NCBI GenBank assembly: GCA_018449595.1
Contig: JAAVUU010000001.1
Coordinates: 310,001 to 374,000 of the forward strand
Direction of reading: 5' to 3'
DNA: 64,000 bases
From: Rhizobiales bacterium dw_265
Lineage (GTDB): Bacteria; Pseudomonadota; Alphaproteobacteria; Micropepsales; Micropepsaceae
The notes beneath the pieces were generated by a model, which was not told the DNA's origin, did not search any database, and saw only the letters and a list, made by a program, of their open reading frames with translations. The position numbers were made by a program, and so were the translations under genes. Positions 1 to 64,000 of the stretch are shown here, piece by piece (the stretch's first letter is position 1; every line of letters begins with the position of its first letter).

Positions 1-57
1 ATGTCTCGCTGCATCGCACATCGCTTGCTGCAAATGCGAGCGGCGGGACGATCGCCG

Positions 58-1206
58 TCACCGCGCCAGAGCGGTCTGGTCCCCGGAGGCTGGCGTCTTG
101 CTGCCTGAGGTAAAACGCACATGCTGCGGATCGATCCACTCCGCATGTATGCCGAAATTGTTTTCCAGCGCGGCGAAAATGGCCTCGATCTGGTCGGTCC
201 TGAACGCGCCGCCGACCGGCAGGCTTTCCAGCGCCGCATCCGCCAGTTCGATCTTGATGTCCGAATAGCGGCTGATATCGGCAAGGACTTCTCCCAGGGG
301 CTGCCCGGCATAGATCAGCTCCCCCTGCCGCCAGGCCAGCTTGCGTCCCATGTCGGCGCCGGACACGACTTCGGCGCGCGCGACTTCCTGGCCCAGCACG
401 ATGTCGTGCCCGGCAGCGACGACGCCCAGGCTGTTCGCGTCGCCGGAGACATGCCCGCCATTCGCGGGTGCAACCTCGACGCTTCCCCGCGTGACCCCGA
501 CCTCGACCAAACCCGTCTTTGACAGATGAACGTCGAATGCCGTCCCGATGTCGCGCACCACATACTTGTTCGCATAGACCGTGAACGGGCGCGTCTTGTC
601 GTGCACGACTTCAAAATAGGCCTCGCCGCGCACCAGGTGAACATCGCGGCGATTGCCGGAGAAATCCACATCCAGCCGGCTGTTCGTGTTCAGGATCACC
701 GATGAACCGTCCGCCAGGGCGACCTTCCTCTGGCCGCCGATCGCTGTTTCATAGAAAAGCTGGGCATGATTCCCGGACCTTGCGAGATCCGGGGGATGGG
801 CAAGCGCCAGCCTTCCCGCGCTGGCCGATGGATGATTCCCGGACCTTGCGATATCCACGGGCCTGGGATGGACAAGCACCGCCGCGGCCGCAATCGCAGC
901 CGCCGCGCAGGCCGCAAGCCAGGGCCTCGCCCGCTTCAGCACGGCGGGATGGGCATCGCGCGCGCCGGTCTTGCGCCGGGGTTCAGCGGTATCGGTGAGC
1001 AGCTTCAGGGAGTCGAACTCCGACCAGAGACTGCCATATGCCGCGATGGCCTCCCGATGGAACGCACTGCGGTTCAGCCATTCCTGGAATGCCGCCTGAT
1101 CCCTGGCCGAGACATCGCCCGCATCGAAACGCGCCACCCATGCCGCAGCCTCGGCCTCGATGGCCGCCGTATCGGGAAACGCCAGGATTCTGCCCTTGTC
1201 GGTCAT
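58..1206 (-). CDS. FecR-family anti-sigma regulator
   Basis: A 382-residue inner-membrane regulator. It has an N-terminal DUF4880-like helical region (about 15-60), a single membrane segment (about 95-112), a periplasmic FecR domain beginning at YETAIGGQRKVALADGSS (about 152-169), and a C-terminal STN-like region. In this family the cytoplasmic end holds or activates the partner ECF sigma factor and the periplasmic end receives a signal from a TonB-dependent transducer. It follows the sigma gene by 24 bases, so the two form a unit. The linker after the membrane segment is unusual: ARSGNH occurs twice (120-125 and 142-147), encoded by a direct DNA repeat. Family call is firm; the inducing ligand is unknown. 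Confidence 0.9.
   Translation of the reverse strand: MTDKGRILAFPDTAAIEAEAAAWVARFDAGDVSARDQAAFQEWLNRSAFHREAIAAYGSLWSEFDSLKLLTDTAEPRRKTGARDAHPAVLKRARPWLAACAAAAIAAAAVLVHPRPVDIARSGNHPSASAGRLALAHPPDLARSGNHAQLFYETAIGGQRKVALADGSSVILNTNSRLDVDFSGNRRDVHLVRGEAYFEVVHDKTRPFTVYANKYVVRDIGTAFDVHLSKTGLVEVGVTRGSVEVAPANGGHVSGDANSLGVVAAGHDIVLGQEVARAEVVSGADMGRKLAWRQGELIYAGQPLGEVLADISRYSDIKIELADAALESLPVGGAFRTDQIEAIFAALENNFGIHAEWIDPQHVRFTSGSKTPASGDQTALAR
766..851. repeat. Intragenic palindromic direct repeat in fecR
   Basis: A 20-base unit, ATGATTCCCGGACCTTGCGA, occurs at 766-785 and again at 832-851. The 66-base spacing keeps the frame. Copy 1 is palindromic: CCCGGA at 772-777 pairs with TCCGGG at 788-793. Copy 2 is degraded on its right arm. 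Both lie in the periplasmic linker of the FecR-type protein, where extra residues are probably tolerated. Confidence 0.75.
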
Positions 1207-1230
1207 TACGCTTTCAAGCCTGGCACGGAA

Positions 1231-1815
1231 CTACTCTGCCTTTTTGGCTTTGATAAGGACCGTTGGAACCTGTTCGGGCCTCCGGGAATTCCCCCTGCCC
1301 TCCTCAACCGCGCCGCCATGCGCTCGCATATAGGCCCTGCACCGCGACAGTCCGAGAGCAACATGGTTTTCAACCGTCCTGACAGAAATGTTGAGCCGGC
1401 CCGCGATCTCCTTTTGTGACATACCCTGCATCTTGCGAAGGATAAAGACCTTCGCGCACTGGCGCGGCAGGGCCGCAATCGCCTGCGCGAGCAGACGAAT
1501 GCGTTCACGACTATCGACAACATCATCAACCGCGGCCTGGCTGCTATCTTCTAAGACCTCCTGGCCCTCGAAATCCCCTAGAGGCTCGATTGCCATTGCG
1601 GACTGCCTGGCAAGCTCATTCAGAGCCAAGTTCCTGGCAACTTTGAACAAAAAGGCTTTTGGAGCCTCGATCACGCGCCCGGATTCCGCGGCAAAGGCCC
1701 GCAGGAAGGCCTCCTGCGCAAGATCGTCGGCGGCCTCCCGAGACCTTATAAACCGCCTCAGATAGCGTTTAAGAGCCAGCTCATTTTCAAGATATGCTTC
1801 CAGGATCCTCGACAA
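1231..1815 (-). CDS. ECF-family RNA polymerase sigma factor (FecI-like)
   Basis: A 194-residue sigma-70 family protein of extracytoplasmic-function type. Region 2 lies around SREAADDLAQEAFLRAF (25-41). Region 4 runs about 116-155, with the helix-turn-helix MSQKEIAGRLNISVRTVENH. There is no region 1.1 or 3, as expected. It directs polymerase to promoters released by the FecR partner immediately downstream. The start is TTG at 1815, chosen because AAGGTGG sits 7 bases upstream and no in-frame ATG fits the domain start. The C-terminal tail after residue 170 is charged and probably disordered. Regulated targets are not visible here. Confidence 0.9.
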   Translation of the reverse strand: MSRILEAYLENELALKRYLRRFIRSREAADDLAQEAFLRAFAAESGRVIEAPKAFLFKVARNLALNELARQSAMAIEPLGDFEGQEVLEDSSQAAVDDVVDSRERIRLLAQAIAALPRQCAKVFILRKMQGMSQKEIAGRLNISVRTVENHVALGLSRCRAYMRAHGGAVEEGRGNSRRPEQVPTVLIKAKKAE

Positions 1816-2157
1816 TTTTTGCCCACCTTGTGACCGGCTGCTGTATACAGTCTAGCGCAAGTCTGACGGAAACGACAGGTGTCAACCGAATCCGGCCACA
1901 GATTGCCGTGTGCCTGGCAACCGCCGTATCGCCAGGCGGAGCCCATGGGTTGGTCGTATCGGGATGGGCTGGCTTTGCTGTCGCCCGATCAAAGGCGGAA
2001 GCTTCGGGTTGGCCTTTTCGCCTGCCGCGCGCCCGCCAAAGTCGCTGCCACGCGCGTAACAAACGGCGCATTTCGCCCGGCCCGCTTTGGAAGCTGGTGA
2101 ACCCGCCTTTCGGATTTGGCGGATTCCCCGGCATTCTGTTGCAACCGCAGGCCTGCG
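1816..2157. other. Intergenic region upstream of the sigma gene
   Basis: About 340 bases between the ECF sigma gene and the end of the lipoprotein gene. I see no convincing gene on either strand. It must carry the sigma-gene promoter, probably near the sigma end, but I could not assign boxes. Confidence 0.4.
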
Positions 2158-2454
2158 TCAGCGCCGGCCGGCTTCGTGAGGATGGCCGGTGTGCGGCCCC
2201 ATGTGGGCGTTATGGAAGCTGTTAAAGCCCCCGGCGGCGGCACGCCGGAAATGATTGCCTTCGTCTCGAACGAAGGGCTGCCCTCTGCCGCCGGAATAGT
2301 AGAAGAAATTGTCGTCGCCCCAATAGCCGTCATACATTGGGCCGTAGTAGCCGTCGTAATAGCCGTCGTAATACACCGGCCCGTCAGCGCTGACACACCC
2401 GGCCAACGCGAGCAGCACGCAAGCGCCCAAAATCATTTTCAATTTTCTGTCCAC
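2158..2454 (-). CDS. Small Tyr/Gly-rich lipoprotein, function unknown
   Basis: A 98-residue exported protein. The N-terminus MDRKLKMILGACVLLALAGC is a lipoprotein signal with lipobox LAGC, so the mature protein starts at Cys20 and is lipid-anchored. The mature part begins with tyrosine-glycine repeats (YYDGYYDGYYGPMYDGYW), followed by a basic, His-containing tail. I chose GTG at 2454 because a GGGGG tract lies about 6 bases upstream; ATG at 2436 is the alternative. It follows the MepK-like endopeptidase gene on the same strand, so a cell-envelope role is plausible. I do not recognise a named family. Confidence 0.7.
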   Translation of the reverse strand: MDRKLKMILGACVLLALAGCVSADGPVYYDGYYDGYYGPMYDGYWGDDNFFYYSGGRGQPFVRDEGNHFRRAAAGGFNSFHNAHMGPHTGHPHEAGRR

Positions 2455-2527
2455 GATAAACCCCCATCCCGGCATTCGCCGGATCACGTCCGGTTTCGGA
2501 TAATATGACAGGCCGAACCTGCGGCAT

Positions 2528-3058
2528 CTACCACCGGCGCACGCGGCCCACATCCACATGCACGAAATCGGACACGGGATAATATCCCACCCCGCCGCCG
2601 CGCAGCGCCATCGCCGTATTGTGCAATGCGCCCAGGGACCGCCCGGCGACACGAATGTCAACGGCCATGCCCTGCATGTGCAGGCTCTTCGCCGCCACAC
2701 CGGAATGCTCATGCTCGCCGCGCAGCAGCGCATTGGTCGCCGGCGAGCGATAGCCGGAGATCACGCTGAAGGGCGCTGTCGTCTCAAGGCCATGGCGCAG
2801 CAGCGCCAGAAGATCCAGCAGGCGCGGGTCAATGGCGTGAACATCGCCGGAGCGGAAATCGCGCAACACGTGATTCACCAGCGCCAGTGCTTGCGGCACA
2901 TACTGGCCCTGCTGCCAGTATTCGACCAGCAGCTTCTCGCCGGTATGAAGATTGTCCAGCGCGATGCTGCGCGACTCGCCGATGTCGGCGAGCGCGGGAG
3001 AAGCCGGCGCCAGCAGGGCCGCGCCCGCCCCGATGATGAACTTCCGCCGTTCCAGCAT
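2528..3058 (-). CDS. mepK: MepK-like murein endopeptidase (DUF882/peptidase M15)
   Basis: A 176-residue exported metallopeptidase. The N-terminus has a twin-arginine-like signal (ERRKFIIGAGAALLA, residues 3-17). The M15 fold is shown by SGYRSP (101-106), the zinc ligands H127 and D134 in HMQGMAVDI, and HVD (167-169). E. coli MepK (YcbK) cleaves 3-3 peptidoglycan cross-links. The gene lies 61 bases after an LdtD-like L,D-transpeptidase, the enzyme that makes those links, the same order as ycbB-ycbK in E. coli. The start at 3058 is chosen because it places the signal peptide at the N-terminus. Family confidence is high; substrate is inferred. Confidence 0.9.
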   Translation of the reverse strand: MLERRKFIIGAGAALLAPASPALADIGESRSIALDNLHTGEKLLVEYWQQGQYVPQALALVNHVLRDFRSGDVHAIDPRLLDLLALLRHGLETTAPFSVISGYRSPATNALLRGEHEHSGVAAKSLHMQGMAVDIRVAGRSLGALHNTAMALRGGGVGYYPVSDFVHVDVGRVRRW

Positions 3059-3119
3059 GATCCTGCGATGTTTTTCCCGAGGCAACGCCATTGATAACGA
3101 AGCGGGCCCTCGCCTGCAA

Positions 3120-4541
3120 TCAGCCATTCGACACCCGCCTGCAGCCGGCCAGGGCGGCGACCTGCACGGCCCTGGCCTTGATCGCGGCGATCAGCCTGGC
3201 GTCGCGGCCATAGATATCAGGCCGGAATTGCAGAACGCCATCCTCGCCGGCGAACGCCGTCCAGTACAGAAAATAGACCGGCAGCGTTTTCGCCGCCGGA
3301 AAATATCTGGTTTCGCCATCCTGCAACGCCGCGGCGATGCGCTTTGCCGCCTGCGCATTGCCCAGCACATAGGAGGCGAGCGGCAGGATCTGCTCCACCC
3401 GCACGCAGCCGTGGCTGACGTCCCGCTCCGGCCGGTCGAAAGCGGATTTCGCCGGGGTATCGTGCAGATAGACCGCGAAGCGGTTGGGCAGTTCGATCTT
3501 GACGCGGCCCAGGGCATTCTGCGGCCCCGGCTTCTGGCGGATGCGATAGGGAAAGCGTGCGGCGGACACCGCATGCCAGTCGATGTGAAGACCTTGCGGG
3601 TCGTCGGCCGGGCCATTCGCCAGCACCATGTTCTGCGAAACGAGATAGGCCGGATTCTTCCTCAGCTTGGGCAGGATTTCCTTCACCGCGATGGACGACG
3701 GCACATTCCATGGCGGATTGACCGTGACGCCGGCGCCTTCGGCGCGCAATATCGGTGTCGGATCGTTGGGACGGCCGACCACGACACGCGATGCAAGCAC
3801 GACCCGGCCGCCCAGCCAAAATTGCAGCCGCGCATCGGGCACATTGATCCAGATACGGTCGGCTTCGAGGCTGCGCGGCAGCCAGCGCCAGCGTTCCATG
3901 TTGGCGATGATGGTGTCCACGCGCGCCGCGGCGGGGATGTTGAGCGCCGCGCGCGTCCTGGCGCCGACGACACCGTCCTGCGCGAGCCCGTTGCGTCCCT
4001 GGAAACGCTTCACCGCGTCGGAGAGATTTTCCTCGGTCACCGCTTTGTCGTCTTCGAAAGCAAGCCGCTGGCGCAGCAGGGACGTGTCATCGGCGGTGAC
4101 GTCGGGCAATTGCGGCCAGCCGCCCCGCGCCACGATGGCGCGATAGCGGGCCAGCGCCACCTTAAGCTGTGCATAATCCGGATAAGGCGGCGCCAGGCCC
4201 GCGATCAGGCCGGACACATTGTCCCCGGCCATGGCCGCGTCGAGCGTGGACGCGCCGGAATCGGAACGGGGAAGCGACACATCGCTGTCCAGCGCTTCCA
4301 GTTCGGGGCGCCCGGTGGAAACATCCCGCATGTAAAGCTCCAGCGCATCCCTGACGCCCGGATCATGCAGGCCAGCCCCAACCGGCGGCGCATACCGCCC
4401 GGAATCGAGACCCTCATCATCGGCATGGGACAGAATCGCGAAGGCACGCTGGGCGTCGGGACTCGCATGACGGGCAGCCTGGGAAAAAGCCACGGCGGGC
4501 AACATCAGGGCGAACAGCACGGCAATACGGAATGTGAACAT
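3120..4541 (-). CDS. ldtD: L,D-transpeptidase, YcbB/LdtD type
   Basis: A 473-residue periplasmic enzyme. It has a signal peptide (1-21), a peptidoglycan-binding motif (about 173-201, GLAQDGVVGARTRAALN) and a YkuD catalytic domain with SHGCVRV, active-site Cys379. The family forms 3-3 (mDAP-mDAP) cross-links between stem peptides. Length and domain order fit the YcbB subgroup rather than the short YkuD enzymes. A MepK-like hydrolase follows on the same strand, pairing synthesis with cleavage. ATG at 4541 is chosen because it starts the signal peptide; no strong ribosome site precedes it. Confidence 0.93.
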   Translation of the reverse strand: MFTFRIAVLFALMLPAVAFSQAARHASPDAQRAFAILSHADDEGLDSGRYAPPVGAGLHDPGVRDALELYMRDVSTGRPELEALDSDVSLPRSDSGASTLDAAMAGDNVSGLIAGLAPPYPDYAQLKVALARYRAIVARGGWPQLPDVTADDTSLLRQRLAFEDDKAVTEENLSDAVKRFQGRNGLAQDGVVGARTRAALNIPAAARVDTIIANMERWRWLPRSLEADRIWINVPDARLQFWLGGRVVLASRVVVGRPNDPTPILRAEGAGVTVNPPWNVPSSIAVKEILPKLRKNPAYLVSQNMVLANGPADDPQGLHIDWHAVSAARFPYRIRQKPGPQNALGRVKIELPNRFAVYLHDTPAKSAFDRPERDVSHGCVRVEQILPLASYVLGNAQAAKRIAAALQDGETRYFPAAKTLPVYFLYWTAFAGEDGVLQFRPDIYGRDARLIAAIKARAVQVAALAGCRRVSNG

Positions 4542-4632
4542 GGCTGAAACAGATAAACGCCTTGGGCCCGGGTGGCCTTGATCCGCCGCAAGGAAAACCG
4601 CTCCGCCCGCCCCAATCCCGATTATGCGCGCC

Positions 4633-5661
4633 TCATGCGAACGGAATGACGATCCGTCCATCCACCTTGCCGGCCCGCAGTTCCGCGAACACCGCATTAA
4701 TTTCTTCGAGCGGGCGGCGGTGGATATGGGCTTTGACCTTGCCCTCCGCCGCGAAAGCGACCGCCTCGGCCAGATCCCTGCGGGTGCCGACGATGGAGCC
4801 GCGCAGGGTGATGCGCTTCAGCACGACATCGAAGATCGGGGTTTCGAAATCGCCCGGCGGCAGGCCGACCAGGCTGACGGTACCGCGGCGGCGGACCAGC
4901 TGAAGGGCCTGGGAGAAGGCCGGGCGCGATACGGCCGTCACCAGCACGCCCTGCGCGCCGCCGCCCGTGGCCTTGAGCACCTGCGCCACGGCGTCGGGCT
5001 GGGACGCATCGACCGCGACCTCGGCGCCCATCGCGCGCGCCAGGGCCAGCTTCTCCTCCGAAACGTCCAGCGCCGCCACATGCAGGCCCATCGCCTTGGC
5101 ATACTGGATCGCGATATGGCCAAGCCCGCCCACGCCGGAGATGGCGATCCATTCGCCCGGCCGCGCTTCCGTTTCCTTGATGCCCTTGTAGGTGGTGACA
5201 CCCGCGCACAGAATCGGCGCGATGGCGGCGAAATCGACGCCCGACGGCAGCCTTGCGACATAGTCGGCCGCACCGATGGCATATTCCGCGAAGGTGCCGT
5301 CGACGCTGTAGCCGCTGTCGTGCTGGCTTTCGCACAGCGTTTCCCAGCCGGTCTCGCAATATTCGCAGCCTCCGCAGGCATCGTGCAGCCAGGCGATGCC
5401 CACCGCATCGCCTTCTTTCACATGCGTCACGCCCGGCCCGCGGGCGACGACGATGCCCGCGCCTTCATGGCCGGGAATGAAGGGCGGATTCGGCTTCACC
5501 GGCCAATCGCCATCGGCGGCGTGCAGGTCGGTGTGACAGACGCCCGTCGCCTTGATCTTGACCAGCACTTCGCCCGGCCCCGGCGTGGGGATCGGCCGCT
5601 GCTCGATGACAAGCGGCTTTCCCAATGCATGCACCACCGCGGCTTTCATCGTTCCACTCAT
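4633..5661 (-). CDS. adhP: Zinc-dependent alcohol dehydrogenase, AdhP type
   Basis: A 342-residue medium-chain dehydrogenase oxidising primary alcohols with NAD. Catalytic zinc ligands are in GVCHTDLH (Cys42) and PGHEGAG (His65). The structural zinc lobe has cysteines in ACGGCEYCETGWETLC. The Rossmann fold is marked by GVGGLGHIAIQYAKAMG. Gene length is normal for AdhP. ATG at 5661 is preceded by GGGAGA; residue 5 is an alternative Met. It is on the same strand as ldtD but about 90 bases upstream, and I see no functional tie between them. Confidence 0.92.
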   Translation of the reverse strand: MSGTMKAAVVHALGKPLVIEQRPIPTPGPGEVLVKIKATGVCHTDLHAADGDWPVKPNPPFIPGHEGAGIVVARGPGVTHVKEGDAVGIAWLHDACGGCEYCETGWETLCESQHDSGYSVDGTFAEYAIGAADYVARLPSGVDFAAIAPILCAGVTTYKGIKETEARPGEWIAISGVGGLGHIAIQYAKAMGLHVAALDVSEEKLALARAMGAEVAVDASQPDAVAQVLKATGGGAQGVLVTAVSRPAFSQALQLVRRRGTVSLVGLPPGDFETPIFDVVLKRITLRGSIVGTRRDLAEAVAFAAEGKVKAHIHRRPLEEINAVFAELRAGKVDGRIVIPFA

Positions 5662-5756
5662 CCTGTTCTCCCGCTGTCGTTGTTTTTCTTCTTTAGGGCG
5701 CGCGGTGCCTGACGGCGTTGATCGCCGTCAATCGCAAGCGCGACTCGCCTGCAAAA

Positions 5757-6077
5757 TCAGCGGCCGGGCCGATCGCGCAGGCTCAGGATATAGGCCGAGA
5801 CGTCCCGTATCTCCGAACGGGTCAGGGCGTAATCCGGCATTTGTCCATGCGACGAACTGAGGAATGCTGCAAGCGACATCTGCGTGGTCGAGGGCATCTG
5901 CGCGATGGCGGGGAAGGACGGAACGGCATCGCTGGCTCGAACCGGATCGCGTGCGACCTGATGGCAATTGCCGCACCATTGCCGGGCGATGCGTTCGCCC
6001 TCCCCGGCATCCTGTGCCGCGGCGCCGTGAACCGCCAGCGAAACGCATGCCACAAGAAGACCGAAAAGAACCCGCAT
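5757..6077 (-). CDS. Small periplasmic c-type cytochrome
   Basis: A 106-residue monohaem cytochrome c. It has a signal peptide (MRVLFGLLVACVSLAVHGAA), one haem-attachment motif CGNCH shortly after the mature start, and a C-terminal region with a possible axial Met in SHGQMPDYAL. This is a class I cytochrome electron carrier in the periplasm. It follows a 62-residue unknown gene by 14 bases, so they are likely cotranscribed. The redox partner is not evident from the neighbourhood. Confidence 0.88.
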   Translation of the reverse strand: MRVLFGLLVACVSLAVHGAAAQDAGEGERIARQWCGNCHQVARDPVRASDAVPSFPAIAQMPSTTQMSLAAFLSSSHGQMPDYALTRSEIRDVSAYILSLRDRPGR

Positions 6078-6091
6078 TGCCGGGCCGCCGC

Positions 6092-6280
6092 TCAATCGGT
6101 CTCCCGCGGCCACAAGGCGGCGCATTCGCCGGGCGCTAGCCTGGCGAGGCGCGCATGCAGGGAAATGGCCTCATCCTCAAGACCGATCCAGCGCAGCTTC
6201 AGAATGAGCTTTTTGAATTCCGCGGGGCTGGTCGGCATCGGCAAGCTGTTCCTGGTGGCGGCTTCCTGCGCTGTCAGCAT
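6092..6280 (-). CDS. Small conserved-looking protein, function unknown
   Basis: A 62-residue soluble protein, MLTAQEAATRNSLPMPTSPA at the start, then an amphipathic basic helix (EFKKLILKLRWIGLEDEA). No signal peptide or metal motif. The start at 6280 is supported by GGGAG 7 bases upstream. The cytochrome c gene begins 14 bases downstream on the same strand, which suggests a two-gene transcript. I do not know its role; a regulatory or assembly factor is possible but unsupported. Confidence 0.6.
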   Translation of the reverse strand: MLTAQEAATRNSLPMPTSPAEFKKLILKLRWIGLEDEAISLHARLARLAPGECAALWPRETD

Positions 6281-6381
6281 CTTCCTGCTCCCTGTTCCTG
6301 ATTCTTTAATATTGGACGTCGGTCGAACCCCGGCCTTGATCGGAATCAAAACAGCAGGCGATCCCGTGCCAGGCCGCGCCC

Positions 6382-6822
6382 CTATTCCATCCCGGCCGTT
6401 TTCGGCGCGGCTATCTGGCCGCCCAAACCGGGAAACCGCAGGACGACGCGGCCCTGGCCGCTTTCGGGCACCAGGGCCAAGGCGGACGCGGTCTGTCCCT
6501 CCGTCTGCGCCTCGACATGATAGCGGCCGGCGCGAAGCCGGAACAGAATCCAGGGTCCGCCGCAACCGACCGCTGCGATTGTCTTGTCGCCCTGGCTCAG
6601 GGTCAGCCGCACGTCGCCAAGATATTGCCCGCCCTGCCCGGCAACCTCGATCTTGAGGGGATAGGAGGCCCAGAGCGGATTATCCCGCGCATCGGAGCCG
6701 ACGCCCGTGCATACCGCTTCCACACCAGCGACCGCCACAGGCTTGTCCGGCGGCAAAACCCCCTGGGCCATGGCCCCCGCCGGGGCCAGCAGGAATATCA
6801 GGGCACCCCTTTTCCCGATCAT
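6382..6822 (-). CDS. Secreted beta-rich protein, unknown function
   Basis: A 146-residue exported protein with a signal peptide (MIGKRGALIFLLAPAGAMAQ). The mature region looks like a single beta-sandwich: alternating strands, two cysteines, and AGRYHVEAQTEGQTAS, which resembles carboxypeptidase-regulatory-like folds. GGAG lies 7 bases before the ATG. It reads leftwards, divergent from the HdeD-like gene, with about 130 bases for both promoters. No enzymatic motif is visible. Confidence 0.65.
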   Translation of the reverse strand: MIGKRGALIFLLAPAGAMAQGVLPPDKPVAVAGVEAVCTGVGSDARDNPLWASYPLKIEVAGQGGQYLGDVRLTLSQGDKTIAAVGCGGPWILFRLRAGRYHVEAQTEGQTASALALVPESGQGRVVLRFPGLGGQIAAPKTAGME

Positions 6823-6953
6823 GGAACAACTCCGCTTCTGCGAAAACCGCGGGGCAACGTAAGGGGACCGGAAGATCATTCGTTGATCGGCATCAATGCG
6901 CTGCGCGATTTGTTCGTATCTGATATGGTTGCTGCAGACGGGAGAATGACGAC

Positions 6954-7520
6954 ATGGTGGATCAGTCTTTCCGGGACCGGCAACCGTTGCACAATCACTG
7001 GCGGCTCATCCTCGCGGAAGGTCTGCTGCTGCTGCTCGCGGGCCTGGCGGCGATCCTGCTGCCGTCCGCGGCGGGCTTGGTGGCGACCATCGTCCTGGGC
7101 TGGCTGCTGATTTTCACGGGTTTGCTCGGTCTTTTCACCAGTTGGGTGATGCGCCGGGCGCCGGGCTTCTGGTGGTCGCTTCTGTCCGCCGTCATAGCCC
7201 TGGCCGTGGGCGCATCGCTGCTGTTCTGGCCGCTGAGCGGTCTCATATCCCTGACCCTCCTATTGTCGGTGTTCCTGTTCGCCGACGGCATCACCACCAT
7301 CCTGATGGCGCTGGACCAGCGCGCCTGGCGTGCGCAAAGCTGGGGCTGGATGCTGGCCAACGGCCTTCTCGACCTGCTGCTGGCGGGCGCGATCGCCTTC
7401 TTCCTGCCCGCCACGGCGCTGTGGGTGATCGGCACGGTCATCGGCATAGATTTCGTGTTCGGCGGCATCGGCCTTGCCGCCCTGGCGCTGGCGGCGCGCC
7501 GCGCCGCACCGGCTGCTTGA
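6954..7520 (+). CDS. HdeD-family (DUF308) membrane protein
   Basis: A 188-residue integral membrane protein with about six hydrophobic segments arranged as helix pairs, for example LLLLLAGLAAILLPSAAG and LLAGAIAFFLPATALW, each with the FLPATA/LLPSAA-type motif of this family. HdeD in E. coli is linked to acid resistance; the biochemical activity is not known. GGGAG is 9 bases before the ATG. It stands alone, divergent from the secreted protein on its left. Confidence 0.85.
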   Translation: MVDQSFRDRQPLHNHWRLILAEGLLLLLAGLAAILLPSAAGLVATIVLGWLLIFTGLLGLFTSWVMRRAPGFWWSLLSAVIALAVGASLLFWPLSGLISLTLLLSVFLFADGITTILMALDQRAWRAQSWGWMLANGLLDLLLAGAIAFFLPATALWVIGTVIGIDFVFGGIGLAALALAARRAAPAA

Positions 7521-7595
7521 TCTCCCTCAAGGCCGGCGGGCCGCGCCCGCGCGATGTTTGGCACAGCGGCGCTCCGCCGCCCGCATGGAGGCGCA

Positions 7596-8714
7596 ATGAC
7601 ACCCGACCTTTTCCAGCCCGTCCGCCTGGGACGCTATGAACTTGCCAACCGCATCGTGATGGCTCCCCTCACCCGCAGCCGTTCGCGGTCGGACGGCGTG
7701 CCGCATTCCTCGCTGGCGGCGGCCTATTACCAGCAACGCGCCACGGCCGGCCTGATCGTGGCGGAAGGCACCAACATTTCGGCCCAGGCCCGCGGCTATG
7801 CCTTTACCCCCGGCATCTATACCAAGGAACAGATCGAAGGCTGGCAGCCGGTGACCGAAGCCGTGCATGAGAAGGGCGGGCGCATTTTCGTGCAGCTGTG
7901 GCATGTGGGCCGCATCTCCCATCCCTCGCTGCAGCCGGATGGCGCGCTGCCGGTGGCGCCTTCGCCGCTGAGGCCCGATGTCCAGGCCTTCACCGAAACA
8001 GGCTTCCAGCCCTGCGTGACGCCGCGCCCGCTGGAGACCGACGAGATTCCCGGCCTGATCGAGGACTATCGCCATGCGGCGCACAGCGCCCTGGCGGCGG
8101 GTTTCGACGGGGTGGAGATTCACGCCGCCAACGGTTACCTGATCGAGCAGTTCCTGCGCGACAGCACCAACCTGCGCAATGATATTTATGGCGGCGCGCT
8201 GCACAATCGCGTCCGGCTGCTGCTGGAAGTGACCGAAGCCGTATCACGGGAATGCGGCGGCGACCGTGTCGGCATCCGGCTTTCCCCGGTGTCGCCGGTC
8301 AACGATATCGGGCCGGACCACGATCCCGCCGCGACCTATGGCTATGCGGTGGAGCAGCTCAACGCCTTCGGCCCCGCCTATATCCATGTGATCGAAGGCG
8401 CCACCCAGGGGCCGCGCGACGCCGTGCCCTTTGACTATGAGGCCCTGCGGCGCAGCTTCAAGGGCTTCTATATCGCGAACAACGGCTATGATCGCGCCCT
8501 GGCGCAGCAGACGCTGGCGCTGGGCCATGCGGACCTCATCGCCTTCGGCCGCGCCTTCATCGCCAATCCCGACCTGGTGGAGCGGCTGCGCATCGGCGCC
8601 AGGCTGGCCGCACCCCAGCGTGAGACACTCTATGGCGGCGGGCGCGAGGGCTATAGCGACTATCCTGCCCTCACCCCGGCCGAACGCGCGGAGGCGCAGT
8701 CCGTTCCGGCATGA
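7596..8714 (+). CDS. nemA: Old yellow enzyme family ene-reductase (NemA-like)
   Basis: A 372-residue FMN-binding TIM-barrel oxidoreductase. The catalytic segment HAANGYLIEQFLRD carries the conserved His/Asn pair that binds the substrate carbonyl, and GRAFIANPDL is the C-terminal phosphate-binding motif. The family reduces activated C=C bonds such as N-ethylmaleimide and enoates using NAD(P)H. The start at 7596 is chosen because GGAGG lies 4-5 bases upstream. Its stop overlaps the start of a flavin-reductase-like gene (ATGA), so the two are translationally coupled. Confidence 0.9.
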   Translation: MTPDLFQPVRLGRYELANRIVMAPLTRSRSRSDGVPHSSLAAAYYQQRATAGLIVAEGTNISAQARGYAFTPGIYTKEQIEGWQPVTEAVHEKGGRIFVQLWHVGRISHPSLQPDGALPVAPSPLRPDVQAFTETGFQPCVTPRPLETDEIPGLIEDYRHAAHSALAAGFDGVEIHAANGYLIEQFLRDSTNLRNDIYGGALHNRVRLLLEVTEAVSRECGGDRVGIRLSPVSPVNDIGPDHDPAATYGYAVEQLNAFGPAYIHVIEGATQGPRDAVPFDYEALRRSFKGFYIANNGYDRALAQQTLALGHADLIAFGRAFIANPDLVERLRIGARLAAPQRETLYGGGREGYSDYPALTPAERAEAQSVPA

Positions 8715-9241
8715 CGATGCGTGCGCTGGCGCTGTCGAAAGTCTATCGGCTCATAGAGCCGGGGCCCGTGCTGCTGATGACGACGGCGCGCAAGGGCCGC
8801 GCCAATGTGATGACCATGTCGTGGCACACGATGCTGGATTTCGAGCCGCCGCTGATCGCCTGCGTGATCGGCGAAGGCGATTACAGCTTCGCGGCCCTGA
8901 AGGCGACGCGGCAATGCGTGCTGGCGATCCCGGCGGCGCAGATGGCGTCGAAGGTGGTGAAGATCGGCAATTGCCATGGCGACCAGATGGATAAATTCAA
9001 GACCTTCGGCCTGACGCCGCTTCCCGCCGCCACGGTCGCGGCGCCATTGATCGGCGAATGTTTCGCCAACCTCGAATGCAGGGTGGTGGATAGCGTGCGC
9101 CGATACGACCTGTTCGTGCTGGAAGTGGTGAAGGCCTGGACCGATCCGGCGCAGCGCAGTCCCAAAATGCTGCATCACCAGGGCTACGGCAAGTTCGCGG
9201 TGGACGGCCGGACCCTCCGCCTGCCCTCCCGCATGCGCTGA
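8711..9241 (+). CDS. Flavin reductase-like FMN-binding protein
   Basis: A 176-residue protein of the flavin reductase-like family. The N-terminal strand pair GPVLLMTTARKGRANVMTMS followed by an acidic loop fits the FMN-binding split barrel. Such proteins reduce free flavin for a partner or act directly on small substrates. It starts within the ATGA overlap with the upstream ene-reductase, pointing to coupled expression and perhaps a shared redox function. Transcription then runs into the palindromic repeat at 9281-9367. Confidence 0.85.
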   Translation: MTMRALALSKVYRLIEPGPVLLMTTARKGRANVMTMSWHTMLDFEPPLIACVIGEGDYSFAALKATRQCVLAIPAAQMASKVVKIGNCHGDQMDKFKTFGLTPLPAATVAAPLIGECFANLECRVVDSVRRYDLFVLEVVKAWTDPAQRSPKMLHHQGYGKFAVDGRTLRLPSRMR

Positions 9242-9280
9242 CCAGGGTCCGGTCTCAATTGCCATTGGGCAAATCAACAA

Positions 9281-9367
9281 CATGTCATGGCCGGCCTCCG
9301 AGCCGGTCATCCACGGATGGTTCGCGTCTGTTGCATGGATGGCCGGGTCAAGCCCGGCCATGACATG
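9281..9367. repeat. Mosaic palindromic intergenic repeat
   Basis: Outer arms CATGTCATGGCCGG (9281-9294) and CCGGCCATGACATG (9354-9367) are a perfect inverted repeat. Inside are two further hairpins: GGCCGGC/GCCGGTC near 9289-9308 and GGCCGGG-TCAAG-CCCGGCC at 9341-9359. Elements of this kind are common between genes in alphaproteobacteria; translated, they give spurious frames reading MAGLDPAIH or SWPGLTRPSM, both present here. No T-tract follows, so it is not a classical terminator, but it could stabilise mRNA ends of the two convergent transcripts. Confidence 0.85.
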
Positions 9368-9397
9368 GAAGTTTTGGTTCTCAATCGAGTGTGAACC

Positions 9398-11014
9398 CTA
9401 ACCCGCCTGCAGCGGGCCAGCGGCTTTTCGCCAGCCTTCGACCATGGCGAGTTGCCGCTGCGGCCGTTCCTCTTCCATGGCGGGCGCACCCGCATAAACC
9501 CGCCCCGTTTCTCCATCCAGCGTGATCTCGGCGCCTTCCGCGAAACGATGGCCCGCGATATCGCAGCTTTTCCCGTCATCGGCGACCTGCAGGGCGTTGC
9601 AGCCGACGACCGCCACCTTGCCCAGTTCGCGGGCCACCACCGCCGCATGACTGGTGCGGCCGCCACGCGCCGTCAGGACGCCCGCCGCGCAGGCGATGCC
9701 GTCGATATCCTCGGTGGCGATGTCGTTGCGCACCAGTATCACCGGCTTTCCCTGCGCCGCCTGGGCGCGCGCGGCGGCGACCGTGAGGGCGACAGCGCCG
9801 GTGGCGACGCCGATGCCGGCCGGCACCCCCAGGGCAATCGCGTCGCTGCCGCCCGCCACGCGGCGGCGCATAATCGCGGCAAGGTCGAGGCCCTCCAGCC
9901 GGGCCAGCGCCTCGCGGGGCGCGATCAGGCCCTCTTCCGCCAGGGCGACCGCGATCTGCAACCGCGCCCAGGCCGAGCGCTTGGCGTCGCGCGTCTGGAG
10001 CAGGAACAGTTCGTCTTCTTCCACCGTGAACTCGAAATCCTGCGCATCGCGGAAAACCTCTTCCAGCCTGGCGCCGGTGCGGTTCAACGCGCCCATCACC
10101 TCGGGCAGGATGCGGACCAGTTCAGCCGACCGCGTCAAAGGCCGGCGGCCCGAGACCACGTCCTCACCCTGGGCGTCGAACGCGAAATCCAGGTAAAGCC
10201 CTTTTTCGCCGGTTGCCGGATCGCGCGTGAAGGCGACGCCGGCGCCGGAGCGCGGGCCCGCATTGCCGAACACCATGCGCTGCACGGTCACCGCCGTGCC
10301 GGGCAGGCCTTCCAACCGGTTGATGCGGCGATAGCTGATTGCCCGCTCTGAGTTCCATGAGCGGAATACGGCATCGACGGCGCCCAGCAGTTGCTGGAAC
10401 GGATCGTCGGGAAACGGTTCGCCGGCCAGATCCGCGAACAGGGCCAGGTGCCGCAGCACAAGCGCGCGCAAGGAAAGCGTATCGAGCGCGGCGACGCCGC
10501 CCGCCGCATCGCGCGACAGCTTCTCGAAAGGGGCGAGGTCGAGGCCCCGCACCGTCTGGGCATAGGAGGCGACAAGCCGCAGATGGCAATCCCAGGCCAG
10601 CCTGGGGTTGCCGGTCATCGCCACCAGGCCCGGCAAGGTGGCGCGCGTCAGCCCGACATCGAGAACGGTGTCGAGCATTCCGGGCATGGAAACCGGGGCA
10701 CCCGAGCGCACCGACACCAGCAGGGGCTTTCGCGCATCGCCGAAGCGAAGCCCGGCCGCCTGCTCCAGGCATTGCAACGGTCCCGCGACCAGGGCCCGGA
10801 AATCCGCCGCCGGCGGCGGGCCTTTCTCGATCCATTGCCGGCAAAGCGAAGTGGGCAACACAAATCCGGGCGGCACGGGAAAGCCATTCGCGGCCAGCTT
10901 CAGGAGATTGAACGCCTTGCCGCCCACCGCCGCCAACGCGTCTTCCGCCGGTGGCAGGCCGGGACAGGCGATGATCTGGATACCGTCAGACTGCAAACCA
11001 CTCTCCCAGGGCAT
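9398..11014 (-). CDS. PPDK-like protein lacking the PEP/pyruvate barrel
   Basis: A 538-residue protein related to the front part of pyruvate, phosphate dikinase. The N-terminal ATP-grasp region is shown by GGKAFNLLKLAANGFPVPPG and SVRSGAPVSMPGMLDTVLD. The swivelling phosphohistidine domain has GGRTSHAAVVARELGK, with the catalytic His. The protein stops directly after this domain; full PPDK is about 870 residues with a C-terminal PEP/pyruvate-binding barrel, absent here. It may therefore autophosphorylate and pass phosphate to another partner. The ATG at 11014 overlaps the upstream gene by 29 bases; a TTG at 10996 has a better ribosome site (GGGAG, 6 bases). Confidence 0.85.
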   Translation of the reverse strand: MPWESGLQSDGIQIIACPGLPPAEDALAAVGGKAFNLLKLAANGFPVPPGFVLPTSLCRQWIEKGPPPAADFRALVAGPLQCLEQAAGLRFGDARKPLLVSVRSGAPVSMPGMLDTVLDVGLTRATLPGLVAMTGNPRLAWDCHLRLVASYAQTVRGLDLAPFEKLSRDAAGGVAALDTLSLRALVLRHLALFADLAGEPFPDDPFQQLLGAVDAVFRSWNSERAISYRRINRLEGLPGTAVTVQRMVFGNAGPRSGAGVAFTRDPATGEKGLYLDFAFDAQGEDVVSGRRPLTRSAELVRILPEVMGALNRTGARLEEVFRDAQDFEFTVEEDELFLLQTRDAKRSAWARLQIAVALAEEGLIAPREALARLEGLDLAAIMRRRVAGGSDAIALGVPAGIGVATGAVALTVAAARAQAAQGKPVILVRNDIATEDIDGIACAAGVLTARGGRTSHAAVVARELGKVAVVGCNALQVADDGKSCDIAGHRFAEGAEITLDGETGRVYAGAPAMEEERPQRQLAMVEGWRKAAGPLQAG

Positions 11015-12929
11015 GATCGCTGACCAGCCGGCCGCCGCGCAGCAACGCATCGGCCGTCCGTTCCAGTCCCGCCGCGATCGCGGTGATCAGATTCAAGGTC
11101 TTGGCGGAAACCTCCGCTCCCATCAGGGCGGAAAACACATCGCGTTCCGCCTTGTCGGTGGCATGTTCCTGATCGTGCAGTTTCTCGACGCAGTCCAGAA
11201 ACGCGCGCATTTCCAGGCGCGGACTGCCGCGGCGCAGATTGCGCACCGCGCACAACAGGCGCACATAATGCTTGACTGCCGCGACCGCATGGCCGGAGAG
11301 CCGCAACAGGCCCTCCCGCACATCGGCCGGAAGATCCGCGGGAAGGAATTGCAGGCGGAACGCGACATCCTCAAAATCATCGGCCGCATCGTCGGCGACC
11401 GACGCGATACCGCGCCATGACCGTTCGCCGCCATGACCGCAGAGATCGCGGATGGCGCCGACCTGGCGGTCGGCAAGGGCTTCCCAGGCCGTGGCGCGCT
11501 CCACCAGTTCGCGGCTCGCGGCGCGGCCATCGAGAAGCCCGGCCCGCACCAGATTGCCCAGATCCAGCACCAGGGCGGCATGATCGATCGCCACATCGAG
11601 AATGCGGTCGGAAATCGAAGCGACGCGGGTCAGGAGTTCGGCACGCAGAAGATCGCGCACCGTCGCCGCCGGCCGGTCCTTGCGCAATTCCTCGCTCGCG
11701 ATGCGCAGTGCCTCGCGCAGGAACTGCACCGTGCCATCCTCGCCAAGCGCGCCCAGCAGCGAGGTATAAACCGAGCCTGTCGCCTTGGACACCGTTTCCA
11801 GAAGGCCGGCGACGACGGCATCGCCGCCTGCTTCCAGATAGCCCCGGTGGCCGATCTCATTGTCGGCGGCCCAGTCCAGAAGCGATATCGCGGCCGCCTT
11901 CGGCACCAGGCGGCCAAGGCTTTTGCGCGCCTTGTTCCAGTCGATGAGGAACACCAGGCTGGCGCCCAACTGTTCCAGCGCCGCGTCAAGCCCGGCATCG
12001 TCCGCCGCCTCGAACACGCCCGTGGCAAGATAGAAGATTTCCTCTTCCAGATTGTCGGCGTGGCGGTTGGCCACGGTCCAGGAAAAGTGTTTCAGCCGTC
12101 GCAGGAAGAACTCCAGCCGCGGACGGTGGATGTCGCTATAGGTGACGGACAGGCGGCGGCCCTCGACATAGGCGATGAGGACATGGGCGTCTGTCGTGCC
12201 GATATCATTCTGGATGATCAGGCGGGCGCGGTCGCGCAAGGCATTGGTGGTGAGGCCCGGATGATCGAATTTGAGCGGGGCGGTGCGGCCCAGGCCGCGC
12301 ATGAAAGCCGCGACCCGGATTTTGTCGCCGTCCTCCAGGCGATAGACCCGGGCGCCGGCGATGATTTCCTCGCCCAGGCTGGCGGCGATAGTGTTGATGG
12401 CCTTGTGCATTTCCATGACAAGACCGTGCAGACTGTCCTGCCCCTCCCGCGGCGGCCGGGACAAAGCGGAAATGAGCCCATCGGGGACGATATCGTCCGC
12501 AAGCTCAAGGGTCGCGGCGAGCTTCTGTTCCCGCTCGCGAACCGCCGCCACATCGCGCGGCGCGACGATGCCGGCCTCCGCCCCGGCTTCCAGCGCGGCG
12601 CGCATGCGCCCGATATCCTCCCCCAGCCGCGCCAGCACGGCGGCCGCATGCGGCAACAGAAGGCCGCCCGCGCCGCGCGTGACGGTTGGGGCCGCATAAA
12701 GCAGATCGTCACCCAGGCCCGCCAGCCGGCGCTCCGGCTCAAGATCGCCGAAGCCGGTGTGGCGCGCATCGTGCAACGATGCTTCAGCCGCCTGCAGCCA
12801 GCTCAGGGAGAATTTGATCCGGGCGTTCGCCGCCAGGGCTTCCGTCACCCGTTCGGGCAACAGGAGCGAGGCGCCTGCCAGGTCCGCGACGATCTTTGCC
12901 TTGCCGATTGTCATGCCACTCTCAATCAT
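10986..12929 (-). CDS. Large protein with C-terminal PhoU/DUF47-like domain
   Basis: A 647-residue cytoplasmic protein with no signal or membrane segment. The first 450 residues are helical and not recognised by me; they include acidic EEEIFYLATGVFEAADD and the motif VMEMHKAINTIAASLGEE. The last 200 residues look like a PhoU/DUF47 four-helix domain, with LHDQEHATDKAERDVFSAL and AIAAGLERTADALL resembling the metal-binding helices. PhoU-type proteins connect phosphate transporters with signalling. It starts 14 bases after pstB and overlaps the PPDK-like gene, so the three are one transcript. Domain call is moderate; the N-terminal function is unknown. Confidence 0.7.
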   Translation of the reverse strand: MIESGMTIGKAKIVADLAGASLLLPERVTEALAANARIKFSLSWLQAAEASLHDARHTGFGDLEPERRLAGLGDDLLYAAPTVTRGAGGLLLPHAAAVLARLGEDIGRMRAALEAGAEAGIVAPRDVAAVREREQKLAATLELADDIVPDGLISALSRPPREGQDSLHGLVMEMHKAINTIAASLGEEIIAGARVYRLEDGDKIRVAAFMRGLGRTAPLKFDHPGLTTNALRDRARLIIQNDIGTTDAHVLIAYVEGRRLSVTYSDIHRPRLEFFLRRLKHFSWTVANRHADNLEEEIFYLATGVFEAADDAGLDAALEQLGASLVFLIDWNKARKSLGRLVPKAAAISLLDWAADNEIGHRGYLEAGGDAVVAGLLETVSKATGSVYTSLLGALGEDGTVQFLREALRIASEELRKDRPAATVRDLLRAELLTRVASISDRILDVAIDHAALVLDLGNLVRAGLLDGRAASRELVERATAWEALADRQVGAIRDLCGHGGERSWRGIASVADDAADDFEDVAFRLQFLPADLPADVREGLLRLSGHAVAAVKHYVRLLCAVRNLRRGSPRLEMRAFLDCVEKLHDQEHATDKAERDVFSALMGAEVSAKTLNLITAIAAGLERTADALLRGGRLVSDHALGEWFAV

Positions 12930-12942
12930 CTCTCATGGACAC

Positions 12943-13827
12943 TCAGCCGAACCGGCCAGTGATATAATGCTTTGTGTTTTCGTTTCTCGGCGCCGTGAAT
13001 ATCTGCGCCGTCGGGCCGAATTCGACCAACTCGCCCAGGAACATGAAAGCCGTATAGTCCGACAGCCGGGCAGCCTGCTGCAGATTGTGGGTGACGATGG
13101 CGATGGTGTAGCTTTTTTTCAATTCGTCTATCGTCTCCTCGATTTTCGCGGTCGAGATCGGATCGAGCGACGAACAGGGCTCGTCAAGCAGGATCACTTC
13201 CGGCTTTGCCGCGATCGTGCGGGCGATGCAGAGGCGCTGTTGCTGTCCGCCCGACAGGCCAAGCCCGCTTTGCGGCAGGATGTCCTTGACCTCGTCCCAC
13301 AACGCCGCCTGACGCAGCGCATTCTCCACATGTTCGTCCAGGTCCCGCTGTCCGAGTTTTTCATGAAGCCGGATGCCGAACGCGACATTCTCGTAAACCG
13401 ACATCGAAAATGGCGTCGGCTTCTGGTAGACCATTCCGACCCGCGACCGCAGAATATTGACGTCGATGCCCGGTGCGAGGATGTTCTCGCCGTCCAGCAG
13501 GGCCTCACCTTCGACATGCTGGCCGGGATAAAGATCGTAGATCCGGTTGAAGATGCGCAGCAGGGTCGACTTCCCGCACCCGGACGGCCCCATGAAGGCG
13601 GTCACCTTGTTGGCATAGATCGGGACGCAGACATCCTTCAATGCGATGATCTTTCCGTAGCGGAAGGTGACATGCGAGGCCCTGAGCTTCTCGCGCAAGG
13701 GCCCCGCTTGCGGCTTCAGTAGCGGCGGCAAGCCCCCGTTCAGGAGAGAGTGGGGTAGAAGCGCCGGCATCCGATGCGATATCCAAACTGCGCGGTCAGT
13801 ATGTGATCTTCGGGGGGAGATTGTCAT
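12943..13827 (-). CDS. pstB: Phosphate ABC transporter ATPase PstB
   Basis: A 294-residue ABC ATPase. Walker A is GPSGCGKST, the signature LSGGQQQR and Walker [13 protein letters not shown]; the His-switch is in [26 protein letters not shown] near the end is typical of PstB, which energises phosphate uptake through PstCA. It has about 50 residues before the conserved [12 protein letters not shown], longer than usual. An alternative Met at 13770 gives 275 residues. No pstC, pstA or pstS is adjacent; pstS lies 25 kb away. It heads an operon with the PhoU-like and PPDK-like genes. Confidence 0.92.
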
Positions 13828-13838
13828 TGCGCCGGATC

Positions 13839-13856
13839 ATGTCGCAAAACTGTGAT
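13839..13856 (+). promoter_or_regulatory. Candidate Pho box
   Basis: ATGTCGCAAAACTGTGAT matches the classical PhoB direct-repeat consensus CTGTCATAAAACTGTCAT at 14 of 18 positions, with TGTC and TGTG half-sites 11 bases apart. It lies between pstB and the phasin-like gene. Its orientation fits the rightward gene, 87 bases away; it could also serve pstB if that gene starts at 13770. A similar site occurs at 40158-40175. Not tested against background frequency. Confidence 0.5.
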
Positions 13857-13943
13857 AATCGCGCGCGCGCCGATTTGATCTCGGACAACCCCCCGACCGC
13901 GGCGCGCTGGTATCCAGTTGGCTCAAATTGAACGAGGTAGGAC

Positions 13944-14324
13944 ATGGCGCGCGACGACAATCAACTGGCCGATAATTCCTGGTTCGGTCTTCTGGTGCCC
14001 ACGGGCGATGTGCTGGGGAATGCCCAGTCCCTGTTCGAAAACGGCTATCGCGCCGTTTCGGAAGAAAGCCTGCGGTTCGTCAACCGGCGGCATGAACACA
14101 ACAGCCGGACAATCGCGCAATATCGCGACAGCAAAGACCCGGAGTCATTCCTGTTGGCGCAACAGGATTGGGCCACCGGCATGTTGCGCGATTATTCCGA
14201 AGGCGCGGCGCGCATGATGGAAGCCATGTACAAATGCTTTTCCAGCGCCGCCGGAAAGTCCGCCGGGAAGAAGGATATCCCGACCGCCTCTGGCGCGGAA
14301 CAGGACCATCCTGGCGCTGCGTGA
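13944..14324 (+). CDS. Phasin-like protein
   Basis: A 126-residue helical, soluble protein. The central part (NRRHEHNSRTIAQYRDSKDP, then LLAQQDWATGMLRDYSEGAARMMEAM) resembles short alphaproteobacterial phasins, which coat polyhydroxyalkanoate granules. The C-terminal 25 residues are low-complexity. GAGGTAGGAC directly before the ATG is a strong ribosome site. It is divergent from pstB with a Pho-box-like site between, so it may respond to phosphate limitation. Family call is moderate. Confidence 0.65.
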   Translation: MARDDNQLADNSWFGLLVPTGDVLGNAQSLFENGYRAVSEESLRFVNRRHEHNSRTIAQYRDSKDPESFLLAQQDWATGMLRDYSEGAARMMEAMYKCFSSAAGKSAGKKDIPTASGAEQDHPGAA

Positions 14325-14456
14325 CACAGGGAACCTCCGGGACGCCGCCGGCCTGTCTAAGCCCCGCCAATCGGAAACGGGCCGGGCACTTTCAGGACAC
14401 GGTCTCGCTCATCCCGGTTGAGCGCCGATCTGCCGGCGTTCCTTCGCGGCGGCTCT

Positions 14457-15254
14457 TCAGGCCCGCTGTGAAACTCCCACATACACTTGCACGTCCGGGG
14501 TATTGCGGTTGAGGCCGAAATTCACCCCGCCATCCAGCTGAAAGTCGCGCAAGGGCTGCCAGGTGGCATCGAGGTCAAAGGAATATTGCGATGTGACGCC
14601 GCGCGGATCGAAATCCTGCGACGTCCACAACTCCGTCCCCAATGTGAAGGCGCCCATGGCGCGGCCCAGGCCGACGACATTGACCGCCGTGGCGTGCCGG
14701 CCCGTTCCGGATGCGTTAAGCAGCAGGTCCAGTTCGGGTGTGGACGACAGGGACCAGTTCTGCCCCAGATCGTAGGACAGGGGCAGGACGACACCCTCCT
14801 CCAGCGCGCCATTGCCAAGCGCGCGCGTTGCGGTGGGAATTTTCACAAAGGGTTCGACCACGGCGGACAAAGGGCCGTCGCTCTCCAGGAAATTCCACTT
14901 TCCACGCAGGGAAAGATCGCCATGGCCGTCCAGGGACTGTGCCGAGACACCGTCATAGGCCTGCGCGTTGAGATAAGACACGAAGCTCAGTTCCACATCC
15001 ACCGATCCGGTCAGGCCATATTTCAAGGTTGGAGCCGCGACAACATAGAGATCGGTGGAGGTTCCGCCGGAACGCGTGAAGGTGATGTCGAACGCATCGA
15101 CTTCAAGCTGGAAATGGCCCGGATCCAACGTGCAGGGCGATGTGCCCTTGCCGGGCCGGTCGGGACACAGGGGACGAAGCTCCTGCGCCGAAGCCGGCAT
15201 GGCGCCGAAAATCACCGCCGCGGCGGCGAGAACTGCAATTGTGTTGAAACGCAT
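14457..15254 (-). CDS. Outer-membrane transporter-like beta-barrel protein
   Basis: A 265-residue exported protein with signal peptide MRFNTIAVLAAAAVIFGAMP. The mature start LRPLCPDRPGKGTSPCTLDP and following strand-rich sequence fit the Phenol_MetA_deg-like transporter family of outer-membrane beta-barrels. Aromatic strand ends such as WSLSSTPELDLLL and QYSFDLDATW recur. AGGA lies 5 bases upstream of the ATG. It is downstream of the chemotaxis operon on the same strand but with an 87-base gap, so it probably has its own promoter. Substrate unknown. Confidence 0.75.
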   Translation of the reverse strand: MRFNTIAVLAAAAVIFGAMPASAQELRPLCPDRPGKGTSPCTLDPGHFQLEVDAFDITFTRSGGTSTDLYVVAAPTLKYGLTGSVDVELSFVSYLNAQAYDGVSAQSLDGHGDLSLRGKWNFLESDGPLSAVVEPFVKIPTATRALGNGALEEGVVLPLSYDLGQNWSLSSTPELDLLLNASGTGRHATAVNVVGLGRAMGAFTLGTELWTSQDFDPRGVTSQYSFDLDATWQPLRDFQLDGGVNFGLNRNTPDVQVYVGVSQRA

Positions 15255-15341
15255 GTTTTCCTCATGATGTCAAAATGTCCCGCGACGCGCGGCGACGGGT
15301 CGGGGAAAAGCAGCCGGCATGTCCCGGCGGCTATGGGCCTG

Positions 15342-16055
15342 TCATGTGCGACCCGGCATGAAAATCGGCGTCGGCAGATAGATCTCCACGCAGGTGCCGC
15401 CTTCCTGCTGCGGCGCCAGGGTGAGATTGCCGCCCAGCTGCACAACCAGCCCTTCCGCCAGGCTCAGGCCCCAGCCTGTGCTGGCCCGGGGCGGCTTGGT
15501 GGTGAACATGGGGTCCGGGGCATTCTGAAGGACTTCCGGGGTCATGCCGCGTCCGCTGTCGCAGAGGCTCAGCCGGACGCCGGGGGCGGCGCCGTCCGTG
15601 TCCAGACCGGCCGCGTCCACGACCCGCATGGCCCAGACGATGCTGTCGCCCGCCCTCGTCGCGGCGCTGGCGTTGGCGGCGATCTCGGTCAGCAGGCTGT
15701 AAATCCTGGCCCTGTCGAAGAACACCAGATAGGGATCTGGCGGCAGGCTGAGCGAAACATCGAGCCCTTCCAGCAGCGGCAACCGGGACACTTCCAGGAC
15801 CATCGCGCCCAGATCGAACAGTTCCGGCCGCAATTCCTGATGTCCGCTATAGGCCTGAAGCTTTTGCGCCAGGGCGACGCCCCGCGCCGTGGCGCGCAGC
15901 ACGTCCGCGACGATCTCCAGGACCATTTCGTGGGGAAGCGGCTTGTACTCGATAAGCTGCAGGTTTCCGCTGATGGCGGTAAACAGATTGTTCAGCTCGT
16001 GCGCGAGCCCTCCTGCCATCCGCCGCAATGCGGCACTCTTGTTGGATTGCGCCAT
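15342..16055 (-). CDS. Soluble histidine kinase at the end of the che operon
   Basis: A 237-residue kinase without any sensor or membrane domain. It has a HisKA-type phosphoacceptor region (GGLAHELNNLFTAIS), an N-box (LLTEIAANASAAT), and DSGRGMTPE with TGWGLSLAEGLV as the ATP lid region. It starts 13 bases after the unknown 345-residue gene, so it belongs to the chemotaxis transcript. It may feed phosphate to one of the CheY-like proteins, or act as a phosphatase; nothing in the sequence decides. Confidence 0.8.
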   Translation of the reverse strand: MAQSNKSAALRRMAGGLAHELNNLFTAISGNLQLIEYKPLPHEMVLEIVADVLRATARGVALAQKLQAYSGHQELRPELFDLGAMVLEVSRLPLLEGLDVSLSLPPDPYLVFFDRARIYSLLTEIAANASAATRAGDSIVWAMRVVDAAGLDTDGAAPGVRLSLCDSGRGMTPEVLQNAPDPMFTTKPPRASTGWGLSLAEGLVVQLGGNLTLAPQQEGGTCVEIYLPTPIFMPGRT

Positions 16056-16068
16056 GTCGCCCGGGCCT

Positions 16069-17106
16069 CTAGGAAGTCGCCTCATCCGCCATGATGGGGA
16101 CGGCGCCCAGCAAACTGCGGATATGCTCCATGCCCTGGCGCATCTCGGACATTATGAGGCCCGAGCGGCGCGCCGGACTGCCGCTGCCGGGTTTCGGAAA
16201 AACCTGGGCCCATCGGCTCATCTTGACCGCCAGAACGCATATGATGGCGGCGATGCCCCCCTGGTAGGTGCGGCATTTTCCGGGAAATTCGGCAAATCTC
16301 TTCGCGGTCATGGACGCCCAGACGTCGCGGGTGGAGCGCTCGAAGCTTTCGATGCGGCCGGTGACCTCGGCAAGCATTTCGTTGAGCGTGGCCTCGACCA
16401 TGTTCAGCGTGGCGAGTTGGAGCGTATCGTCGCGCATCGCGCAGGTGGCGCGAAGGTCGCGGATCGACGAAAGCACGTCCTCGATCGGCGGCGTCATCTG
16501 GTTCAGGCACTGCCGGTAGAAGCCGAGCGACAGCACCGTGTCGGCATAGTCCTCCAGGAAGCCGATCACCGCACCGCTGTCGGCATCGAAGCCCTGGGCG
16601 AGGGCGCACAGCGGCGCCTGCACAGCCTCGTCCTCCCGCAGCCGCCGCAGCACGCCGCTGTAGGACTGGGGCTGATCGTCCCGCGGCATCACCCGCGCCG
16701 CCAGGGGGGCGACAAAGTCGGACAATGTCCGGTCGAGCAGGCCGGCTTGCCAGTCCTGTCGGCGGAACGCGTCCGGGGTTGCGAACGCGCTGCCCCGCAG
16801 CCCGATGCGCAGGGAATACTGGTCGAAGCTGGGCAGGGATTCGAGCAGGCGCAGGAGCAGCAGATCCGGGCCCGGCGGGATTTCGAAATCATTTGCGATG
16901 TTCTTCACCGTCGCCTGGCCGCTGCCGGTATGGTTGGCGGCGAACAGCTCGATGACCGTGTCCAGCCGCATGTTCTTGATCATGCGCATCCTGCGCAGCG
17001 CCCTGCGCTCGAATGGAAAGGGCGCCAGCGCCAGGAAATGCAGGCTTCCGAGATCGGCGCTGTCCGGAAGGACGGCACGCTCCTGGCTGAAAGCGATTTC
17101 ACCCAT
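16069..17106 (-). CDS. Unknown protein in the che operon
   Basis: A 345-residue cytoplasmic, mainly helical protein. I recognise no family. A basic patch (FERRALRRMRMIKNMRLD) sits near residues 32-50, and a long helical stretch with TLNMVEATLNEMLAEVTGRI lies near the middle-to-end. A hydrophobic stretch (GGIAAIICVLAVKMS) near residue 290 is too short and isolated to be a sure membrane segment. Its ATG lies one base after the cheZ stop, implying translational coupling with cheZ, and the kinase gene follows by 13 bases. A role tied to CheZ or CheY signalling is an inference from position only. Confidence 0.75.
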   Translation of the reverse strand: MGEIAFSQERAVLPDSADLGSLHFLALAPFPFERRALRRMRMIKNMRLDTVIELFAANHTGSGQATVKNIANDFEIPPGPDLLLLRLLESLPSFDQYSLRIGLRGSAFATPDAFRRQDWQAGLLDRTLSDFVAPLAARVMPRDDQPQSYSGVLRRLREDEAVQAPLCALAQGFDADSGAVIGFLEDYADTVLSLGFYRQCLNQMTPPIEDVLSSIRDLRATCAMRDDTLQLATLNMVEATLNEMLAEVTGRIESFERSTRDVWASMTAKRFAEFPGKCRTYQGGIAAIICVLAVKMSRWAQVFPKPGSGSPARRSGLIMSEMRQGMEHIRSLLGAVPIMADEATS

Positions 17107-17107
17107 G

Positions 17108-17683
17108 TCATGCTCCCAGGGACGCCAGCAGCTTGTCGATATCGTCCTGCGAATTCGCCTGGCCGGCCAGTTGCGGCCCGTTCATCAGGTCGTCCGCGTC
17201 CAGGGGCAGGCAGGCATCCGCCGGCGCCGCGTCATCGCAGCATCCCCGGACCAGCGCCCCGATCTGGTCCTCCATCTGCTGCAGCGACCGCACCGCCTTG
17301 GCGATGCGCTGGCCGGTGATGTCCTGGAAGGCGCTGGCCTCGTAAATCCTGGTTGCTTCGACGCGCAGGGCATCGCGGGTTTCGGCCGGCACGCCGGCGG
17401 CAATGCGCTCGATCGCCTCGGTCGCGTCCATGATCTTGTTGGTCGCCGACGCCGTCTCGCGCACGATTTCCTCCAGTTCGTCCACCGTGTTGGACAAGGG
17501 AGGCTGCTGCGCGTCCGTCCGCAGCGCGTTGAGATCGCTGCGGGTCCGCTGGATATGGCCCAGAAGAAAATCCAGCACCGCGACAAGCGGGCCTTTGCGT
17601 TCCGGGCTCATCGTGTGCAGGACCGCTATCACGCGTCCGAGATAATCCTCGGCTTCATGCAGGTGCAGGGGTTGGGCTGTCAC
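17108..17683 (-). CDS. cheZ: Chemotaxis phosphatase CheZ
   Basis: A 191-residue helical protein that removes phosphate from CheY. The catalytic segment is ASAFQDITGQRIAKAVRSLQ, with the conserved Gln in FQDITGQ. The C-terminal QDDIDKLLASLGA is the CheY-binding tail typical of CheZ. The start is GTG at 17683, supported by GGAAGGA 7 bases upstream; it lies 17 bases after the cheY stop. The longer open frame upstream is cheY read in another frame. Confidence 0.93.
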   Translation of the reverse strand: MTAQPLHLHEAEDYLGRVIAVLHTMSPERKGPLVAVLDFLLGHIQRTRSDLNALRTDAQQPPLSNTVDELEEIVRETASATNKIMDATEAIERIAAGVPAETRDALRVEATRIYEASAFQDITGQRIAKAVRSLQQMEDQIGALVRGCCDDAAPADACLPLDADDLMNGPQLAGQANSQDDIDKLLASLGA

Positions 17684-17700
17684 GATCGTATCCTTCCGGT

Positions 17701-18087
17701 TCAGGCGGTGGCGAACACTTTGTCGATCTTGGTTCGCAGCGTTTCCGCGTTGAAAGGCTTGACGATATAGTTGGAGACGCCCGCCTTGCTGGCCGCGATC
17801 ACGTTTTCGGTCTTGCTCTCCGCCGTCACCAGAATGAAAGGCAGGCGCCTTAGCTTTTCGCTGGCGCGCACCTGGCGCAGCAGGTCCAGGCCCGACATCA
17901 CGGGCATGTTCCAGTCGGAAATGCACAAGCCGTAACGGCCGGCATTGAGCTTGGCGAGCGCTTCCTCGCCATTGGTGGCGTCATCGACATTTTCGATGCC
18001 GATCTGCTGCAGCAGGTTGCGGATCAGGCGCAGCATCGTGTTGTAGTCGTCCACGATCAGCACGGGGGTCGTCTTGAGGAAGGCCAT
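17701..18087 (-). CDS. cheY: Chemotaxis response regulator CheY
   Basis: A 128-residue single receiver domain. The acidic pocket is D13/D14, the phospho-acceptor is D58 in ISDWNMPVMSG, and the conserved Lys is in NYIVKPFNAETL. DWNMP is the CheY signature. It passes the CheA signal to the flagellar switch. cheZ follows 17 bases downstream, giving a kinase-output-phosphatase set. Position between cheR and cheZ is compact. Confidence 0.94.
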   Translation of the reverse strand: MAFLKTTPVLIVDDYNTMLRLIRNLLQQIGIENVDDATNGEEALAKLNAGRYGLCISDWNMPVMSGLDLLRQVRASEKLRRLPFILVTAESKTENVIAASKAGVSNYIVKPFNAETLRTKIDKVFATA

Positions 18088-18096
18088 TATCGTCTC

Positions 18097-18984
18097 CTAT
18101 GGGATGGTGGCGCGGGCCGCGGCCAATTCAGGCGCCGCGGTGCCGCCGGGGGTGAAGATGGATACGGGCCTGGCGTCGGCCCGGCGATAGACGCCGCGCA
18201 GGCCGGCGACATCGGCGAAGGCGTCGCTGACGCCGTACATCGATTCCGAACCGCCCAGCATGAGATAGCCGTCGCCCGCCATCTGGCGGCCGATTGCCGA
18301 CAGCACCGTGCGCTTGGTGGGCTGGTCGAAATAGATCAGCACATTGCGGCAGAAGACCAGATCGAAGCTGCCCATGCCGCGCAGGTCGCCCAGCAGGTTG
18401 CAGGGGCGGAACTCCACCATGTCGCCGACCTCGGACTTCAGGCGCCAGTCGCCGCCGACCTGCTCGAAATATTTTATCAGCAGGTGGACCGGCATGCCGC
18501 GTTGAACCTCGAAGGTCGAATAGGTCCGGCTCCTGGCGCGTTCCAGCACGCGCTCCGACAGGTCGGTGGCGACGATCTCGATGCGCCAGCCGGCCAGCAG
18601 GGCCGCCTGTTCGCGCAGCAGCATCGCCAGCGAATAGGGCTCCTGGCCGGTCGAGCAGGCCGCGCTCCAGATGCGCAGGCGGTTCTGGCCCGCGCGCGCC
18701 TTGAGCAACGCAGGCAGGACCGACAGGCGAAATTTTTCAAATGGCGCATGGTCGCGAAAGAACGACGTTTCGTTGGTGGTCATGGCGTCCACCACCTGCA
18801 CGATCAGGGATTCCGAGCGAATCATGCGCAGCGCCGCCGCCAGTTCCTCCAATCCCTTGAACCCGTGAACGCGCATGATCGCGGACAGCCGGGCTTCCAG
18901 CAGATAGGTTTTGTCCGGGCCGATCACAAGGCCCGAACGCTCGCGCAGAAGGCCTGCGAGGAATGCGAAATCCGCATCGGTCAT
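18097..18984 (-). CDS. cheR: Chemoreceptor methyltransferase CheR
   Basis: A 295-residue S-adenosylmethionine-dependent methyltransferase that methylates glutamates on chemoreceptors. The N-terminal helical domain is followed by TTNETSFFRD, the SAM-binding IWSAACSTGQEPYSLAMLL and VFCRNVLIYFD. ATG at 18984 overlaps the cheB stop by ATGA, which defines the start and indicates coupled translation. The C-terminal 20 residues after RRADARP are low complexity. Confidence 0.94.
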   Translation of the reverse strand: MTDADFAFLAGLLRERSGLVIGPDKTYLLEARLSAIMRVHGFKGLEELAAALRMIRSESLIVQVVDAMTTNETSFFRDHAPFEKFRLSVLPALLKARAGQNRLRIWSAACSTGQEPYSLAMLLREQAALLAGWRIEIVATDLSERVLERARSRTYSTFEVQRGMPVHLLIKYFEQVGGDWRLKSEVGDMVEFRPCNLLGDLRGMGSFDLVFCRNVLIYFDQPTKRTVLSAIGRQMAGDGYLMLGGSESMYGVSDAFADVAGLRGVYRRADARPVSIFTPGGTAAPELAAARATIP

Positions 18985-20090
18985 GCGCCATCTCCCGCCG
19001 CCAGCGCCGCGACGCGGGGCGCGATCTGGGACAAGGGAAGGATCGCGGCGCAAAGCCCCGCCGTCGCCACGGCGCCGGGCATGCCCCAGACCACGCTGCT
19101 CTCCTCATCCTGGGCAATGGCGGCTCCGCCGGCCTGGACGATCGCCTGGGTGCCTTCCAGTCCGTCGCTGCCCATGCCGGTGAGCATGATCGCGAGCGCG
19201 TGCTGGCCGAAGCATTGGGCGGCGCTGCGGAACAGGGGATTGACGGAGGGACGGCAGAAATTCTCCGGCGGTTCCTTGGTCAGCCCGGTGCAGAAATCGG
19301 ATTTGTCCCGAACGATCTTCATGTGGAAGTCGCCGGGCGCCAGATAGACATGGCCCGGCTGCAGCACGATGCCGTCCAGGGCTTCCCAGCAGGGCCGCCG
19401 GCCGGCCTGCGCGACATGCTCGGCCAGTATGGGTGTGAAGGTCGCCGGCATGTGCTGGGCGATCAGGATGGGAAGCCGCATTGTCAGCGGAAGATCGCGG
19501 AAGAAGGCCTGGAGCGCCTGGGGACCGCCGGTCGAACTGCCGATGACCAGGACTTTCGGCGCCATCGGTGCGAAGGGCCGCAGCGCATGGTTGCGCGCCG
19601 GCGCCGGGGCGGCTTTCGCCGGCCGGGCGGGACGCGGCGGCGCCGTTACGCGGCGGCGCCCCAGGGCCCGGACCTTGGCGAGCAGGTCATGCCGGTAGAT
19701 CTCCGCCGAGCGGAGCTGGCCGGTGCTGGGCTTGGGAATATAATCGGTGGCGCCTTGGGCCAGCGCGCAGAGACTGATTTCCGCGTTCCGCTGGCTCAGA
19801 GTGGAGGCGATGATGACATGGACGCCGCGGTCGATCTCCAGCAGTTTCGGCAGGGCCGCAAGCCCGTCCATCACCGGCATTTCGATGTCCAGGATGATCG
19901 TGTCCACGGTGCGGCGCGCAAGCTGCTGTACCGCCATCAGGCCGTTGCTGCAGGAGGCCACGACCTCGATGCCGGGGTCGGCCTCCAGCAGGCGCGTGGT
20001 CAGGCCCCGCACCACGGCGGAATCGTCGACCACCATCACGCGGATGCGCGGCGCGGAAACCGGGGCGGAACGGGCGCTTTCGTCGTTCAT
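18981..20090 (-). CDS. cheB: Chemoreceptor methylesterase/deamidase CheB
   Basis: A 369-residue protein with an N-terminal receiver (MVVDDSAVVRGL; phospho-Asp in IILDIEMPVMDG) and a C-terminal methylesterase. Catalytic residues lie in GSSTGGPQAL (Ser), AQHMPATFTP (His) and LTGMGSDGLEG (Asp). It removes methyl groups added by CheR, and its activity rises on phosphorylation by CheA. A basic Pro/Ala-rich linker (RPARPAKAAPAPARN) joins the domains. The start overlaps the upstream cheY-like gene by ATGA. Confidence 0.94.
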   Translation of the reverse strand: MNDESARSAPVSAPRIRVMVVDDSAVVRGLTTRLLEADPGIEVVASCSNGLMAVQQLARRTVDTIILDIEMPVMDGLAALPKLLEIDRGVHVIIASTLSQRNAEISLCALAQGATDYIPKPSTGQLRSAEIYRHDLLAKVRALGRRRVTAPPRPARPAKAAPAPARNHALRPFAPMAPKVLVIGSSTGGPQALQAFFRDLPLTMRLPILIAQHMPATFTPILAEHVAQAGRRPCWEALDGIVLQPGHVYLAPGDFHMKIVRDKSDFCTGLTKEPPENFCRPSVNPLFRSAAQCFGQHALAIMLTGMGSDGLEGTQAIVQAGGAAIAQDEESSVVWGMPGAVATAGLCAAILPLSQIAPRVAALAAGDGA

Positions 20091-20497
20091 GCCGCTTCCT
20101 CTTCCACCGCTTCCAGGCCGAGCTGAATCAGCTTGTCGCGCAGGATTTCCCTGTCGAACGGCTTCATGATGTATTCGTCGGCGCCCGCCGTCATGGCGAT
20201 GCCGATCTTTTCCAGGGTGTTTTCCGTGGTGCAGAGGATGACCTTGGGCTGCGGCGCCAGGTCCATCGCCCGCAGGGTCACAAGACAGGTGATGCCGTCC
20301 ATGACGGGCATGTTCCAGTCGAGCAGGATCACATCGGGCGTGACCTCGCGGCACATCTCCAGCGCCTGCCGCCCGCTGGCGCTCTCCGCGACGATGTAGC
20401 CGAGGTCGCGGAACATCCCGCCGGCGATGCGGCGCACGGTGGTGGAATCGTCCACCACCAGGCAGAGACGCGGATAGCCGATATCGGGAATTGTCAT
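20087..20497 (-). CDS. CheY-like single-domain response regulator
   Basis: A 136-residue receiver. Acidic pair in LVVDDSTT, phospho-Asp in VILLDWNMPVMDG and Lys in YIMKPFDRE. It carries TTEN at the switch Thr position, common in alphaproteobacterial CheY proteins. It is the second CheY of the operon, between cheA and cheB, and may serve as phosphate sink or as the main motor output; the sequence does not say which. Stop overlaps cheB start. Confidence 0.9.
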   Translation of the reverse strand: MTIPDIGYPRLCLVVDDSTTVRRIAGGMFRDLGYIVAESASGRQALEMCREVTPDVILLDWNMPVMDGITCLVTLRAMDLAPQPKVILCTTENTLEKIGIAMTAGADEYIMKPFDREILRDKLIQLGLEAVEEEAA

Positions 20498-20504
20498 CTT
20501 GTCC

Positions 20505-23168
20505 TCACGAAGCCCGCCGCGTCACGCGGCCTTCGGCGTGTTCGCCGCAGACGCCGATGACCTGCTTCAGATCGCGGGCCAGCGAGGCGCGGTGGCTCTT
20601 GCTGAAATAGTGATTGAAGCCGGCGGCGGTGCCCGCCGCGATGTCGGCTTCGCCGGCGCGGGCCGAAAGCGCCACCATCGGCGTGGCCCGCCAGCCAGGA
20701 TCGCGGCGCACCGCCTGGGCGAGCGCCAGCCCATCCATCCGCGGCATGTCGATGTCGCTGATGATCAGGTCGAAATTCTGCCCGCCGTCGCGCAGCTTGA
20801 GCGCGTCCGCGCCGTCACCCGCCATCGTCACCTGCCAGCCGGCGGCGGAAAGCAGCGGCGACAGCATGTTGCGGAAGAAGGGGCTGTCATCGACCAGAAG
20901 CACCTTGCGGCCCGCCTGGACCGCGTCCCGCGCCAGTTCGCCGTCGCGCTCGAACCAGTCGGCGAAGGCCAGCGTCAGGTAATGGCCGATGTCCACGATG
21001 TCGGTCGCCTTGCCGGCGATGATGGCGCTGCCGACCAGGCCTTCGGTGTCCGAGGACAGTTCGACGGACATGGTGTCCTGGACGATGTCCACGATATCGT
21101 CGACCACCAGGCCCATGGTGCGGGTGTCGTCGGCAAAGACCAGGACCTGCTGCTTGCCGGTGTCCTTCCAGACATGCGCCGGATTGATCGCCACCAGCGG
21201 CACCAGGTGATCGCGATATTGCACGACATGCTGGCCGCGCGCGCGCTCGATCCTGGCGGTTTCGAAGTCCTCGATGCGGGCCACCAGTTCCAGCGGCACC
21301 GCCTTCAGGTCGCTGCCGCCGGCGCGGAACAGCAGGAACGAGGTGCGTCCGTCCGCGCGGCCGGCCTGGGCGGGCGGGGTTTCGGCGATGTCCGCGGCGG
21401 CGCCGAGCTGGGTCTGGCAGACCGTGCCCGCCAGGCCGCTGGGGTCCAGGATCATGATGACGCTGCCGTCGCCCAGGATGGTGTTGCCGGCATAGACGCC
21501 GATGCCCCGCAACAAATGCGAGACGGGCTTGACCACGATTTCCTCGGTATCGAAGACGCGGTCCACGATGATGCCGAAGGTATGGGGACCGACCTGGGTG
21601 ACCACGATGAACTGGTTGCCGCTGTCGCCGGCCGCCGGCGCGTCCATCTTGAGCAGCTTGCCCAGGGAGACCAGCGGCAGCAGGCGGTCGCGCAGGCGCA
21701 GCACGGGCGAGGTGTTGACGGTCTCGATCCGCATGCCCGATTTCGCCGAGACCCGGACCAGTTCGATGACATTGAGCTGGGGGATCGCGAAACGCTCCCG
21801 GCCCGCCTCGACGATGAGGCCGGAAATGATGGCCAGCGTCAGCGGAATCTTGATGATGAATTCCGATCCCTGGCCGACCACCGACTTCATGTCGATGGCG
21901 CCGCCGATCTTCTCGATATTGGTGCGCACGACGTCCATGCCGACGCCGCGGCCCGAGACATTGGTGACTTTCTCGGCGGTGGAGAAGCCGGGATTGAAGA
22001 TGAACTGCAGAATCTGCTGCTCGCTCATCGCGGCCAGTTCGGATTCCGCGGCCAGGCCGTTCTTGAGGGCCTTGGCGCGGATGCGCTCGACGTCCAGGCC
22101 GCGGCCGTCGTCGGCGATGCGGATCACGATATGGCCGCTTTCGTGATAGGCCTCCAGCGTGATGGTGCCGGTTTCCGGCTTGCCGGCGGCAAGGCGCGCG
22201 GCCGGCGCCTCGATGCCATGATCGGCCGAGTTGCGGATCATGTGGGTCAGGGGGTCCTTGATCAGTTCCAGCACCTGGCGGTCGAGCTCGGTCTCGGCGC
22301 CCTGCTGGACGAGCTGGATCTTCTTGCCGGAATCCACCGACAGGTCGCGCACGATGCGCGGCAGCTTGGCCCAGGCATTGCCGATGGGCTGCATCCGCAT
22401 CCTTGTCACCACTTCCTGCAGGTCGGAGGTGATGTGGCTGAGGCGCTGCAGCGGCACCTTGAAGTCGCTTTCCGGCTGGCGCCGTGCGGTCTGCATCAAC
22501 TGGTTGCGGATCAGCACCAGTTCGCTGATGAGATTCATCTGGGTCTCGATCACATCGACATTGACGCGGATCGAGGCGCCCGCGACCGCGGATTCCCTGT
22601 GCTCGGCCGGGGCCGGCGGTGCGGCGGCCGGTTCGGCCGGGGCGGAAGCGGCGGGCAGAGCGGGGTGGGCGCTCTGCCCGGCGATCGCCTGCTCGACTTC
22701 CAGAAGAAGTTCGGCGGCGACCGGGTAGCCGCCCTCCTCGTCCAGCGAGGCAGGGGCGGTGACGGTGTCGGATGTTTGCGCCGGAACGCCCGTGGCGGCG
22801 AAGGCGTCGATCTCGGCGATGAGGCGCGCATCGTCGCCCGCCGGTTCGACACCATTCTCTTCCAGGGCGGTCAGCAGGGCGCGTATCTGGTCGATGCAGG
22901 TCAGGATCAGGGTAACGGCGGCGGGCGTGACGGCGAGGTCCCCGTCCCGGAACTTGCCCAGGATATTCTCGCCGGCATGGGCCACCGCGCCCAGCCGCAT
23001 CAGGCCGAGAAAGCCGCAGGTGCCCTTGATGGTGTGCATCAGGCGGAAGATGTTGCCGAGCAGCGCCGGATCGTTGGCGTCCTGTTCCAGCCGCACCAGC
23101 TCCAGGTCGAGGGTGGCGAGGCTTTCGCCGGTTTCGGTGAGGAATTCCTTGATCAGATCGTCTTCCAT
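20505..23168 (-). CDS. cheA: Hybrid chemotaxis kinase CheA with two CheW-like domains and a receiver
   Basis: An 887-residue kinase. The N-terminal HPt domain has phospho-His45 in MHTIKGTCGFLG. A Pro/Ala-rich linker (about 195-220) leads to the dimerisation helices and the ATP-binding domain (MIRNSADHGIE, DDGRGLDVE, GRGVGMDVV). A first CheW-like domain follows, then a second (FRAGGSDLKAVPLELVARI), and a C-terminal receiver from about 753 with phospho-Asp805 in ISDIDMPRMDG. The fused receiver differs from E. coli CheA and may act as a phosphate sink or as output. It lies between cheW and the cheY-like gene. Confidence 0.94.
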   Translation of the reverse strand: MEDDLIKEFLTETGESLATLDLELVRLEQDANDPALLGNIFRLMHTIKGTCGFLGLMRLGAVAHAGENILGKFRDGDLAVTPAAVTLILTCIDQIRALLTALEENGVEPAGDDARLIAEIDAFAATGVPAQTSDTVTAPASLDEEGGYPVAAELLLEVEQAIAGQSAHPALPAASAPAEPAAAPPAPAEHRESAVAGASIRVNVDVIETQMNLISELVLIRNQLMQTARRQPESDFKVPLQRLSHITSDLQEVVTRMRMQPIGNAWAKLPRIVRDLSVDSGKKIQLVQQGAETELDRQVLELIKDPLTHMIRNSADHGIEAPAARLAAGKPETGTITLEAYHESGHIVIRIADDGRGLDVERIRAKALKNGLAAESELAAMSEQQILQFIFNPGFSTAEKVTNVSGRGVGMDVVRTNIEKIGGAIDMKSVVGQGSEFIIKIPLTLAIISGLIVEAGRERFAIPQLNVIELVRVSAKSGMRIETVNTSPVLRLRDRLLPLVSLGKLLKMDAPAAGDSGNQFIVVTQVGPHTFGIIVDRVFDTEEIVVKPVSHLLRGIGVYAGNTILGDGSVIMILDPSGLAGTVCQTQLGAAADIAETPPAQAGRADGRTSFLLFRAGGSDLKAVPLELVARIEDFETARIERARGQHVVQYRDHLVPLVAINPAHVWKDTGKQQVLVFADDTRTMGLVVDDIVDIVQDTMSVELSSDTEGLVGSAIIAGKATDIVDIGHYLTLAFADWFERDGELARDAVQAGRKVLLVDDSPFFRNMLSPLLSAAGWQVTMAGDGADALKLRDGGQNFDLIISDIDMPRMDGLALAQAVRRDPGWRATPMVALSARAGEADIAAGTAAGFNHYFSKSHRASLARDLKQVIGVCGEHAEGRVTRRAS

Positions 23169-23186
23169 TGCGGCAGCTCCGTTCCG

Positions 23187-23681
23187 TCAGAATTTGATGG
23201 CGATGTCGAGCAGGCGCTCGATGTCGAGCGCGACCAGAAGGCCGCCCTCGATGCGGTAGACGCCCTCGGCGATGTCGCGCCACAAGGGGTCCAGGGTCGA
23301 AGGGTTGCTCTCGTGTTCGTGCGCCCCCGGGCTCATGATGTCGCCCACCGAGTCGACCAGCAGGCTGTAGAATTCGGCGCCGCTCTCGATGGTAACGCCC
23401 ATCCGGCGCTTCTGCGCCGTGCCCTCGTATGGCGGCAGGGCCAGGCGCTTGCGCACATCGATCACCGTGACGATGCGGCCGCGCAGGTTGATCGAGCCGC
23501 TGATCTCCGGCGCGCTGAGGGGCACGGCGGCGATGACATCGGGCATCAGGACATCCTGGACGCGCTGGACGGGAATGCCGAAGAGCTGGTTGTGCACGAC
23601 AAAGGTGACGAAGGTTTCGGAGCCGTCGGGCGCGGGGCGTCTGGCATTGGCGGCGGCGGCGATATTCGGCGCGGTGGACAT
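23187..23681 (-). CDS. cheW: Chemotaxis coupling protein CheW
   Basis: A 164-residue scaffold that links receptors with CheA. The CheW fold begins at TFVVHNQLFGIPVQRVQDVL and includes GSINLRGRIVTVIDVRKRL. The first 25 residues are low complexity. ATG at 23681 is chosen because the region upstream is the G/C-rich hairpin and not protein-like. cheA starts 18 bases downstream of its stop. Confidence 0.93.
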   Translation of the reverse strand: MSTAPNIAAAANARRPAPDGSETFVTFVVHNQLFGIPVQRVQDVLMPDVIAAVPLSAPEISGSINLRGRIVTVIDVRKRLALPPYEGTAQKRRMGVTIESGAEFYSLLVDSVGDIMSPGAHEHESNPSTLDPLWRDIAEGVYRIEGGLLVALDIERLLDIAIKF

Positions 23682-23725
23682 GGCGTGATCCTGTTGCTTC
23701 AGAGGCGGAGCGGACGATCTGCCCG

Positions 23726-23771
23726 CGATGGGGGGCGGCTGGGCCGGGGGGACGGCACCGCCCCCCCATCG
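23726..23771 (-). other. G/C-rich hairpin between MCP and cheW
   Basis: CGATGGGGGG at 23726-23735 pairs with CCCCCCATCG at 23762-23771, with a loop rich in G/C and possible extension by CGG/CCG. It lies in the 119-base gap between the MCP gene and cheW, the only sizeable gap in the operon. No T-tract follows on the minus strand, so partial attenuation or mRNA stabilisation fits better than full termination. Not tested. Confidence 0.5.
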
Positions 23772-23800
23772 CTTGGGCAACCCTGGTGGGGTTCGGCGGA

Positions 23801-25480
23801 TCAGGCGGCCTTGAGATTGCTCAGGAACTGTCCGACGAGATTTTTCAGCTCAGTCGAGTTCTCGCCAAGGCGGCGTGACGCCGACAGCACCTGGTTGGCC
23901 GCGCCGCCGGTTTCGTTGGCGGCCTGGGTGACGCCGGTGATGTTCGACGACACTTCCTGGGTGCCCTTGGCGGTTTCCTCGACATTGCGGGCGATCTCCT
24001 GGGTCGCGGCGCCCTGCTCCTCGACGGCGGCGGCGATGGTGGTGGCGATCTCCTTGATCTCACCGATCCGCTTGTCGATGGTGCCGATGGCGTCCACGGC
24101 CTGGTCGGTCGCCTCGCGCACTTCGGCGATCTGGGTGCTGACCTCCTCGGTCGCCTTCGCCGTCTGGTTGGCCAGGTTCTTCACCTCGGCCGCGACCACC
24201 GCAAAGCCCTTGCCCGCATCGCCGGCCCGCGCCGCCTCGATGGTGGCGTTGAGGGCAAGGAGGTTGGTCTGGTCGGCAATGTCGGTGATCAGGCTGACGA
24301 TCTGGCCGATCTTCCCGGCGGCGGACAGCAGGCGCTGGACCAGCTGCTTGGCCTTTTCGGCATCGGCGACCGCGCTGTTGGCGATGGTGCTGGAATGGCT
24401 GACCTGGCGGCTGATCTCGGAGATCGAGGACGACAGTTCCTCGGCCGCCGAAGCGACGGTCTGGACATTGGCGGCGCTTTCTTCCGACGCCGCGGCCACG
24501 ACGCTGGCCTGCTTGGTGGTTTCCTCGGCCGTGGCGCTCATCGCCGAGGCGGAGGATTCCAGCTGGCCGGCCTGGGCCGAGACTTCGGTGACAATGCCGC
24601 CGACGCCGGATTCGAAATTGCGCATCAACTCATTCAGGCGCACCAGCCGGGCTTCGGTCTGGCGGGCGGCTTCCTCACGCTCCGCCCGCATCCTGTCTGC
24701 TTCCATGCCGTTCTTGCGAAACACTTCGACATCGCCGGCCATGATGCCCAGTTCGTCCTTGCGGTCGATACCGGCAACCGTCACATCGTATTTTCCCGTG
24801 GCCAGCGTGCGCATGCATTCCGACAGGGACTTGATCGGCTTGACAATGCCAGTCTGGGCAATCAGCCAGGCGATGAAAATCCCGAACGCGATGCCGCCCA
24901 CCATGATACCGCCGGAAAGCCACATGGTATGGCTGGTCTGAGCCGCCAGCGCATCGTCGCCTTCCTGGATCTGGCTCAGGATCTTCTCGCGCAGCCGATC
25001 GAGATCATCCGTCAGCTTGTCCTGCGCCGTGATATAGGGGCCTTCGGCCTTGCGCGCGGCCTCGTCGTTATCCTTGAGGGCGGCATCTATCATCGGCTGG
25101 GCAGCGGAGCGCGCATTGGCATATTCCGCCAGCACGGTATCGACCTCGTCGCCATGCTGGGGCGTCAGCGATTTGATCTCGGCGGCATATTTCTTGAGGT
25201 CGGCATCGTTCTGATCGATATTCGCCAGCAGGCCGCGCATCTGGGCCACGTCCGACTCGATGATCATGCCATAGACGTCCGACCGGAAATTGGCGGCGTC
25301 GACGCGCAGGCGCACAAGGTTCAAGGCGCTGGTCTCGTCCTTGTCCAGAAAGCTGGAATAGGAACCGGTGACGGAGCGCATCTGCACCATCATGAAGGCA
25401 GTGCCGCAGATGATGATCGCGGCAAGCGCCACAATCGAGCCGATGATTTTGGTGCTGATCTTGAAATCCTGCAGACGCAT
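23801..25480 (-). CDS. Methyl-accepting chemotaxis protein (transmembrane)
   Basis: A 559-residue receptor. It has an N-terminal membrane segment (about 12-34), a periplasmic four-helix-bundle sensor (about 40-185), a second membrane segment (about 187-210), HAMP, and a long signalling coiled coil. The hairpin tip has [30 protein letters not shown], cut here: [20 protein letters not shown] is diagnostic. There is no C-terminal CheR/CheB pentapeptide. GAGGG lies upstream of the ATG. It heads the che operon, so the 390-base gap upstream holds the operon promoter. Ligand unknown. Confidence 0.93.
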
Positions 25481-25873
25481 GGCAATTTCCCTCTTCGTTC
25501 CTGGCCGAAAGACCGTCCGCTATTTGCGGTGGTCTGGGCCGTTAAATCCGGGCCGTTGGGAAATCCCACCGGTCGGTAGAACGCTAGGAGCGCCTTGTGA
25601 ACAGCGGTTGCCGCGATATGTCGCTATTATTTCGGATTGTCACAGAATATGTCGACGCGTCGGCGCCGGCTTTATGCAAGGGAAAGATCGCGGTCATGAC
25701 CCCGCAACGACCGCGAATGATCTGGGCCAGTTTATGGCGCTTGCCAGTTTTGAAAACTACGGCAATATTAAATCAGTATAGACCAAGCGATTTTCGACTG
25801 TTCAGGCAGGGAAGCGAATTGTATCGCACCACATATTTTTAAGACAGCCGGCTGGAGAGCCCATTAATTCAAC
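25481..25873. other. Divergent promoter region
   Basis: About 390 bases between the che operon and the divergent OmpR-type regulator gene. The right half is AT-richer than the surroundings. It must carry promoters for both transcripts, but I found no clear sigma-28 or sigma-70 boxes and no gene-like frame. Confidence 0.4.
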
Positions 25874-26584
25874 ATGGTCAAACATATTTTGGTCGTCGAA
25901 GACGACGACGGCGTGCGCGTTGCATTGCAAAGATGGTTAACGTCCGATGGATTCCAGGTCACGGCGGTTGGAGAGGGAAGGCAGGTCGGCGAAATCCTGG
26001 AAAGGATGTCTATCGACCTTGTCGTCATGGACATATGCCTGCCCGATACGGATGGACTGCGCCTGACCACGCAAATTCGCGAAAAATGCGACCCCGGCAT
26101 CATTATCCTGAGCGGCCGGGGCGACCTGATGGACCGGGTTGTCGGACTGGAAATGGGCGCCGACGATTACATCACCAAGCCCTTTGAACCGAGAGAAATC
26201 CTGGCGCGCGTCCGCAGCGTGCTGCGAAGGATGCGGCCCGCGCCTGCCGCCATTCCCGGCCGGGCCGCCGGCTACACTTTTGACGGCTGGCTGGTGGACG
26301 CCCAATCCCACGCCTTGTTCAACCCCAGCGGCGAACCCACCCCCCTGACCAGCGGCGAGTACCAGCTGCTGGAAGCCTTCGTCACCCATGCCAATCGCGT
26401 GCTGAGCCGCGATCAGTTGATCGAATGGACCAGCACCAATGATTCCCCGGCGTTTGACCGCAGCATCGACACCCGCGTCGGGCGCCTGCGCAAAAAGCTC
26501 AACGAGCATCCGCGACAGCCGCGCTATATCAAGACCGTGCGCAATGGCGGCTATATGTTCGCCGCCAAGGTGACACCAGCCTGA
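25874..26584 (+). CDS. OmpR-family response regulator, orphan
   Basis: A 236-residue transcription factor. The receiver has EDDDG at the start, phospho-Asp in VVMDICLPDTDG and Lys in YITKPFEPRE. The C-terminal winged helix ends with RQPRYIKTVRNGGYMFAAKV, the normal OmpR/PhoB recognition and wing region. No cognate kinase gene is adjacent. It is divergent from the che operon. Target genes unknown. The upstream ribosome site is weak (GGAGAG about 15 bases before ATG). Confidence 0.9.
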   Translation: MVKHILVVEDDDGVRVALQRWLTSDGFQVTAVGEGRQVGEILERMSIDLVVMDICLPDTDGLRLTTQIREKCDPGIIILSGRGDLMDRVVGLEMGADDYITKPFEPREILARVRSVLRRMRPAPAAIPGRAAGYTFDGWLVDAQSHALFNPSGEPTPLTSGEYQLLEAFVTHANRVLSRDQLIEWTSTNDSPAFDRSIDTRVGRLRKKLNEHPRQPRYIKTVRNGGYMFAAKVTPA

Positions 26585-26670
26585 AATGCGGCGCGTTCGC
26601 GCGATGGGTCGGATGTCACGCAAGCCTGAAGGGGGCAAGCGGCGCCGGATCGCAAATCGGCCAGTCCGGC

Positions 26671-27654
26671 TCAGCGCGTCAGACTGGCTGTCGACAGCAG
26701 CGGCAGCGGGCCGCCGTTCGCATAAGCCGCGACCGCCAGCGCAGTACCTGCATAAAAGCGCCGCATCGCCGGCCTGGTCACGAAACCCAGATGCGGAGTC
26801 GCTGTAACATTTTCGAGTTGCGTGAACGGATGATTTTCCGGCAACGGCTCTTCGTCGAATACATCCAGCCCGGCGCCGGCGATCTTTTTTGCGCGCAGCA
26901 CGGAAACCAGAGCGCTCTCATCGACGATCGGGCCCCGCGACGTGTTTATGAGATAGGCCGTCGGCTTCATGGCGGCCAGTTCGGGCGCCCCGACCAGTCC
27001 GCGGCTCCGATCGCTCAGGACATAATGGATGCTCACCACGTCTGCCTCCCGGAAGAGCGCGTCCTTTTCGACGCGCCTCGCCCCCGCCCTTTCCGCGGCT
27101 TCGGCCGTAAGATTTTGGCTCCAGGCAACAACCTGCATGTCAAAGGCGCGCGCGAAATGCGAGATCCTGGAACCGATCTTGCCAAGCCCGACAAGGCCGA
27201 GGGTTTTGCCCGCGAGTGGCTCTCCGAGTGTATGCTGCCACTTGCCTTGCCGCAGCCGTGCGGCCTCGGAAGGGATATGGCGCACCGTGGCAAGAATGAG
27301 CCCCCAAACAAATTCCGCCGTGGAGTTCGGCGCAGAGGGTAAATTGTCCGGTGCCCTCGCCTCCAGTATCTGAATTCCCCGCGCCGCGGCTGCTTTGTAA
27401 TCGATGGTCCTGACATGATCATCGGTGACCACGATAACCTTAAGGGCCGGCAGATGATCCAGAACCGCCTTCGGCAAACAGGTTCGCTCTCGCAGGGTGC
27501 AGATGACGTCGAATGATTGCAACGTCTCGACAATCTCGGTGTCGGACAGGTGCCGATCAAATACCTGAATCTCGGCCAACCCTTTCACCGCAGACCAATC
27601 CGCAAGCGTCAACGCGCCGCCCGCATAATCATCCAGGATCGCGACTTTCACCAT
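26671..27654 (-). CDS. D-isomer 2-hydroxyacid dehydrogenase
   Basis: A 327-residue NAD(P)-dependent dehydrogenase. It has the Rossmann motif GLVGLGKIGSRI, the substrate arginine in NTSRGPIVDESAL, the conserved Glu in DVFDEEPLPENHPF and the catalytic His in TPHLGFVT. The family covers glycerate, lactate and phosphoglycerate-type dehydrogenases; the exact substrate is not evident. It begins 57 bases after the SDR gene on the same strand, so they may be cotranscribed. Confidence 0.9.
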   Translation of the reverse strand: MVKVAILDDYAGGALTLADWSAVKGLAEIQVFDRHLSDTEIVETLQSFDVICTLRERTCLPKAVLDHLPALKVIVVTDDHVRTIDYKAAAARGIQILEARAPDNLPSAPNSTAEFVWGLILATVRHIPSEAARLRQGKWQHTLGEPLAGKTLGLVGLGKIGSRISHFARAFDMQVVAWSQNLTAEAAERAGARRVEKDALFREADVVSIHYVLSDRSRGLVGAPELAAMKPTAYLINTSRGPIVDESALVSVLRAKKIAGAGLDVFDEEPLPENHPFTQLENVTATPHLGFVTRPAMRRFYAGTALAVAAYANGGPLPLLSTASLTR

Positions 27655-27711
27655 CTATTTCATTCCCATGCGGCAGATCGGTAACGCGATCCGATGGCGG
27701 AAGTACCAGAA

Positions 27712-28503
27712 CTACAGAGCAGCCTTGATAACGCCGCCATCAACGCGAAGCGCCGCGCCCGTGGTCGCGGAGGCGAGCGGACTGGCGACATAGGCGACCA
27801 TCGCGGCCACCTCGTCCGGGGTTGCGAACCGCTTTATCAAGGAGGTCGGCCGTACTTTCTCGAAAAATTCCTTCTCGAACGCGCTGAAGGACTTTCCTTC
27901 CTTCTGGGCCAAGGCGTCAACAAAGTCTTCAACGCCCCGCGACCTGGTCGGGCCGGGCAACACGCTGTTCACGGTAATGCCGGTGCCGGCAAGCGCTTCG
28001 GCCAGCCCCCGCGCGACCGCGACCTGCGCGGTTTTTGTCATGCCGTAATGGATCATTTCCTGCGGGATCTGGACCGCGCTTTCGCTGGATATGAAGATGA
28101 TACGACCCCAATCGGCCTGGCGCATGGCCGGAAGATACAGGCGGGCAAGGCGAACGCCGCTCAGGACATTGGCCTCGAAGAAACGAATCCAGTCTTCGTC
28201 CGGTATGTCCTCAAATGATTTGGGCTCGAATATTCCCAGGTTATTCACCAGTATCTCGACGTTCGGATGCTTTTGCGCGAGCGCCTCCGCCACGGAGGCC
28301 TTGCTCAGGTCTCCAGCGAAGCCGATAACGGTGCCGCCTGTTGCCGACTTTAACTTTCCGGCCGCGTCATCGACCGCGGCCTGCGATCGGCCATTGACGA
28401 TGACCCGGGCCCCTTCCTCCGCCAGTTTTTGCGCTATCGCGAAGCCAATACCGGCGGTGCTGCCGCTGACGAGCGAGAGTTTGCCAATGAGCTTGAGGTC
28501 CAT
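27712..28503 (-). CDS. Short-chain dehydrogenase/reductase
   Basis: A 263-residue SDR. The cofactor motif is SGSTAGIGFAIAQ, followed by NNLG; the catalytic set is Ser in ISSESAVQIP and YGMTK (Tyr and Lys). Length and motifs fit classical SDRs; substrate unknown. ATG at 28503 follows GGCGGGAAAC. Upstream is the SulP remnant on the opposite strand, so its promoter lies within old coding sequence. Confidence 0.9.
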   Translation of the reverse strand: MDLKLIGKLSLVSGSTAGIGFAIAQKLAEEGARVIVNGRSQAAVDDAAGKLKSATGGTVIGFAGDLSKASVAEALAQKHPNVEILVNNLGIFEPKSFEDIPDEDWIRFFEANVLSGVRLARLYLPAMRQADWGRIIFISSESAVQIPQEMIHYGMTKTAQVAVARGLAEALAGTGITVNSVLPGPTRSRGVEDFVDALAQKEGKSFSAFEKEFFEKVRPTSLIKRFATPDEVAAMVAYVASPLASATTGAALRVDGGVIKAAL

Positions 28504-28571
28504 GCTTGTTTCCCGCCGATACGACAATCCGACCGATATGTTAAAGAAGCTCGCAAAGGTCGCAAGCCGTA

Positions 28572-28887
28572 ATATCCAGACCGTTGCTAGCCAAGTTGTA
28601 ATCGGGGTCGGGGTTGGAACGGCCGCCACGATCCTTCTGCTTGGACGTGCGTGCCCTTTCCGGCCCGCCATGGTGATCGCCCTTGTCGCCGCGTCTGCCG
28701 TCACGGCGCTTTGGCGGCGGCCCGTTGATATCATCGCCAGTCGCTTCGGCGAACTGCCATAAATCCCTCCGACACCGCACTTGCCTCTGATCGTACCCGT
28801 TACAGTCCTACGTCTCCTAACCTTCGCCTTTTCCTTTGCGCTGATCGGTGCGTTGGAAACGCTGGTTTCCGCGCGGTTCGAGGCGAA
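28572..28887 (+). pseudogene. SulP-family anion permease remnant
   Basis: The plus strand encodes a decayed piece of a SulP transporter. VIALVAASAVTALWRRPVDI followed by IASRFGELP matches the helix plus SRFGGIP-type motif, then a TAA at 28760-28762. In the same frame it continues as IPPTPHLPLIVP and ALIGALETLVSARFEAK, the next SulP helices (ALIGALESLLSA in the family). Both ends are missing and no start is present. This is a relic of one internal segment, interrupted by a nonsense codon. Confidence 0.65.
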
Positions 28888-29072
28888 ATGCGGGCTTTTC
28901 CCATGTTTGGGCGTGCGCAAGCATGGAATGTGCCGGAAACAGGTGAGAACCTGATCCTGCTGAATTCCCACACTGCCCCCTTCCTGAACGTCAGCGAAAG
29001 GCCGCCCTCAGCCCCCGTTCAGCCACCGGAAGGCAATATCGCGCCAACGGTCAAATGAAAGGAGATTCGATC

Positions 29073-29345
29073 ATGAAAAAGTTCACGAAAATTGCTCTTG
29101 GCGCGCTCCTCCTGGCAGGCACCATCGCAGCCCCCGCCTCGGCGCGCGTGTTCGTCGGCCTAGGTGGGCCTGTCGCCTACACGGCGGGGCCCGTCTGCGA
29201 CCCTTATAGCCCCGCCTATAACGCCTACTACTGCGGCTACGGCCCGGCCTATGTGGGCGGCCCGGTGGTCGGGTTTGGCTTCGGTGGCGGCTGGCACGGT
29301 GGCGGTTTCCACGGCGGAGGCTTCCATGGCGGCGGTCACCGCTAA
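29073..29345 (+). CDS. Small secreted Gly/His/Tyr-rich protein
   Basis: A 90-residue exported protein: signal peptide MKKFTKIALGALLLAGTIAA with cleavage after ASA. The mature part is rich in Gly, Tyr and Pro, with two cysteines, and ends in GGGFHGGG-type repeats with His. AAGGAGA 7 bases upstream gives a strong start. A perfect terminator follows. The His-rich tail could bind metal, but no family is recognised. Confidence 0.8.
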   Translation: MKKFTKIALGALLLAGTIAAPASARVFVGLGGPVAYTAGPVCDPYSPAYNAYYCGYGPAYVGGPVVGFGFGGGWHGGGFHGGGFHGGGHR

Positions 29346-29360
29346 AGGCCTCCAGGCCTG

Positions 29361-29398
29361 AAGAAAGACGGCTCCGCGAAACCGGAGCCGTCTTTCTT
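29361..29398. terminator. Bidirectional intrinsic terminator
   Basis: AAGAAAGACGGCTCCG (29361-29376) pairs perfectly with CGGAGCCGTCTTTCTT (29383-29398) around a six-base loop. The arms end in T-rich sequence on both strands. It separates the Gly/His-rich gene from the convergent batD operon, serving both transcripts. Confidence 0.9.
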
Positions 29399-29451
29399 CT
29401 GCCCCCCTTCACGCGAGAAAGGCCGCCACCCCGTCGCGCTACCCACCAATC

Positions 29452-30921
29452 TCAGTCGGGATTAAGGCAAGCCAATTTTTGGTCGCGTCCATGGCGACCG
29501 GCGCGTTTCTTTTTTGATGCCGTCATGACGCGCCGGCATCGCTTCTTGAGATCCTCGATATCAGCCGGTTTTCCGGCATACAGAGCGGCTGAAATTCCTT
29601 CAACAAGCGCGTTGATGTCGTCTCTTTCGCTCTCTGTCGCGGACACGATGCGCGCCGCGAAAATCTTTTCCAAAGAGGCATTTCTTGCTGCGCCCCAATG
29701 TTCCTGCGCGTAGGACTGGAGGAACGCCTTCAATTCCCCCGGTTCGCGTGCATGCCTCAGCGCCGCCGGGCCGGCGGAATCAGGCCGCGACTTTTGAGGA
29801 CGCGGCATTGCCTTAAGAACCACAGAGCGGTCATTCCCCGCAAAGCGGCGTTTCCACAGCCAAGTCAGCCACCAGACGGCAAGGGACAGCAGACTGAAAA
29901 TCAGGGCGGCCCCAAGGATTTTCCAAAGCCCCGCCCTGACATTCGCAAATCCATTCGGCGGTTTCGATGGCGTCGCGCCACGCGGCATCCCCCGATCTCG
30001 CGCCGGATCGCCATCGTCATTGACCGCCCCTTGCGCTGCCCCGCCGGGAAGCACCTTTATGGAGCGCTGCGGCAATTCCGCCGTGGCAATCCTGTCGGTG
30101 ACCACGTTCCACCAGGAGACTGTAACCGTGGGCAGAACAAGTATTCCCGGATGCTGTGGAACCAGACTGAAACTTTCCGTGCGCCAGGCCAGAATTGCGC
30201 CTGTCTTGTCGATGGTCTGCCCCATTGCCGGCTTGTCGGCATAGACCCGGAAATCCCGGTGATTCTGCTGCTGCTCGACATCGGGAAGCTGGCTGCCGAC
30301 CGCACCATTCGCCGACAGCGTGATTTTCCGGCTGATCAGATCGCCCACGCGAACGGACTGCGCCGCGAGCATGTCTTCCGTCATTTTCAGCGATGCCAAA
30401 GGCAACCAGGGTTCCATTGCCGCAACGGCGGGCCTGACATTCAGGACGGTCTTGTTGCTGGCGACATCGAAAGGCTGGCCGCCAGCAAAGGAAGATATGG
30501 CGTTCATCGCCCGCAACATGCTCGCCATGAAGCCTCCCCCGAATGGATCGGAAGGCGCGCCATCCGGTGTTTCGATTTCGCCTTTCAGGACAACCGGCGG
30601 GATGATGGTCGGTCCCGACTGCAGGGGCGTGACGATAAAGTGGAAGTCGACGAGATTAACAGGGGCGCCATTTTCCATGGAGCGTCGAACTTGCGGTTCG
30701 CCCTGCCTTTCGATGATGGCGTTATCGACATGGAGTTCGCCCAGGGAAACATTCGATAAACCCGCGCGCGCTGTCACCCTGACGGTGTATAATAGGGACT
30801 GGTTCTGATACGGCGCCTCCGTACTGGCCGACGCCGAGATCGATACCGCGCCATCCCCGGCCGCGAAAGCAGACGCCGGCGGAAACAATAACAGCAGCGC
30901 AATGGCGAACCACCGGGTCAT
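29452..30921 (-). CDS. batD: BatD-like protein
   Basis: A 489-residue exported and membrane-anchored protein. Signal peptide MTRWFAIALLLLFPPASAFA, then beta-rich domains typical of BatD (TEAPYQNQSLLYTVRVTARA; FSLVPQHPGILVLPTVTVSWW), a membrane segment near residue 345 (ILGAALIFSLLSLAVWWLTW) and a cytoplasmic helical tail. BatD is part of the Bacteroides aerotolerance-type complex with VWA proteins BatA/B; the biochemical role is not settled. It is the last gene, 3 bases after batB, and ends before the bidirectional terminator. Confidence 0.88.
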   Translation of the reverse strand: MTRWFAIALLLLFPPASAFAAGDGAVSISASASTEAPYQNQSLLYTVRVTARAGLSNVSLGELHVDNAIIERQGEPQVRRSMENGAPVNLVDFHFIVTPLQSGPTIIPPVVLKGEIETPDGAPSDPFGGGFMASMLRAMNAISSFAGGQPFDVASNKTVLNVRPAVAAMEPWLPLASLKMTEDMLAAQSVRVGDLISRKITLSANGAVGSQLPDVEQQQNHRDFRVYADKPAMGQTIDKTGAILAWRTESFSLVPQHPGILVLPTVTVSWWNVVTDRIATAELPQRSIKVLPGGAAQGAVNDDGDPARDRGMPRGATPSKPPNGFANVRAGLWKILGAALIFSLLSLAVWWLTWLWKRRFAGNDRSVVLKAMPRPQKSRPDSAGPAALRHAREPGELKAFLQSYAQEHWGAARNASLEKIFAARIVSATESERDDINALVEGISAALYAGKPADIEDLKKRCRRVMTASKKKRAGRHGRDQKLACLNPD

Positions 30922-30924
30922 GTC

Positions 30925-32664
30925 CTACTGATGCTCACTGCTCTGACCTTCTTCGATCCTGAACTGATTTCTCAGGAAAGAACCAGAATCATTTGGCACG
31001 CGGGTCAGCCATTGATCGGCTTTGGCGTCCAGCTGCTTGCGCTGGTCCGCGCGGGCCGAGCGGCCACCCGGAGAGGCACCATTTTCACGGCCGGCGTTTG
31101 GCTGCCCCGACCCCGCCAGCCCGCCCGGCGACGACGGCTGTTGTGCATTCCCTGATTTTGCTTGCTGCCGCCCCTGCGGCTTGGCTTGGTTCGCGGCTTG
31201 AGATGGGTTCGACGCATTGCCGCGCTGGCCTTGATCCTTTTGTTGCCCGCCTTGCTGCTTGTTCTGATTCTTGGACCCGCCTTTGTTCTTCTGGTCGGAT
31301 TTATCGTCCTTGTTCGGCTTCTGATGCTGCTGTTCCAGCATTTTTCTCGCAATGGCCAGATTGTGTTGGGCGGGGACATCCCCTGGTCTTTGCTTCAGAA
31401 CCGCCTCATAGCTGGAGATGGCGTCTTCGGGCTGAAGCTGCATAAGTTGGGCGTTTCCCAGGTTGTAAAGGGCATCCACGTCATTGCTGCGCCTGGCGGC
31501 AGACTTAAAAAGTGCCGCGGCTTGCTTATATTTTCCGGCCCTGTAGGCCACGACACCGCGACGATAGTCCGTATCGAACTTTGCCAGCGCGTCTTTATAG
31601 TCCCTTTTGTCAAAGGCCGCGTCTGCCTGCTGGTTTCTATTGAGAAACAGCTCGACTGCCGTGCCGGCCTGGGCATGGGCGGCCGGAAGCAGTGTCATCG
31701 CCAAAATACCGGCTACAGCAAAAGCGGCATTTTTCCTGAAGAGCGGCAACAGCAATGCAAGCAGGGCCAACAACGGAATATAGAAGCGATCTTCCCAGAG
31801 GCGCACGCTCGTCGCCGTTATGCGCGCGCTGCCTTTCGCGGTATCCATACGATCCAGAATAGCGCGCGTATCGCTGTCGGAATAGTTTGCTTCGACATAT
31901 AATCCGTGCCCGGCGGTTGCCAGTTGCTGCAACCGGGTGGCCTGCAAGCCCGGAACGCCCGCCGCCGCACCGACCCCCATTGTATAGATTGCCGCATTGC
32001 CGGCGGCGCGCGCCAACCCTGCGAAGTCATCTTCCTGAAACGCGCCGTCGCTGATGACAAGAATGGAATTGCTTTTGCTGGGTTCGGCTTTCAGCATCCT
32101 TGCCGCCATCTCCAGCGCCGGTCGCAGGCGGTCGCCCTGCACGGTCACGAGAGACGTGTCCAGATCCGGCAGAAGATTCTCGATCGTTCTCACATCGTCT
32201 GTCAAAGGCGTTACCATGTGGGGGACGGCGGCATAAGCGATCAGCCCGATGTCTGCTCCACGGCTGAGATCCAACAAGTCCTGGATCTCCTGTCGCGCGC
32301 GCACCACCCGCGACGGCTTCACGTCTTGCGCATTCATGCCTTGAGAGAGATCAAGGACGATGACGAGGTTTTCCGCGGTCTTGAATGTCTGCTGCTCGGT
32401 GTAATTCCAGCTTGGCCCCGCCATGGCCACGATGCCGCACACCCACGCCAAGGCCCAAAGCAGGAAGGGCCGGCGAATGTTGCTCACCGACAAAGGCCGC
32501 CGCCTGATCAGGTGCGGCAACAGGTGCGGGTCCGCAAATCGCTCCAACAAATGAGCCGGCGTATTGGCCCTGTAAAGCGCGGCGTAGATCAGCATCGCCA
32601 GGGGAATAACCAGCAGTCCCCAGAGCCATGCGGCCTGTATGAAATGGAACTGGTTAAACGCCAT
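30925..32664 (-). CDS. batB: BatB/BatC-type VWA-TPR membrane protein
   Basis: A 579-residue protein. The N-terminus has membrane segments and a VWA domain whose MIDAS is altered: DLSQGMNAQD where DxSxS is usual. A second membrane segment (LLALLALLLPLFRK) precedes TPR repeats (YRAGKYKQAAALFKSAARRS; VDALYNLGNAQL). The last 150 residues are a low-complexity, Gln/Asn/Lys/Gly-rich stretch, then DQWLTRVPNDSGSFLRNQF. The architecture merges BatB and BatC. It overlaps batA by 11 bases. Confidence 0.88.
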   Translation of the reverse strand: MAFNQFHFIQAAWLWGLLVIPLAMLIYAALYRANTPAHLLERFADPHLLPHLIRRRPLSVSNIRRPFLLWALAWVCGIVAMAGPSWNYTEQQTFKTAENLVIVLDLSQGMNAQDVKPSRVVRARQEIQDLLDLSRGADIGLIAYAAVPHMVTPLTDDVRTIENLLPDLDTSLVTVQGDRLRPALEMAARMLKAEPSKSNSILVISDGAFQEDDFAGLARAAGNAAIYTMGVGAAAGVPGLQATRLQQLATAGHGLYVEANYSDSDTRAILDRMDTAKGSARITATSVRLWEDRFYIPLLALLALLLPLFRKNAAFAVAGILAMTLLPAAHAQAGTAVELFLNRNQQADAAFDKRDYKDALAKFDTDYRRGVVAYRAGKYKQAAALFKSAARRSNDVDALYNLGNAQLMQLQPEDAISSYEAVLKQRPGDVPAQHNLAIARKMLEQQHQKPNKDDKSDQKNKGGSKNQNKQQGGQQKDQGQRGNASNPSQAANQAKPQGRQQAKSGNAQQPSSPGGLAGSGQPNAGRENGASPGGRSARADQRKQLDAKADQWLTRVPNDSGSFLRNQFRIEEGQSSEHQ

Positions 32665-33664
32665 GGCGCGGCGTCCTGAGCATCGGCGACAATTCCATCA
32701 TCAGCAGCAGGATCAGCGCGATCGCGAGCGGGTAACGGTACAGCGGTCTGCGAATGGTGTAGGTGCGCGCGTCCGCGTTGGTTTTTTCCAGTTTGTTGAT
32801 TTGGGCATAGATGTTCTGGAGCGCCTGCGTATTCGCCGCACGAAAATAGCTTCCGCCGGTGGTGCTGGCGATTTTCTGCAGCAGTCCCTCGTCCAGGTCG
32901 AATTCCGTCAGCACTGTCTGGCCGAAGCCCTGGGGAAAAGGCGCAAGGCCCTTGCTGCCCACCCCAATCGTATAAATCCTGATGCCATATTGCCGTGCCA
33001 GTTCTGCCGCCGCGAGCGGCGGAACGGTGCTGGCATTGTCGACACCGTCGGTCAGCAGGACAATCACGCGCGATTTTTCGGGACGGCTGCGCAGGTTATG
33101 GACCGCCAGCCCGATGGCGTCGCCAATTGCGGTCTGGTCCCCCGCCTCTCCGACCGCCACATTGTTGAGCATGTTGCGTACCGACAGCGTGTCGAGGGTC
33201 AATGGTACGTGCAGGTAGGCGTTGGAGCCGAAGAGAATCAAACCGACCCGATCGCCTTGCCGCTGGCCGACAAAATTGCTCACGACCGATTTGACGATAT
33301 TGATCCGGCTGATCTGTTCGCCATTCTGCTGATAGTCCAAGGCCTGCATGGAACCCGACAGATCGACCGCCAGCATCAAATCATATCCGCTGGTCCGCAG
33401 CTGCGCGAACTGATCCACAAGCTCGGGCCGCATCAGGGCGCCGACCAGGCACAGCCATAGCAACGCCAGGGCAGGCAGATAAAGCCCGTTGGCCGGCTTG
33501 ACCGTCTTCTGTCGCGGAAAGATTGCCTTGAGGCGGTTGATGTTGGGAAAGAAAATTTCCGGCGCACTTTGTGCCGCATCGGTTCTCGCGCGCTTGCCCA
33601 GGGCGTGGACCAGAACAGGCAGAACCAATAAAACAGCCATCCAGGGCCAGGCGAAAGAGAACAC
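32654..33664 (-). CDS. batA: BatA VWA-domain membrane protein
   Basis: A 336-residue protein with an N-terminal membrane segment, a second near 60-80, a VWA domain and a C-terminal segment (YPLAIALILLLMMELSP). The MIDAS motif is intact: DLSGSMQALD, with Thr in DQTAIGD and Asp in LLTDGVDN. Bat proteins form a membrane complex linked to envelope stress; MoxR is their ATPase partner. The start is GTG immediately after the stop of the DUF4381 gene. Confidence 0.9.
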   Translation of the reverse strand: MFSFAWPWMAVLLVLPVLVHALGKRARTDAAQSAPEIFFPNINRLKAIFPRQKTVKPANGLYLPALALLWLCLVGALMRPELVDQFAQLRTSGYDLMLAVDLSGSMQALDYQQNGEQISRINIVKSVVSNFVGQRQGDRVGLILFGSNAYLHVPLTLDTLSVRNMLNNVAVGEAGDQTAIGDAIGLAVHNLRSRPEKSRVIVLLTDGVDNASTVPPLAAAELARQYGIRIYTIGVGSKGLAPFPQGFGQTVLTEFDLDEGLLQKIASTTGGSYFRAANTQALQNIYAQINKLEKTNADARTYTIRRPLYRYPLAIALILLLMMELSPMLRTPRHGV

Positions 33665-34138
33665 CTACTTCACCCATTTCTTGGCTGCGGAAATCAGGCT
33701 TTTCAGAGTTTGGGGGGGAATATTGCGCCCCGGCGGCGCGTAAGGCGCTTGGACCATCAAGACCGCGCCGGTGACCCAGTCAAATCCGCCGGGGTCCTTT
33801 TTGGACAGCCATCGCAGCCAATCCTCTCCCCAAAGCCCGGCGCATTCTTGCCGGGAATGACGCTGCATCGCGATGCGGCGCAAAAGCGTCGACAGGCTGG
33901 CCGCGGTCTCCTGCGCATTCTCGCCGGTCAGCCTCGCATCGAGCCGGTCGAGTGCCTTTCTCGCATCGCCCTTCCAGCTGCGCCAATACGCCCGGCGACG
34001 CCAATAAATCGCTGCCGCAACCAGCGACATCAGTGCGAGCAAGCCCCACCAGCCAGGGGCCAGCGGCCACCAGCTGATTTGGCCCAGCCCCCTGATATCG
34101 TAGAGTTGCGCCAACAGGTCATTGGGCGCGTTTGTCAT
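33665..34138 (-). CDS. DUF4381 membrane protein
   Basis: A 157-residue protein with one membrane segment (about 27-46, LAPGWWGLLALMSLVAAAIY), followed by a basic cytoplasmic helical region (RRRAYWRSWKGDARKALDRL). The position between DUF58 and batA is the usual one for DUF4381 proteins. Its ATG overlaps the DUF58 stop (ATGA). It is probably a structural subunit of the MoxR-Bat complex; function not known. Confidence 0.85.
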   Translation of the reverse strand: MTNAPNDLLAQLYDIRGLGQISWWPLAPGWWGLLALMSLVAAAIYWRRRAYWRSWKGDARKALDRLDARLTGENAQETAASLSTLLRRIAMQRHSRQECAGLWGEDWLRWLSKKDPGGFDWVTGAVLMVQAPYAPPGRNIPPQTLKSLISAAKKWVK

Positions 34139-35052
34139 CGCCTGCCGCTTCCGCCGCCCAGGCGCCGCAGCCCGCGTTGCAAATCCATATAGATGTCTTT
34201 TCCCGTGTGAAGATCGACGATGCCGATGCCCCGGCGCCTGGCGATATCCTCAAGCTGCTTGCGGTTTTCATTCCACTGTTTCTCGTAAGCGTCACGCGCC
34301 TCCTGGCTACCCGACGGGAACGTCAGCTTTTGTCCCGCATCGTCCGAAAAAATGATCGTGCCCATCGCCGGAATTTCGCGGTCGGCGGGGTCCTGGACCG
34401 CGACGAGCACGACGTCGCACCTGCGATGCAAATTTCCGAGCTGTCTTTCCAATCTCTCCATCGGCTCGGAGAAATCGCTTACGATGAGAATCAAGGCTCC
34501 CGTCGGCGCTCCGCGCTCAAGACGGGCGAGTGCGACTTCCAGCGAGACCGGCTCCTTGTGCGCGCCGGTTGCTTGCTGACTCAGAAGCGTCAAAGCCTGC
34601 CAGAGCGCCTGTCTTGACCGCCTGGGCGTGAAGAACTGCATGCCGTCCGGCACGTCCCCGAACACCATGCAACCGACACGGTCGTTAAGGCCATTGGCAT
34701 GCCAGCCCAGAAGCGCCGCGGCCCGGGCGGCCTGGACCGATTTGAATGTCCCGCGCGTTCCAAACCGCATGGAGGCATTGGCATCGATGCACAGAATAAC
34801 GGTGCGTTCCCGCTCCTCGACAAAAACCTTCACATGCGGCTCGCCAGTCCGCGCCGTCACGCGCCAGTCTATGCTGCGAATGTCATCGCCGGGCCGGTAC
34901 TCGCGCACTTCGTGAAATGCCAACCCTTGCCCCCGGAACGGCGACGTATGATCGCCCGAAGCGATGGCCGTCGATTGACGGCCGGAGCCAAGCGACAAAT
35001 GAGAGGCCTTGCTTTTCAGGCCAACCAGTTCGGCGAAATCGGGATATAGCAC
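34135..35052 (-). CDS. DUF58 family protein
   Basis: A 305-residue soluble protein with the DUF58 hallmark FHEVREYRPGDDIRSIDWRV and a VWA-like region with LCIDANASMRFG. DUF58 proteins regularly accompany MoxR ATPases. The start is GTG at 35052 with GGGA about 9 bases upstream. It follows moxR by 12 bases and overlaps the DUF4381 gene. Confidence 0.9.
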   Translation of the reverse strand: MLYPDFAELVGLKSKASHLSLGSGRQSTAIASGDHTSPFRGQGLAFHEVREYRPGDDIRSIDWRVTARTGEPHVKVFVEERERTVILCIDANASMRFGTRGTFKSVQAARAAALLGWHANGLNDRVGCMVFGDVPDGMQFFTPRRSRQALWQALTLLSQQATGAHKEPVSLEVALARLERGAPTGALILIVSDFSEPMERLERQLGNLHRRCDVVLVAVQDPADREIPAMGTIIFSDDAGQKLTFPSGSQEARDAYEKQWNENRKQLEDIARRRGIGIVDLHTGKDIYMDLQRGLRRLGGGSGRR

Positions 35053-35064
35053 CGCACAAGTCCC

Positions 35065-36072
35065 TTACGGCACTGCCACGACATCCAGCAGGCGCCCAAC
35101 TATGTCCCCGCGCGACACATTGTCGGCCTCCGCTTCAAAAGACGGCATGATGCGATGGCGCAGAATGTCGGGCGCCACGGACTGGATATGATCCGGCGAC
35201 ACATAATCCCCTCCTTGAAGCCACGCCAGCGCCTTTGCACAGCGCAGCAGCGCCAGTGTTGCCCGCGGCGAGGCCCCATGCCGTATCCACCCGGCCAGCT
35301 TGTCATCATACTTCCCCGGCTCGCGCGTGGCGCTCACCAGGGACACGACATACTGCTTCAGCTTTTCGTCAACATAAATTTCCGTGCAAGCCCGGCGTGC
35401 GGCAAAGAGCTCTTCCTGGGTACATACGGTCATCGCAGGCTCCGGCGCGGTTCTTCTGCGCCGGGTTTCATCGTAATCGAGAATTCTTCGTTCTTCTTCC
35501 GGGGTGGGATAGCCCACCACCGTGTACATCAGAAAGCGATCGAGCTGCGCTTCCGGCAGGTTGTAAGTGCCTTCCTGCTCGATGGGATTTTGCGTCGCCA
35601 GGACCATGTAAAGCTCGGGCAGCTTGTAGGTATGATGTCCGACAGTGACCTGCTTTTCCTCCATCGCTTCCAGGAGAGCGGACTGCACCTTGGCCGGCGC
35701 GCGATTGATCTCATCGGCCATCAGGATATTGTTGAATATCGGCCCGCGGCGAAATGTAAAATCGCTCTTCTCGTGGATGTAAATTTCCGTGCCGATCAAA
35801 TCGGACGGCAACAGGTCCGGGGTGAACTGAACGCGATGAAAGTCCCCCTCCATCCCCTCGGCAAGGGCCTTTGCCGCCGTCGTTTTGGCCAGGCCAGGCA
35901 TGCCCTCAATCAGGATATGCCCGTCGCATAGCAGGCATATCAGCATGTTTCGGATCAGCACATGCTGACCGATAATCCGGTGTTCGATGGCTTTCTGCAG
36001 ATTGGACAGTTTGCGCGGCTGCCGGGATGGCGCGACGGTTGACAGGTTTTCCAAGAGATCCGTTGCCTCCAA
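35065..36072 (-). CDS. moxR: MoxR-family AAA+ ATPase
   Basis: A 335-residue chaperone-like ATPase. Walker A is EGMPGLAKTTAAKAL, Walker B ILMADEINRAP, sensor 1 TQNPIEQEGTY, and the C-terminal lid has HGASPRATLALL. MoxR proteins act on VWA partners, here BatA and BatB. The open frame starts with TTG at 36072 and has no clear ribosome site; the true start may be a second TTG a few codons in. It heads the bat operon. Confidence 0.92.
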   Translation of the reverse strand: MEATDLLENLSTVAPSRQPRKLSNLQKAIEHRIIGQHVLIRNMLICLLCDGHILIEGMPGLAKTTAAKALAEGMEGDFHRVQFTPDLLPSDLIGTEIYIHEKSDFTFRRGPIFNNILMADEINRAPAKVQSALLEAMEEKQVTVGHHTYKLPELYMVLATQNPIEQEGTYNLPEAQLDRFLMYTVVGYPTPEEERRILDYDETRRRRTAPEPAMTVCTQEELFAARRACTEIYVDEKLKQYVVSLVSATREPGKYDDKLAGWIRHGASPRATLALLRCAKALAWLQGGDYVSPDHIQSVAPDILRHRIMPSFEAEADNVSRGDIVGRLLDVVAVP

Positions 36073-36570
36073 GGCAATGCTGCGAGACGATTTTGCATGA
36101 TATTTTCAGAACGGCCGACCATACCAGATGCGGACCTGTCATGGTGCATGGTAGCGCCTGATCCATTTGGCGTACCAGACATGGTGGTCGCTATTAGCGC
36201 AATCCCTACGGAAGGTTCATCCTCACATGTTCTAAACATCGTGTAATAGTACGATTTTTGGGCAATTGGGCCGAACCTGATGCCTCCCTGGCCCAGTTGC
36301 CAGGTCGCCAACGCCTGGGCCGATCAAGCGCCAAGGCCGCCCGGCGCAAGCCCGCGGTTGGCGATGGAATCCCCGCTTGGCGGGTATTGTCCAAAGGCGA
36401 CCGGCTCTTCCCGCTCCGCGCCCGCCCGGGCGAATCGCAAACCGGCGCGGCCGGATGACTGCCAAGGCCGGCCAGGCACATATTCCAATCGAACGTCGAT
36501 GGCCGGCGCCCCCTGGCTTGAACGTCAATCATTCAAGACAAACAAAACGCCAGACCAAAGTTCGCGATGG
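36073..36570. other. Intergenic region upstream of moxR
   Basis: About 500 bases. The left end must contain the bat operon promoter. The rest holds several imperfect GC-rich palindromes (around 36290-36320, CCTGGCCCAGTTGCCAGG-like) but no convincing gene on either strand. Confidence 0.4.
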
Positions 36571-36936
36571 TCAGTGGATTGCCGGGTCTGAGGGCTGCAT
36601 ATCCGGATTTTGGCGCTGCGCCCCGAGGTCCTCTTTGCCGGGATTGTCTATCGGGTCGGCGTTCATGATATCGCGGTTCACCCGGCCTTGATCGTACTGG
36701 GCCGAACGATGAGGAATTTCGTAATGCTCCAGCGCCGCCCGGTGTGCTTCAAAAGCCTGTTCGTCCGCCGGCGTCCGTTTATCGCAACGCGCCGCGGGCA
36801 ACTTGGCCTGCTCCTGACACCATAAGTCGAAATTCATGGTCGCGCCGTCGCGGACGGGTTGGGCCGAGCATACAGTGACCGCGGCGACAAACAGACCGCA
36901 ACCGATAATGCCGGTTTTGAATTCTCGATTTCGCAT
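36571..36936 (-). CDS. Secreted protein, unknown function
   Basis: A 121-residue exported protein: signal peptide MRNREFKTGIIGCGLFVAAV with cleavage after CSA. The mature part has FDLWCQEQAKLPAARCDKR, with two cysteines likely forming a disulfide, and a hydrophilic, Asp/Asn-rich tail. No motif known to me. Isolated gene at the left edge of a scarred accessory region. Start chosen to give a normal signal peptide. Confidence 0.7.
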   Translation of the reverse strand: MRNREFKTGIIGCGLFVAAVTVCSAQPVRDGATMNFDLWCQEQAKLPAARCDKRTPADEQAFEAHRAALEHYEIPHRSAQYDQGRVNRDIMNADPIDNPGKEDLGAQRQNPDMQPSDPAIH

Positions 36937-37135
36937 TGCTCTATAACGCACAGGGATTGGCGGGATTGGCGGGACACTTCGCCACTTTCAGCACTATAAT
37001 CGAATTTTGTACGAAACCATACCAGAATCCAGTGGCTCCCTGGCGTCGGAAGGCCCACTTCCAGGTGATCGCTGACGTGAGCGTCGCTTCGGAGACGGCA
37101 ATTCCCCCCATGCCAATCCCGTGAGAACAAAGCCG

Positions 37136-37228
37136 ATGGCCCCGCATAAAGTCGTCGTCATCACAGGTGGATCATCGGGTATCGGTCGCAGCACCACGGC
37201 TTTGTTCGCGCATCATGGCTGGCGGATC
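37136..37228 (+). pseudogene. SDR gene fragment (N-terminal only)
   Basis: MAPHKVVVITGGSSGIGRST, then ALFAHHGWRI, is the first strand, cofactor loop and helix of a short-chain dehydrogenase. Similarity stops abruptly at about 37228, where the frame continues into recombinase sequence. Only about 31 codons remain, so no enzyme can be made. Confidence 0.7.
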
Positions 37229-37450
37229 AAGGCACGGTGCGTCCAGGCGGACCTTCCGCACTGTTCAACACATGGCCTGCGCAAAGCTGGGGCCACCTTC
37301 GCGGCTGAGAACGCGGCAACTGAAAGCCAGCTAAAGGCAATGTTTGGCTGGCGCAGCGCAAAGATGGCTGCGGTCCATACGCGATAGGCGCAGCAGAAGA
37401 AGCTAACAGGAGCCGGTATGGGCTACCTGTCGCCGAAAGATGGAAACTAG
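37229..37450 (+). pseudogene. Tyrosine recombinase (phage-type integrase) C-terminal remnant
   Basis: The frame joined to the SDR fragment reads LPHCSTHGLRKAGATFAAEN, then QLKAMFGWRSAKMAAVHTR, TAG, and AQQKKLTGAGMGYLSPKDGN. This matches the end of integrases: the HGLRK box carries the catalytic His and Arg, and the later GW...K...YTR region normally supplies the catalytic Tyr. Here VHTR replaces YTR, and a TAG at 37385-37387 interrupts the tail. N-terminal and core parts are missing. It marks a decayed mobile element. Confidence 0.75.
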
Positions 37451-37884
37451 CCTGTTGGGCCAGGGTACCGGATCAGCGGCGGATGCTTCAGATCATGAAT
37501 GCGCCGGTGCAGGCGCTCCTTCATCCCCGCCATATCGCGACCCTGCTCTAGCATGATTGCATAGTCGGCAATCGTAGCGGATGGATTGTAGTGAACATGC
37601 CGCTCAGAAGAGATGAGATAGTCGCCATATTCATACGCTGAACAGGTGCCGTCCGTAGCCGTGTACCGCCAATGAATGTTGCGAATGATCGGATGGTTGC
37701 CCGGCGTGGTTTCCACCTGCTCGATTTTCCACGAATAACCGACACTCACGGTCCACCTTTTGTCTGTTGTTCCCGCACAGGTGGTAGTGCCATTGCCTAT
37801 TTCAATGCCCGTCAACGAACAAAACAGGACGAAAAGTGTCCCACTTTTAAGAGCCGCGGGACAATCCGGGGAAACGTCCGCCAT
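37447..37884 (-). CDS. Hypothetical protein in the scarred region
   Basis: A 145-residue frame with protein-like composition (YSWKIEQVETTPGNHPIIRN; CSAYEYGDYLISSERHVHY). No signal peptide or known motif. Five cysteines lie in the first two thirds. No good ribosome site precedes the ATG and a later TTG is possible, so the start is uncertain. Its stop overlaps the end of the integrase remnant (CTAG). Possibly cargo of the lost element. Confidence 0.45.
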   Translation of the reverse strand: MADVSPDCPAALKSGTLFVLFCSLTGIEIGNGTTTCAGTTDKRWTVSVGYSWKIEQVETTPGNHPIIRNIHWRYTATDGTCSAYEYGDYLISSERHVHYNPSATIADYAIMLEQGRDMAGMKERLHRRIHDLKHPPLIRYPGPTG

Positions 37885-38089
37885 CGAGAGGGATGAAGTT
37901 TCCAGGTTCGCCGATCATTGGGGCGGAAAAAACAGCGCCAACCTTTTACTTGTTTGCCTGGACGGATGCGTCAGCCGCGGCAAGATCAAATACCGAACAC
38001 GCGTCGATTGGGCGGAATGCAGTTCATTAAGCGGATTTTCATATTGCCGGAAGCAGGCCTTCATCCGAAGCGGTTAGGTTGGCCGGGCT

Positions 38090-38935
38090 GTGAAATTCAG
38101 ACCGGAAACAAGCACCTCCGAGCGACAGTTGGTACTGGCCCTGGCGGCTCAGGGCCGTAACGTCGCCTTGGGCGAGCTTGTCGCCTGGCGCAAGGACGGT
38201 TTGCTGCCGCCATTGGCCAGCTGCGGCGCGGGCAACGGCCGCAGCTATTACTGGCGCGAACCCGACATCATCGCCCGAACCGAAATCGCGCATGATGCCC
38301 TGCGCCGCCATGGCCGCGTGGACATGGCGGTCGTGACCCTTTGGCTGCATGGCTTTTCGGTGGCCCCTGCCCAGCTGCGGCGGGCCTGGCTTTATCGCGC
38401 CAAGTCGCGCAAGCCGCCCTGGGTCCGGGCCGCCGCAGGCCCGATACCCGATGTGATGGCATTCATGCCGGGTCTCCCCGGCGTTCTGTTGCAGGCGATG
38501 ATCGGCATGGGCGCCGCCGTGGAAACCGAGGTGCGGCCGTCCGGCGCCATTCTCGCCTTGCTCGACCGGGCGCTGGCCGCGTTGGGCGAAACACCGCGCG
38601 GCAATCCCCGCGTCGCCGGGCAAATCTGGCGGGCGGTGCAGGCCCTGGCCGCGTGCCTGGAAACCAGCGCGCTGATCCGCGAGAGCAGCGACGCCGAAAT
38701 GCTCACCGCCCAGCGCCATCTGTGCGCCGCGATGGATTTCATCCTGGCGTTCCGGGAACACGAAAAAGAGCGCGACGTGGTAGAGGCGCTGGGGCCCAGC
38801 CTGTTCACCGCGATCCTGACCCTGTTGCGGTCGGGCCAGAACACGCTGCTGGAGGCGGCCATGGCGCGCATCGCGACCGCGAACCTCAAGGACGACGACG
38901 TGGCCCCGCCGGAACCGCTCTACGCCCAAGCCTGA
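38090..38935 (+). CDS. Unknown protein with MerR-like N-terminal region
   Basis: A 281-residue cytoplasmic protein starting with GTG at 38090. Residues 20-75 (LGELVAWRKDGLLPPL, then GNGRSYYWREPDIIART) resemble the winged-helix start of MerR-type regulators, where Y-W/xxxD follows the recognition loop. The rest is helical and unrecognised. It is convergent with pstS, separated by a terminator hairpin. A transcription regulator is possible; unproven. Confidence 0.65.
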   Translation: MKFRPETSTSERQLVLALAAQGRNVALGELVAWRKDGLLPPLASCGAGNGRSYYWREPDIIARTEIAHDALRRHGRVDMAVVTLWLHGFSVAPAQLRRAWLYRAKSRKPPWVRAAAGPIPDVMAFMPGLPGVLLQAMIGMGAAVETEVRPSGAILALLDRALAALGETPRGNPRVAGQIWRAVQALAACLETSALIRESSDAEMLTAQRHLCAAMDFILAFREHEKERDVVEALGPSLFTAILTLLRSGQNTLLEAAMARIATANLKDDDVAPPEPLYAQA

Positions 38936-38941
38936 AGGCCT

Positions 38942-38976
38942 GGGCCGGCGCGCCAGCGCCGGCCCGGCTCTTTCCT
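38942..38976 (+). terminator. Intrinsic terminator between convergent genes
   Basis: GGGCCGGCGC (38942-38951) pairs with GCGCCGGCCC (38956-38965) around GCCA, followed by GGCTCTTTCCTT. It lies 7 bases after the stop of the MerR-like gene and ends at the pstS stop. The T-tract is modest, so it may be partly efficient. Confidence 0.7.
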
Positions 38977-39992
38977 TACGGCTTGATCTTGAGCGTGGTG
39001 CCCCAGGACGCTTCGATCTGTTTGACGACGCTATCGGGCATCGGCACATAATCCAGCTTCTTGGCGTCTTCCTGGCCGTTCTTCAGCGACCAGTCCAGGA
39101 ACTTCAGGATCGCCTTGTTCTTGTCGGCCGGATAGTCCGCGCGCAGCAGCATGTAGGTCGCAGCCGTGATCGGCCAGCTGGCGGCGCCGGGCTGGTTGGT
39201 CAGGATCTCATAGAAATCCTGGACCTTGGTGAAGTCGGCGTTGGAGGCAGCCGCCTGGAAGGCTTCCAGGGTCGGCTTCACGCGCTTGCCGGCGGCGTTG
39301 ATCATGTCGGTCCACACCAGCTTGGACTGCATGGCATAGGCATCTTCGACATAGCCGATGGAGCCTGCGGTCTGCTGCACGTCGGCGGCGACGCCGGCAT
39401 TGCCCTTGCCGCCCACGCCGCCCGGCCAGTCAATCGCGGTATCGGCGCCGACCTTGCTGGCCCATTCCGGATTCACCTTGCCCAGATAGTTGGCGAAATT
39501 GAAGGTGGTGCCGGAACCGTCGGCGCGATGCACGGTCAGGATCGCGGTGGACGGCAGGTTCAGCTTGGGATTCAGCGCCTTGATCGCCGGGTCGTTCCAC
39601 TTGACGATCTCGCCCAGGAATATCTTGGACAGCACCATGCCGCTCAGCACCATGTCGCCGGACTTGATGCCCGGCAGGTTGACGATCGGCACGATGGAGA
39701 TGATGACCTGCGGAAACTGGACCAACTGGTTGCCGGCCAGGTCGGCATGCATCAGCGGCTTGTCGGAATTGGCGAAGTCCACCGTCTTGGCTTCGATCTG
39801 CTTGATGCCGCCGCCCGAACCGATCGCCTGATAATTGATCGCGTCGCCGCCGCCCTGGGCATACTTCGCGGCCCAGACCTGCAGCACCGGATAGATGGCG
39901 GTGCCGCCGGCGCCCGTCAGCGATTCCGCATCGGCGGCGAACGCCGTGAAAGCCAGCGCCGCGGCGGCCAGCATCAGTGTCTTCGTCTTCAT
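38976..39992 (-). CDS. pstS: Periplasmic phosphate-binding protein PstS
   Basis: A 338-residue exported binding protein: signal peptide MKTKTLMLAAAALAFTAFAA, then LTGAGGTAIYPVLQVWAAKY. Phosphate-contacting segments are visible in YQAIGSGGGIKQI, DFANSDKPL and RADGSGTTFNFANYL. It delivers phosphate to PstCA. AAGGGG 7 bases upstream fixes the start. The gene stands alone, divergent from a porin; pstC and pstA are not in the window and pstB is 25 kb away. Confidence 0.95.
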   Translation of the reverse strand: MKTKTLMLAAAALAFTAFAADAESLTGAGGTAIYPVLQVWAAKYAQGGGDAINYQAIGSGGGIKQIEAKTVDFANSDKPLMHADLAGNQLVQFPQVIISIVPIVNLPGIKSGDMVLSGMVLSKIFLGEIVKWNDPAIKALNPKLNLPSTAILTVHRADGSGTTFNFANYLGKVNPEWASKVGADTAIDWPGGVGGKGNAGVAADVQQTAGSIGYVEDAYAMQSKLVWTDMINAAGKRVKPTLEAFQAAASNADFTKVQDFYEILTNQPGAASWPITAATYMLLRADYPADKNKAILKFLDWSLKNGQEDAKKLDYVPMPDSVVKQIEASWGTTLKIKP

Positions 39993-40240
39993 CGAAACCC
40001 CTTTGGTCATGCGCAACCATCTGCGCGCGCTTGCGATAGGACGGCAATGTTGCGGTACCGTGACAACCTCAACTGCATTTCATGCTGACACGCGAATACT
40101 TGTTCCGTAAATAAACGCCAATTAAATGCTGCATTAAAATTCACTTATAAATCGGCCCTGTTGCAAAACTGTTGTGCGCCGCGACTACCCACGCGCGTGA
40201 CGGCTGCTGTTGGCCGTGAGCGGGAATGGGATACATCCAA
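39993..40240. other. Divergent promoter region pstS / porin
   Basis: About 250 bases with an AT-rich centre (40090-40150). It holds a Pho-box-like site at 40158-40175, oriented towards the porin. No second box pointing at pstS was found by eye. Confidence 0.5.
40158..40175 (+). promoter_or_regulatory. Candidate Pho box
   Basis: CTGTTGCAAAACTGTTGT matches the PhoB consensus CTGTCATAAAACTGTCAT at about 13 of 18 positions, with two CTGTTG half-sites 11 bases apart. It is 65 bases before the porin start, consistent with a site overlapping the -35 region. The core GCAAAACTGT is shared with the site at 13839-13856 beside pstB. Confidence 0.55.
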
Positions 40241-41659
40241 ATGAAGATCAGAGTTTCGAAGCGCGCGAGCGCAGGCATTGGCGCGCTGTTGACGATGATG
40301 GCGGCGACGCCCGCACTGGCCGACAGCACAACCGATTTCGGCAAGGTCAGCGTCACCTTGGGCGGCTTCCTGGCGATGGAAAGCGTCTATCGCTCGCGCA
40401 GCGAAACCGCCGATATCGGCTCCACCTATAGCGGCGTGCCCTTCGGCAACGCGCCGACGGCGCATATGTCGGAACTGCGCGGCACCGCCCGCCAGAGCCG
40501 GTTGAGCCTGCTGGCCCAGGGCGATGTGGACAGCGATACCCACCTGACCGGCTATTATGAAATGGACTTCCTCGCCGGCCCCCAGACCGCGAACTCCAAT
40601 CAATCCAATTCCTTCAGCCCGCGTATCCGCAATATCTATGCGACCATATCCTGGGACTCGCTGGGCCTGGAAGTGCTGGCCGGCCAGAACTGGTCGCTGG
40701 TAACCGCCAACACCCATGGCATCTCGCCGCGCAACGAACTGGTCCCCGCCACCATCGAGGCGCAGTATGTCGTCGGCTACAACTGGGCGCGCCAGCCGCA
40801 GATTCGCGTCACCAAGAACTGGAACAAGGAATTCTGGGCCGCCGTGTCGGTGGAAAATCCCCAGACCACCTTCGCCGGCAATGCCGCGGCGGCGAGCGGC
40901 GTCAGCGTCACCAATGTCCATGTCGGCGCCTCGCAGATTGACAACACCGTCAACGTCTCGCTCAACCATATTCCCGACATCGTGGGCAAGCTGGCCTGGG
41001 AACCGATCCTGGGCGGCGCCCAGCCGCTGCACATGGAAGTGTACGGCATCTACCGCTCCTTCTACGACCGCGTGAACGTGGCCGCGGTGAACGGCCTGGG
41101 CCTGCCCGCCAGCATCGGCAACGCCAACCGCGACGGCGGCGGCGTGGGCGGCAGCATCACCTGGGCGGCGATCCCCAAGGTGATTGACCTGCAGGCGACC
41201 GCGATGACCGGCACCGGCATCGGCCGCTATGGTTCAGGCTCGCTTCCCGACGTGACCTTCCGTCCGGACGGCACCCTGGCGCCGGTGCAGGAAACCACCT
41301 TCCTGGGCGGCATCACCTGGCACACCACCCCGGCCCTGGACCTGTATGTCTATGGCGGCGAGGAAGGCGAAAAGCGCAAAACCTATGTCACCGGCGCTGT
41401 GACCAGCGGCCTTGGCAGCCCCACCCTGAGCCTGGCGGGATGCCTGGTGGAAGGCGGCGGCTGCTCGCCCAACCTGCAGAACGAAAGCCAGGTCACCGGC
41501 GGTTTCTGGTGGAAGGCCTATCAGGGCAAGTTCGGCCAGGTCCGCCTGGGCGCCCAGGCGTCCTACATCCACCTCAGCGCCTTCTCGGGTGCGGGCGGCG
41601 TTCGTCCGACCACGGACGACACCATGATCTTCACCAGCATCCGCTATTACCCGTTCTGA
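40241..41659 (+). CDS. Outer-membrane porin
   Basis: A 472-residue exported beta-barrel. The signal peptide ends with ALA after LTMMAATPALA. The barrel is shown by alternating aromatic strands (SLLAQGDVDSDTHLTGYYEM; WDSLGLEVLAGQNWSL) and the C-terminal Phe of ...TSIRYYPF, the usual assembly signal. Two cysteines lie in a late loop (AGCLVEGGGC). Adjacency to pstS and a Pho-box-like site suggest phosphate uptake, as for OprP-type porins, but the sequence itself does not prove selectivity. Confidence 0.88.
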   Translation: MKIRVSKRASAGIGALLTMMAATPALADSTTDFGKVSVTLGGFLAMESVYRSRSETADIGSTYSGVPFGNAPTAHMSELRGTARQSRLSLLAQGDVDSDTHLTGYYEMDFLAGPQTANSNQSNSFSPRIRNIYATISWDSLGLEVLAGQNWSLVTANTHGISPRNELVPATIEAQYVVGYNWARQPQIRVTKNWNKEFWAAVSVENPQTTFAGNAAAASGVSVTNVHVGASQIDNTVNVSLNHIPDIVGKLAWEPILGGAQPLHMEVYGIYRSFYDRVNVAAVNGLGLPASIGNANRDGGGVGGSITWAAIPKVIDLQATAMTGTGIGRYGSGSLPDVTFRPDGTLAPVQETTFLGGITWHTTPALDLYVYGGEEGEKRKTYVTGAVTSGLGSPTLSLAGCLVEGGGCSPNLQNESQVTGGFWWKAYQGKFGQVRLGAQASYIHLSAFSGAGGVRPTTDDTMIFTSIRYYPF

Positions 41660-41663
41660 GGGT

Positions 41664-43103
41664 TCACAGACCTGAAAGACCAGTGGCCGCCGCGATATCC
41701 GCGGCGGCCATTTTGCTTTCGGCGGGCTGCAGCGGAATCTCGACCCGGAAGCAACTGCCGAATTGCGGCACGCTGCGCAGGGATACCGTGCCGCCATGGG
41801 CCTGGCAGATGGATTTGACGATGGCGAGCCCCAGCCCGGCCCCATGCTCGCCCCGATCCGGGGTCACGCGATAGAAACGGTCGAAAACCTTGTCCTGATG
41901 GTCCGGGTCTATGCCGATGCCATTGTCCTGGACCGAAACGAACCCATTCTCGCCTTCCGTGCCCACGTCCACCGTGACGCGGCCGCCGTTGGCGGTGTAT
42001 TTGATGGCATTGTCTATCAGGTTGACCAGCACCTGCTTCAACCGCTCGCGGTCTCCCGCCACAACCACCGCCGCGCCGGCAGGCCGCGCCAGGGTGATGT
42101 TTTTCTCCTCGGCCAGCAGGTTGATCTGGTCGATCGTCTCGGCCGCCAGTGCCATCAGGTCCACCGGCGCATGGCTGCGCTTGCCCCACAGGCTTTCCAT
42201 CCGCGACAGGGTGATCAGGCTGTCCACGATGCCGCTCAGCCGCGTCATCTCCTCCAGCGCATTGGCCACGGCATGATCCACATCCTCCGAGGCCCGCGCA
42301 TTGGCGGCGACCAGCTCCAGTTCGCCGCGGATGATGGTCATGGGCGTGCGAAGCTCATGCGCGGCATCGGCGGAAAACCGGCTGACATGGGAATAGGCGC
42401 TGTCCAGCCGGTCCAGCATCCGGTTCAGCGCCAGGCCCAGCGCCTCGATGCGCGGCTCGGCGCCGACCAGCGGCAGCCGGTTGTGCGGATCGTTGAAGGT
42501 GTAGTTCTCCGCGGCATTGATCATCGCCTCCACAGGCGTCAGCGCCTGGCGCATCAGGAAATAGCCGGCGAGCGCCGCCGCCAGCAACAGAATGGGCAGC
42601 CCCACGAACAGCGACCCGGCCAGCCGCGACTGCAGGGTTTCGGCGAAAAGATAGGATTGCCCGGCATCCACCGTGATGATCCTGCCGTCGGAAGCACGAA
42701 AACTGCGCGAATACAGCAGGATGTTGCCGTCCCGTTTGACACGCGGCCGGGTCAGGGTTTCGGCTCCGGCCGTCATCGGCACCGCTGCGGGCTCGAAGTC
42801 TCCGCTGACCGGATTTCCCGACACATACAGCAGATGGCGTCCGGCCCGGACGCGGAAGAAGCGATCCTGGGTCTCGGGCCCAAAGCGCCGCTCGATCGTG
42901 TCGGCCATGACGCGGGGCCGGTCGAGCAGACCCTCGACATTGTGCCACACCTCCTCGGTCCTGGCCGCGAATACATTGGTGAGGGTTTCGCGCGTATAAT
43001 AGTTGAAGCTCAGGACCGTGAAGGCCAGGAAGGCGCCGCCCAGCAGCACCAGCAGCAGGCAGTACAGAAATACCAGCCGGGATGTGATGGACCGCAGGAT
43101 CAT
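41664..43103 (-). CDS. Sensor histidine kinase of the efflux operon
   Basis: A 479-residue membrane kinase. It has a first membrane segment (about 10-30), a periplasmic sensor region to about 170, a second segment (LFVGLPILLLAAALAGYFLM), HAMP, the phosphoacceptor box FSADAAHELRTPMT, N-box NLIDNAIKYTA, and ATP lid motifs DNGIGIDPDH and GAGLGLAIVKSI. This is a CusS/QseC-like architecture. Its ATG overlaps the response-regulator stop (ATGA), fixing the start at 43103. The gene is convergent with the porin, 4 bases apart, and its 3' end overlaps the porin terminator. Confidence 0.92.
   Translation of the reverse strand: MILRSITSRLVFLYCLLLVLLGGAFLAFTVLSFNYYTRETLTNVFAARTEEVWHNVEGLLDRPRVMADTIERRFGPETQDRFFRVRAGRHLLYVSGNPVSGDFEPAAVPMTAGAETLTRPRVKRDGNILLYSRSFRASDGRIITVDAGQSYLFAETLQSRLAGSLFVGLPILLLAAALAGYFLMRQALTPVEAMINAAENYTFNDPHNRLPLVGAEPRIEALGLALNRMLDRLDSAYSHVSRFSADAAHELRTPMTIIRGELELVAANARASEDVDHAVANALEEMTRLSGIVDSLITLSRMESLWGKRSHAPVDLMALAAETIDQINLLAEEKNITLARPAGAAVVVAGDRERLKQVLVNLIDNAIKYTANGGRVTVDVGTEGENGFVSVQDNGIGIDPDHQDKVFDRFYRVTPDRGEHGAGLGLAIVKSICQAHGGTVSLRSVPQFGSCFRVEIPLQPAESKMAAADIAAATGLSGL
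41684..41716 (+). terminator. Terminator of the porin gene, inside a convergent kinase gene
   Basis: TGGCCGCCGCG (41684-41694) pairs perfectly with CGCGGCGGCCA (41700-41710) around ATATC, followed by TTTTGC. It starts 24 bases after the porin stop and lies within the last codons of the convergent histidine-kinase gene, whose C-terminal KMAAADIAAATG it encodes. Confidence 0.85.
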
Positions 43104-43780
43104 TGCGGGTGGTCGGTATCGAGGGTGTAGCCCAGGCCCCTCACGGTGCGGATCAGCTTGTGGCTGTGGCCCTCGTCCACCTTGCGGCGCAGATGGCCGA
43201 TATAGACATCCACGATGTTGGTCAGGCCCTCGAAGGACTGGTCCCAGATCTTTTCCACGATCATGCTGCGCGACAGGACGCGCCCGGGATGCAGGAACAT
43301 GTATTCCAGCAGGGAATATTCCTTCGGGCTGAGTTCGATGCGCTTGCCGTCGCGCTTGACCTGGCGGGTCAGGCGGTTGATCTCCAGGTCGGCCGCTTTC
43401 AGCACATTTTCCTGCAGCGCCGGCCCGCGCCGCAGCAGCGCCTGCACCCGGATCGCCAGCTCCTGCATCGCCACCGGCTTGACGACATAATCGTCGGCGC
43501 CGGCCTGGAAATTCTCGACCTTGCTTTCCAGCTCGCTCTGCGCGGTCAGCACCAGCACCGGCATGGTGTGGCCGGTCTCGCGCATCCGCCGCAGCAGGCT
43601 GTTGCCGGTGCCGTCGGGCAGCTGCAGGTCCAGGATCACAAGGTCGTAGTGATAGCTCTTGAGATACTCCACCGCGTCCGCGGCGGTGCCGACGCCATCG
43701 GTGATATAGCCCTCGCCCTTGAGACTGCGCTGCAGGATATCGAGATATTTCTTTTCGTCTTCGACGATCAGGATACGCAT
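43100..43780 (-). CDS. OmpR-family response regulator of the efflux operon
   Basis: A 226-residue regulator. Receiver: acidic VEDEKK, phospho-Asp in LVILDLQLPDGTG, Lys in YVVKPVAMQE. Winged helix: LSPKEYSLLEYMFLHPGR and HKLIRTVRGLGYTLD. It lies 75 bases after the outer-membrane factor gene on the same strand and is coupled to its kinase, so the system likely controls the pump operon. Confidence 0.93.
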   Translation of the reverse strand: MRILIVEDEKKYLDILQRSLKGEGYITDGVGTAADAVEYLKSYHYDLVILDLQLPDGTGNSLLRRMRETGHTMPVLVLTAQSELESKVENFQAGADDYVVKPVAMQELAIRVQALLRRGPALQENVLKAADLEINRLTRQVKRDGKRIELSPKEYSLLEYMFLHPGRVLSRSMIVEKIWDQSFEGLTNIVDVYIGHLRRKVDEGHSHKLIRTVRGLGYTLDTDHPQ

Positions 43781-43855
43781 TATATTTGCCGCCTTTCCGC
43801 GGCCTTCCCGGCCGCAAGAGAACCCCTTTTGGGGGCGATTTTCTTCTTTAAACTG

Positions 43856-45316
43856 TCACATATGGCGATCTGTCACGTCCGTTGGTTTACTGAAATTGTC
43901 AGCCAGGTCAGGCATTTGTTGCGACGACCAGCCCCCGCCGGTGGCCCGGATCAATCCGACACTGGCCTGGAGGCGCCGGGTATGAAGGGTCAGCGCCGCC
44001 TGCTGGGCCTGGAGCGCCGTGGTCTGGGCCACCACCACGTCCAGAAAGCCAAGCGCGCCATTGCGATAGAGCGCCAAAGCCAGGTTCTGGGTCTTGGTCG
44101 CCGCCGCCACGGATATGGCCTTGGCGTCGGCGGCGTCGGCCAGCCGGTTCAGCAGCGCCAGATTGTCTTCCACGTCCTGGAACGCCTTCAAAACCGTGCC
44201 GCGATAGGCCGCGGTGGCGCCGGCATTGGCGGCTTTGGCGACCGCCAGCTGACCCTCATGGCGGCCGTTATCGAATAAAGTCAGGGCAACATTGGGGCCC
44301 AATGCCCAAAAAGCATTGGGCGCGGCGAAAAGCGGATTGCCGCCGGTATTCTGGAACCCCGCCAGCGCCGACAGGGAGATGTCGGGATAAAATGCCGCCC
44401 GCGCCACCCCGATGCCGGCATTGGTGGCGGCGACATCCCGCTCCGCGGCCGCGACGTCCGGGCGGCGCTGCAGCAGGGTGGAGGCAATGCCGGCCGGCAC
44501 ATTGGGCACCGGCACGTCCACAACCTGCGGCGCGATGGCAAAGCTGGGGGCCGGCTCGCCCACCAGGCTGGCGATGGCGTGTTCCATCACGGCACGCCGT
44601 CCCAGCACATCGGATAGCTGCGACCGGGCATCGGAATATTGCGACTGGGCGCGGCCCACATCCAGGCCCGAAGCGATGCCCTTGTCATGGCGGTAGTTGG
44701 TGAGGTCCAGCGCCTTGCCGTAAATGCCGATGGAATCGCGCAGCAGGCGTGCCTGGGCGTCGAGTTCCCGCAGTTCCAGGTAATTGTCGGCAAGCTGGGC
44801 CTGAAGGCTCAGGCGCACGCCTTCCAGGTCGGCAAAGCTGGCCTGCGCCTCGGCCCCCTCGGCCGCCACCTCGTTGCGGATGCGGCCCCACAGGTCCAGG
44901 TCCCAGGACAGGCCCGCCGCCGCCTCGTCGTCGCCATAATAGGTCGGCTGGCTGGGGCTGCGCAGCGGCCGGTTGGCCGACTGCTTGTCCGCGTCGGCGT
45001 GGCCGCCGATGCCGAAGCTGGGCAGGGTGTCGGACTGGGCCTGTTCCAGATAGCCCCGCGCCGCGTCATAGCGCGCCTGGGCCTGCGCCAGGGTCGTGTT
45101 GGCCGTCGCAATACGCTCTTCCAGGCCGTTGAGGGTGGCATCGCCATAGAGCGTCCACCATGCCTGGCGCGGCAGTTGCTGTTGCGGCGTGGTGGCGACC
45201 CAGGGCCCGGTCTCCTTGTAGGCAACAGGCTGCGGCGTCTCCGGCACATGATAGTCGGGCGCCAGATTGCAGCCCGATACCAGCACGCACAGCGACAGAG
45301 CCAGCCTAGTCCGCAT
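43856..45316 (-). CDS. Outer-membrane efflux lipoprotein, NodT/OprM type
   Basis: A 486-residue TolC-family channel. N-terminal lipobox is VSGC (MRTRLALSLCVLVSGCNLAP). The two structural repeats of the family are visible, including YDAARGYLEQAQSDTLPSFG and RPDVAAAERDVAATNAGIGV. It forms the exit duct for the RND pump. Overlaps the adaptor gene by 11 bases. Substrate not evident. Confidence 0.93.
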   Translation of the reverse strand: MRTRLALSLCVLVSGCNLAPDYHVPETPQPVAYKETGPWVATTPQQQLPRQAWWTLYGDATLNGLEERIATANTTLAQAQARYDAARGYLEQAQSDTLPSFGIGGHADADKQSANRPLRSPSQPTYYGDDEAAAGLSWDLDLWGRIRNEVAAEGAEAQASFADLEGVRLSLQAQLADNYLELRELDAQARLLRDSIGIYGKALDLTNYRHDKGIASGLDVGRAQSQYSDARSQLSDVLGRRAVMEHAIASLVGEPAPSFAIAPQVVDVPVPNVPAGIASTLLQRRPDVAAAERDVAATNAGIGVARAAFYPDISLSALAGFQNTGGNPLFAAPNAFWALGPNVALTLFDNGRHEGQLAVAKAANAGATAAYRGTVLKAFQDVEDNLALLNRLADAADAKAISVAAATKTQNLALALYRNGALGFLDVVVAQTTALQAQQAALTLHTRRLQASVGLIRATGGGWSSQQMPDLADNFSKPTDVTDRHM

Positions 45317-46451
45317 GGGCCACCCGTACCTGGTCGCCGGCGGAGAGCGAATCCGGCGGATTGTCCACCACCCGGTCGCCGCGCGCGAGGCCCGAGGCGA
45401 CGATCACCTGCGTCCCCAGGTCGGTGGCGATGCTGATGGGCTTCATCAAAATACGGTCGCCCGCGCCCAGCGTCGCCACCTGCAATCCGGCGGCGCGGAA
45501 CATCAGGGCGCTGGCCGGCAACCGGAGCGCGCCGCCATTGGAGGGCAATGTCATGCTGACCTGGGCGAATGCGCCCGGCTTGAGCAGGCCTTGCGGATTG
45601 TCCGCCGCGAACTCGACCTGCAGGCTGGCATTGCGGGCGCCGATGGCATCGGAAGTTGAAGCCAGTTTCGCCGGAAAGCTGCGGCCGGGATATTCCGGCA
45701 GGCTGAGCGAAACTTTCATGCCCGGCACGATCTGCGCGGAATAGCTCTGGGGCACCTCCACATAGACGCGGAGCGCATGCATGTCGGCCACCGTGAACAG
45801 CGGATCGCCGCTGGAGGCCGAACCGACCAATTGGCCGATATCGGCGGTGCGGCGCGTGACCACGCCGTCGAACGGCGCCACGATCCGGGCAAAGCCTTTC
45901 ATCGCCAGCAGCCGGTCGAGATTGGCCTGCGCCGCCTTGGCCGCGCCCGCCTTGCCGGCCAGGTCCTGGTTCTTCTCTTCGGCATCCTGCCTGGACACCG
46001 CGTCCAGCGGCAACAGGCTGTTCCAGCGCTGGGCGGTGGAGGCCGACAGGGCCTGCGCCGAACGGGCGGCGCCCAGGTCGGCCCGCGCCTGCGCGATCTG
46101 CTGGTCCAGTTCCGGCGTGTCTATGGTGGCGAGCAGGTCGCCCTTCTTCACCCGGGCGCCGATGTCCCTGTACCAGCCCTTCACATAGCCCGGCACGCGC
46201 GCATAGATCGGCGCGTCGTAATAGGCCTGCAGCGAACCCGGCAGCACCAGGGCCTGCGCCTTGCCGCCGGCCGTGGGCGCGACCAGCGCCACGGTGGGAA
46301 TTTCGGCCTCATGGGTCCAGGTCTTGAGGTCATGGGCTTCGACCAGCCGCATGCCCGTCCCGGCCAGCAGGACCGCGCCCAGCACACAGGCGGCGACGAT
46401 GCCGCCGCGCCGCAGCCTGCGCGTCAAATCCGGGTCACTCGGCGGGGACAT
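45306..46451 (-). CDS. RND efflux periplasmic adaptor (membrane fusion protein)
   Basis: A 381-residue protein with an N-terminal membrane anchor (GGIVAACVLGAVLLAGTGM), the lipoyl/barrel-sandwich halves (YVKGWYRDIGARVKKGDLLA; RIVAPFDGVVTRRTADIGQL) and a coiled-coil hairpin between. It links the inner-membrane pump with the outer-membrane channel. ATG at 46451 has GGAG 7 bases upstream and overlaps the pump stop by 17 bases. Confidence 0.93.
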   Translation of the reverse strand: MSPPSDPDLTRRLRRGGIVAACVLGAVLLAGTGMRLVEAHDLKTWTHEAEIPTVALVAPTAGGKAQALVLPGSLQAYYDAPIYARVPGYVKGWYRDIGARVKKGDLLATIDTPELDQQIAQARADLGAARSAQALSASTAQRWNSLLPLDAVSRQDAEEKNQDLAGKAGAAKAAQANLDRLLAMKGFARIVAPFDGVVTRRTADIGQLVGSASSGDPLFTVADMHALRVYVEVPQSYSAQIVPGMKVSLSLPEYPGRSFPAKLASTSDAIGARNASLQVEFAADNPQGLLKPGAFAQVSMTLPSNGGALRLPASALMFRAAGLQVATLGAGDRILMKPISIATDLGTQVIVASGLARGDRVVDNPPDSLSAGDQVRVAHAD

Positions 46452-49400
46452 GGCTGGCTCCAAAAGCGGATTCGGTGTTTTGCCGCCCGCGCACCAGCGC
46501 GAAGACGGCGGGCACGAAGAACAAGGTGGCGAAGGTGGCGAAGGCCAGGCCGCCGATCACGGCGCGGCCCAGCGGCGCGTTCTGCTCACCGCCCTCGCCC
46601 ATGCCCAGCGCCATCGGCGCCATGCCGATAATCATGGCCAGCGCCGTCATCAGCACGGGACGGAAACGGGTGACGCCCGCCTCGATCGCCGCCTGCACCG
46701 CGTCGCCGGTGGCTTCCAATCGCTCGCGGGCGAAGCTCACCACCAGGATGGAATTCGCCGTTGCCACGCCCATGCACATGATGGCGCCGGTCAGCGCCGG
46801 GACCGACAGCGTGGTGTGGGTGGCGAACAGGGTCCAGACGATGCCCGCGAGCGCACCGGGCAGCGCCATCACGATCACGAACGGATCGGTCCAGGAATGG
46901 AAGTTCACCACGATCAGCAGGTAGATCAGCACCACCGCCTCCGCCAGGCCGAAGAACAGGCCGGAAAAGGCCTCGTTCATCGTATTGACCTGGCCGCGAA
47001 TGGTGACCGAGGCGCCGGCGGGAAGATCGCGGCTGGTGTGGTTCAGCACCGATTGGATATCGGCGGCGACGCCGCCCAGGTCGCGATCCTGGGTGGCGGC
47101 ATAGACGTCGAAGGCGGGCTGGATGGCGTAATGGGACACCACCGCCGCTGTCTCCTGGCGGCGGATGCTGCTGAGCCCGCCCAGCAGTTGCGGATTGCCC
47201 GGATCGGCGCCGGTGATCGGCAGGGCCTTGAGCTGGCCCAGCGAATCCAGCCGGTATTGCGGTGTCTGGATCACGATCGGATAAGACACGCCATTCTTGG
47301 GATTGAGCCAATAGGCCGGCGCCACCTGCACGCTGCCCGCCAGGTTGACCACCAGCGAGTTGGTGACGTCGCGCTCGGTGACCCCGACCAGCCCCGCCCG
47401 CGTGCGGTCCACATCGATGCCGAAGGTGGGATAGTGCGAGGATTGCTGCAGGCGGACATCGGCGGCGCCGGAAATGCGGGCGATGCGGCCCGCCAGTTCG
47501 AGGGCATAGGCTTCGGCCTTGCCCTTGTCGGGCCCCGCCACCTGGACATCAATGGGCGCGGGCGAGCCGAAATTGAGCACCTGGCTCACAATGTCGGCGG
47601 GCAGGAAGGAAAAGGTCGAGCCGGGAAACCGCTGCGGCAGGATCAGGCGCAGCTGGCGGACATAATCCGCGGTCGGGGCATGGCCCTGGTTCAGCGACAC
47701 CAGGATGTCGCCATCCTCCGGCCCCAGGGTACCGGAATTGAGATAGGCATTGGCGGTGACGCTGACCGGCAGGCCGATATTGTCCACGATGGCGCCCAAC
47801 TGGCCGGGCGGGACCACATCGCGGATGCGGCTTTCGATACGGTCGAACATCGCGGCGGTTTCCTCGATGCGGGTGCCGATGGGGGCGCGCACATGCAGGC
47901 TGATCGCCCCCGCATCCACGGTGGGAAAGAAGTTGCGGCCCAAAAACGGCACCAGCAGCAGCGAAAGCAGCACAAAGGCGAGGAACCCGGCGGCGAACAG
48001 CCCGCGCCGCGCCATGGCGAATGTCAGGGTGCGGTGATAGCCGGCCCGCACCGTCTCGAAGCGGGCCTCGAAGCCGTGCTGGAAGCGCACCAGCCTGTTG
48101 GCGGGATGATGGCCCTGGTGCGCGTCGTGGCTGCGGGCGACCGCACGATCCTTGCGGTCGCCGTGCGCCACCAGCAGGTAGCTGGCCATGGTGGGCACCA
48201 GGGTGCGCGACAGGACGAAGGAGCCGATCAGGGCGAAGACCACCGCCTCGGCCATCGGCGCGAACAGATAGCCCGACACGCCCGGCAAAAAGAACATCGG
48301 CACAAAGGCGATGCAGATGCAGAGCAGCGAGACGAAGGCGGGACCGACGATCTGCTGCGCGCCGTCCAGGATCGCCTGCTGCACCGGCTTGCCCTTTTCC
48401 AGGTGCCAGTTGATGTTCTCGATGGTGACGGTGGCGTCGTCCACCAGGATGCCGACCGCCAGCGCCAGCCCGCCCAGAGTCATGACATTGAGCGTCTCGC
48501 CTTTCCAGGACAGCAGGGCGATGGAAAACAGAATGGCCAGCGGGATCGAGATCACGATCACCAGCGTCGAACGCCAGCTGCCCAGGAACAGCAGGATCAT
48601 CAGCCCGGTCAGGGTCGCCGCGATCAATCCCTCGCGCACCACGCCCGACAAGGCGGCGCGCACGAAGATGGATTGGTCGGCCAGCGGCGTGATCTTGAGC
48701 GAGGGCGGCAGGCCGGCCTTCAGCCTGGGCAGCAGCGACTTGACCCCGTCCACGATATCCAGGGTCGAGGCCGATCCGCTTTTGAGGATGGTCATCAGCA
48801 CGGCGCGGTGGCCGTCCATCCGCACCACATTCTGCTGCGGCGGCGCGCCATCGCGCACATGCGCCACGTCGCGCATATAGATGGTGGCGCCGTTGACCTG
48901 GCGGATCGGCAGGTTGTTCAGCTCGGCAATGGCCTCGGGGCTGTTGTTCAGCCGCACATTGTATTCGAACTGACCCACCTTGATGGTGCCGGCGGGAATG
49001 ATCTGGTTCTGGGCGGAAAGCGCGTTTTCCAGATCCTGGGCGGAAAGCCCGCGCGCCTGCAGCGCCTGGGGATCGAGATCGATCTGGATCTGGCGCACCC
49101 GCCCGCCCAGCGGAGATGTCACCGCCGTTCCCGGAACCGAGGCCAGCGCGGGACGGATGAAATTCTGCCCCAGGTCGAAAATGTCCTTTTCCGCCAGTGA
49201 CGGACTGGACAGGCCCAGCTGCAGGATCGGCACCGTGGAGGCGTTATAGTTCAGGATGAAAGGCGGGGTGATGCCGGGCGGCATCTGCCGCAGCACGGTC
49301 TGGGAGATCGAGGTGACCTGGGCGGTGGCGGTGCGGATATCCACCGTGGGGTGGAAGAATATCTTGACGATGCCGATGCCGTTCAGCGACTGGCTTTCGA

Positions 49401-49644
49401 TATGGTCGATGTCGTTGACCGCTAGCGACAACTGGCGCTCGTAATAATAGATGATGCGTCCGGCCATGTCGTCGGCCGACAGGCCGGCATAGGTCCAGGC
49501 CGACGCGATCACCGGAATCTTGATGTCGGGGAAAATGTCCGTGGGGGTGCGGACGGCCGCCAGCCCCCCGAACAGCACGATCAGGATGGCGAAGACGATA
49601 AAGGTGTATGGGCGCCGCAGCGCCAGCCGCACGACCGCCAGCAT
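46435..49644 (-). CDS. RND efflux pump, inner-membrane subunit
   Basis: A 1069-residue proton-driven transporter with the RND pattern: a first membrane helix, large periplasmic loops and two sets of helices. The proton-relay helix has GGLALAVGILVDDATVTIEN, with paired Asp. FFPTVDAGAISLHVRAPIG marks the second periplasmic part. A His-rich loop (RSHDAHQGHHPANRLV) lies near the middle. ATG at 49644 is chosen; a GTG 12 bases upstream is possible. The family covers multidrug and metal export; the substrate is not decided by sequence. Confidence 0.93.
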   Translation of the reverse strand: MLAVVRLALRRPYTFIVFAILIVLFGGLAAVRTPTDIFPDIKIPVIASAWTYAGLSADDMAGRIIYYYERQLSLAVNDIDHIESQSLNGIGIVKIFFHPTVDIRTATAQVTSISQTVLRQMPPGITPPFILNYNASTVPILQLGLSSPSLAEKDIFDLGQNFIRPALASVPGTAVTSPLGGRVRQIQIDLDPQALQARGLSAQDLENALSAQNQIIPAGTIKVGQFEYNVRLNNSPEAIAELNNLPIRQVNGATIYMRDVAHVRDGAPPQQNVVRMDGHRAVLMTILKSGSASTLDIVDGVKSLLPRLKAGLPPSLKITPLADQSIFVRAALSGVVREGLIAATLTGLMILLFLGSWRSTLVIVISIPLAILFSIALLSWKGETLNVMTLGGLALAVGILVDDATVTIENINWHLEKGKPVQQAILDGAQQIVGPAFVSLLCICIAFVPMFFLPGVSGYLFAPMAEAVVFALIGSFVLSRTLVPTMASYLLVAHGDRKDRAVARSHDAHQGHHPANRLVRFQHGFEARFETVRAGYHRTLTFAMARRGLFAAGFLAFVLLSLLLVPFLGRNFFPTVDAGAISLHVRAPIGTRIEETAAMFDRIESRIRDVVPPGQLGAIVDNIGLPVSVTANAYLNSGTLGPEDGDILVSLNQGHAPTADYVRQLRLILPQRFPGSTFSFLPADIVSQVLNFGSPAPIDVQVAGPDKGKAEAYALELAGRIARISGAADVRLQQSSHYPTFGIDVDRTRAGLVGVTERDVTNSLVVNLAGSVQVAPAYWLNPKNGVSYPIVIQTPQYRLDSLGQLKALPITGADPGNPQLLGGLSSIRRQETAAVVSHYAIQPAFDVYAATQDRDLGGVAADIQSVLNHTSRDLPAGASVTIRGQVNTMNEAFSGLFFGLAEAVVLIYLLIVVNFHSWTDPFVIVMALPGALAGIVWTLFATHTTLSVPALTGAIMCMGVATANSILVVSFARERLEATGDAVQAAIEAGVTRFRPVLMTALAMIIGMAPMALGMGEGGEQNAPLGRAVIGGLAFATFATLFFVPAVFALVRGRQNTESAFGASHVPAE

Positions 49645-49721
49645 GTCAGAAAGCACGGCCGGACTTGCGTCCGGCCGCCGGCGATCGGGGCCTGTTCAAG
49701 AAGGGTTGGATGAGCCTGTCC

Positions 49722-50240
49722 TCAGTTGGGGTCGGGAAGCAGCGCGCCTTCCAGGCTGGCGACGCATTCGCCGAACAGCGCGCCGCCGGGCATCAAACCC
49801 AGCTGGGCGCAGGAATAGCGCTCGCGCTGGAATTTCACATCGTTGGTGACGCTGTAATAGCTCTTGCCGGCCTCGGTCACTTCGGCCGAAAACGCGACGG
49901 GTTCGGCGGCCAGCGGCGCGGGACGGCCGGCGGCGCCGCTGTCCAGCATGCAGGTGGCCATGGCGGCGGAGTCCATCGGCAGGCCCTGGCGGCGGCAGGT
50001 TTCGTCGCTGGCCGCCGTCCGATAGGCCGCTTCACGCCGCGCCAGCGAACGCGCCAGGCTGTCCCGGCATTCGGCGAAATAGGTTTCGCCCTTCCTGAGG
50101 CCCATGACCTTGGTGCAGGTCGCGCTGACCAGCTGCGCCTGATCCGGTGTCATGTCATAAGTGTCGTCGGTGTTCGCGAATGCGGCGCAACCCATCAGAA
50201 GGGGCAATGCGGCAGCCGCGGCGGTGAGTGTGCGAAGCAT
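49722..50240 (-). CDS. Lipoprotein with internal duplication, function unknown
   Basis: A 172-residue lipoprotein: MLRTLTAAAAALPLLMGCAA has a lipobox (LMGC). The mature part repeats a module: CTKVMGLRKGETYFAECRDS near 50 and CAQLGLMPGGALFGECVASL near 150, each with a Cys pair and GL..G...F.EC. GAGGAAAC lies about 9 bases upstream of the ATG. It is 65 bases upstream of the RND pump gene on the same strand, so may be part of the operon. No known family. Confidence 0.75.
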   Translation of the reverse strand: MLRTLTAAAAALPLLMGCAAFANTDDTYDMTPDQAQLVSATCTKVMGLRKGETYFAECRDSLARSLARREAAYRTAASDETCRRQGLPMDSAAMATCMLDSGAAGRPAPLAAEPVAFSAEVTEAGKSYYSVTNDVKFQRERYSCAQLGLMPGGALFGECVASLEGALLPDPN

Positions 50241-50396
50241 GGGGCGTTTCCTCGTTATGACCCGCACGGTTTAGGCTCCGGCCACTGAATATGTCTGCGA
50301 CGCGAAATGAAAATCCGTTCATTCGATGCGTACACGATGGATTTGCGGGTTGCGGCGCGCGATAGAGAGGCGGCTTCCGTTGACGAAAGGAACGCC

Positions 50397-50924
50397 ATGT
50401 TTCAACGCACACGCCTTGCCCTTCTGCTGTTCGCCACTGCCGCAATGACCAACACGGCGCTGGCCAGCCCGCGCGAAGACATGCTGGCGGGCATTTCGCG
50501 CTGCGCCGCAATACCCGACGACCGCACGTTCCTGGACTGCGTCTATGGCGCGGCCCAGCCGATACGCGCGCGCCTGGGCCTGCCGCCCGCGCCCGCCGCC
50601 CAGCAGCGCCTGGTGCCACCGGCCATGACGAGCCAGGCATTACCGCTCGGCGCTGCGGCTGCGCCGCAAGCCGGCGGCGTGATCGGGCTGTTCAAGGATA
50701 GCGGCCTGCAGATGGCATCCTACAGTTTCGACAAGCGGGGCCTGTTCACCGTGACTTTGAGCGACGGCACGGTGTGGCGGCAGGATGCCAACGACACCAA
50801 CTTCGCGCATTTCAGCGCCAGGGCGTCAGACTATCCGGTGACCTTGATTCCGGGCGCCTATGGCAAAAGCCGGCTGGATGTCCGCGGCGAGGCGGGTTCC
50901 TATGTCGTCGAGCGTGTGAGATAG
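50397..50924 (+). CDS. Secreted protein, unknown function
   Basis: A 175-residue exported protein with signal peptide MFQRTRLALLLFATAAMTNT. It has a Cys pair module (ISRCAAIPDDRTFLDCVYGA), a Pro/Ala-rich linker, and a beta-rich C-terminal domain (TLSDGTVWRQDANDTNFAHF). AAAGGA sits 6 bases before the ATG. It is divergent from the duplicated lipoprotein gene, and the C...F.DC module is similar in kind, suggesting related Cys-pair folds. Function unknown. Confidence 0.75.
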   Translation: MFQRTRLALLLFATAAMTNTALASPREDMLAGISRCAAIPDDRTFLDCVYGAAQPIRARLGLPPAPAAQQRLVPPAMTSQALPLGAAAAPQAGGVIGLFKDSGLQMASYSFDKRGLFTVTLSDGTVWRQDANDTNFAHFSARASDYPVTLIPGAYGKSRLDVRGEAGSYVVERVR

Positions 50925-51386
50925 CGTATGGCATCGGTCACATGCCACAGCCAGCCCCGCAGAAAGCGATAGGCGTCGCCGATGGAAATACCGGGTCTCC
51001 GGAATTTCAACTTTCAGGTCATCGCCCCAATTGTTGGCATGAGATTGGGCTGGACGGCCGGACTTGGCGGTTTCCTGCAGGGCGGTCAGGCGGTCGAGAA
51101 TTCACTTGCCATCATTTGGTCGGTCACGCCTTGCGCCGCCATGTCGAACGGGACCGGGACGTCCTCGATGACCAGGCATTCGCCATGCGCGGCATTCCGC
51201 GCGATGAAACCCAGGCTAACACCCTGTACCAACGCGAGAATATCGAGATCTTCATATCCGGCGGATATGGCTAACAAAGTCTTATAAAGCCTCACGTTGT
51301 GGATTTTCACTTACGCGCATTTCCCGAATATTTTCGACTGCGGATTTCCCTCAAGGTCTTTGCGAAACTGATCTTGAGAAGCAGAC
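50925..51386. other. Intergenic region, no clear gene
   Basis: About 460 bases. A GTG-initiated minus-strand frame (51086-51310) and two plus-strand frames are open, but none has a ribosome site or recognisable motif. The right end must contain the promoter for the three-gene set at 51387-53403. Confidence 0.4.
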
Positions 51387-51785
51387 ATGCAGCCCGATCA
51401 AATTCTCATTCTCGTCGCCACCGAGGACAGCGTTGCGCTTTGCGCGAATTGCAACGGCGCCTCTCACCTGATCCGGAAATTCGCGACAATCGAGAACGAA
51501 GGTGACAGCCCAGCCGATTTCGTGCGCACCCAGGCGTCGCGGCGGACGCTCGCTCGCAACATCGCAGCCGTGTTGAGCGCAAGCACCGCCGCCGCCCCAT
51601 ATGAAAGCATCGTCATTATCGCTTCAGCAGAAATGATGACGGACTTGAGGCGCGCGATGAACTGCGCACGCTCGACCCTCGCGATCACCGAAATCCTGAA
51701 GAAAACTTCGAACCGCAAGACCTATGCCGACATGGGGCCGCGATTCACGCTCCCGCGCGCGGAAGACGTGAGGATCGCATCATGA
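51387..51785 (+). CDS. Host-attachment-protein-like small protein
   Basis: A 132-residue soluble protein. The first strand (ILILVATEDSVALCANCNGA), the RTLARNIAAVLSAS helix and YESIVIIASAEMMTDLRRAM resemble the Host_attach (required for attachment) family, in which an AxxLG-LR segment follows the central strand. The typical KDLT end is replaced by LKKTSN. Stop overlaps the next start (ATGA). Family call is moderate and its cell function is unknown. Confidence 0.55.
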   Translation: MQPDQILILVATEDSVALCANCNGASHLIRKFATIENEGDSPADFVRTQASRRTLARNIAAVLSASTAAAPYESIVIIASAEMMTDLRRAMNCARSTLAITEILKKTSNRKTYADMGPRFTLPRAEDVRIAS

Positions 51786-52159
51786 TCATCCGCGCCGCCT
51801 TTGCGATCGGTCTGGTTGCGCTGCTGATACCCAAGGAACCGGACGTCGGTCTCGGTCATCCCCAAAGCATTCTCTCCGCGCCGTCGGCAATTTTGGCGGC
51901 CGCTTGCGCACAACTCGCACAAAGTACCGGCCCTTGCTCCACCATGTCGCAACAGGACGTGTCGCATGCGGCGGACAATGCCGGTGATACGTCCGTTTTC
52001 GAAAAGCTCCATCGCGTCAAGGCCGAGATCGAAGAGGACATGCACCGCCGCGCGGCAAGCAGAATTATGGTGGGAGAAGAACAGGGGGCGGGCCGAAACA
52101 AGACGGGCCGCCCCGCTGTCGCCACCTCCCAAACCGATTTCGAAAGTGACGCGCGATGA
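51782..52159 (+). CDS. DUF5330-like small membrane-anchored protein
   Basis: A 125-residue protein with an N-terminal hydrophobic helix ending in MIIRAAFAIGLVALLIPKEP, a pattern seen in DUF5330-type proteins, followed by a conserved-looking Cys pair (CAQLAQSTGPC) and a hydrophilic tail. Start and stop both overlap neighbours by ATGA, so it is translated with the flanking genes. Function unknown. Confidence 0.6.
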   Translation: MIIRAAFAIGLVALLIPKEPDVGLGHPQSILSAPSAILAAACAQLAQSTGPCSTMSQQDVSHAADNAGDTSVFEKLHRVKAEIEEDMHRRAASRIMVGEEQGAGRNKTGRPAVATSQTDFESDAR

Positions 52160-53403
52160 ACACACCCTCTAGCAGCGACGTGCGCGCCGTGAACGGCAAG
52201 CTGGACGTGGACCAGATTGCCGTGAACCCCATATTTCATTTCGATCTCACCCCCGTGCTTGAGCATTGCGACTCTGCGATTGGCCGCAACCATGACTGGC
52301 TGCAACTCATGTGCGAGCGGCACATCGCAAAGATCGCACCGAAAGAGATCGTGCTTTTCAAGGATAACGGCTTTTTCCTGGTCGTCCAATCCTGCAGCGG
52401 CGGCGCGTCGCTTGCGGTCGCCAATACGGTCAACGTCGCCCTTCTCAAGCACTTCTTCGGCACCGAAAGCCTGAGGCCGGAACTTGGAACGCTATTTCGT
52501 GTGGCGACGCGCTGCGAACTCGGAGAGGATGTTCCCCCCGAAATTTTCCAGAAAATCGCATCGCCGGAACAGGTTTCCGAACCGGCGGTGCGGAACGGCG
52601 CTTCCGTCGGGGATACCGCCAAAGACACGGATCTGTTTTTCCGCCTCGACGCCAGCGGCATCACGGGGTGCAGCGGGCTGAGAACGGCCTTCGTTCCTGT
52701 CTACGACCTGCGCAGAAACACACCTACCACGTTTTTTTGTGCGCCGGTTTCCGCCGACATTTCGGGATCCGTGATCGGCGCCAAGGCGCTGAAAAACATC
52801 GATCCGCGCGACCGCCCCTGGCTCGACGAAGCACTGCTCAAGCAGGCGATCGACCTGACCAGGCAGATCGCAAAAGCGGATTTCGTGGCCGCGATCGGCG
52901 TGTCCGTCAGCTATGAAACCCTGTCATGGTCGCGTGGCCGACATCTTTATCAGAGCGCGCTGCGCGGCGCGGACGCCATGGCAAATCCGTTCCTCCTGAT
53001 AAAAATCGAGGACATTCCCGTCGGCACGCCGCTGACTCGCATCGCTGAAGTCGTCGGCGCCATACGGCCCTTTGTGCGGCGCATATTTCTGCACCTCCCG
53101 GAAAGCGAGATGCGATCGCTGGAAAGCGGAAATATCGGAATGTCGGGGGTTGTCGGTACATTGCCGGACGACGTAACGCCCAGAACCTCTGTCAAAATCG
53201 CAACCTCGCTGATGCGGGTCGCAAATGCCCAGCGCGCTTTTCCCTGCATGCATGGCGTGAACAGCGAACAGTCCCTTGGTCTGGTTCGTGCCGCGGGCAT
53301 TCGCTTCGCGTCCGGCAGAGCCCTCGGCCTCGACCTTCTGTGTGACGGTCGGCCGCTGAAGATGATCGGGTCTCTCGCGCGCGGTTGCGCGCAGGCCGCC
53401 TAG
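52156..53403 (+). CDS. Unknown protein with degenerate EAL-like C-terminal half
   Basis: A 415-residue soluble protein. The second half has a TIM-barrel-like order: LRTAFVPVYDLRRNTPT, FLLIKIEDIPVGTPLTRIAE and, near the end, NSEQSLGLVRAAGIRFASGR followed by ALG, recalling the closing strands of EAL domains (Q...G..F.QG..F). No E-x-L catalytic motif is visible, so phosphodiesterase activity is unlikely. The first 150 residues are unrecognised. Its stop overlaps the stop of the triple-receiver kinase gene. The EAL link is inference. Confidence 0.55.
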   Translation: MNTPSSSDVRAVNGKLDVDQIAVNPIFHFDLTPVLEHCDSAIGRNHDWLQLMCERHIAKIAPKEIVLFKDNGFFLVVQSCSGGASLAVANTVNVALLKHFFGTESLRPELGTLFRVATRCELGEDVPPEIFQKIASPEQVSEPAVRNGASVGDTAKDTDLFFRLDASGITGCSGLRTAFVPVYDLRRNTPTTFFCAPVSADISGSVIGAKALKNIDPRDRPWLDEALLKQAIDLTRQIAKADFVAAIGVSVSYETLSWSRGRHLYQSALRGADAMANPFLLIKIEDIPVGTPLTRIAEVVGAIRPFVRRIFLHLPESEMRSLESGNIGMSGVVGTLPDDVTPRTSVKIATSLMRVANAQRAFPCMHGVNSEQSLGLVRAAGIRFASGRALGLDLLCDGRPLKMIGSLARGCAQAA

Positions 53404-55481
53404 GGGGCCCCGACGGCCGGAACATATCCGCCAAAACGGCTGTCCACATCTGCCTCGGTCGCTTCCTCGACAGGCAGATGGAAATGGAATGTTACGCCTC
53501 CACCGGGATTCGGAGTTAGCCAGATTTTTCCGTCATGGGCTTCGATAATCGACTGACAGATCTTGAGCCCGAGCCCCATTCCGTTCTGCTTGGTCGTGGC
53601 AAACGGTTCGAACAGATTGTTCACAATCTCGGGTGCGATGCCGGGGCCAGTGTCGGAGACGGCCACGCCGACATATCCCGGCTCGCTCATTCCCGTCGCA
53701 ATCGTGAGCTCGCGACGGCTGACGCCTTGCATGGCGTCGATGCTGTTGCGAAACAGATTGACCAGCACTTGCTGAATTTGGACCTTGTTGACGATCAGGG
53801 GCGGCAACGCGGGATCGAGTGCGATATGAACCTTCACGCCCATCTGCTCGCCGCCGACCAGACCCAGCGCAATGGCCTCCTCCACCACCTTGTGAAGATT
53901 TTCGCGCGTCCTGTTGACTTCCCGCTTTTCGATGAACTCGCGCAAATTCGCGATGATCGCGCCGGCCTGCTTGGCCTGGTCCTTGGCTTGCACCATCAGT
54001 TCGAGGGCCGGCGCAATCTGCGGAGCGTCCAGCTTGTCGATCGTATAGTGTGCGGCATTGATGAAGTTCATGATCGCCGCCAGCGGCTGGTTGATCTCAT
54101 GCGCCAGCGTTGAGGCCATCATGCCCATGGCATTCCAGCGCGACACATGGGCCAGTTCGGCCTGAAGGCCGTTCATCATTTCCTGGGAGCGCTTGCGCTC
54201 CGCCATCACGGCCTGCATTTCGCTTAATTCGCGCGCCGCGCGCGCCTCGACGGCTTCCAGTTCCTTCTGTACCAACTGTTCGCGAAAGAGCCGATTCTCG
54301 TCTTCAAACTGCTTGCGCCGGATCTGCGCCAGCACGCGCGCGCGCAACACCTCGAATTCGTTCGACTTCGCGATGAAATCATCCGCGCCCGCGCCGAGCC
54401 CCTCGATCATGGCATCGCTGCCTTCAAGCGCCGTCAGCAGAACAACGGGTATCGTCCGCGAGAATGGCGAAACTTTGATGCACCGACAGGTCTCATGGCC
54501 GCCGATTCCAGGCATGAGCAGATCGAGCAGAATGCAATCGACGGATTGCGCCGAGAGCAGGTCGAGCGCCTCCTCGCCCGACCGCGCCAGCACGACTTCG
54601 TATCCATCCAGACGCAATTCGCCCGCGAGCGCCTGAAGATAGGTCTCGCTGTCGTCCACCGCGAGTATCTTTTTAGGGCCGAGAAGGCTTCTGCGGGCAT
54701 GGCTTTCCGCCCAGCCCTCGCCCGCGCTCCGCAGGACCGCGCTCAATCTTGCGAGGACGACCGCAATGTCCTGGCCCTTGCGCACGAAAGCATCCGCACC
54801 CGCGTCAAGCGCCCGCACCTCGGCGCCATGTTCGTCCGACGCCGTGAGCAGAATGCACGGCGTGTGGCGCAGCGCCACATCCATCCGGATGCGCCGCATG
54901 ACCGAAACACCGTCTATGCCGGGAAGCATCCCGTCCACGATCATGGCGGTGGGGCGCGCGTCCGCCGCCAGGCGCAAGCCTTCCTCGCCCGAACTCGCCG
55001 CGAGCACGTCATAGCCCGCGCCCTCCAACGCGTCTTGCAACCGGTCGCGAAATGTCGGGCTGTCGTCGATGATCAGGATCGTCTCGCGGGCTTCTGCGTC
55101 CACGGCCTGCCCGCGACGCAGCAATTCGCGCGCGCGAGAGACGACATAACTGGCTTCGTAAGGCTTTCCGATATATTCGTCAGCGCCGGTTTTCAGGCCG
55201 CGCACACGATCGCGCACCTGCGCCTCGGTCGAAAGAAGCATGATCGCCGTATCGGCCCATTGCGGTGTCTCGCGTATCTCCTTGAGAAGCTCCACCCCGT
55301 CCGCGTCCGGCAGCAGGACATCCAGAATGATCAACCCGAACAGCGCTTCATCCGCCAGACAGCGCCTGGCCTCCCGCGCTGTCGCACAAACGACGGGAAC
55401 GAAACCGGCTGCCTCCAACGCCTCCGAGAGGTTCATTCGCACGGTCAGGCTGTCATCTACGACAAGGACGCGGACGTTCAT
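53400..55481 (-). CDS. Triple-receiver histidine kinase
   Basis: A 693-residue soluble protein. Three receivers in a row: RVLVVDDSLTVR with IILDVLLPDADG; LIIDDSPTFRDR with MIVDGMLPGIDG; ILAVDDSETYLQ with ILLDLLMPGIGG. A coiled coil (about 385-440) leads to a kinase core with phospho-His in ASTLAHEINQPLAAI, NLFRNSIDAM, DTGPGIAPE and GMGLGLKICQSI. No membrane segment. It is the last gene of the second chemosensory operon, overlapping cheB, in the position usually held by the output regulator. It probably receives phosphate from the CheA and relays it on. Confidence 0.9.
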   Translation of the reverse strand: MNVRVLVVDDSLTVRMNLSEALEAAGFVPVVCATAREARRCLADEALFGLIILDVLLPDADGVELLKEIRETPQWADTAIMLLSTEAQVRDRVRGLKTGADEYIGKPYEASYVVSRARELLRRGQAVDAEARETILIIDDSPTFRDRLQDALEGAGYDVLAASSGEEGLRLAADARPTAMIVDGMLPGIDGVSVMRRIRMDVALRHTPCILLTASDEHGAEVRALDAGADAFVRKGQDIAVVLARLSAVLRSAGEGWAESHARRSLLGPKKILAVDDSETYLQALAGELRLDGYEVVLARSGEEALDLLSAQSVDCILLDLLMPGIGGHETCRCIKVSPFSRTIPVVLLTALEGSDAMIEGLGAGADDFIAKSNEFEVLRARVLAQIRRKQFEDENRLFREQLVQKELEAVEARAARELSEMQAVMAERKRSQEMMNGLQAELAHVSRWNAMGMMASTLAHEINQPLAAIMNFINAAHYTIDKLDAPQIAPALELMVQAKDQAKQAGAIIANLREFIEKREVNRTRENLHKVVEEAIALGLVGGEQMGVKVHIALDPALPPLIVNKVQIQQVLVNLFRNSIDAMQGVSRRELTIATGMSEPGYVGVAVSDTGPGIAPEIVNNLFEPFATTKQNGMGLGLKICQSIIEAHDGKIWLTPNPGGGVTFHFHLPVEEATEADVDSRFGGYVPAVGAP

Positions 55482-56551
55482 GCGGGAATATCCGTCAAAG
55501 GCGCGTTCATAAGCGCGGCGAGCGCCGGGCCGATCCGATCGATGGGAAGAATTTGTTCCGCGGCGCCGAGAAGGATTGCTTCGCGCGGCATCCCAAAGAC
55601 GACCGACGTTGCTTCGTCCTGCGCGATCGTAAGACCGCCGCCGTCACGGATGGCGCGCAGCCCCGCAGCGCCGTCACGCCCCATGCCTGTCAAAAGACAG
55701 GCCGCCACCGCGGGCGCGAGCGTCTTCGCGATCGACTCAAACAGCACATCCACCGACGGCCTGCAGGAGTGCCGCTCCGGGCCGGATGTAAGACGCAATA
55801 ACCCGTCCTGAACGATGAGATGCCGGTCGGGCGGCGCCATCACGACCCGCCCCCGGACGCCCGACAATCTTTCGCCGTCTTTGGCAAAGGAAACGCGATG
55901 TCCGCTTTGGCCGTCGAGCCAGTCCGCGAAGGCCGCGCCAAACGGCTCCCCGATGTGAATGACAAGCAGCACAGGAACAGGAAAAACCACCGGAAGCGTT
56001 CGCAGGATTTCAACAACAGCCGCCGGCCCGCCTGTCGATGCGCCGATTGCCACTGCCGTGCATTTCCCCGGCCCGGACGGCCGTTGTGGAACCGGCGGCC
56101 CAGCGGGCGAACGCCCCAGCGTTCCGATGCGCAGGCGTGGATGCGTTATCACCTTGATCCGGGAAACGAGTTTCACCGTGGAAATGAAGCGCCGCTCCCA
56201 CGCGCCTTCGGCCTCATCGCCTGCCGGCTTCTCCAGCACTTCGACCGCACCCGCCGCCAGCGCGTCGTAAGTCCGGAAAAGTTCACCGCGATTGGTGGAC
56301 GCGGAAACGATCAGAATAGGCGTCGGAAAATGCGCCATGATGTATTCGGTGACGGCCACGCCAGTCATGACCGGCATCATCATGTCCAGCGTGACCACAT
56401 CCGGGCGCAGATCCCGGCAAAGCTCTATGGCCTGCTTGCCATCGCCCGCTTCTCCGACGACATCGATTTCCGGATCAGACGCGAGGACTTCCACCAGGCG
56501 GCCGCGCACGGTCGCCGAATCCTCCACCACCAGAACGCGCAATCTTGTCAT
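55478..56551 (-). CDS. cheB: Methylesterase CheB of the second chemosensory system
   Basis: A 357-residue protein. Receiver: VVEDSATVRGR with VTLDMMMPVMTG. Methylesterase: GASTGGPAAV (Ser), VIHIGEPFGAAF (His region) and LTGMGRDGAAGL (Asp). It would demethylate the receptor encoded two genes upstream. Start overlaps the CheA stop and its stop overlaps the kinase start, so translation is coupled at both ends. Confidence 0.93.
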   Translation of the reverse strand: MTRLRVLVVEDSATVRGRLVEVLASDPEIDVVGEAGDGKQAIELCRDLRPDVVTLDMMMPVMTGVAVTEYIMAHFPTPILIVSASTNRGELFRTYDALAAGAVEVLEKPAGDEAEGAWERRFISTVKLVSRIKVITHPRLRIGTLGRSPAGPPVPQRPSGPGKCTAVAIGASTGGPAAVVEILRTLPVVFPVPVLLVIHIGEPFGAAFADWLDGQSGHRVSFAKDGERLSGVRGRVVMAPPDRHLIVQDGLLRLTSGPERHSCRPSVDVLFESIAKTLAPAVAACLLTGMGRDGAAGLRAIRDGGGLTIAQDEATSVVFGMPREAILLGAAEQILPIDRIGPALAALMNAPLTDIPA

Positions 56552-58608
56552 GACCGTTCCAGCAACTCACGGATGGTTTCGAGAACCTGCCCCTGATCGA
56601 ATTCGCCTTTTATCACATAGGCGCGCGCGCCGACATCTATTCCGCGTCGCTGATCTTCGGGCGAATTGCGCGACGTCACCAGAATGGCCGGGATCGCGCG
56701 CAGGTCCGGATCGGCGCGCGTTCTTTCGACGAAAGAAAATCCGTCCATGCCGGGCATTTCGACATCGACCAGAAATAGCGCATAACGCCGGTGCTTCACT
56801 TTCTCCAGCGCTTCTTCCGCAGAGGTCGCGAGTTCGACTTCGTACCCGGCGGATTCCAGAATGCTTTGCTCCAGCACGCGCGTCGTGAGCGAATCGTCGA
56901 TAATAAGGATGGGCGCCAATGGAACCGCAGCCGCGTCCCGGGACAGTCCGCCCGTTCGCAGCGCCGCCGCCACGAGACCTTGTGGATCGAGTACAAGGCG
57001 GGGAATGCCCTCTGCATCCAGAGAGACGCCGGCGACCATCGGATCGGCAAACGCACCGGCCGGAAGCGGGCGCACGACGATCTCAGACGCGCCCAGCAAA
57101 CGATCCACGCCGATCGCGGCCAGCGCCGCGGAACCTTCGACGAGCACGGCCGAATGATTGCCCGTAATGCGCACCGGCGTGCGTCCCTTGAGCGCGCCGG
57201 AAAGCGGCGCAAACGTAATAACCTTGCCGTCATGGGCGATACTCGCCCCGTCCGCTGTTCGCGCAATATCGCCGGCCGCGAGCCGCAAACTGCCGCGAAC
57301 CGCGCCAAGCGGCATGGCGAAAACAGCACCTGCGGTTTCGACGAGGAGCGCCTCGACGGAAGAGAGAGATACCGGAACGACCAATTCGATGCCGGTGCCT
57401 TTGGATGTGGTGCGCGCGCTTACCTCGCCGCCCAGATGCGACGCCACTTCCCGAACGATATCCAGACCAATGCCGCGGCCGGAAAGTTCGGTTATCACGC
57501 CGGACGTCGTGACGCCGCCTTTGAGGAGAAGCGCCAGCAGATCGTTCGCCTCCATCGCCTGCACCTCGGGGGCGGACAGACCGCCGCCGCGCAAGACTTT
57601 TCGAACCGCGTCCAGATCCACACCGCGTCCGTCATCGCGGCAGATAAAGGCGACGCGATTGCCGCGGCGCACGACTTCGAGTTCCACATGACCGACAGGC
57701 GGCTTGCCGGCATTGGCACGGTCCTCGCCGGTTTCGATTCCGTGCACGACGGCGTTTCGAACCAATTGCAGAAGCGCGCGCTGGACCAGCGACAGCACCT
57801 GCGCGTCGAGGCGAACGTCGTCGCCCTTGAACGAAAAGGAAACCTGTTTCTTAAGCGATTGGGCGGCATCGCGGGCCGCACGCTCCAGCGATGCAAGCAC
57901 GACGCTGCACGGCAACAGCCGAAGCCTTTCGGCTGCCGTGCGGGCCTGCTGCATTTCGCGCTCCGCCAGATCGATGCCGCTCTTGAGCGCCTGCTCCATC
58001 GTTGCGATGACGCCCCGCAGTTCTTCGGCAACCGCCGACGTCTTGAACGCCGCGGCATCGGACACCGAAGCGGCTTCCTTTGCGCGGAAAGACGCTTTCC
58101 CATCGACGAGGCGGTCGGCCAGGCGGCGTGCGCGAACGGCGAGTTCGACGGTGTGGCGCATCGCGCGCATCTGCACGCCGGCTTCGGAAATTGCGTCCAG
58201 CAGCGCGTCCATCTCCGCCGCACCGCCGCGCAGGACCGTGGAGGCTTCATCGAGAACCGCGCGTTGCGCCGGGCCGGAATCCCCGGATTTACGTGGTTCG
58301 AGCTCCGCGACCAGCGCGGCGATCGCATCGACATGCGCCAATATCCCGTCGAATGCGTCTTTGGGGATGTCGCCTTCTTGATCCCGGAACGGCGACAGCG
58401 CGTCCTCAAGAGCATGGGTCCGCTCGGCGATGGCGCGCTGCTTCACGACACCGGCCGCGCCCTTCAGCGTATGCGCGAGTCTGAGCATACGACCGACAAG
58501 GTCCGGTGCCATTTCTTTTTCGAGATCCAGGACTCCGCGTTCCAACGCGTCGGAAATCTCCCGCGCCTCGACACGAAAATAACGGAGCGGGTCCCTGGCT
58601 CCGCTCAT
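56548..58608 (-). CDS. cheA: Hybrid CheA-receiver kinase of the second chemosensory system
   Basis: A 686-residue kinase of WspE-like layout. HPt with phospho-His46 in RLAHTLKGAAGVVKQ; dimerisation and ATP domain (QLVRNAVVHGIE, RDDGRGVDLD, GRGIGLDIV); CheW-like domain; C-terminal receiver (PILIIDDSLTTRVL, phospho-Asp in FLVDVEMPGMDG, and a KGEF region at the Lys position). Shorter than the other CheA here because it has one CheW-like domain. Start overlaps the MCP stop. Confidence 0.93.
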   Translation of the reverse strand: MSGARDPLRYFRVEAREISDALERGVLDLEKEMAPDLVGRMLRLAHTLKGAAGVVKQRAIAERTHALEDALSPFRDQEGDIPKDAFDGILAHVDAIAALVAELEPRKSGDSGPAQRAVLDEASTVLRGGAAEMDALLDAISEAGVQMRAMRHTVELAVRARRLADRLVDGKASFRAKEAASVSDAAAFKTSAVAEELRGVIATMEQALKSGIDLAEREMQQARTAAERLRLLPCSVVLASLERAARDAAQSLKKQVSFSFKGDDVRLDAQVLSLVQRALLQLVRNAVVHGIETGEDRANAGKPPVGHVELEVVRRGNRVAFICRDDGRGVDLDAVRKVLRGGGLSAPEVQAMEANDLLALLLKGGVTTSGVITELSGRGIGLDIVREVASHLGGEVSARTTSKGTGIELVVPVSLSSVEALLVETAGAVFAMPLGAVRGSLRLAAGDIARTADGASIAHDGKVITFAPLSGALKGRTPVRITGNHSAVLVEGSAALAAIGVDRLLGASEIVVRPLPAGAFADPMVAGVSLDAEGIPRLVLDPQGLVAAALRTGGLSRDAAAVPLAPILIIDDSLTTRVLEQSILESAGYEVELATSAEEALEKVKHRRYALFLVDVEMPGMDGFSFVERTRADPDLRAIPAILVTSRNSPEDQRRGIDVGARAYVIKGEFDQGQVLETIRELLERS

Positions 58609-60077
58609 GCACGCGCCTCATTCCGGATGATGCGGGAGAGATCGCGCGAGAGGTTTGAGAGTTCGGATGCGGTCTGCAAAATCTGCCCGGAGCTGGCCTC
58701 GGTCTCCTTCGTCGCCTGCGCGACGTTGGAAATCGCGACATTGACCTGCTCCACCGCGGTCGCCTGCTGCTTCGTCGAAAGTTCGATTTCTTTCGCAGCT
58801 TCGGTCGTGGTCGATACGAGGCCCGATATCTGCTTGAAGGACGACGCGACCTCCTCGAACTGGCGCGTCCCCTGATCGACCGCCTTCGACCCGCTTTCCG
58901 TCGCCATGACCGTGGTGTTCACGGCGGCGCGGACATCGTCGATCAGCCCGCGGATCTCTTTCGTGGAACCCGCGACGCGATCGGCGAGCTTGCGGATTTC
59001 GTCCGCAACGACCGCAAAGCGCCTGCCGGTTTCGCCTGCGCCTGCCGCCTCGATCGTGGCGTTGATCGCCAGAATATTGGTCTGCTCCGCCAGTTCGGAA
59101 ACGATTTCGAGAACCGATCCGATCTGCTGCGATTTCTTGCCCAGGTCGAGCATATGATTGACAATCAGATCGACCTGACGGCGGATGCTGGAGATCGAAC
59201 CATTCGCCTTTTCCACCGTCCCGTCGCCCAGACGCGCCGAACTGTCCGTGTCTTCCGCGACCTGCGCGACACGCCGGGCGCTTTCCGCGATCTGACGCGA
59301 AGTCGCGATAAGTTCGCGAATGGTGGTCGCGATTTCATTCATCGCGCTGGACTGTTCCTTGGCGCCGGTCGCCTGCTGGTTGGCCGCGGATTGCAGTTCC
59401 GCCGACGAGCTTTGAACGAGTCCCACCGCACCGCCGATCCTTTTGGTGAGGGAGCCGACGATCAGCCAGCCGATCAGGGCAACGATAATGACTCCCGTCA
59501 AACCGCCCCAAAGGATAATTCCCATCGTCCATTGCGCGCTGGCATTGGCTTCTGCGGCGCGCTGCTCAAGCAAATTGGCTTCCTCATGGTCGCCCGCCGC
59601 GATAATGGCGCGCATCTGGTCCATGAGTTCCTTGCCTTCGTTGCCGCTGATGACTTTAAGGGCGGCATCGAAGCCCTGCGTCCGCCTCAGATCGATCGTT
59701 TTCTGAAGCTCCGCCAGCTTTGCATTCATCAGCGGCAGAATGGCGTTGAGCCTTTGCTGCTGCTGGGGATTATCGGCCGTAAGCCCACGCAGCCGTGCAA
59801 GAACGTCTCCCGCAGCCAGGACCGCCGCATCGTGGGGCGCAAGATAGCTGGGGTCTCCCGTGAGGACGAAACCGCGCTGACCGGTTTCCGCGTCTTTGAG
59901 GGTCGATAGCAGGTCGGCGAACTGGCGCCGAACCTCATGGGTGTGATTCACCAGCGCGCCGTTTTCGATCAGGCTGGATGTGCTCCGGTACCCCACCAGC
60001 GCGACGATCAGCAGCGTCAATGCGGCCAGCGCATAGCCCGCGCTGAGCTGCTGTCCGAAAGTCCAGTTTCTTGTCAT
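58605..60077 (-). CDS. Methyl-accepting chemotaxis protein with CHASE3-like sensor
   Basis: A 490-residue receptor. Membrane segments at about 12-30 and 190-210 (IILWGGLTGVIIVALIGWLI) enclose a helical sensor with LLSTLKDAETGQRGFVLTGD, typical of CHASE3. No clear HAMP is visible after the second segment. The signalling tip reads LAEQTNILAINATIEAAGAG, with AAGAG where AARAG is usual. It ends without a CheR-binding pentapeptide. Coupled with cheW upstream and cheA downstream. Confidence 0.92.
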   Translation of the reverse strand: MTRNWTFGQQLSAGYALAALTLLIVALVGYRSTSSLIENGALVNHTHEVRRQFADLLSTLKDAETGQRGFVLTGDPSYLAPHDAAVLAAGDVLARLRGLTADNPQQQQRLNAILPLMNAKLAELQKTIDLRRTQGFDAALKVISGNEGKELMDQMRAIIAAGDHEEANLLEQRAAEANASAQWTMGIILWGGLTGVIIVALIGWLIVGSLTKRIGGAVGLVQSSSAELQSAANQQATGAKEQSSAMNEIATTIRELIATSRQIAESARRVAQVAEDTDSSARLGDGTVEKANGSISSIRRQVDLIVNHMLDLGKKSQQIGSVLEIVSELAEQTNILAINATIEAAGAGETGRRFAVVADEIRKLADRVAGSTKEIRGLIDDVRAAVNTTVMATESGSKAVDQGTRQFEEVASSFKQISGLVSTTTEAAKEIELSTKQQATAVEQVNVAISNVAQATKETEASSGQILQTASELSNLSRDLSRIIRNEARA

Positions 60078-60625
60078 GCGTCAGTCCCCCTTTGGATGGC
60101 GCCCGCGGTGTCGATGCGGGCGGATATTCTCTTTACGATGGAAGCGATGGAAATCACCGGGCGTGGTCCGCCTGCCAGCATGGCTGTCGCCCGAACATGC
60201 CCGTTTTGCGCATTGTCCCGTAGCGACGAGACCTGCGCTCCTGGAAGCTGGACATACCCGTCGAACCCGTCGAATGCGAACGCCGCGATCAGATCGCCGC
60301 CTGTGCGCATCAGCCAGCGCGGCGCATCTTCGCCCGCGCTGTAACCCAGAAAGACGGCCAGGCTGTAAACCGCCACGATATCGCCGCGCAGGCCCGCGAC
60401 GCCGAGAAGCCCAACGGTCTCGCCGGGCAGCCACACAACCTTCCTGTCAGCGAAAATGCCTGTGATTTCGGTCAGCGCGACGGCATAGGGATCGCCGCCC
60501 ACCCGGATCGCGAGGAACTTCCCGATATCATGGCCCACCGGCTCCGGCACCCTGGCAAACCCGTTGTCGAATGCTTCGCGGAGATCTTGCGCCCTGTGTG
60601 CCACGTCGGCCTGTTCGCCCATCAT
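60074..60625 (-). CDS. cheW: CheW-like scaffold protein (second system)
   Basis: A 183-residue coupling protein. The CheW fold starts at FLAIRVGGDPYAVALTEITG and includes VGLLGVAGLRGDIVAVYSLA. ATG at 60625 overlaps the CheR stop (ATGA), which decides the start. It couples the receptor to CheA together with the second CheW of the operon. Confidence 0.88.
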   Translation of the reverse strand: MMGEQADVAHRAQDLREAFDNGFARVPEPVGHDIGKFLAIRVGGDPYAVALTEITGIFADRKVVWLPGETVGLLGVAGLRGDIVAVYSLAVFLGYSAGEDAPRWLMRTGGDLIAAFAFDGFDGYVQLPGAQVSSLRDNAQNGHVRATAMLAGGPRPVISIASIVKRISARIDTAGAIQRGTDA

Positions 60626-62142
60626 GCCGCCCCCCTGCATCCGGCCAGTTCCGCGCGGCATAATGCGACCAGCGCCTCACGTCCGAAACCGCCGCCGAAC
60701 AGAAGCAGGCGCGACGCGTCCTCGCGCTGCAAAAGCACGAGCGCCTGCTGCAACTCCTGCCGCGCCGTTGCGCGATCCTCGCTGCGGCGTGCCAGCAGGC
60801 CAAGATGAAGCCGCGGCATCGCAAAATCGGGATCGAGATAGACTGCGACCTGATCGTGATCCGCGGCCCCGCCCGTATCGCCTGCGCTCTCCCGGCAAAG
60901 CGCCATGAGGTAATGCGCCGCCGCACTCATTTCGTCGCGCGCCAGAAGATCCTCGCAGACCTTCTCCGCATTGCCCAAATCGCCCCCGTGGGTGAGAAGC
61001 ACCGCCGATAGCAGCAACACCTCGGGTGCCTGTGCCGTGTCCGACGGCAGCGCCTTCAGCATTGCCTGTGCCTCCGAGAATCGCTCACGCTTCAGAAGTT
61101 CGAGCGCAGGCGCGAGGTCCGGCTTCCGCGCATCGCGCTGTGTACCGACCATGACGCGTTCTTTCGCCGGCGTTGCCGTGAGCGACTGAACCCGTTCGGA
61201 TGCGCGCCGGATGGTATCGACCCAAGAGTCCTCCGCATCAATCGCCGGCACGATATTGCCGGGAAGGAACGCATGGGCCAACGCCATGTCGGGATCGGAG
61301 CGGCGCTCGTTTCCGTCCTTGCGCTGGTAATAGAATGTTCCGTGCGTGTGGCGCAGATGAAATTCCTGCGAAAGACCGCGCAGGGTTTCAGCATGGCCGA
61401 GAAACAGAAAGCCGCCGGGCGTCAGGCTGGCCGCGATGCGCGCAATGATGGCCTGCGCGACCTGTGGCGTGAAATACATGATGACGTTGCGGCAAAATAC
61501 GATGTCGAAAGACTCCGGCTGCCAGAAGGTGGCGTCCGGGACGGCAAGATTTCGCTCCTCGAACGTCACCATGTCGCGGACCCTGGCGTCGAGAACAAAA
61601 TCCCGTCCCTCGGCGCGAAAGTAGCGCGAATGGAGCGCGGCCTCCGTCTGGCGCAGCGACCATGTCGAATAACGCGCAGCGGCGGCCTTCCTGAGCATCG
61701 CGACGTTGGCGTCGATGCCGTGAATCGATACGTTCCAATCGCCCGCCGTCAGCGCATCGCGCACGATGATCGCCAGCGAATAGGCTTCTTCGCCGGATGC
61801 GCAGCCCGCCGACAGCATGCGAAGCCTTCGATAGGCAGAGCGCGCATCGAGCCGGTTCGGGAGCGCCGTCTCCGCGAAAGCGCGCATCTGGTCGGTGTTC
61901 CGGAAAAAGGATGTTTCCGTCACAGTCAGTTCCTGCACGAGCGCGCGCATTTCCTCGCGTGGCGGATTCGGGGATCCCAGATCGCGCAGATAGCCTTCGG
62001 CGCTACTGCCGTTCGCTTCCATGCGCCTCTGCAACAGGTCGGAAAGAAATTCCTGCTTGCCGACGTCGAAATACAGGCCGAGCCACCGTGACACGAAGGC
62101 CTGAAATCGCTCGACATCGGCGATGCAGGCGGTCGCTTTCAC
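60622..62142 (-). CDS. cheR: CheR methyltransferase with C-terminal TPR-like repeats (WspC-like)
   Basis: A 506-residue protein. The methyltransferase part has VTETSFFRNTDQMRA, the SAM motif LSAGCASGEEAYSLAI and VFCRNVIMYFTPQVA. From about residue 340 helical repeats follow, such as LLKRERFSEAQAMLKALPSD and AAAHYLMALCRESAGDTGG, the TPR-like extension seen in WspC-type CheR proteins. It methylates the operon receptor. GTG/ATG choice is not an issue; ATG at 62142 begins two bases before the upstream cheW stop. Confidence 0.9.
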   Translation of the reverse strand: MKATACIADVERFQAFVSRWLGLYFDVGKQEFLSDLLQRRMEANGSSAEGYLRDLGSPNPPREEMRALVQELTVTETSFFRNTDQMRAFAETALPNRLDARSAYRRLRMLSAGCASGEEAYSLAIIVRDALTAGDWNVSIHGIDANVAMLRKAAAARYSTWSLRQTEAALHSRYFRAEGRDFVLDARVRDMVTFEERNLAVPDATFWQPESFDIVFCRNVIMYFTPQVAQAIIARIAASLTPGGFLFLGHAETLRGLSQEFHLRHTHGTFYYQRKDGNERRSDPDMALAHAFLPGNIVPAIDAEDSWVDTIRRASERVQSLTATPAKERVMVGTQRDARKPDLAPALELLKRERFSEAQAMLKALPSDTAQAPEVLLLSAVLLTHGGDLGNAEKVCEDLLARDEMSAAAHYLMALCRESAGDTGGAADHDQVAVYLDPDFAMPRLHLGLLARRSEDRATARQELQQALVLLQREDASRLLLFGGGFGREALVALCRAELAGCRGAA

Positions 62143-62143
62143 C

Positions 62144-62578
62144 TCACGCCTCCTGCAAAGCGAGAGCGTCTTGCATCTGCTCCGGCAGCAACCGGGCAGC
62201 CCGCAATACCAGCAGAAATGCCTCGTCCAGCGTGGCGATGTCCGCGATAACGGAGGTGGTGGCTTCCCGAAGCAGCGGCGGAAGCTGCTGAAGGGAGGCC
62301 GAAGAAATATCCTGAACGCCTACGACCGCTTCGACGGCCAGGGCAACACAGCGCTCGCCGATGCGCAAAGTGAGAAATCTTGTTGTCCTCGGCGCGTCTT
62401 CCGCTCCCAGAACGGCTCCCACATCGACGACCGGAATAACTGCTCCGCGAACAAGGCAAAGCCCCAGCACAAAGGCGGGCATATCGGCCAGCGCTTCAAC
62501 GGGAAGAGGCCGCATCGTCTCCACTATTTGAGACGCCGGCAGCGCGCACAAGCGGCTTCTTGCCTTGAACAGCACCAT
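62144..62578 (-). CDS. CheW-domain protein (second CheW of the operon)
   Basis: A 144-residue CheW-type protein: LFKARSRLCALPASQIVETM and LGLCLVRGAVIPVVDVGAVL fit the fold. It is the first gene of the second chemosensory operon. The start is uncertain: ATG at 62578 gives a normal CheW N-terminus, while a TTG at 62608 has a better ribosome site (AAAGGGG, 6 bases). Two CheW proteins in one operon match Wsp-type systems. Confidence 0.82.
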   Translation of the reverse strand: MVLFKARSRLCALPASQIVETMRPLPVEALADMPAFVLGLCLVRGAVIPVVDVGAVLGAEDAPRTTRFLTLRIGERCVALAVEAVVGVQDISSASLQQLPPLLREATTSVIADIATLDEAFLLVLRAARLLPEQMQDALALQEA

Positions 62579-62614
62579 CAAGGACGGGTTTCCGGGTGCG
62601 CCGCTCAAATACAA

Positions 62615-62958
62615 CCCCTTTCATTCCCGATTCCCGCCCGGCGATCCCGGAGCAATCCCTCACAATAGCAATATGGAATCGCATGGGACGGCCAATCCGC
62701 AGACCTGGAAAAGACGCGGCCAGAAACCATCCGTGTTCCTTCGGCCGCGGCTGCCCCTCGCAGAGGCCTGGCTTTTTATTGTCCCGGAAAACCCGGGCTG
62801 CACGACCCAGCCCAATTCGATAATTGTTTCTTTACCTCAAAAGCCGATTATTAAAATCGGGTTATTCATCTAAGATGAACAGTAGGGCGATTCCAAGTCC
62901 CCACCTAAGGGTAATTGGGATTGGTTGTGTCTGTTTGTCTCAAACGCCGAGGTCATAG
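62615..62958. other. Divergent promoter region
   Basis: About 340 bases between the second chemosensory operon and the FixJ-type gene. It becomes AT-rich at 62810-62880. Near 62900 is CCCCACCTAAGGGTAATTGG, an imperfect palindrome that could be an operator. No gene-like frame with a ribosome site was found. Confidence 0.4.
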
Positions 62959-63579
62959 ATGCCCCATGACGCGACGGTTTTTGTAGTGGACGACCATGAC
63001 GGCGTGCGTGCATCGCTGCGCGCATTTCTGGAGGCGGTCGGATTGCACGTCGCGGACTACGCATCGGCGGATGTTTTTCTGGAGCAGACGACCGCGGAAC
63101 GCGGTGATTGCATCCTGGTGGACATGCGCATGCCGGGGATGACAGGTCTGGAATTGCGGGAAGAACTGACGCGGCGCGGAAGCGCTGTACCTGTCATTAT
63201 TATAACGGGACACGCCGACGTGTCGTTGGCCGTCAAAGCCATGAAGGCCGGCGCCGCGGATTTCATCGAAAAGCCCTACGACAACGACACTTTGCTCGAC
63301 AGCGTCAGGCGAGCATTGGAGGTGAGCGGCCATGCGCGGGTGCAGGCTGAGGAAGCCAAAGCCGCGACGGGCCTTATCATGCTGCTGACCGACCGCGAGC
63401 GCGATGTCCTGAGCCGACTGGTGCTTGGGCAATCCAACAAGATCGTTGCCCACGAACTGGGTATTTCGCCCCGCACCGTCGAGGTCCACCGTGCCCGCAT
63501 CCAGAGCAAGCTGCAGGTGCGCGGCTTGTCGGACCTGGTGCGAATCGTGCATGCCGCCGAAATGCGCGAACCGGTCTAA
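62959..63579 (+). CDS. FixJ/NarL-type response regulator
   Basis: A 206-residue regulator. Receiver: VFVVDDHDGVRA, phospho-Asp in CILVDMRMPGMTG, Lys in DFIEKPYDND. LuxR-type helix-turn-helix: LTDRERDVLSRLVLGQSNK followed by ISPRTVEVHRARI. FixJ-like proteins act on promoters when phosphorylated by a partner kinase; none is adjacent except the chemosensory operon. GAGG lies about 6 bases before the ATG. A second FixJ-type receiver gene follows 60 bases on. Confidence 0.92.
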   Translation: MPHDATVFVVDDHDGVRASLRAFLEAVGLHVADYASADVFLEQTTAERGDCILVDMRMPGMTGLELREELTRRGSAVPVIIITGHADVSLAVKAMKAGAADFIEKPYDNDTLLDSVRRALEVSGHARVQAEEAKAATGLIMLLTDRERDVLSRLVLGQSNKIVAHELGISPRTVEVHRARIQSKLQVRGLSDLVRIVHAAEMREPV

Positions 63580-63593
63580 GTAGAAATTACTTA
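63577..63593. promoter_or_regulatory. Palindrome at the end of the FixJ-type gene
   Basis: TAAGTA-GAAAT-TACTTA is a perfect inverted repeat overlapping the TAA stop. It lies 47 bases before the next regulator gene, so an operator is possible. It is too AT-rich and T-poor after the stem for a good terminator. Confidence 0.35.
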
Positions 63594-63639
63594 TGTTGCC
63601 GGACTGGCGAACTCGATAAGTCTTTGGGACAATGCGCAA

Positions 63640-64000
63640 ATGCACCCCAGAGTTGTCGTGAAAGATTTGACTGGCAAAATCGTTTGGGTTGTTGACGACA
63701 CCGAATCGATACGAACCTCCGTTCGCGCGGTTTTGGAGGCTCGAAGCCACAACGTGCGTACCTGCGCATCCGCGAGCGAATTCCTTCAGCAATTCGTGCC
63801 CGGCGAGGCCGGGTGCCTCATCGTCGATTTCCAGATGCCGGGGCTGACTGGACTGGAGCTCTTGAAACAATTGAGGGTCTCAGGCCACACTTTGCCGGTC
63901 ATAGTCGTCACGGGCGCAGGCGACGCCACATTGGCAAAACGCATCGTGGAGAGCGGTGCAATAGCGATGCTTCCCAAGCCTGTCGATGCCAGTCATCTCG
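63640..64000 (+). CDS. FixJ-type response regulator, 3' end outside the window
   Basis: At least 120 residues of a receiver domain: WVVDDTESIRTS, phospho-Asp in CLIVDFQMPGLTG and the Lys in MLPKPVDASHL. It is like the preceding regulator. The start is ATG at 63640 or GTG at 63658; neither has a strong ribosome site. The rest, presumably including a DNA-binding domain, lies past position 64000. Confidence 0.85.
   Translation, partial: MHPRVVVKDLTGKIVWVVDDTESIRTSVRAVLEARSHNVRTCASASEFLQQFVPGEAGCLIVDFQMPGLTGLELLKQLRVSGHTLPVIVVTGAGDATLAKRIVESGAIAMLPKPVDASHL

Follow-up and report, generated by a model that had tools for sequence, protein, structure and literature searches.

A chemosensory operon with a FixL-type, triple-receiver kinase as its probable output

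A chemosensory operon of Rhizobiales bacterium dw_265 ends in a kinase whose catalytic half is of the FixL type, and we consider it probable, judging from sequence, that this ACF-class operon uses a FixL-type two-component system as its output, the signal passing from CheA to receivers, from these to the kinase and finally to FixJ. What the receptor array governs is probably a gene regulator rather than a flagellum. Similar wiring is already known from one other bacterium (the Che3 system of Rhodospirillum centenum), and the stretch analysed here (64,000 nucleotides, hereafter the window) shows how such an assembly may have gone. New are the FixL-type kinase half as the probable output of a chemosensory operon and the assignment of the window's FixJ-type regulator and lone receiver, which appear to belong with this kinase half. 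As the likely target is the adjoining FixJ transcription factor, the path from receptor to promoter would lend itself to reconstitution in vitro and in a reporter strain, and congeners with PAS domains in place of the receivers offer a natural before-and-after comparison for the grafting of an array onto a two-component system.

Organization of the Operon

The seven genes (53400–62614, minus strand, from open reading frame positions and Pfam domains) encode CheW, CheR-TPR, a second CheW, a CHASE3 chemoreceptor, CheA-REC, CheB and a soluble REC-REC-REC-HisKA-HATPase kinase (Table 1). An earlier note on this DNA had described such an operon with a terminal triple-receiver kinase, and all of its genes are indeed found at the claimed place and on the minus strand, with Pfam domains in agreement. 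Successive genes from the second CheW through the kinase overlap by 4 bases, CheR and the second CheW overlap by 40 bases, and the first CheW is separated from CheR by 1 base. That the kinase is soluble, as also claimed, agrees with a hydropathy check, in which none of its 19-residue segments reaches 1.6 (maximum 1.52); two hydrophobic segments of the chemoreceptor do so in the same check. CheA has both the Hpt histidine and the active-site residues of its REC. A Pfam search gave no match to HAMP in the chemoreceptor and none to H-kinase_dim in CheA.

Table 1. Features of the chemosensory operon and of its neighbours in the window.
Feature	Position	Strand	Evidence
CheW (first)	62144..62614	-	PF01584 3.5e-24; same place in L002, L003 (Sphingomonas)
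CheR methyltransferase, TPR C-terminal	60622..62142	-	PF01739 8.3e-47; TPR_16 1.9e-5, under cut-off
CheW (second, divergent)	60074..60661	-	PF01584 1e-8
Chemoreceptor, CHASE3 + MCP signalling domain	58605..60077	-	PF05227 6.1e-44, PF00015 5.5e-40
CheA: Hpt - HATPase - CheW - REC	56548..58608	-	Pfam domains
CheB: REC - methylesterase	55478..56551	-	PF00072 1.5e-19, PF01339 9.1e-56
Kinase: REC1-REC2-REC3-helix-HisKA-HATPase	53400..55481	-	Pfam; residues 420-672 FixL-type
FixJ-type regulator (REC + LuxR HTH)	62959..63579	+	PF00072, PF00196; NCBIfam; tree
Stand-alone receiver	63640..64000, cut by window end	+	full 132 aa in L102:1141-1539
Degenerate EAL-like protein	52156..53403	+	EAL 0.008, under cut-off

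Gene Order and Outputs in Related Clusters

All 80 matching loci were screened for che genes, and 3 and 10 were opened gene by gene. The survey for the same gene order that the earlier note had proposed recovered the identical seven genes in identical order in two Sphingomonas genomes (L002 and L003, with CheR-TPR identities of 61% and 51%, respectively). A third contig (L001) starts inside CheA and reads on through CheB and the kinase to FixJ and REC, all in the same direction. Since two Sphingomonas genomes keep the order and a third contig carries its CheA-CheB-kinase end, the operon is more than a chance assembly. Broad matches also occurred in Pseudomonas and Virgibacillus; in those opened (L018, L036 and L049), they fall on adjacent genes, one for a short receiver protein and the other for a kinase.

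In gene content up to CheB, the operon resembles Wsp systems. This part of the comparison drawn in the earlier note stands, and the likeness includes CheR-TPR; a framing by Wsp alone, however, is too narrow given that kinase outputs occur elsewhere. Membership in Wsp was rejected, as the terminal gene encodes a kinase and the operon contains no REC-GGDEF. According to the accessible text of PMC3447774, WspR is a REC-GGDEF protein and WspC a CheR-TPR, and about 40% of the multidomain response regulators in CheR-TPR clusters carry a kinase module. On the gene-content definition described there, MCP, CheA, CheW and CheR-TPR together with a multidomain response regulator place the operon in the ACF class. 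At 10 of 13 other CheA-like places (all but L130-L132, whose profile match stops short of the CheA REC), the gene after CheB encodes a kinase with receiver(s) in four cases, REC-SpoIIE in two, REC-GGDEF in one and a lone REC in one, and nothing was recognised directly after CheB at the remaining two.

The Terminal Kinase and Its PAS-Bearing Relatives

Residues 420-672 of the kinase have FixL as their best PDB match (1.3e-63), and FixL is likewise the best NCBIfam match (2e-77), which at 261 bits covers the kinase half only and misses the full-length cut-off of 850. HisKA and FixL match the core, and no HWE-type core was matched at E 0.01. Like FixL-FixJ(-FixT) systems, the locus combines a FixL-type core with a FixJ-type neighbour and a lone receiver beside the latter; it differs in that a Pfam search found no PAS in the kinase, which instead carries three receivers and is joined to a chemosensory operon.

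Of 27 related kinases without receivers, 25 have a FixJ-type gene in the same orientation at most 300 bases away (counted as gap or overlap of the frames). In 16 of them a lone REC also lies no more than 200 bases from the FixJ-type gene, and PAS was found in all 14 that were scanned. Two congeneric genomes (G027 and G028) encode a PAS-PAS-FixL-like kinase with FixJ, REC and the same EAL-like gene, and no che genes were recognised in the 19 kb examined of these genomes. In the kinase tree (all trees LG+G4 with no mixture model, midpoint root), the four receiver-kinases (98/90) join the kinases of four loci (99/94), and in the FixJ tree, the FixJ of the window and of L001 join those of the same four loci (98/97), both trees grouping the window with its congeners. 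Path lengths in the kinase and FixJ trees are correlated (r 0.75, n 28; reached in 0 of 2000 permutations), and more strongly without L003 and L117 (r 0.91, n 26; again 0 of 2000), with the nearest neighbour identical in both trees for only 15 of 28 rows. L141_1588 (24.5% identity) was left out of trees and counts.

A possible history, to which we give slightly less than even chances, is that the PAS input of a FixL-like/FixJ/REC/EAL-like locus, as seen in the congeners, was swapped for three receivers and a complete che operon, leaving FixJ driven by the array and the receivers as integrators of phosphodonors. On this swap, candidate donors beside CheA include, for example, three further probable CheAs that the genome encodes, and the kinase would be a gate with several inputs.

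The phosphorylation active sites of REC1, REC2 and REC3 are complete and invariant among four homologues, except for one D of REC2 that is E in L002. Invariant columns amount to 57% in REC2 and 63% in REC3 as compared to 46% in DHp and CA; REC1 (47%) is conserved about as well as the kinase part. Each receiver forms a separate clade in the receiver tree, but the deeper order is unresolved and long branches meet, so the tree names no receiver as the one that CheA uses. A structure model predicts a helix running from REC3 into the kinase part; the resulting coupling is tentative, because the model, built from 4 sequences, has a mean pLDDT of 72.7 that drops under 50 at linker residues 438-457, and a pTM of 0.36.

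FixJ, the Lone Receiver and the EAL-like Gene

The earlier note had placed two FixJ-type regulators next to the operon. The first is confirmed: FixJ is its best NCBIfam match (1.5e-68), although 230 bits stay under the cut-off of 255 and leave it uncalled by the NCBI rule, and among PDB entries 1yio ('response regulatory protein') comes first and FixJ (5xso) second. The second turned out to be a lone receiver, with no HTH or other DNA-binding domain found in its full-length version of 132 aa; it keeps the receiver residues and groups with FixJ receivers in the tree. The fixJ gene diverges from the operon, its start lying 7.5 kb from that of the kinase gene, and a 344-base intergenic region (62615..62958) separates it from cheW. 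Short inverted repeats occur there, e.g., at 62844; in a search for a common operator, none of them recurred in the stretches compared, upstream of L002, L003 and L140 and in the kinase-FixJ gap of L001.

No FixJ of the window's clade was found in 22 kb of the Sphingomonas contig L002, and a LuxR-type regulator adjoining the L003 operon was rejected as an orthologue, since the tree puts it in another clade. With full operons lacking a FixJ of this clade, FixJ is either no obligatory part of the system or replaced by another target in these two genomes. The EAL-like gene (mean pLDDT of the protein model 54.7) stands tail to tail with the kinase gene and also adjoins the FixJ-REC pair in L001, G027 and G028.

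Proposed Mechanism and Alternatives

The CHASE3 receptor, the two CheW and CheA would form an array that CheR and CheB adapt. Active CheA would phosphorylate its own REC, which is probably a sink, as well as CheB and at least one of REC1-3, which occupy the place of the PAS sensor in the related kinases. Because of this position and the helix predicted between REC3 and the kinase, phosphorylated receivers may switch the kinase on or off allosterically; the kinase would then phosphorylate the adjoining FixJ and thereby control transcription, with the lone receiver serving as a further phosphate acceptor, as a sink or, in the manner of FixT, as a brake. FixT, itself a lone receiver, inhibits the autophosphorylation of FixL, as described in the accessible part of PMC7078487. 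We infer all phosphotransfer steps, the sign of control and the regulon. Family, gene order and congruent trees lend support to CheA as the likely input of the kinase and to the adjoining FixJ as its likely target, both of which the earlier note had suggested. Its term 'second phosphorelay', however, proved too strong: the kinase lacks an Hpt behind its receivers, and the operon encodes none beyond that of CheA, so 'cascade' fits better. Of the seven Hpt matches in the genome, four lie in the four probable CheA frames and three elsewhere, two of these in short frames of 133 and 206 aa, so a distant Hpt may still take part.

The closest precedent, among the matches listed in the literature on che systems with hybrid kinases or FixJ- or LuxR-type outputs, is R. 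centenum Che3. As far as the available text of PMC3868531 goes, CheA3 phosphorylates REC1 of the kinase CheS3; CheY3 was phosphorylated by CheS3 and not by CheA3, and CheS3 itself gave no phosphorylation of its REC1. Both clusters unite a CheA-REC hybrid, two CheW, MCP, CheR, CheB and a kinase with N-terminal receivers. By its published description, CheS3 combines two receivers, of which one lacks Asp, with a PAS and an HWE-type kinase and targets the lone CheY3, whereas the window kinase has three intact receivers, no PAS match, a FixL-type HisKA core and a FixJ with a DNA-binding domain beside it. A CheS3-like mode of action is thus possible for the window kinase, although the two kinase cores differ.

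Che3 also bears on an alternative that we regard as unlikely, namely that CheA signals in CheY fashion via the lone receiver (or FixJ itself), with the triple-receiver kinase as a phosphate sink or side input. A lone receiver with its receiver residues does adjoin the operon region, just as Che3 has CheY3, but the reported phosphorylation of CheY3 by CheS3 and not by CheA3 (PMC3868531) speaks against it; moreover, lone receivers adjoin the FixJ of PAS kinases too, including those of G027 and G028, where no che gene was recognised in the 19 kb examined, and the window's copy, by its place in the tree, seems part of the FixL/FixJ set.

About as unlikely is a classical hybrid kinase with receivers fed by its own His461, perhaps with a separate Hpt onward, and a CheA that serves CheB and its own REC only, the operon then merely uniting two systems without cross-talk. 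Hybrid kinases such as RodK and RcsC, cited in the accessible text of PMC3868531, can phosphorylate the receivers they carry, and the two short Hpt frames could supply the onward step; yet in the window, L001, L002 and L003 alike, the last 4 bases of cheB are shared with the kinase gene, which counts against unlinked systems, receivers ahead of the kinase are the order of the receiver-controlled LvrB (PMC13269768, as far as available) and CheS3, and the latter left its own REC1 unphosphorylated.

Highly improbable, finally, is a c-di-GMP output through a GGDEF protein elsewhere, in Wsp fashion and with a coincidental FixJ link: the operon is Wsp-like up to CheB and a degenerate EAL-like gene abuts it, but the FixJ linkage and the congruent trees speak against coincidence, and a GGDEF regulator of the same regulon, which the earlier note had named as contrary evidence, was not seen, as among the six GGDEF proteins found in the 98.6% complete genome none has a single REC and receivers occur in just one, a PleD-like protein with two of them that is encoded on another contig.

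Further Receiver- and FixL-Based Kinases

For the favoured cascade from CheA through receivers and kinase to FixJ, Leptospira LvrB (8vc9) provides a structural parallel in that, per the available text of PMC13269768, an N-terminal REC is joined via a helix to DHp-CA. It is the first Foldseek match of the kinase model by E-value (3.3e-21), with a TM-score of only 0.24 (query length). LvrB differs in having one receiver and, according to the same text, an anti-sigma factor (LvrC) instead of FixJ as effector. A one-receiver model of control leaves the three receivers of the window kinase unaccounted for. Engineered LOV-FixL chimeras (4gcz, 8a3u and relatives) also place a foreign input, in their case a blue-light-sensing LOV domain, on a FixL kinase core, and the homology of the window kinase to them begins at residue 420-421, the end of its input part.

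The chemosensory operon and its neighbours

Gene calls and Pfam bear out the operon with a terminal triple-receiver kinase that the earlier note had described from the sequence: seven che-type genes lie on the minus strand, with consecutive genes overlapping by 4 bases from the second CheW onwards. The kinase has zero 19-residue hydrophobic segments at or above 1.6 by hydropathy, and the receptor has two. As to the two FixJ-type regulators claimed next door, the first is indeed of this type, while the second is a lone receiver without HTH. The EAL-like protein on the other flank is degenerate and accompanies FixJ-receiver pairs of both PAS kinases and receiver kinases; its matches at 1e-10 (7/61 genomes, its own included) all fall within the genus. 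A second, unlike chemosensory cluster is also present in the window, and the genome's 10 CheW matches are distributed over four places.

Coordinates of features in the window and in loci from other genomes
Feature	Position	Strand	Description
Operon	53400-62614	-	CheW; CheR with TPR; CheW; CHASE3 + MCP receptor; CheA; CheB; kinase (Pfam)
CheA		-	Hpt, HATPase, CheW, REC (Pfam)
Receiver-kinase	53400-55481	-	693 aa; three receivers, HisKA, HATPase (Pfam)
FixJ-type gene	62959-63579	+	start 344 bases upstream of first CheW
Lone receiver		+	60 bases after FixJ-type gene; cut by window end; 132 aa at full length in genome
EAL-like gene	52156-53403	+	tail to tail with kinase; EAL match weak, sub-threshold (Pfam)
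Second cluster	15342-25480	-	CheA (Hpt, dimer, HATPase, 2 CheW, REC), MCP with 4HB + HAMP, CheW, CheY, CheB, CheR, CheZ, 247-aa HisKA-HATPase protein
Paired sets, L140 (G027)	2284-4849; 12693-15443		kinase/FixJ/lone receiver
Paired sets, L141 (G028)	4510-7085; 12371-15121		kinase/FixJ/lone receiver
Broken copy, L157 (G762)	6792-9317		receiver-kinase running into transposase-like frame
REC-SpoIIE, L152; L154	6388-7959; 5393-6970		phosphatase ending ACF-like operon
Second receiver kinase, L145; L151; L153	1798-3882; 2294-4159; 2650-4197		PAS-bearing, directly behind the first

Occurrence of the receiver-kinase

A single scan of genome contigs with the kinase as query kept 80 loci of 117 relatives, three of which hold a full-length homologue in che context: the MAG UBA5157 (73% identity to the kinase; the contig start falls inside CheA), Sphingomonas caeni (64%), and Sphingomonas soli (63%). 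The gene order for which a survey had been proposed recurs in both Sphingomonas loci, with all seven genes in place. Among 36 other genomes searched in the window's genus, none matched over the full length of the protein at E <= 1e-60, and the matches obtained cover the kinase part alone. Searches with an alignment as query, in which the top two or three candidates were scored per genome, matched 1/385 genomes of the class at 1e-100 (its own), 2/347 in the family to which S. caeni belongs, also at 1e-100 (that species and a broken copy), and 1/398 of the phylum at 1e-90 (again its own); by these searches, the exact form is therefore rare and patchy among the sampled genomes. The broken copy ends at about residue 325 in REC3, and no further che gene was recognised within the 20 kb read around it.

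Residues and fold

All three receivers keep the acidic pair, the phosphoryl-accepting Asp, the Thr/Ser, and the Lys (D9/D10/D54/S84/K106 in REC1, D139/D140/D183/T213/K235 in REC2, and D276/D277/D320/T350/K372 in REC3), invariant in the four-protein alignment bar D139 (E in S. caeni); the DHp motif reads LAHEINQPL, with His461. Invariant columns make up 47% of REC1, 57% of REC2, and 63% of REC3, as compared to 46% each of DHp and CA, and by this measure REC2 and REC3 are more constrained than the kinase part, with REC1 about equal to it. Residues 420-672 have their best PDB match in the FixL half of engineered LOV-FixL proteins (1.3e-63), NCBIfam FixL matches with its kinase half only, and REC3 matches PleD at 4.3e-30 (PDB search). 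The AlphaFold model, built from four sequences (mean pLDDT 72.7, pTM 0.36, part of the linker <50), predicts a single helix (376-483) that leads from the receivers into the DHp domain. The model's first Foldseek matches by E-value are LvrB and LOV-FixL chimeras, at TM-scores of 0.22-0.26 by query length. LvrB is a receiver-controlled kinase, described as forming a coiled-coil and freeing its catalytic domains once its N-terminal RECs are phosphorylated (PMC13269768).

Partnership with FixJ

Among 27 related non-receiver kinases, from cores gathered in congeneric and Sphingomonas genomes, 25 are accompanied on their own strand by a FixJ-type gene no more than 300 bases away (gap or frame overlap). 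In 16, a lone receiver lies at most 200 bases from that gene, a lower bound given many short loci; PAS domains occur in all 14 scanned with Pfam. Two congeneric genomes (G027 and G028) show the order kinase, FixJ, lone receiver, about 0.8 kb, EAL-like protein, with identities to the window of 59% for FixJ, 48-51% for the lone receiver, and 43-46% for the EAL-like protein; the G027 kinase copy scanned is PAS-PAS, and no che gene was recognised within the 19 kb read in either. In the MAG, kinase, FixJ, and receiver all run in one direction and the EAL-like gene is convergent. The window thus has the same gene set, placed around the che operon. In each of these two congeneric genomes, the kinase/FixJ/lone-receiver set is present twice, over a stretch of about 11-13 kb.

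The kinase tree places the four receiver-kinases (98/90) with the kinases of G027, G028, and two further kinase/FixJ loci (G012 and G016; 99/94), and the three of these scanned all have PAS. Likewise, the FixJ of the window and the MAG group with the FixJ of these four loci (98/97). The two trees have correlated path lengths (r 0.75, 28 pairs; r 0.91 for 26 pairs with the S. soli locus and L117 left out; 0/2000 permutations as high in either case), and the nearest neighbour is identical in only 15/28 rows. The correlation supports a kinase-FixJ pairing, short of proof because the permutations ignore shared ancestry. As the receiver-kinases form a small clade among PAS kinases in midpoint-rooted trees, we infer a change from PAS to receivers.

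The S. caeni locus has no FixJ-type gene within its 22 kb. S. soli has one directly upstream of the operon, yet it groups with FixJ genes of other kinases, and the best FixJ matches elsewhere in both genomes adjoin other kinases at the places opened. The assignment of a neighbouring FixJ as target is therefore not extended to Sphingomonas.

Proposed signalling

In Rhodospirillum centenum, CheA3 is reported to phosphorylate REC1 of CheS3, with a sink role for its own REC; CheY3 is phosphorylated by CheS3, not CheA3, and REC1~P is thought to turn CheS3 off (PMC3868531). By analogy, at least one of REC1-3 would take phosphate from CheA, and this might either activate the kinase, as happens in LvrB, or inactivate it, the effect proposed for CheS3. 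The lone receiver may serve as an additional acceptor or, like FixT, as an inhibitor (PMC7078487). The core of the earlier interpretation, a putative chain from CheA via the receiver-kinase to FixJ, is retained, but its frame was too narrow or too strong. In particular, 'two-tier cascade' fits better than 'second phosphorelay', because Pfam shows no Hpt after the receivers, be it in the kinase itself or in the operon. A relay may run via a distant Hpt, given that three of the genome's Hpt matches (two in short frames) lie outside the frames of its four probable CheAs. The interest of the two-tier cascade lies in a chain that probably ends in a transcription factor, together with relatives whose version of the locus, with PAS, is likely the ancestral one.

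Outputs of other chemosensory operons

A GGDEF regulator elsewhere in the regulon had been named as evidence against this reading; no WspR was found among the genome's six GGDEF proteins, one of which has receivers (PleD-like, contig 11) and five none (Pfam), regulon membership not being readable from sequence. The output does differ from that of Wsp, but the contrast is less striking than claimed, because varied genes follow CheB in other operons of the class. The CheA alignment matched 13/385 class genomes at 1e-60 (own included), and the gene after CheB was judged in 10 of 13 foreign CheA places, opened widely: a kinase with receiver(s) in four (L145, L146, L151, and L153), REC-SpoIIE in two (L152 and L154), REC-GGDEF in one (L147), a lone receiver in one (L148), and nothing recognised directly after CheB in two (L149, and L150, in which a TPR-kinase begins some 0.9 kb further on). 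The four kinase cores form a clade separate from the window's, L146 on a very long branch. The two REC-SpoIIE phosphatases end ACF-like operons (of the CheR-TPR type), and in three further ACF-like operons a second, PAS-bearing receiver kinase stands directly behind the first.
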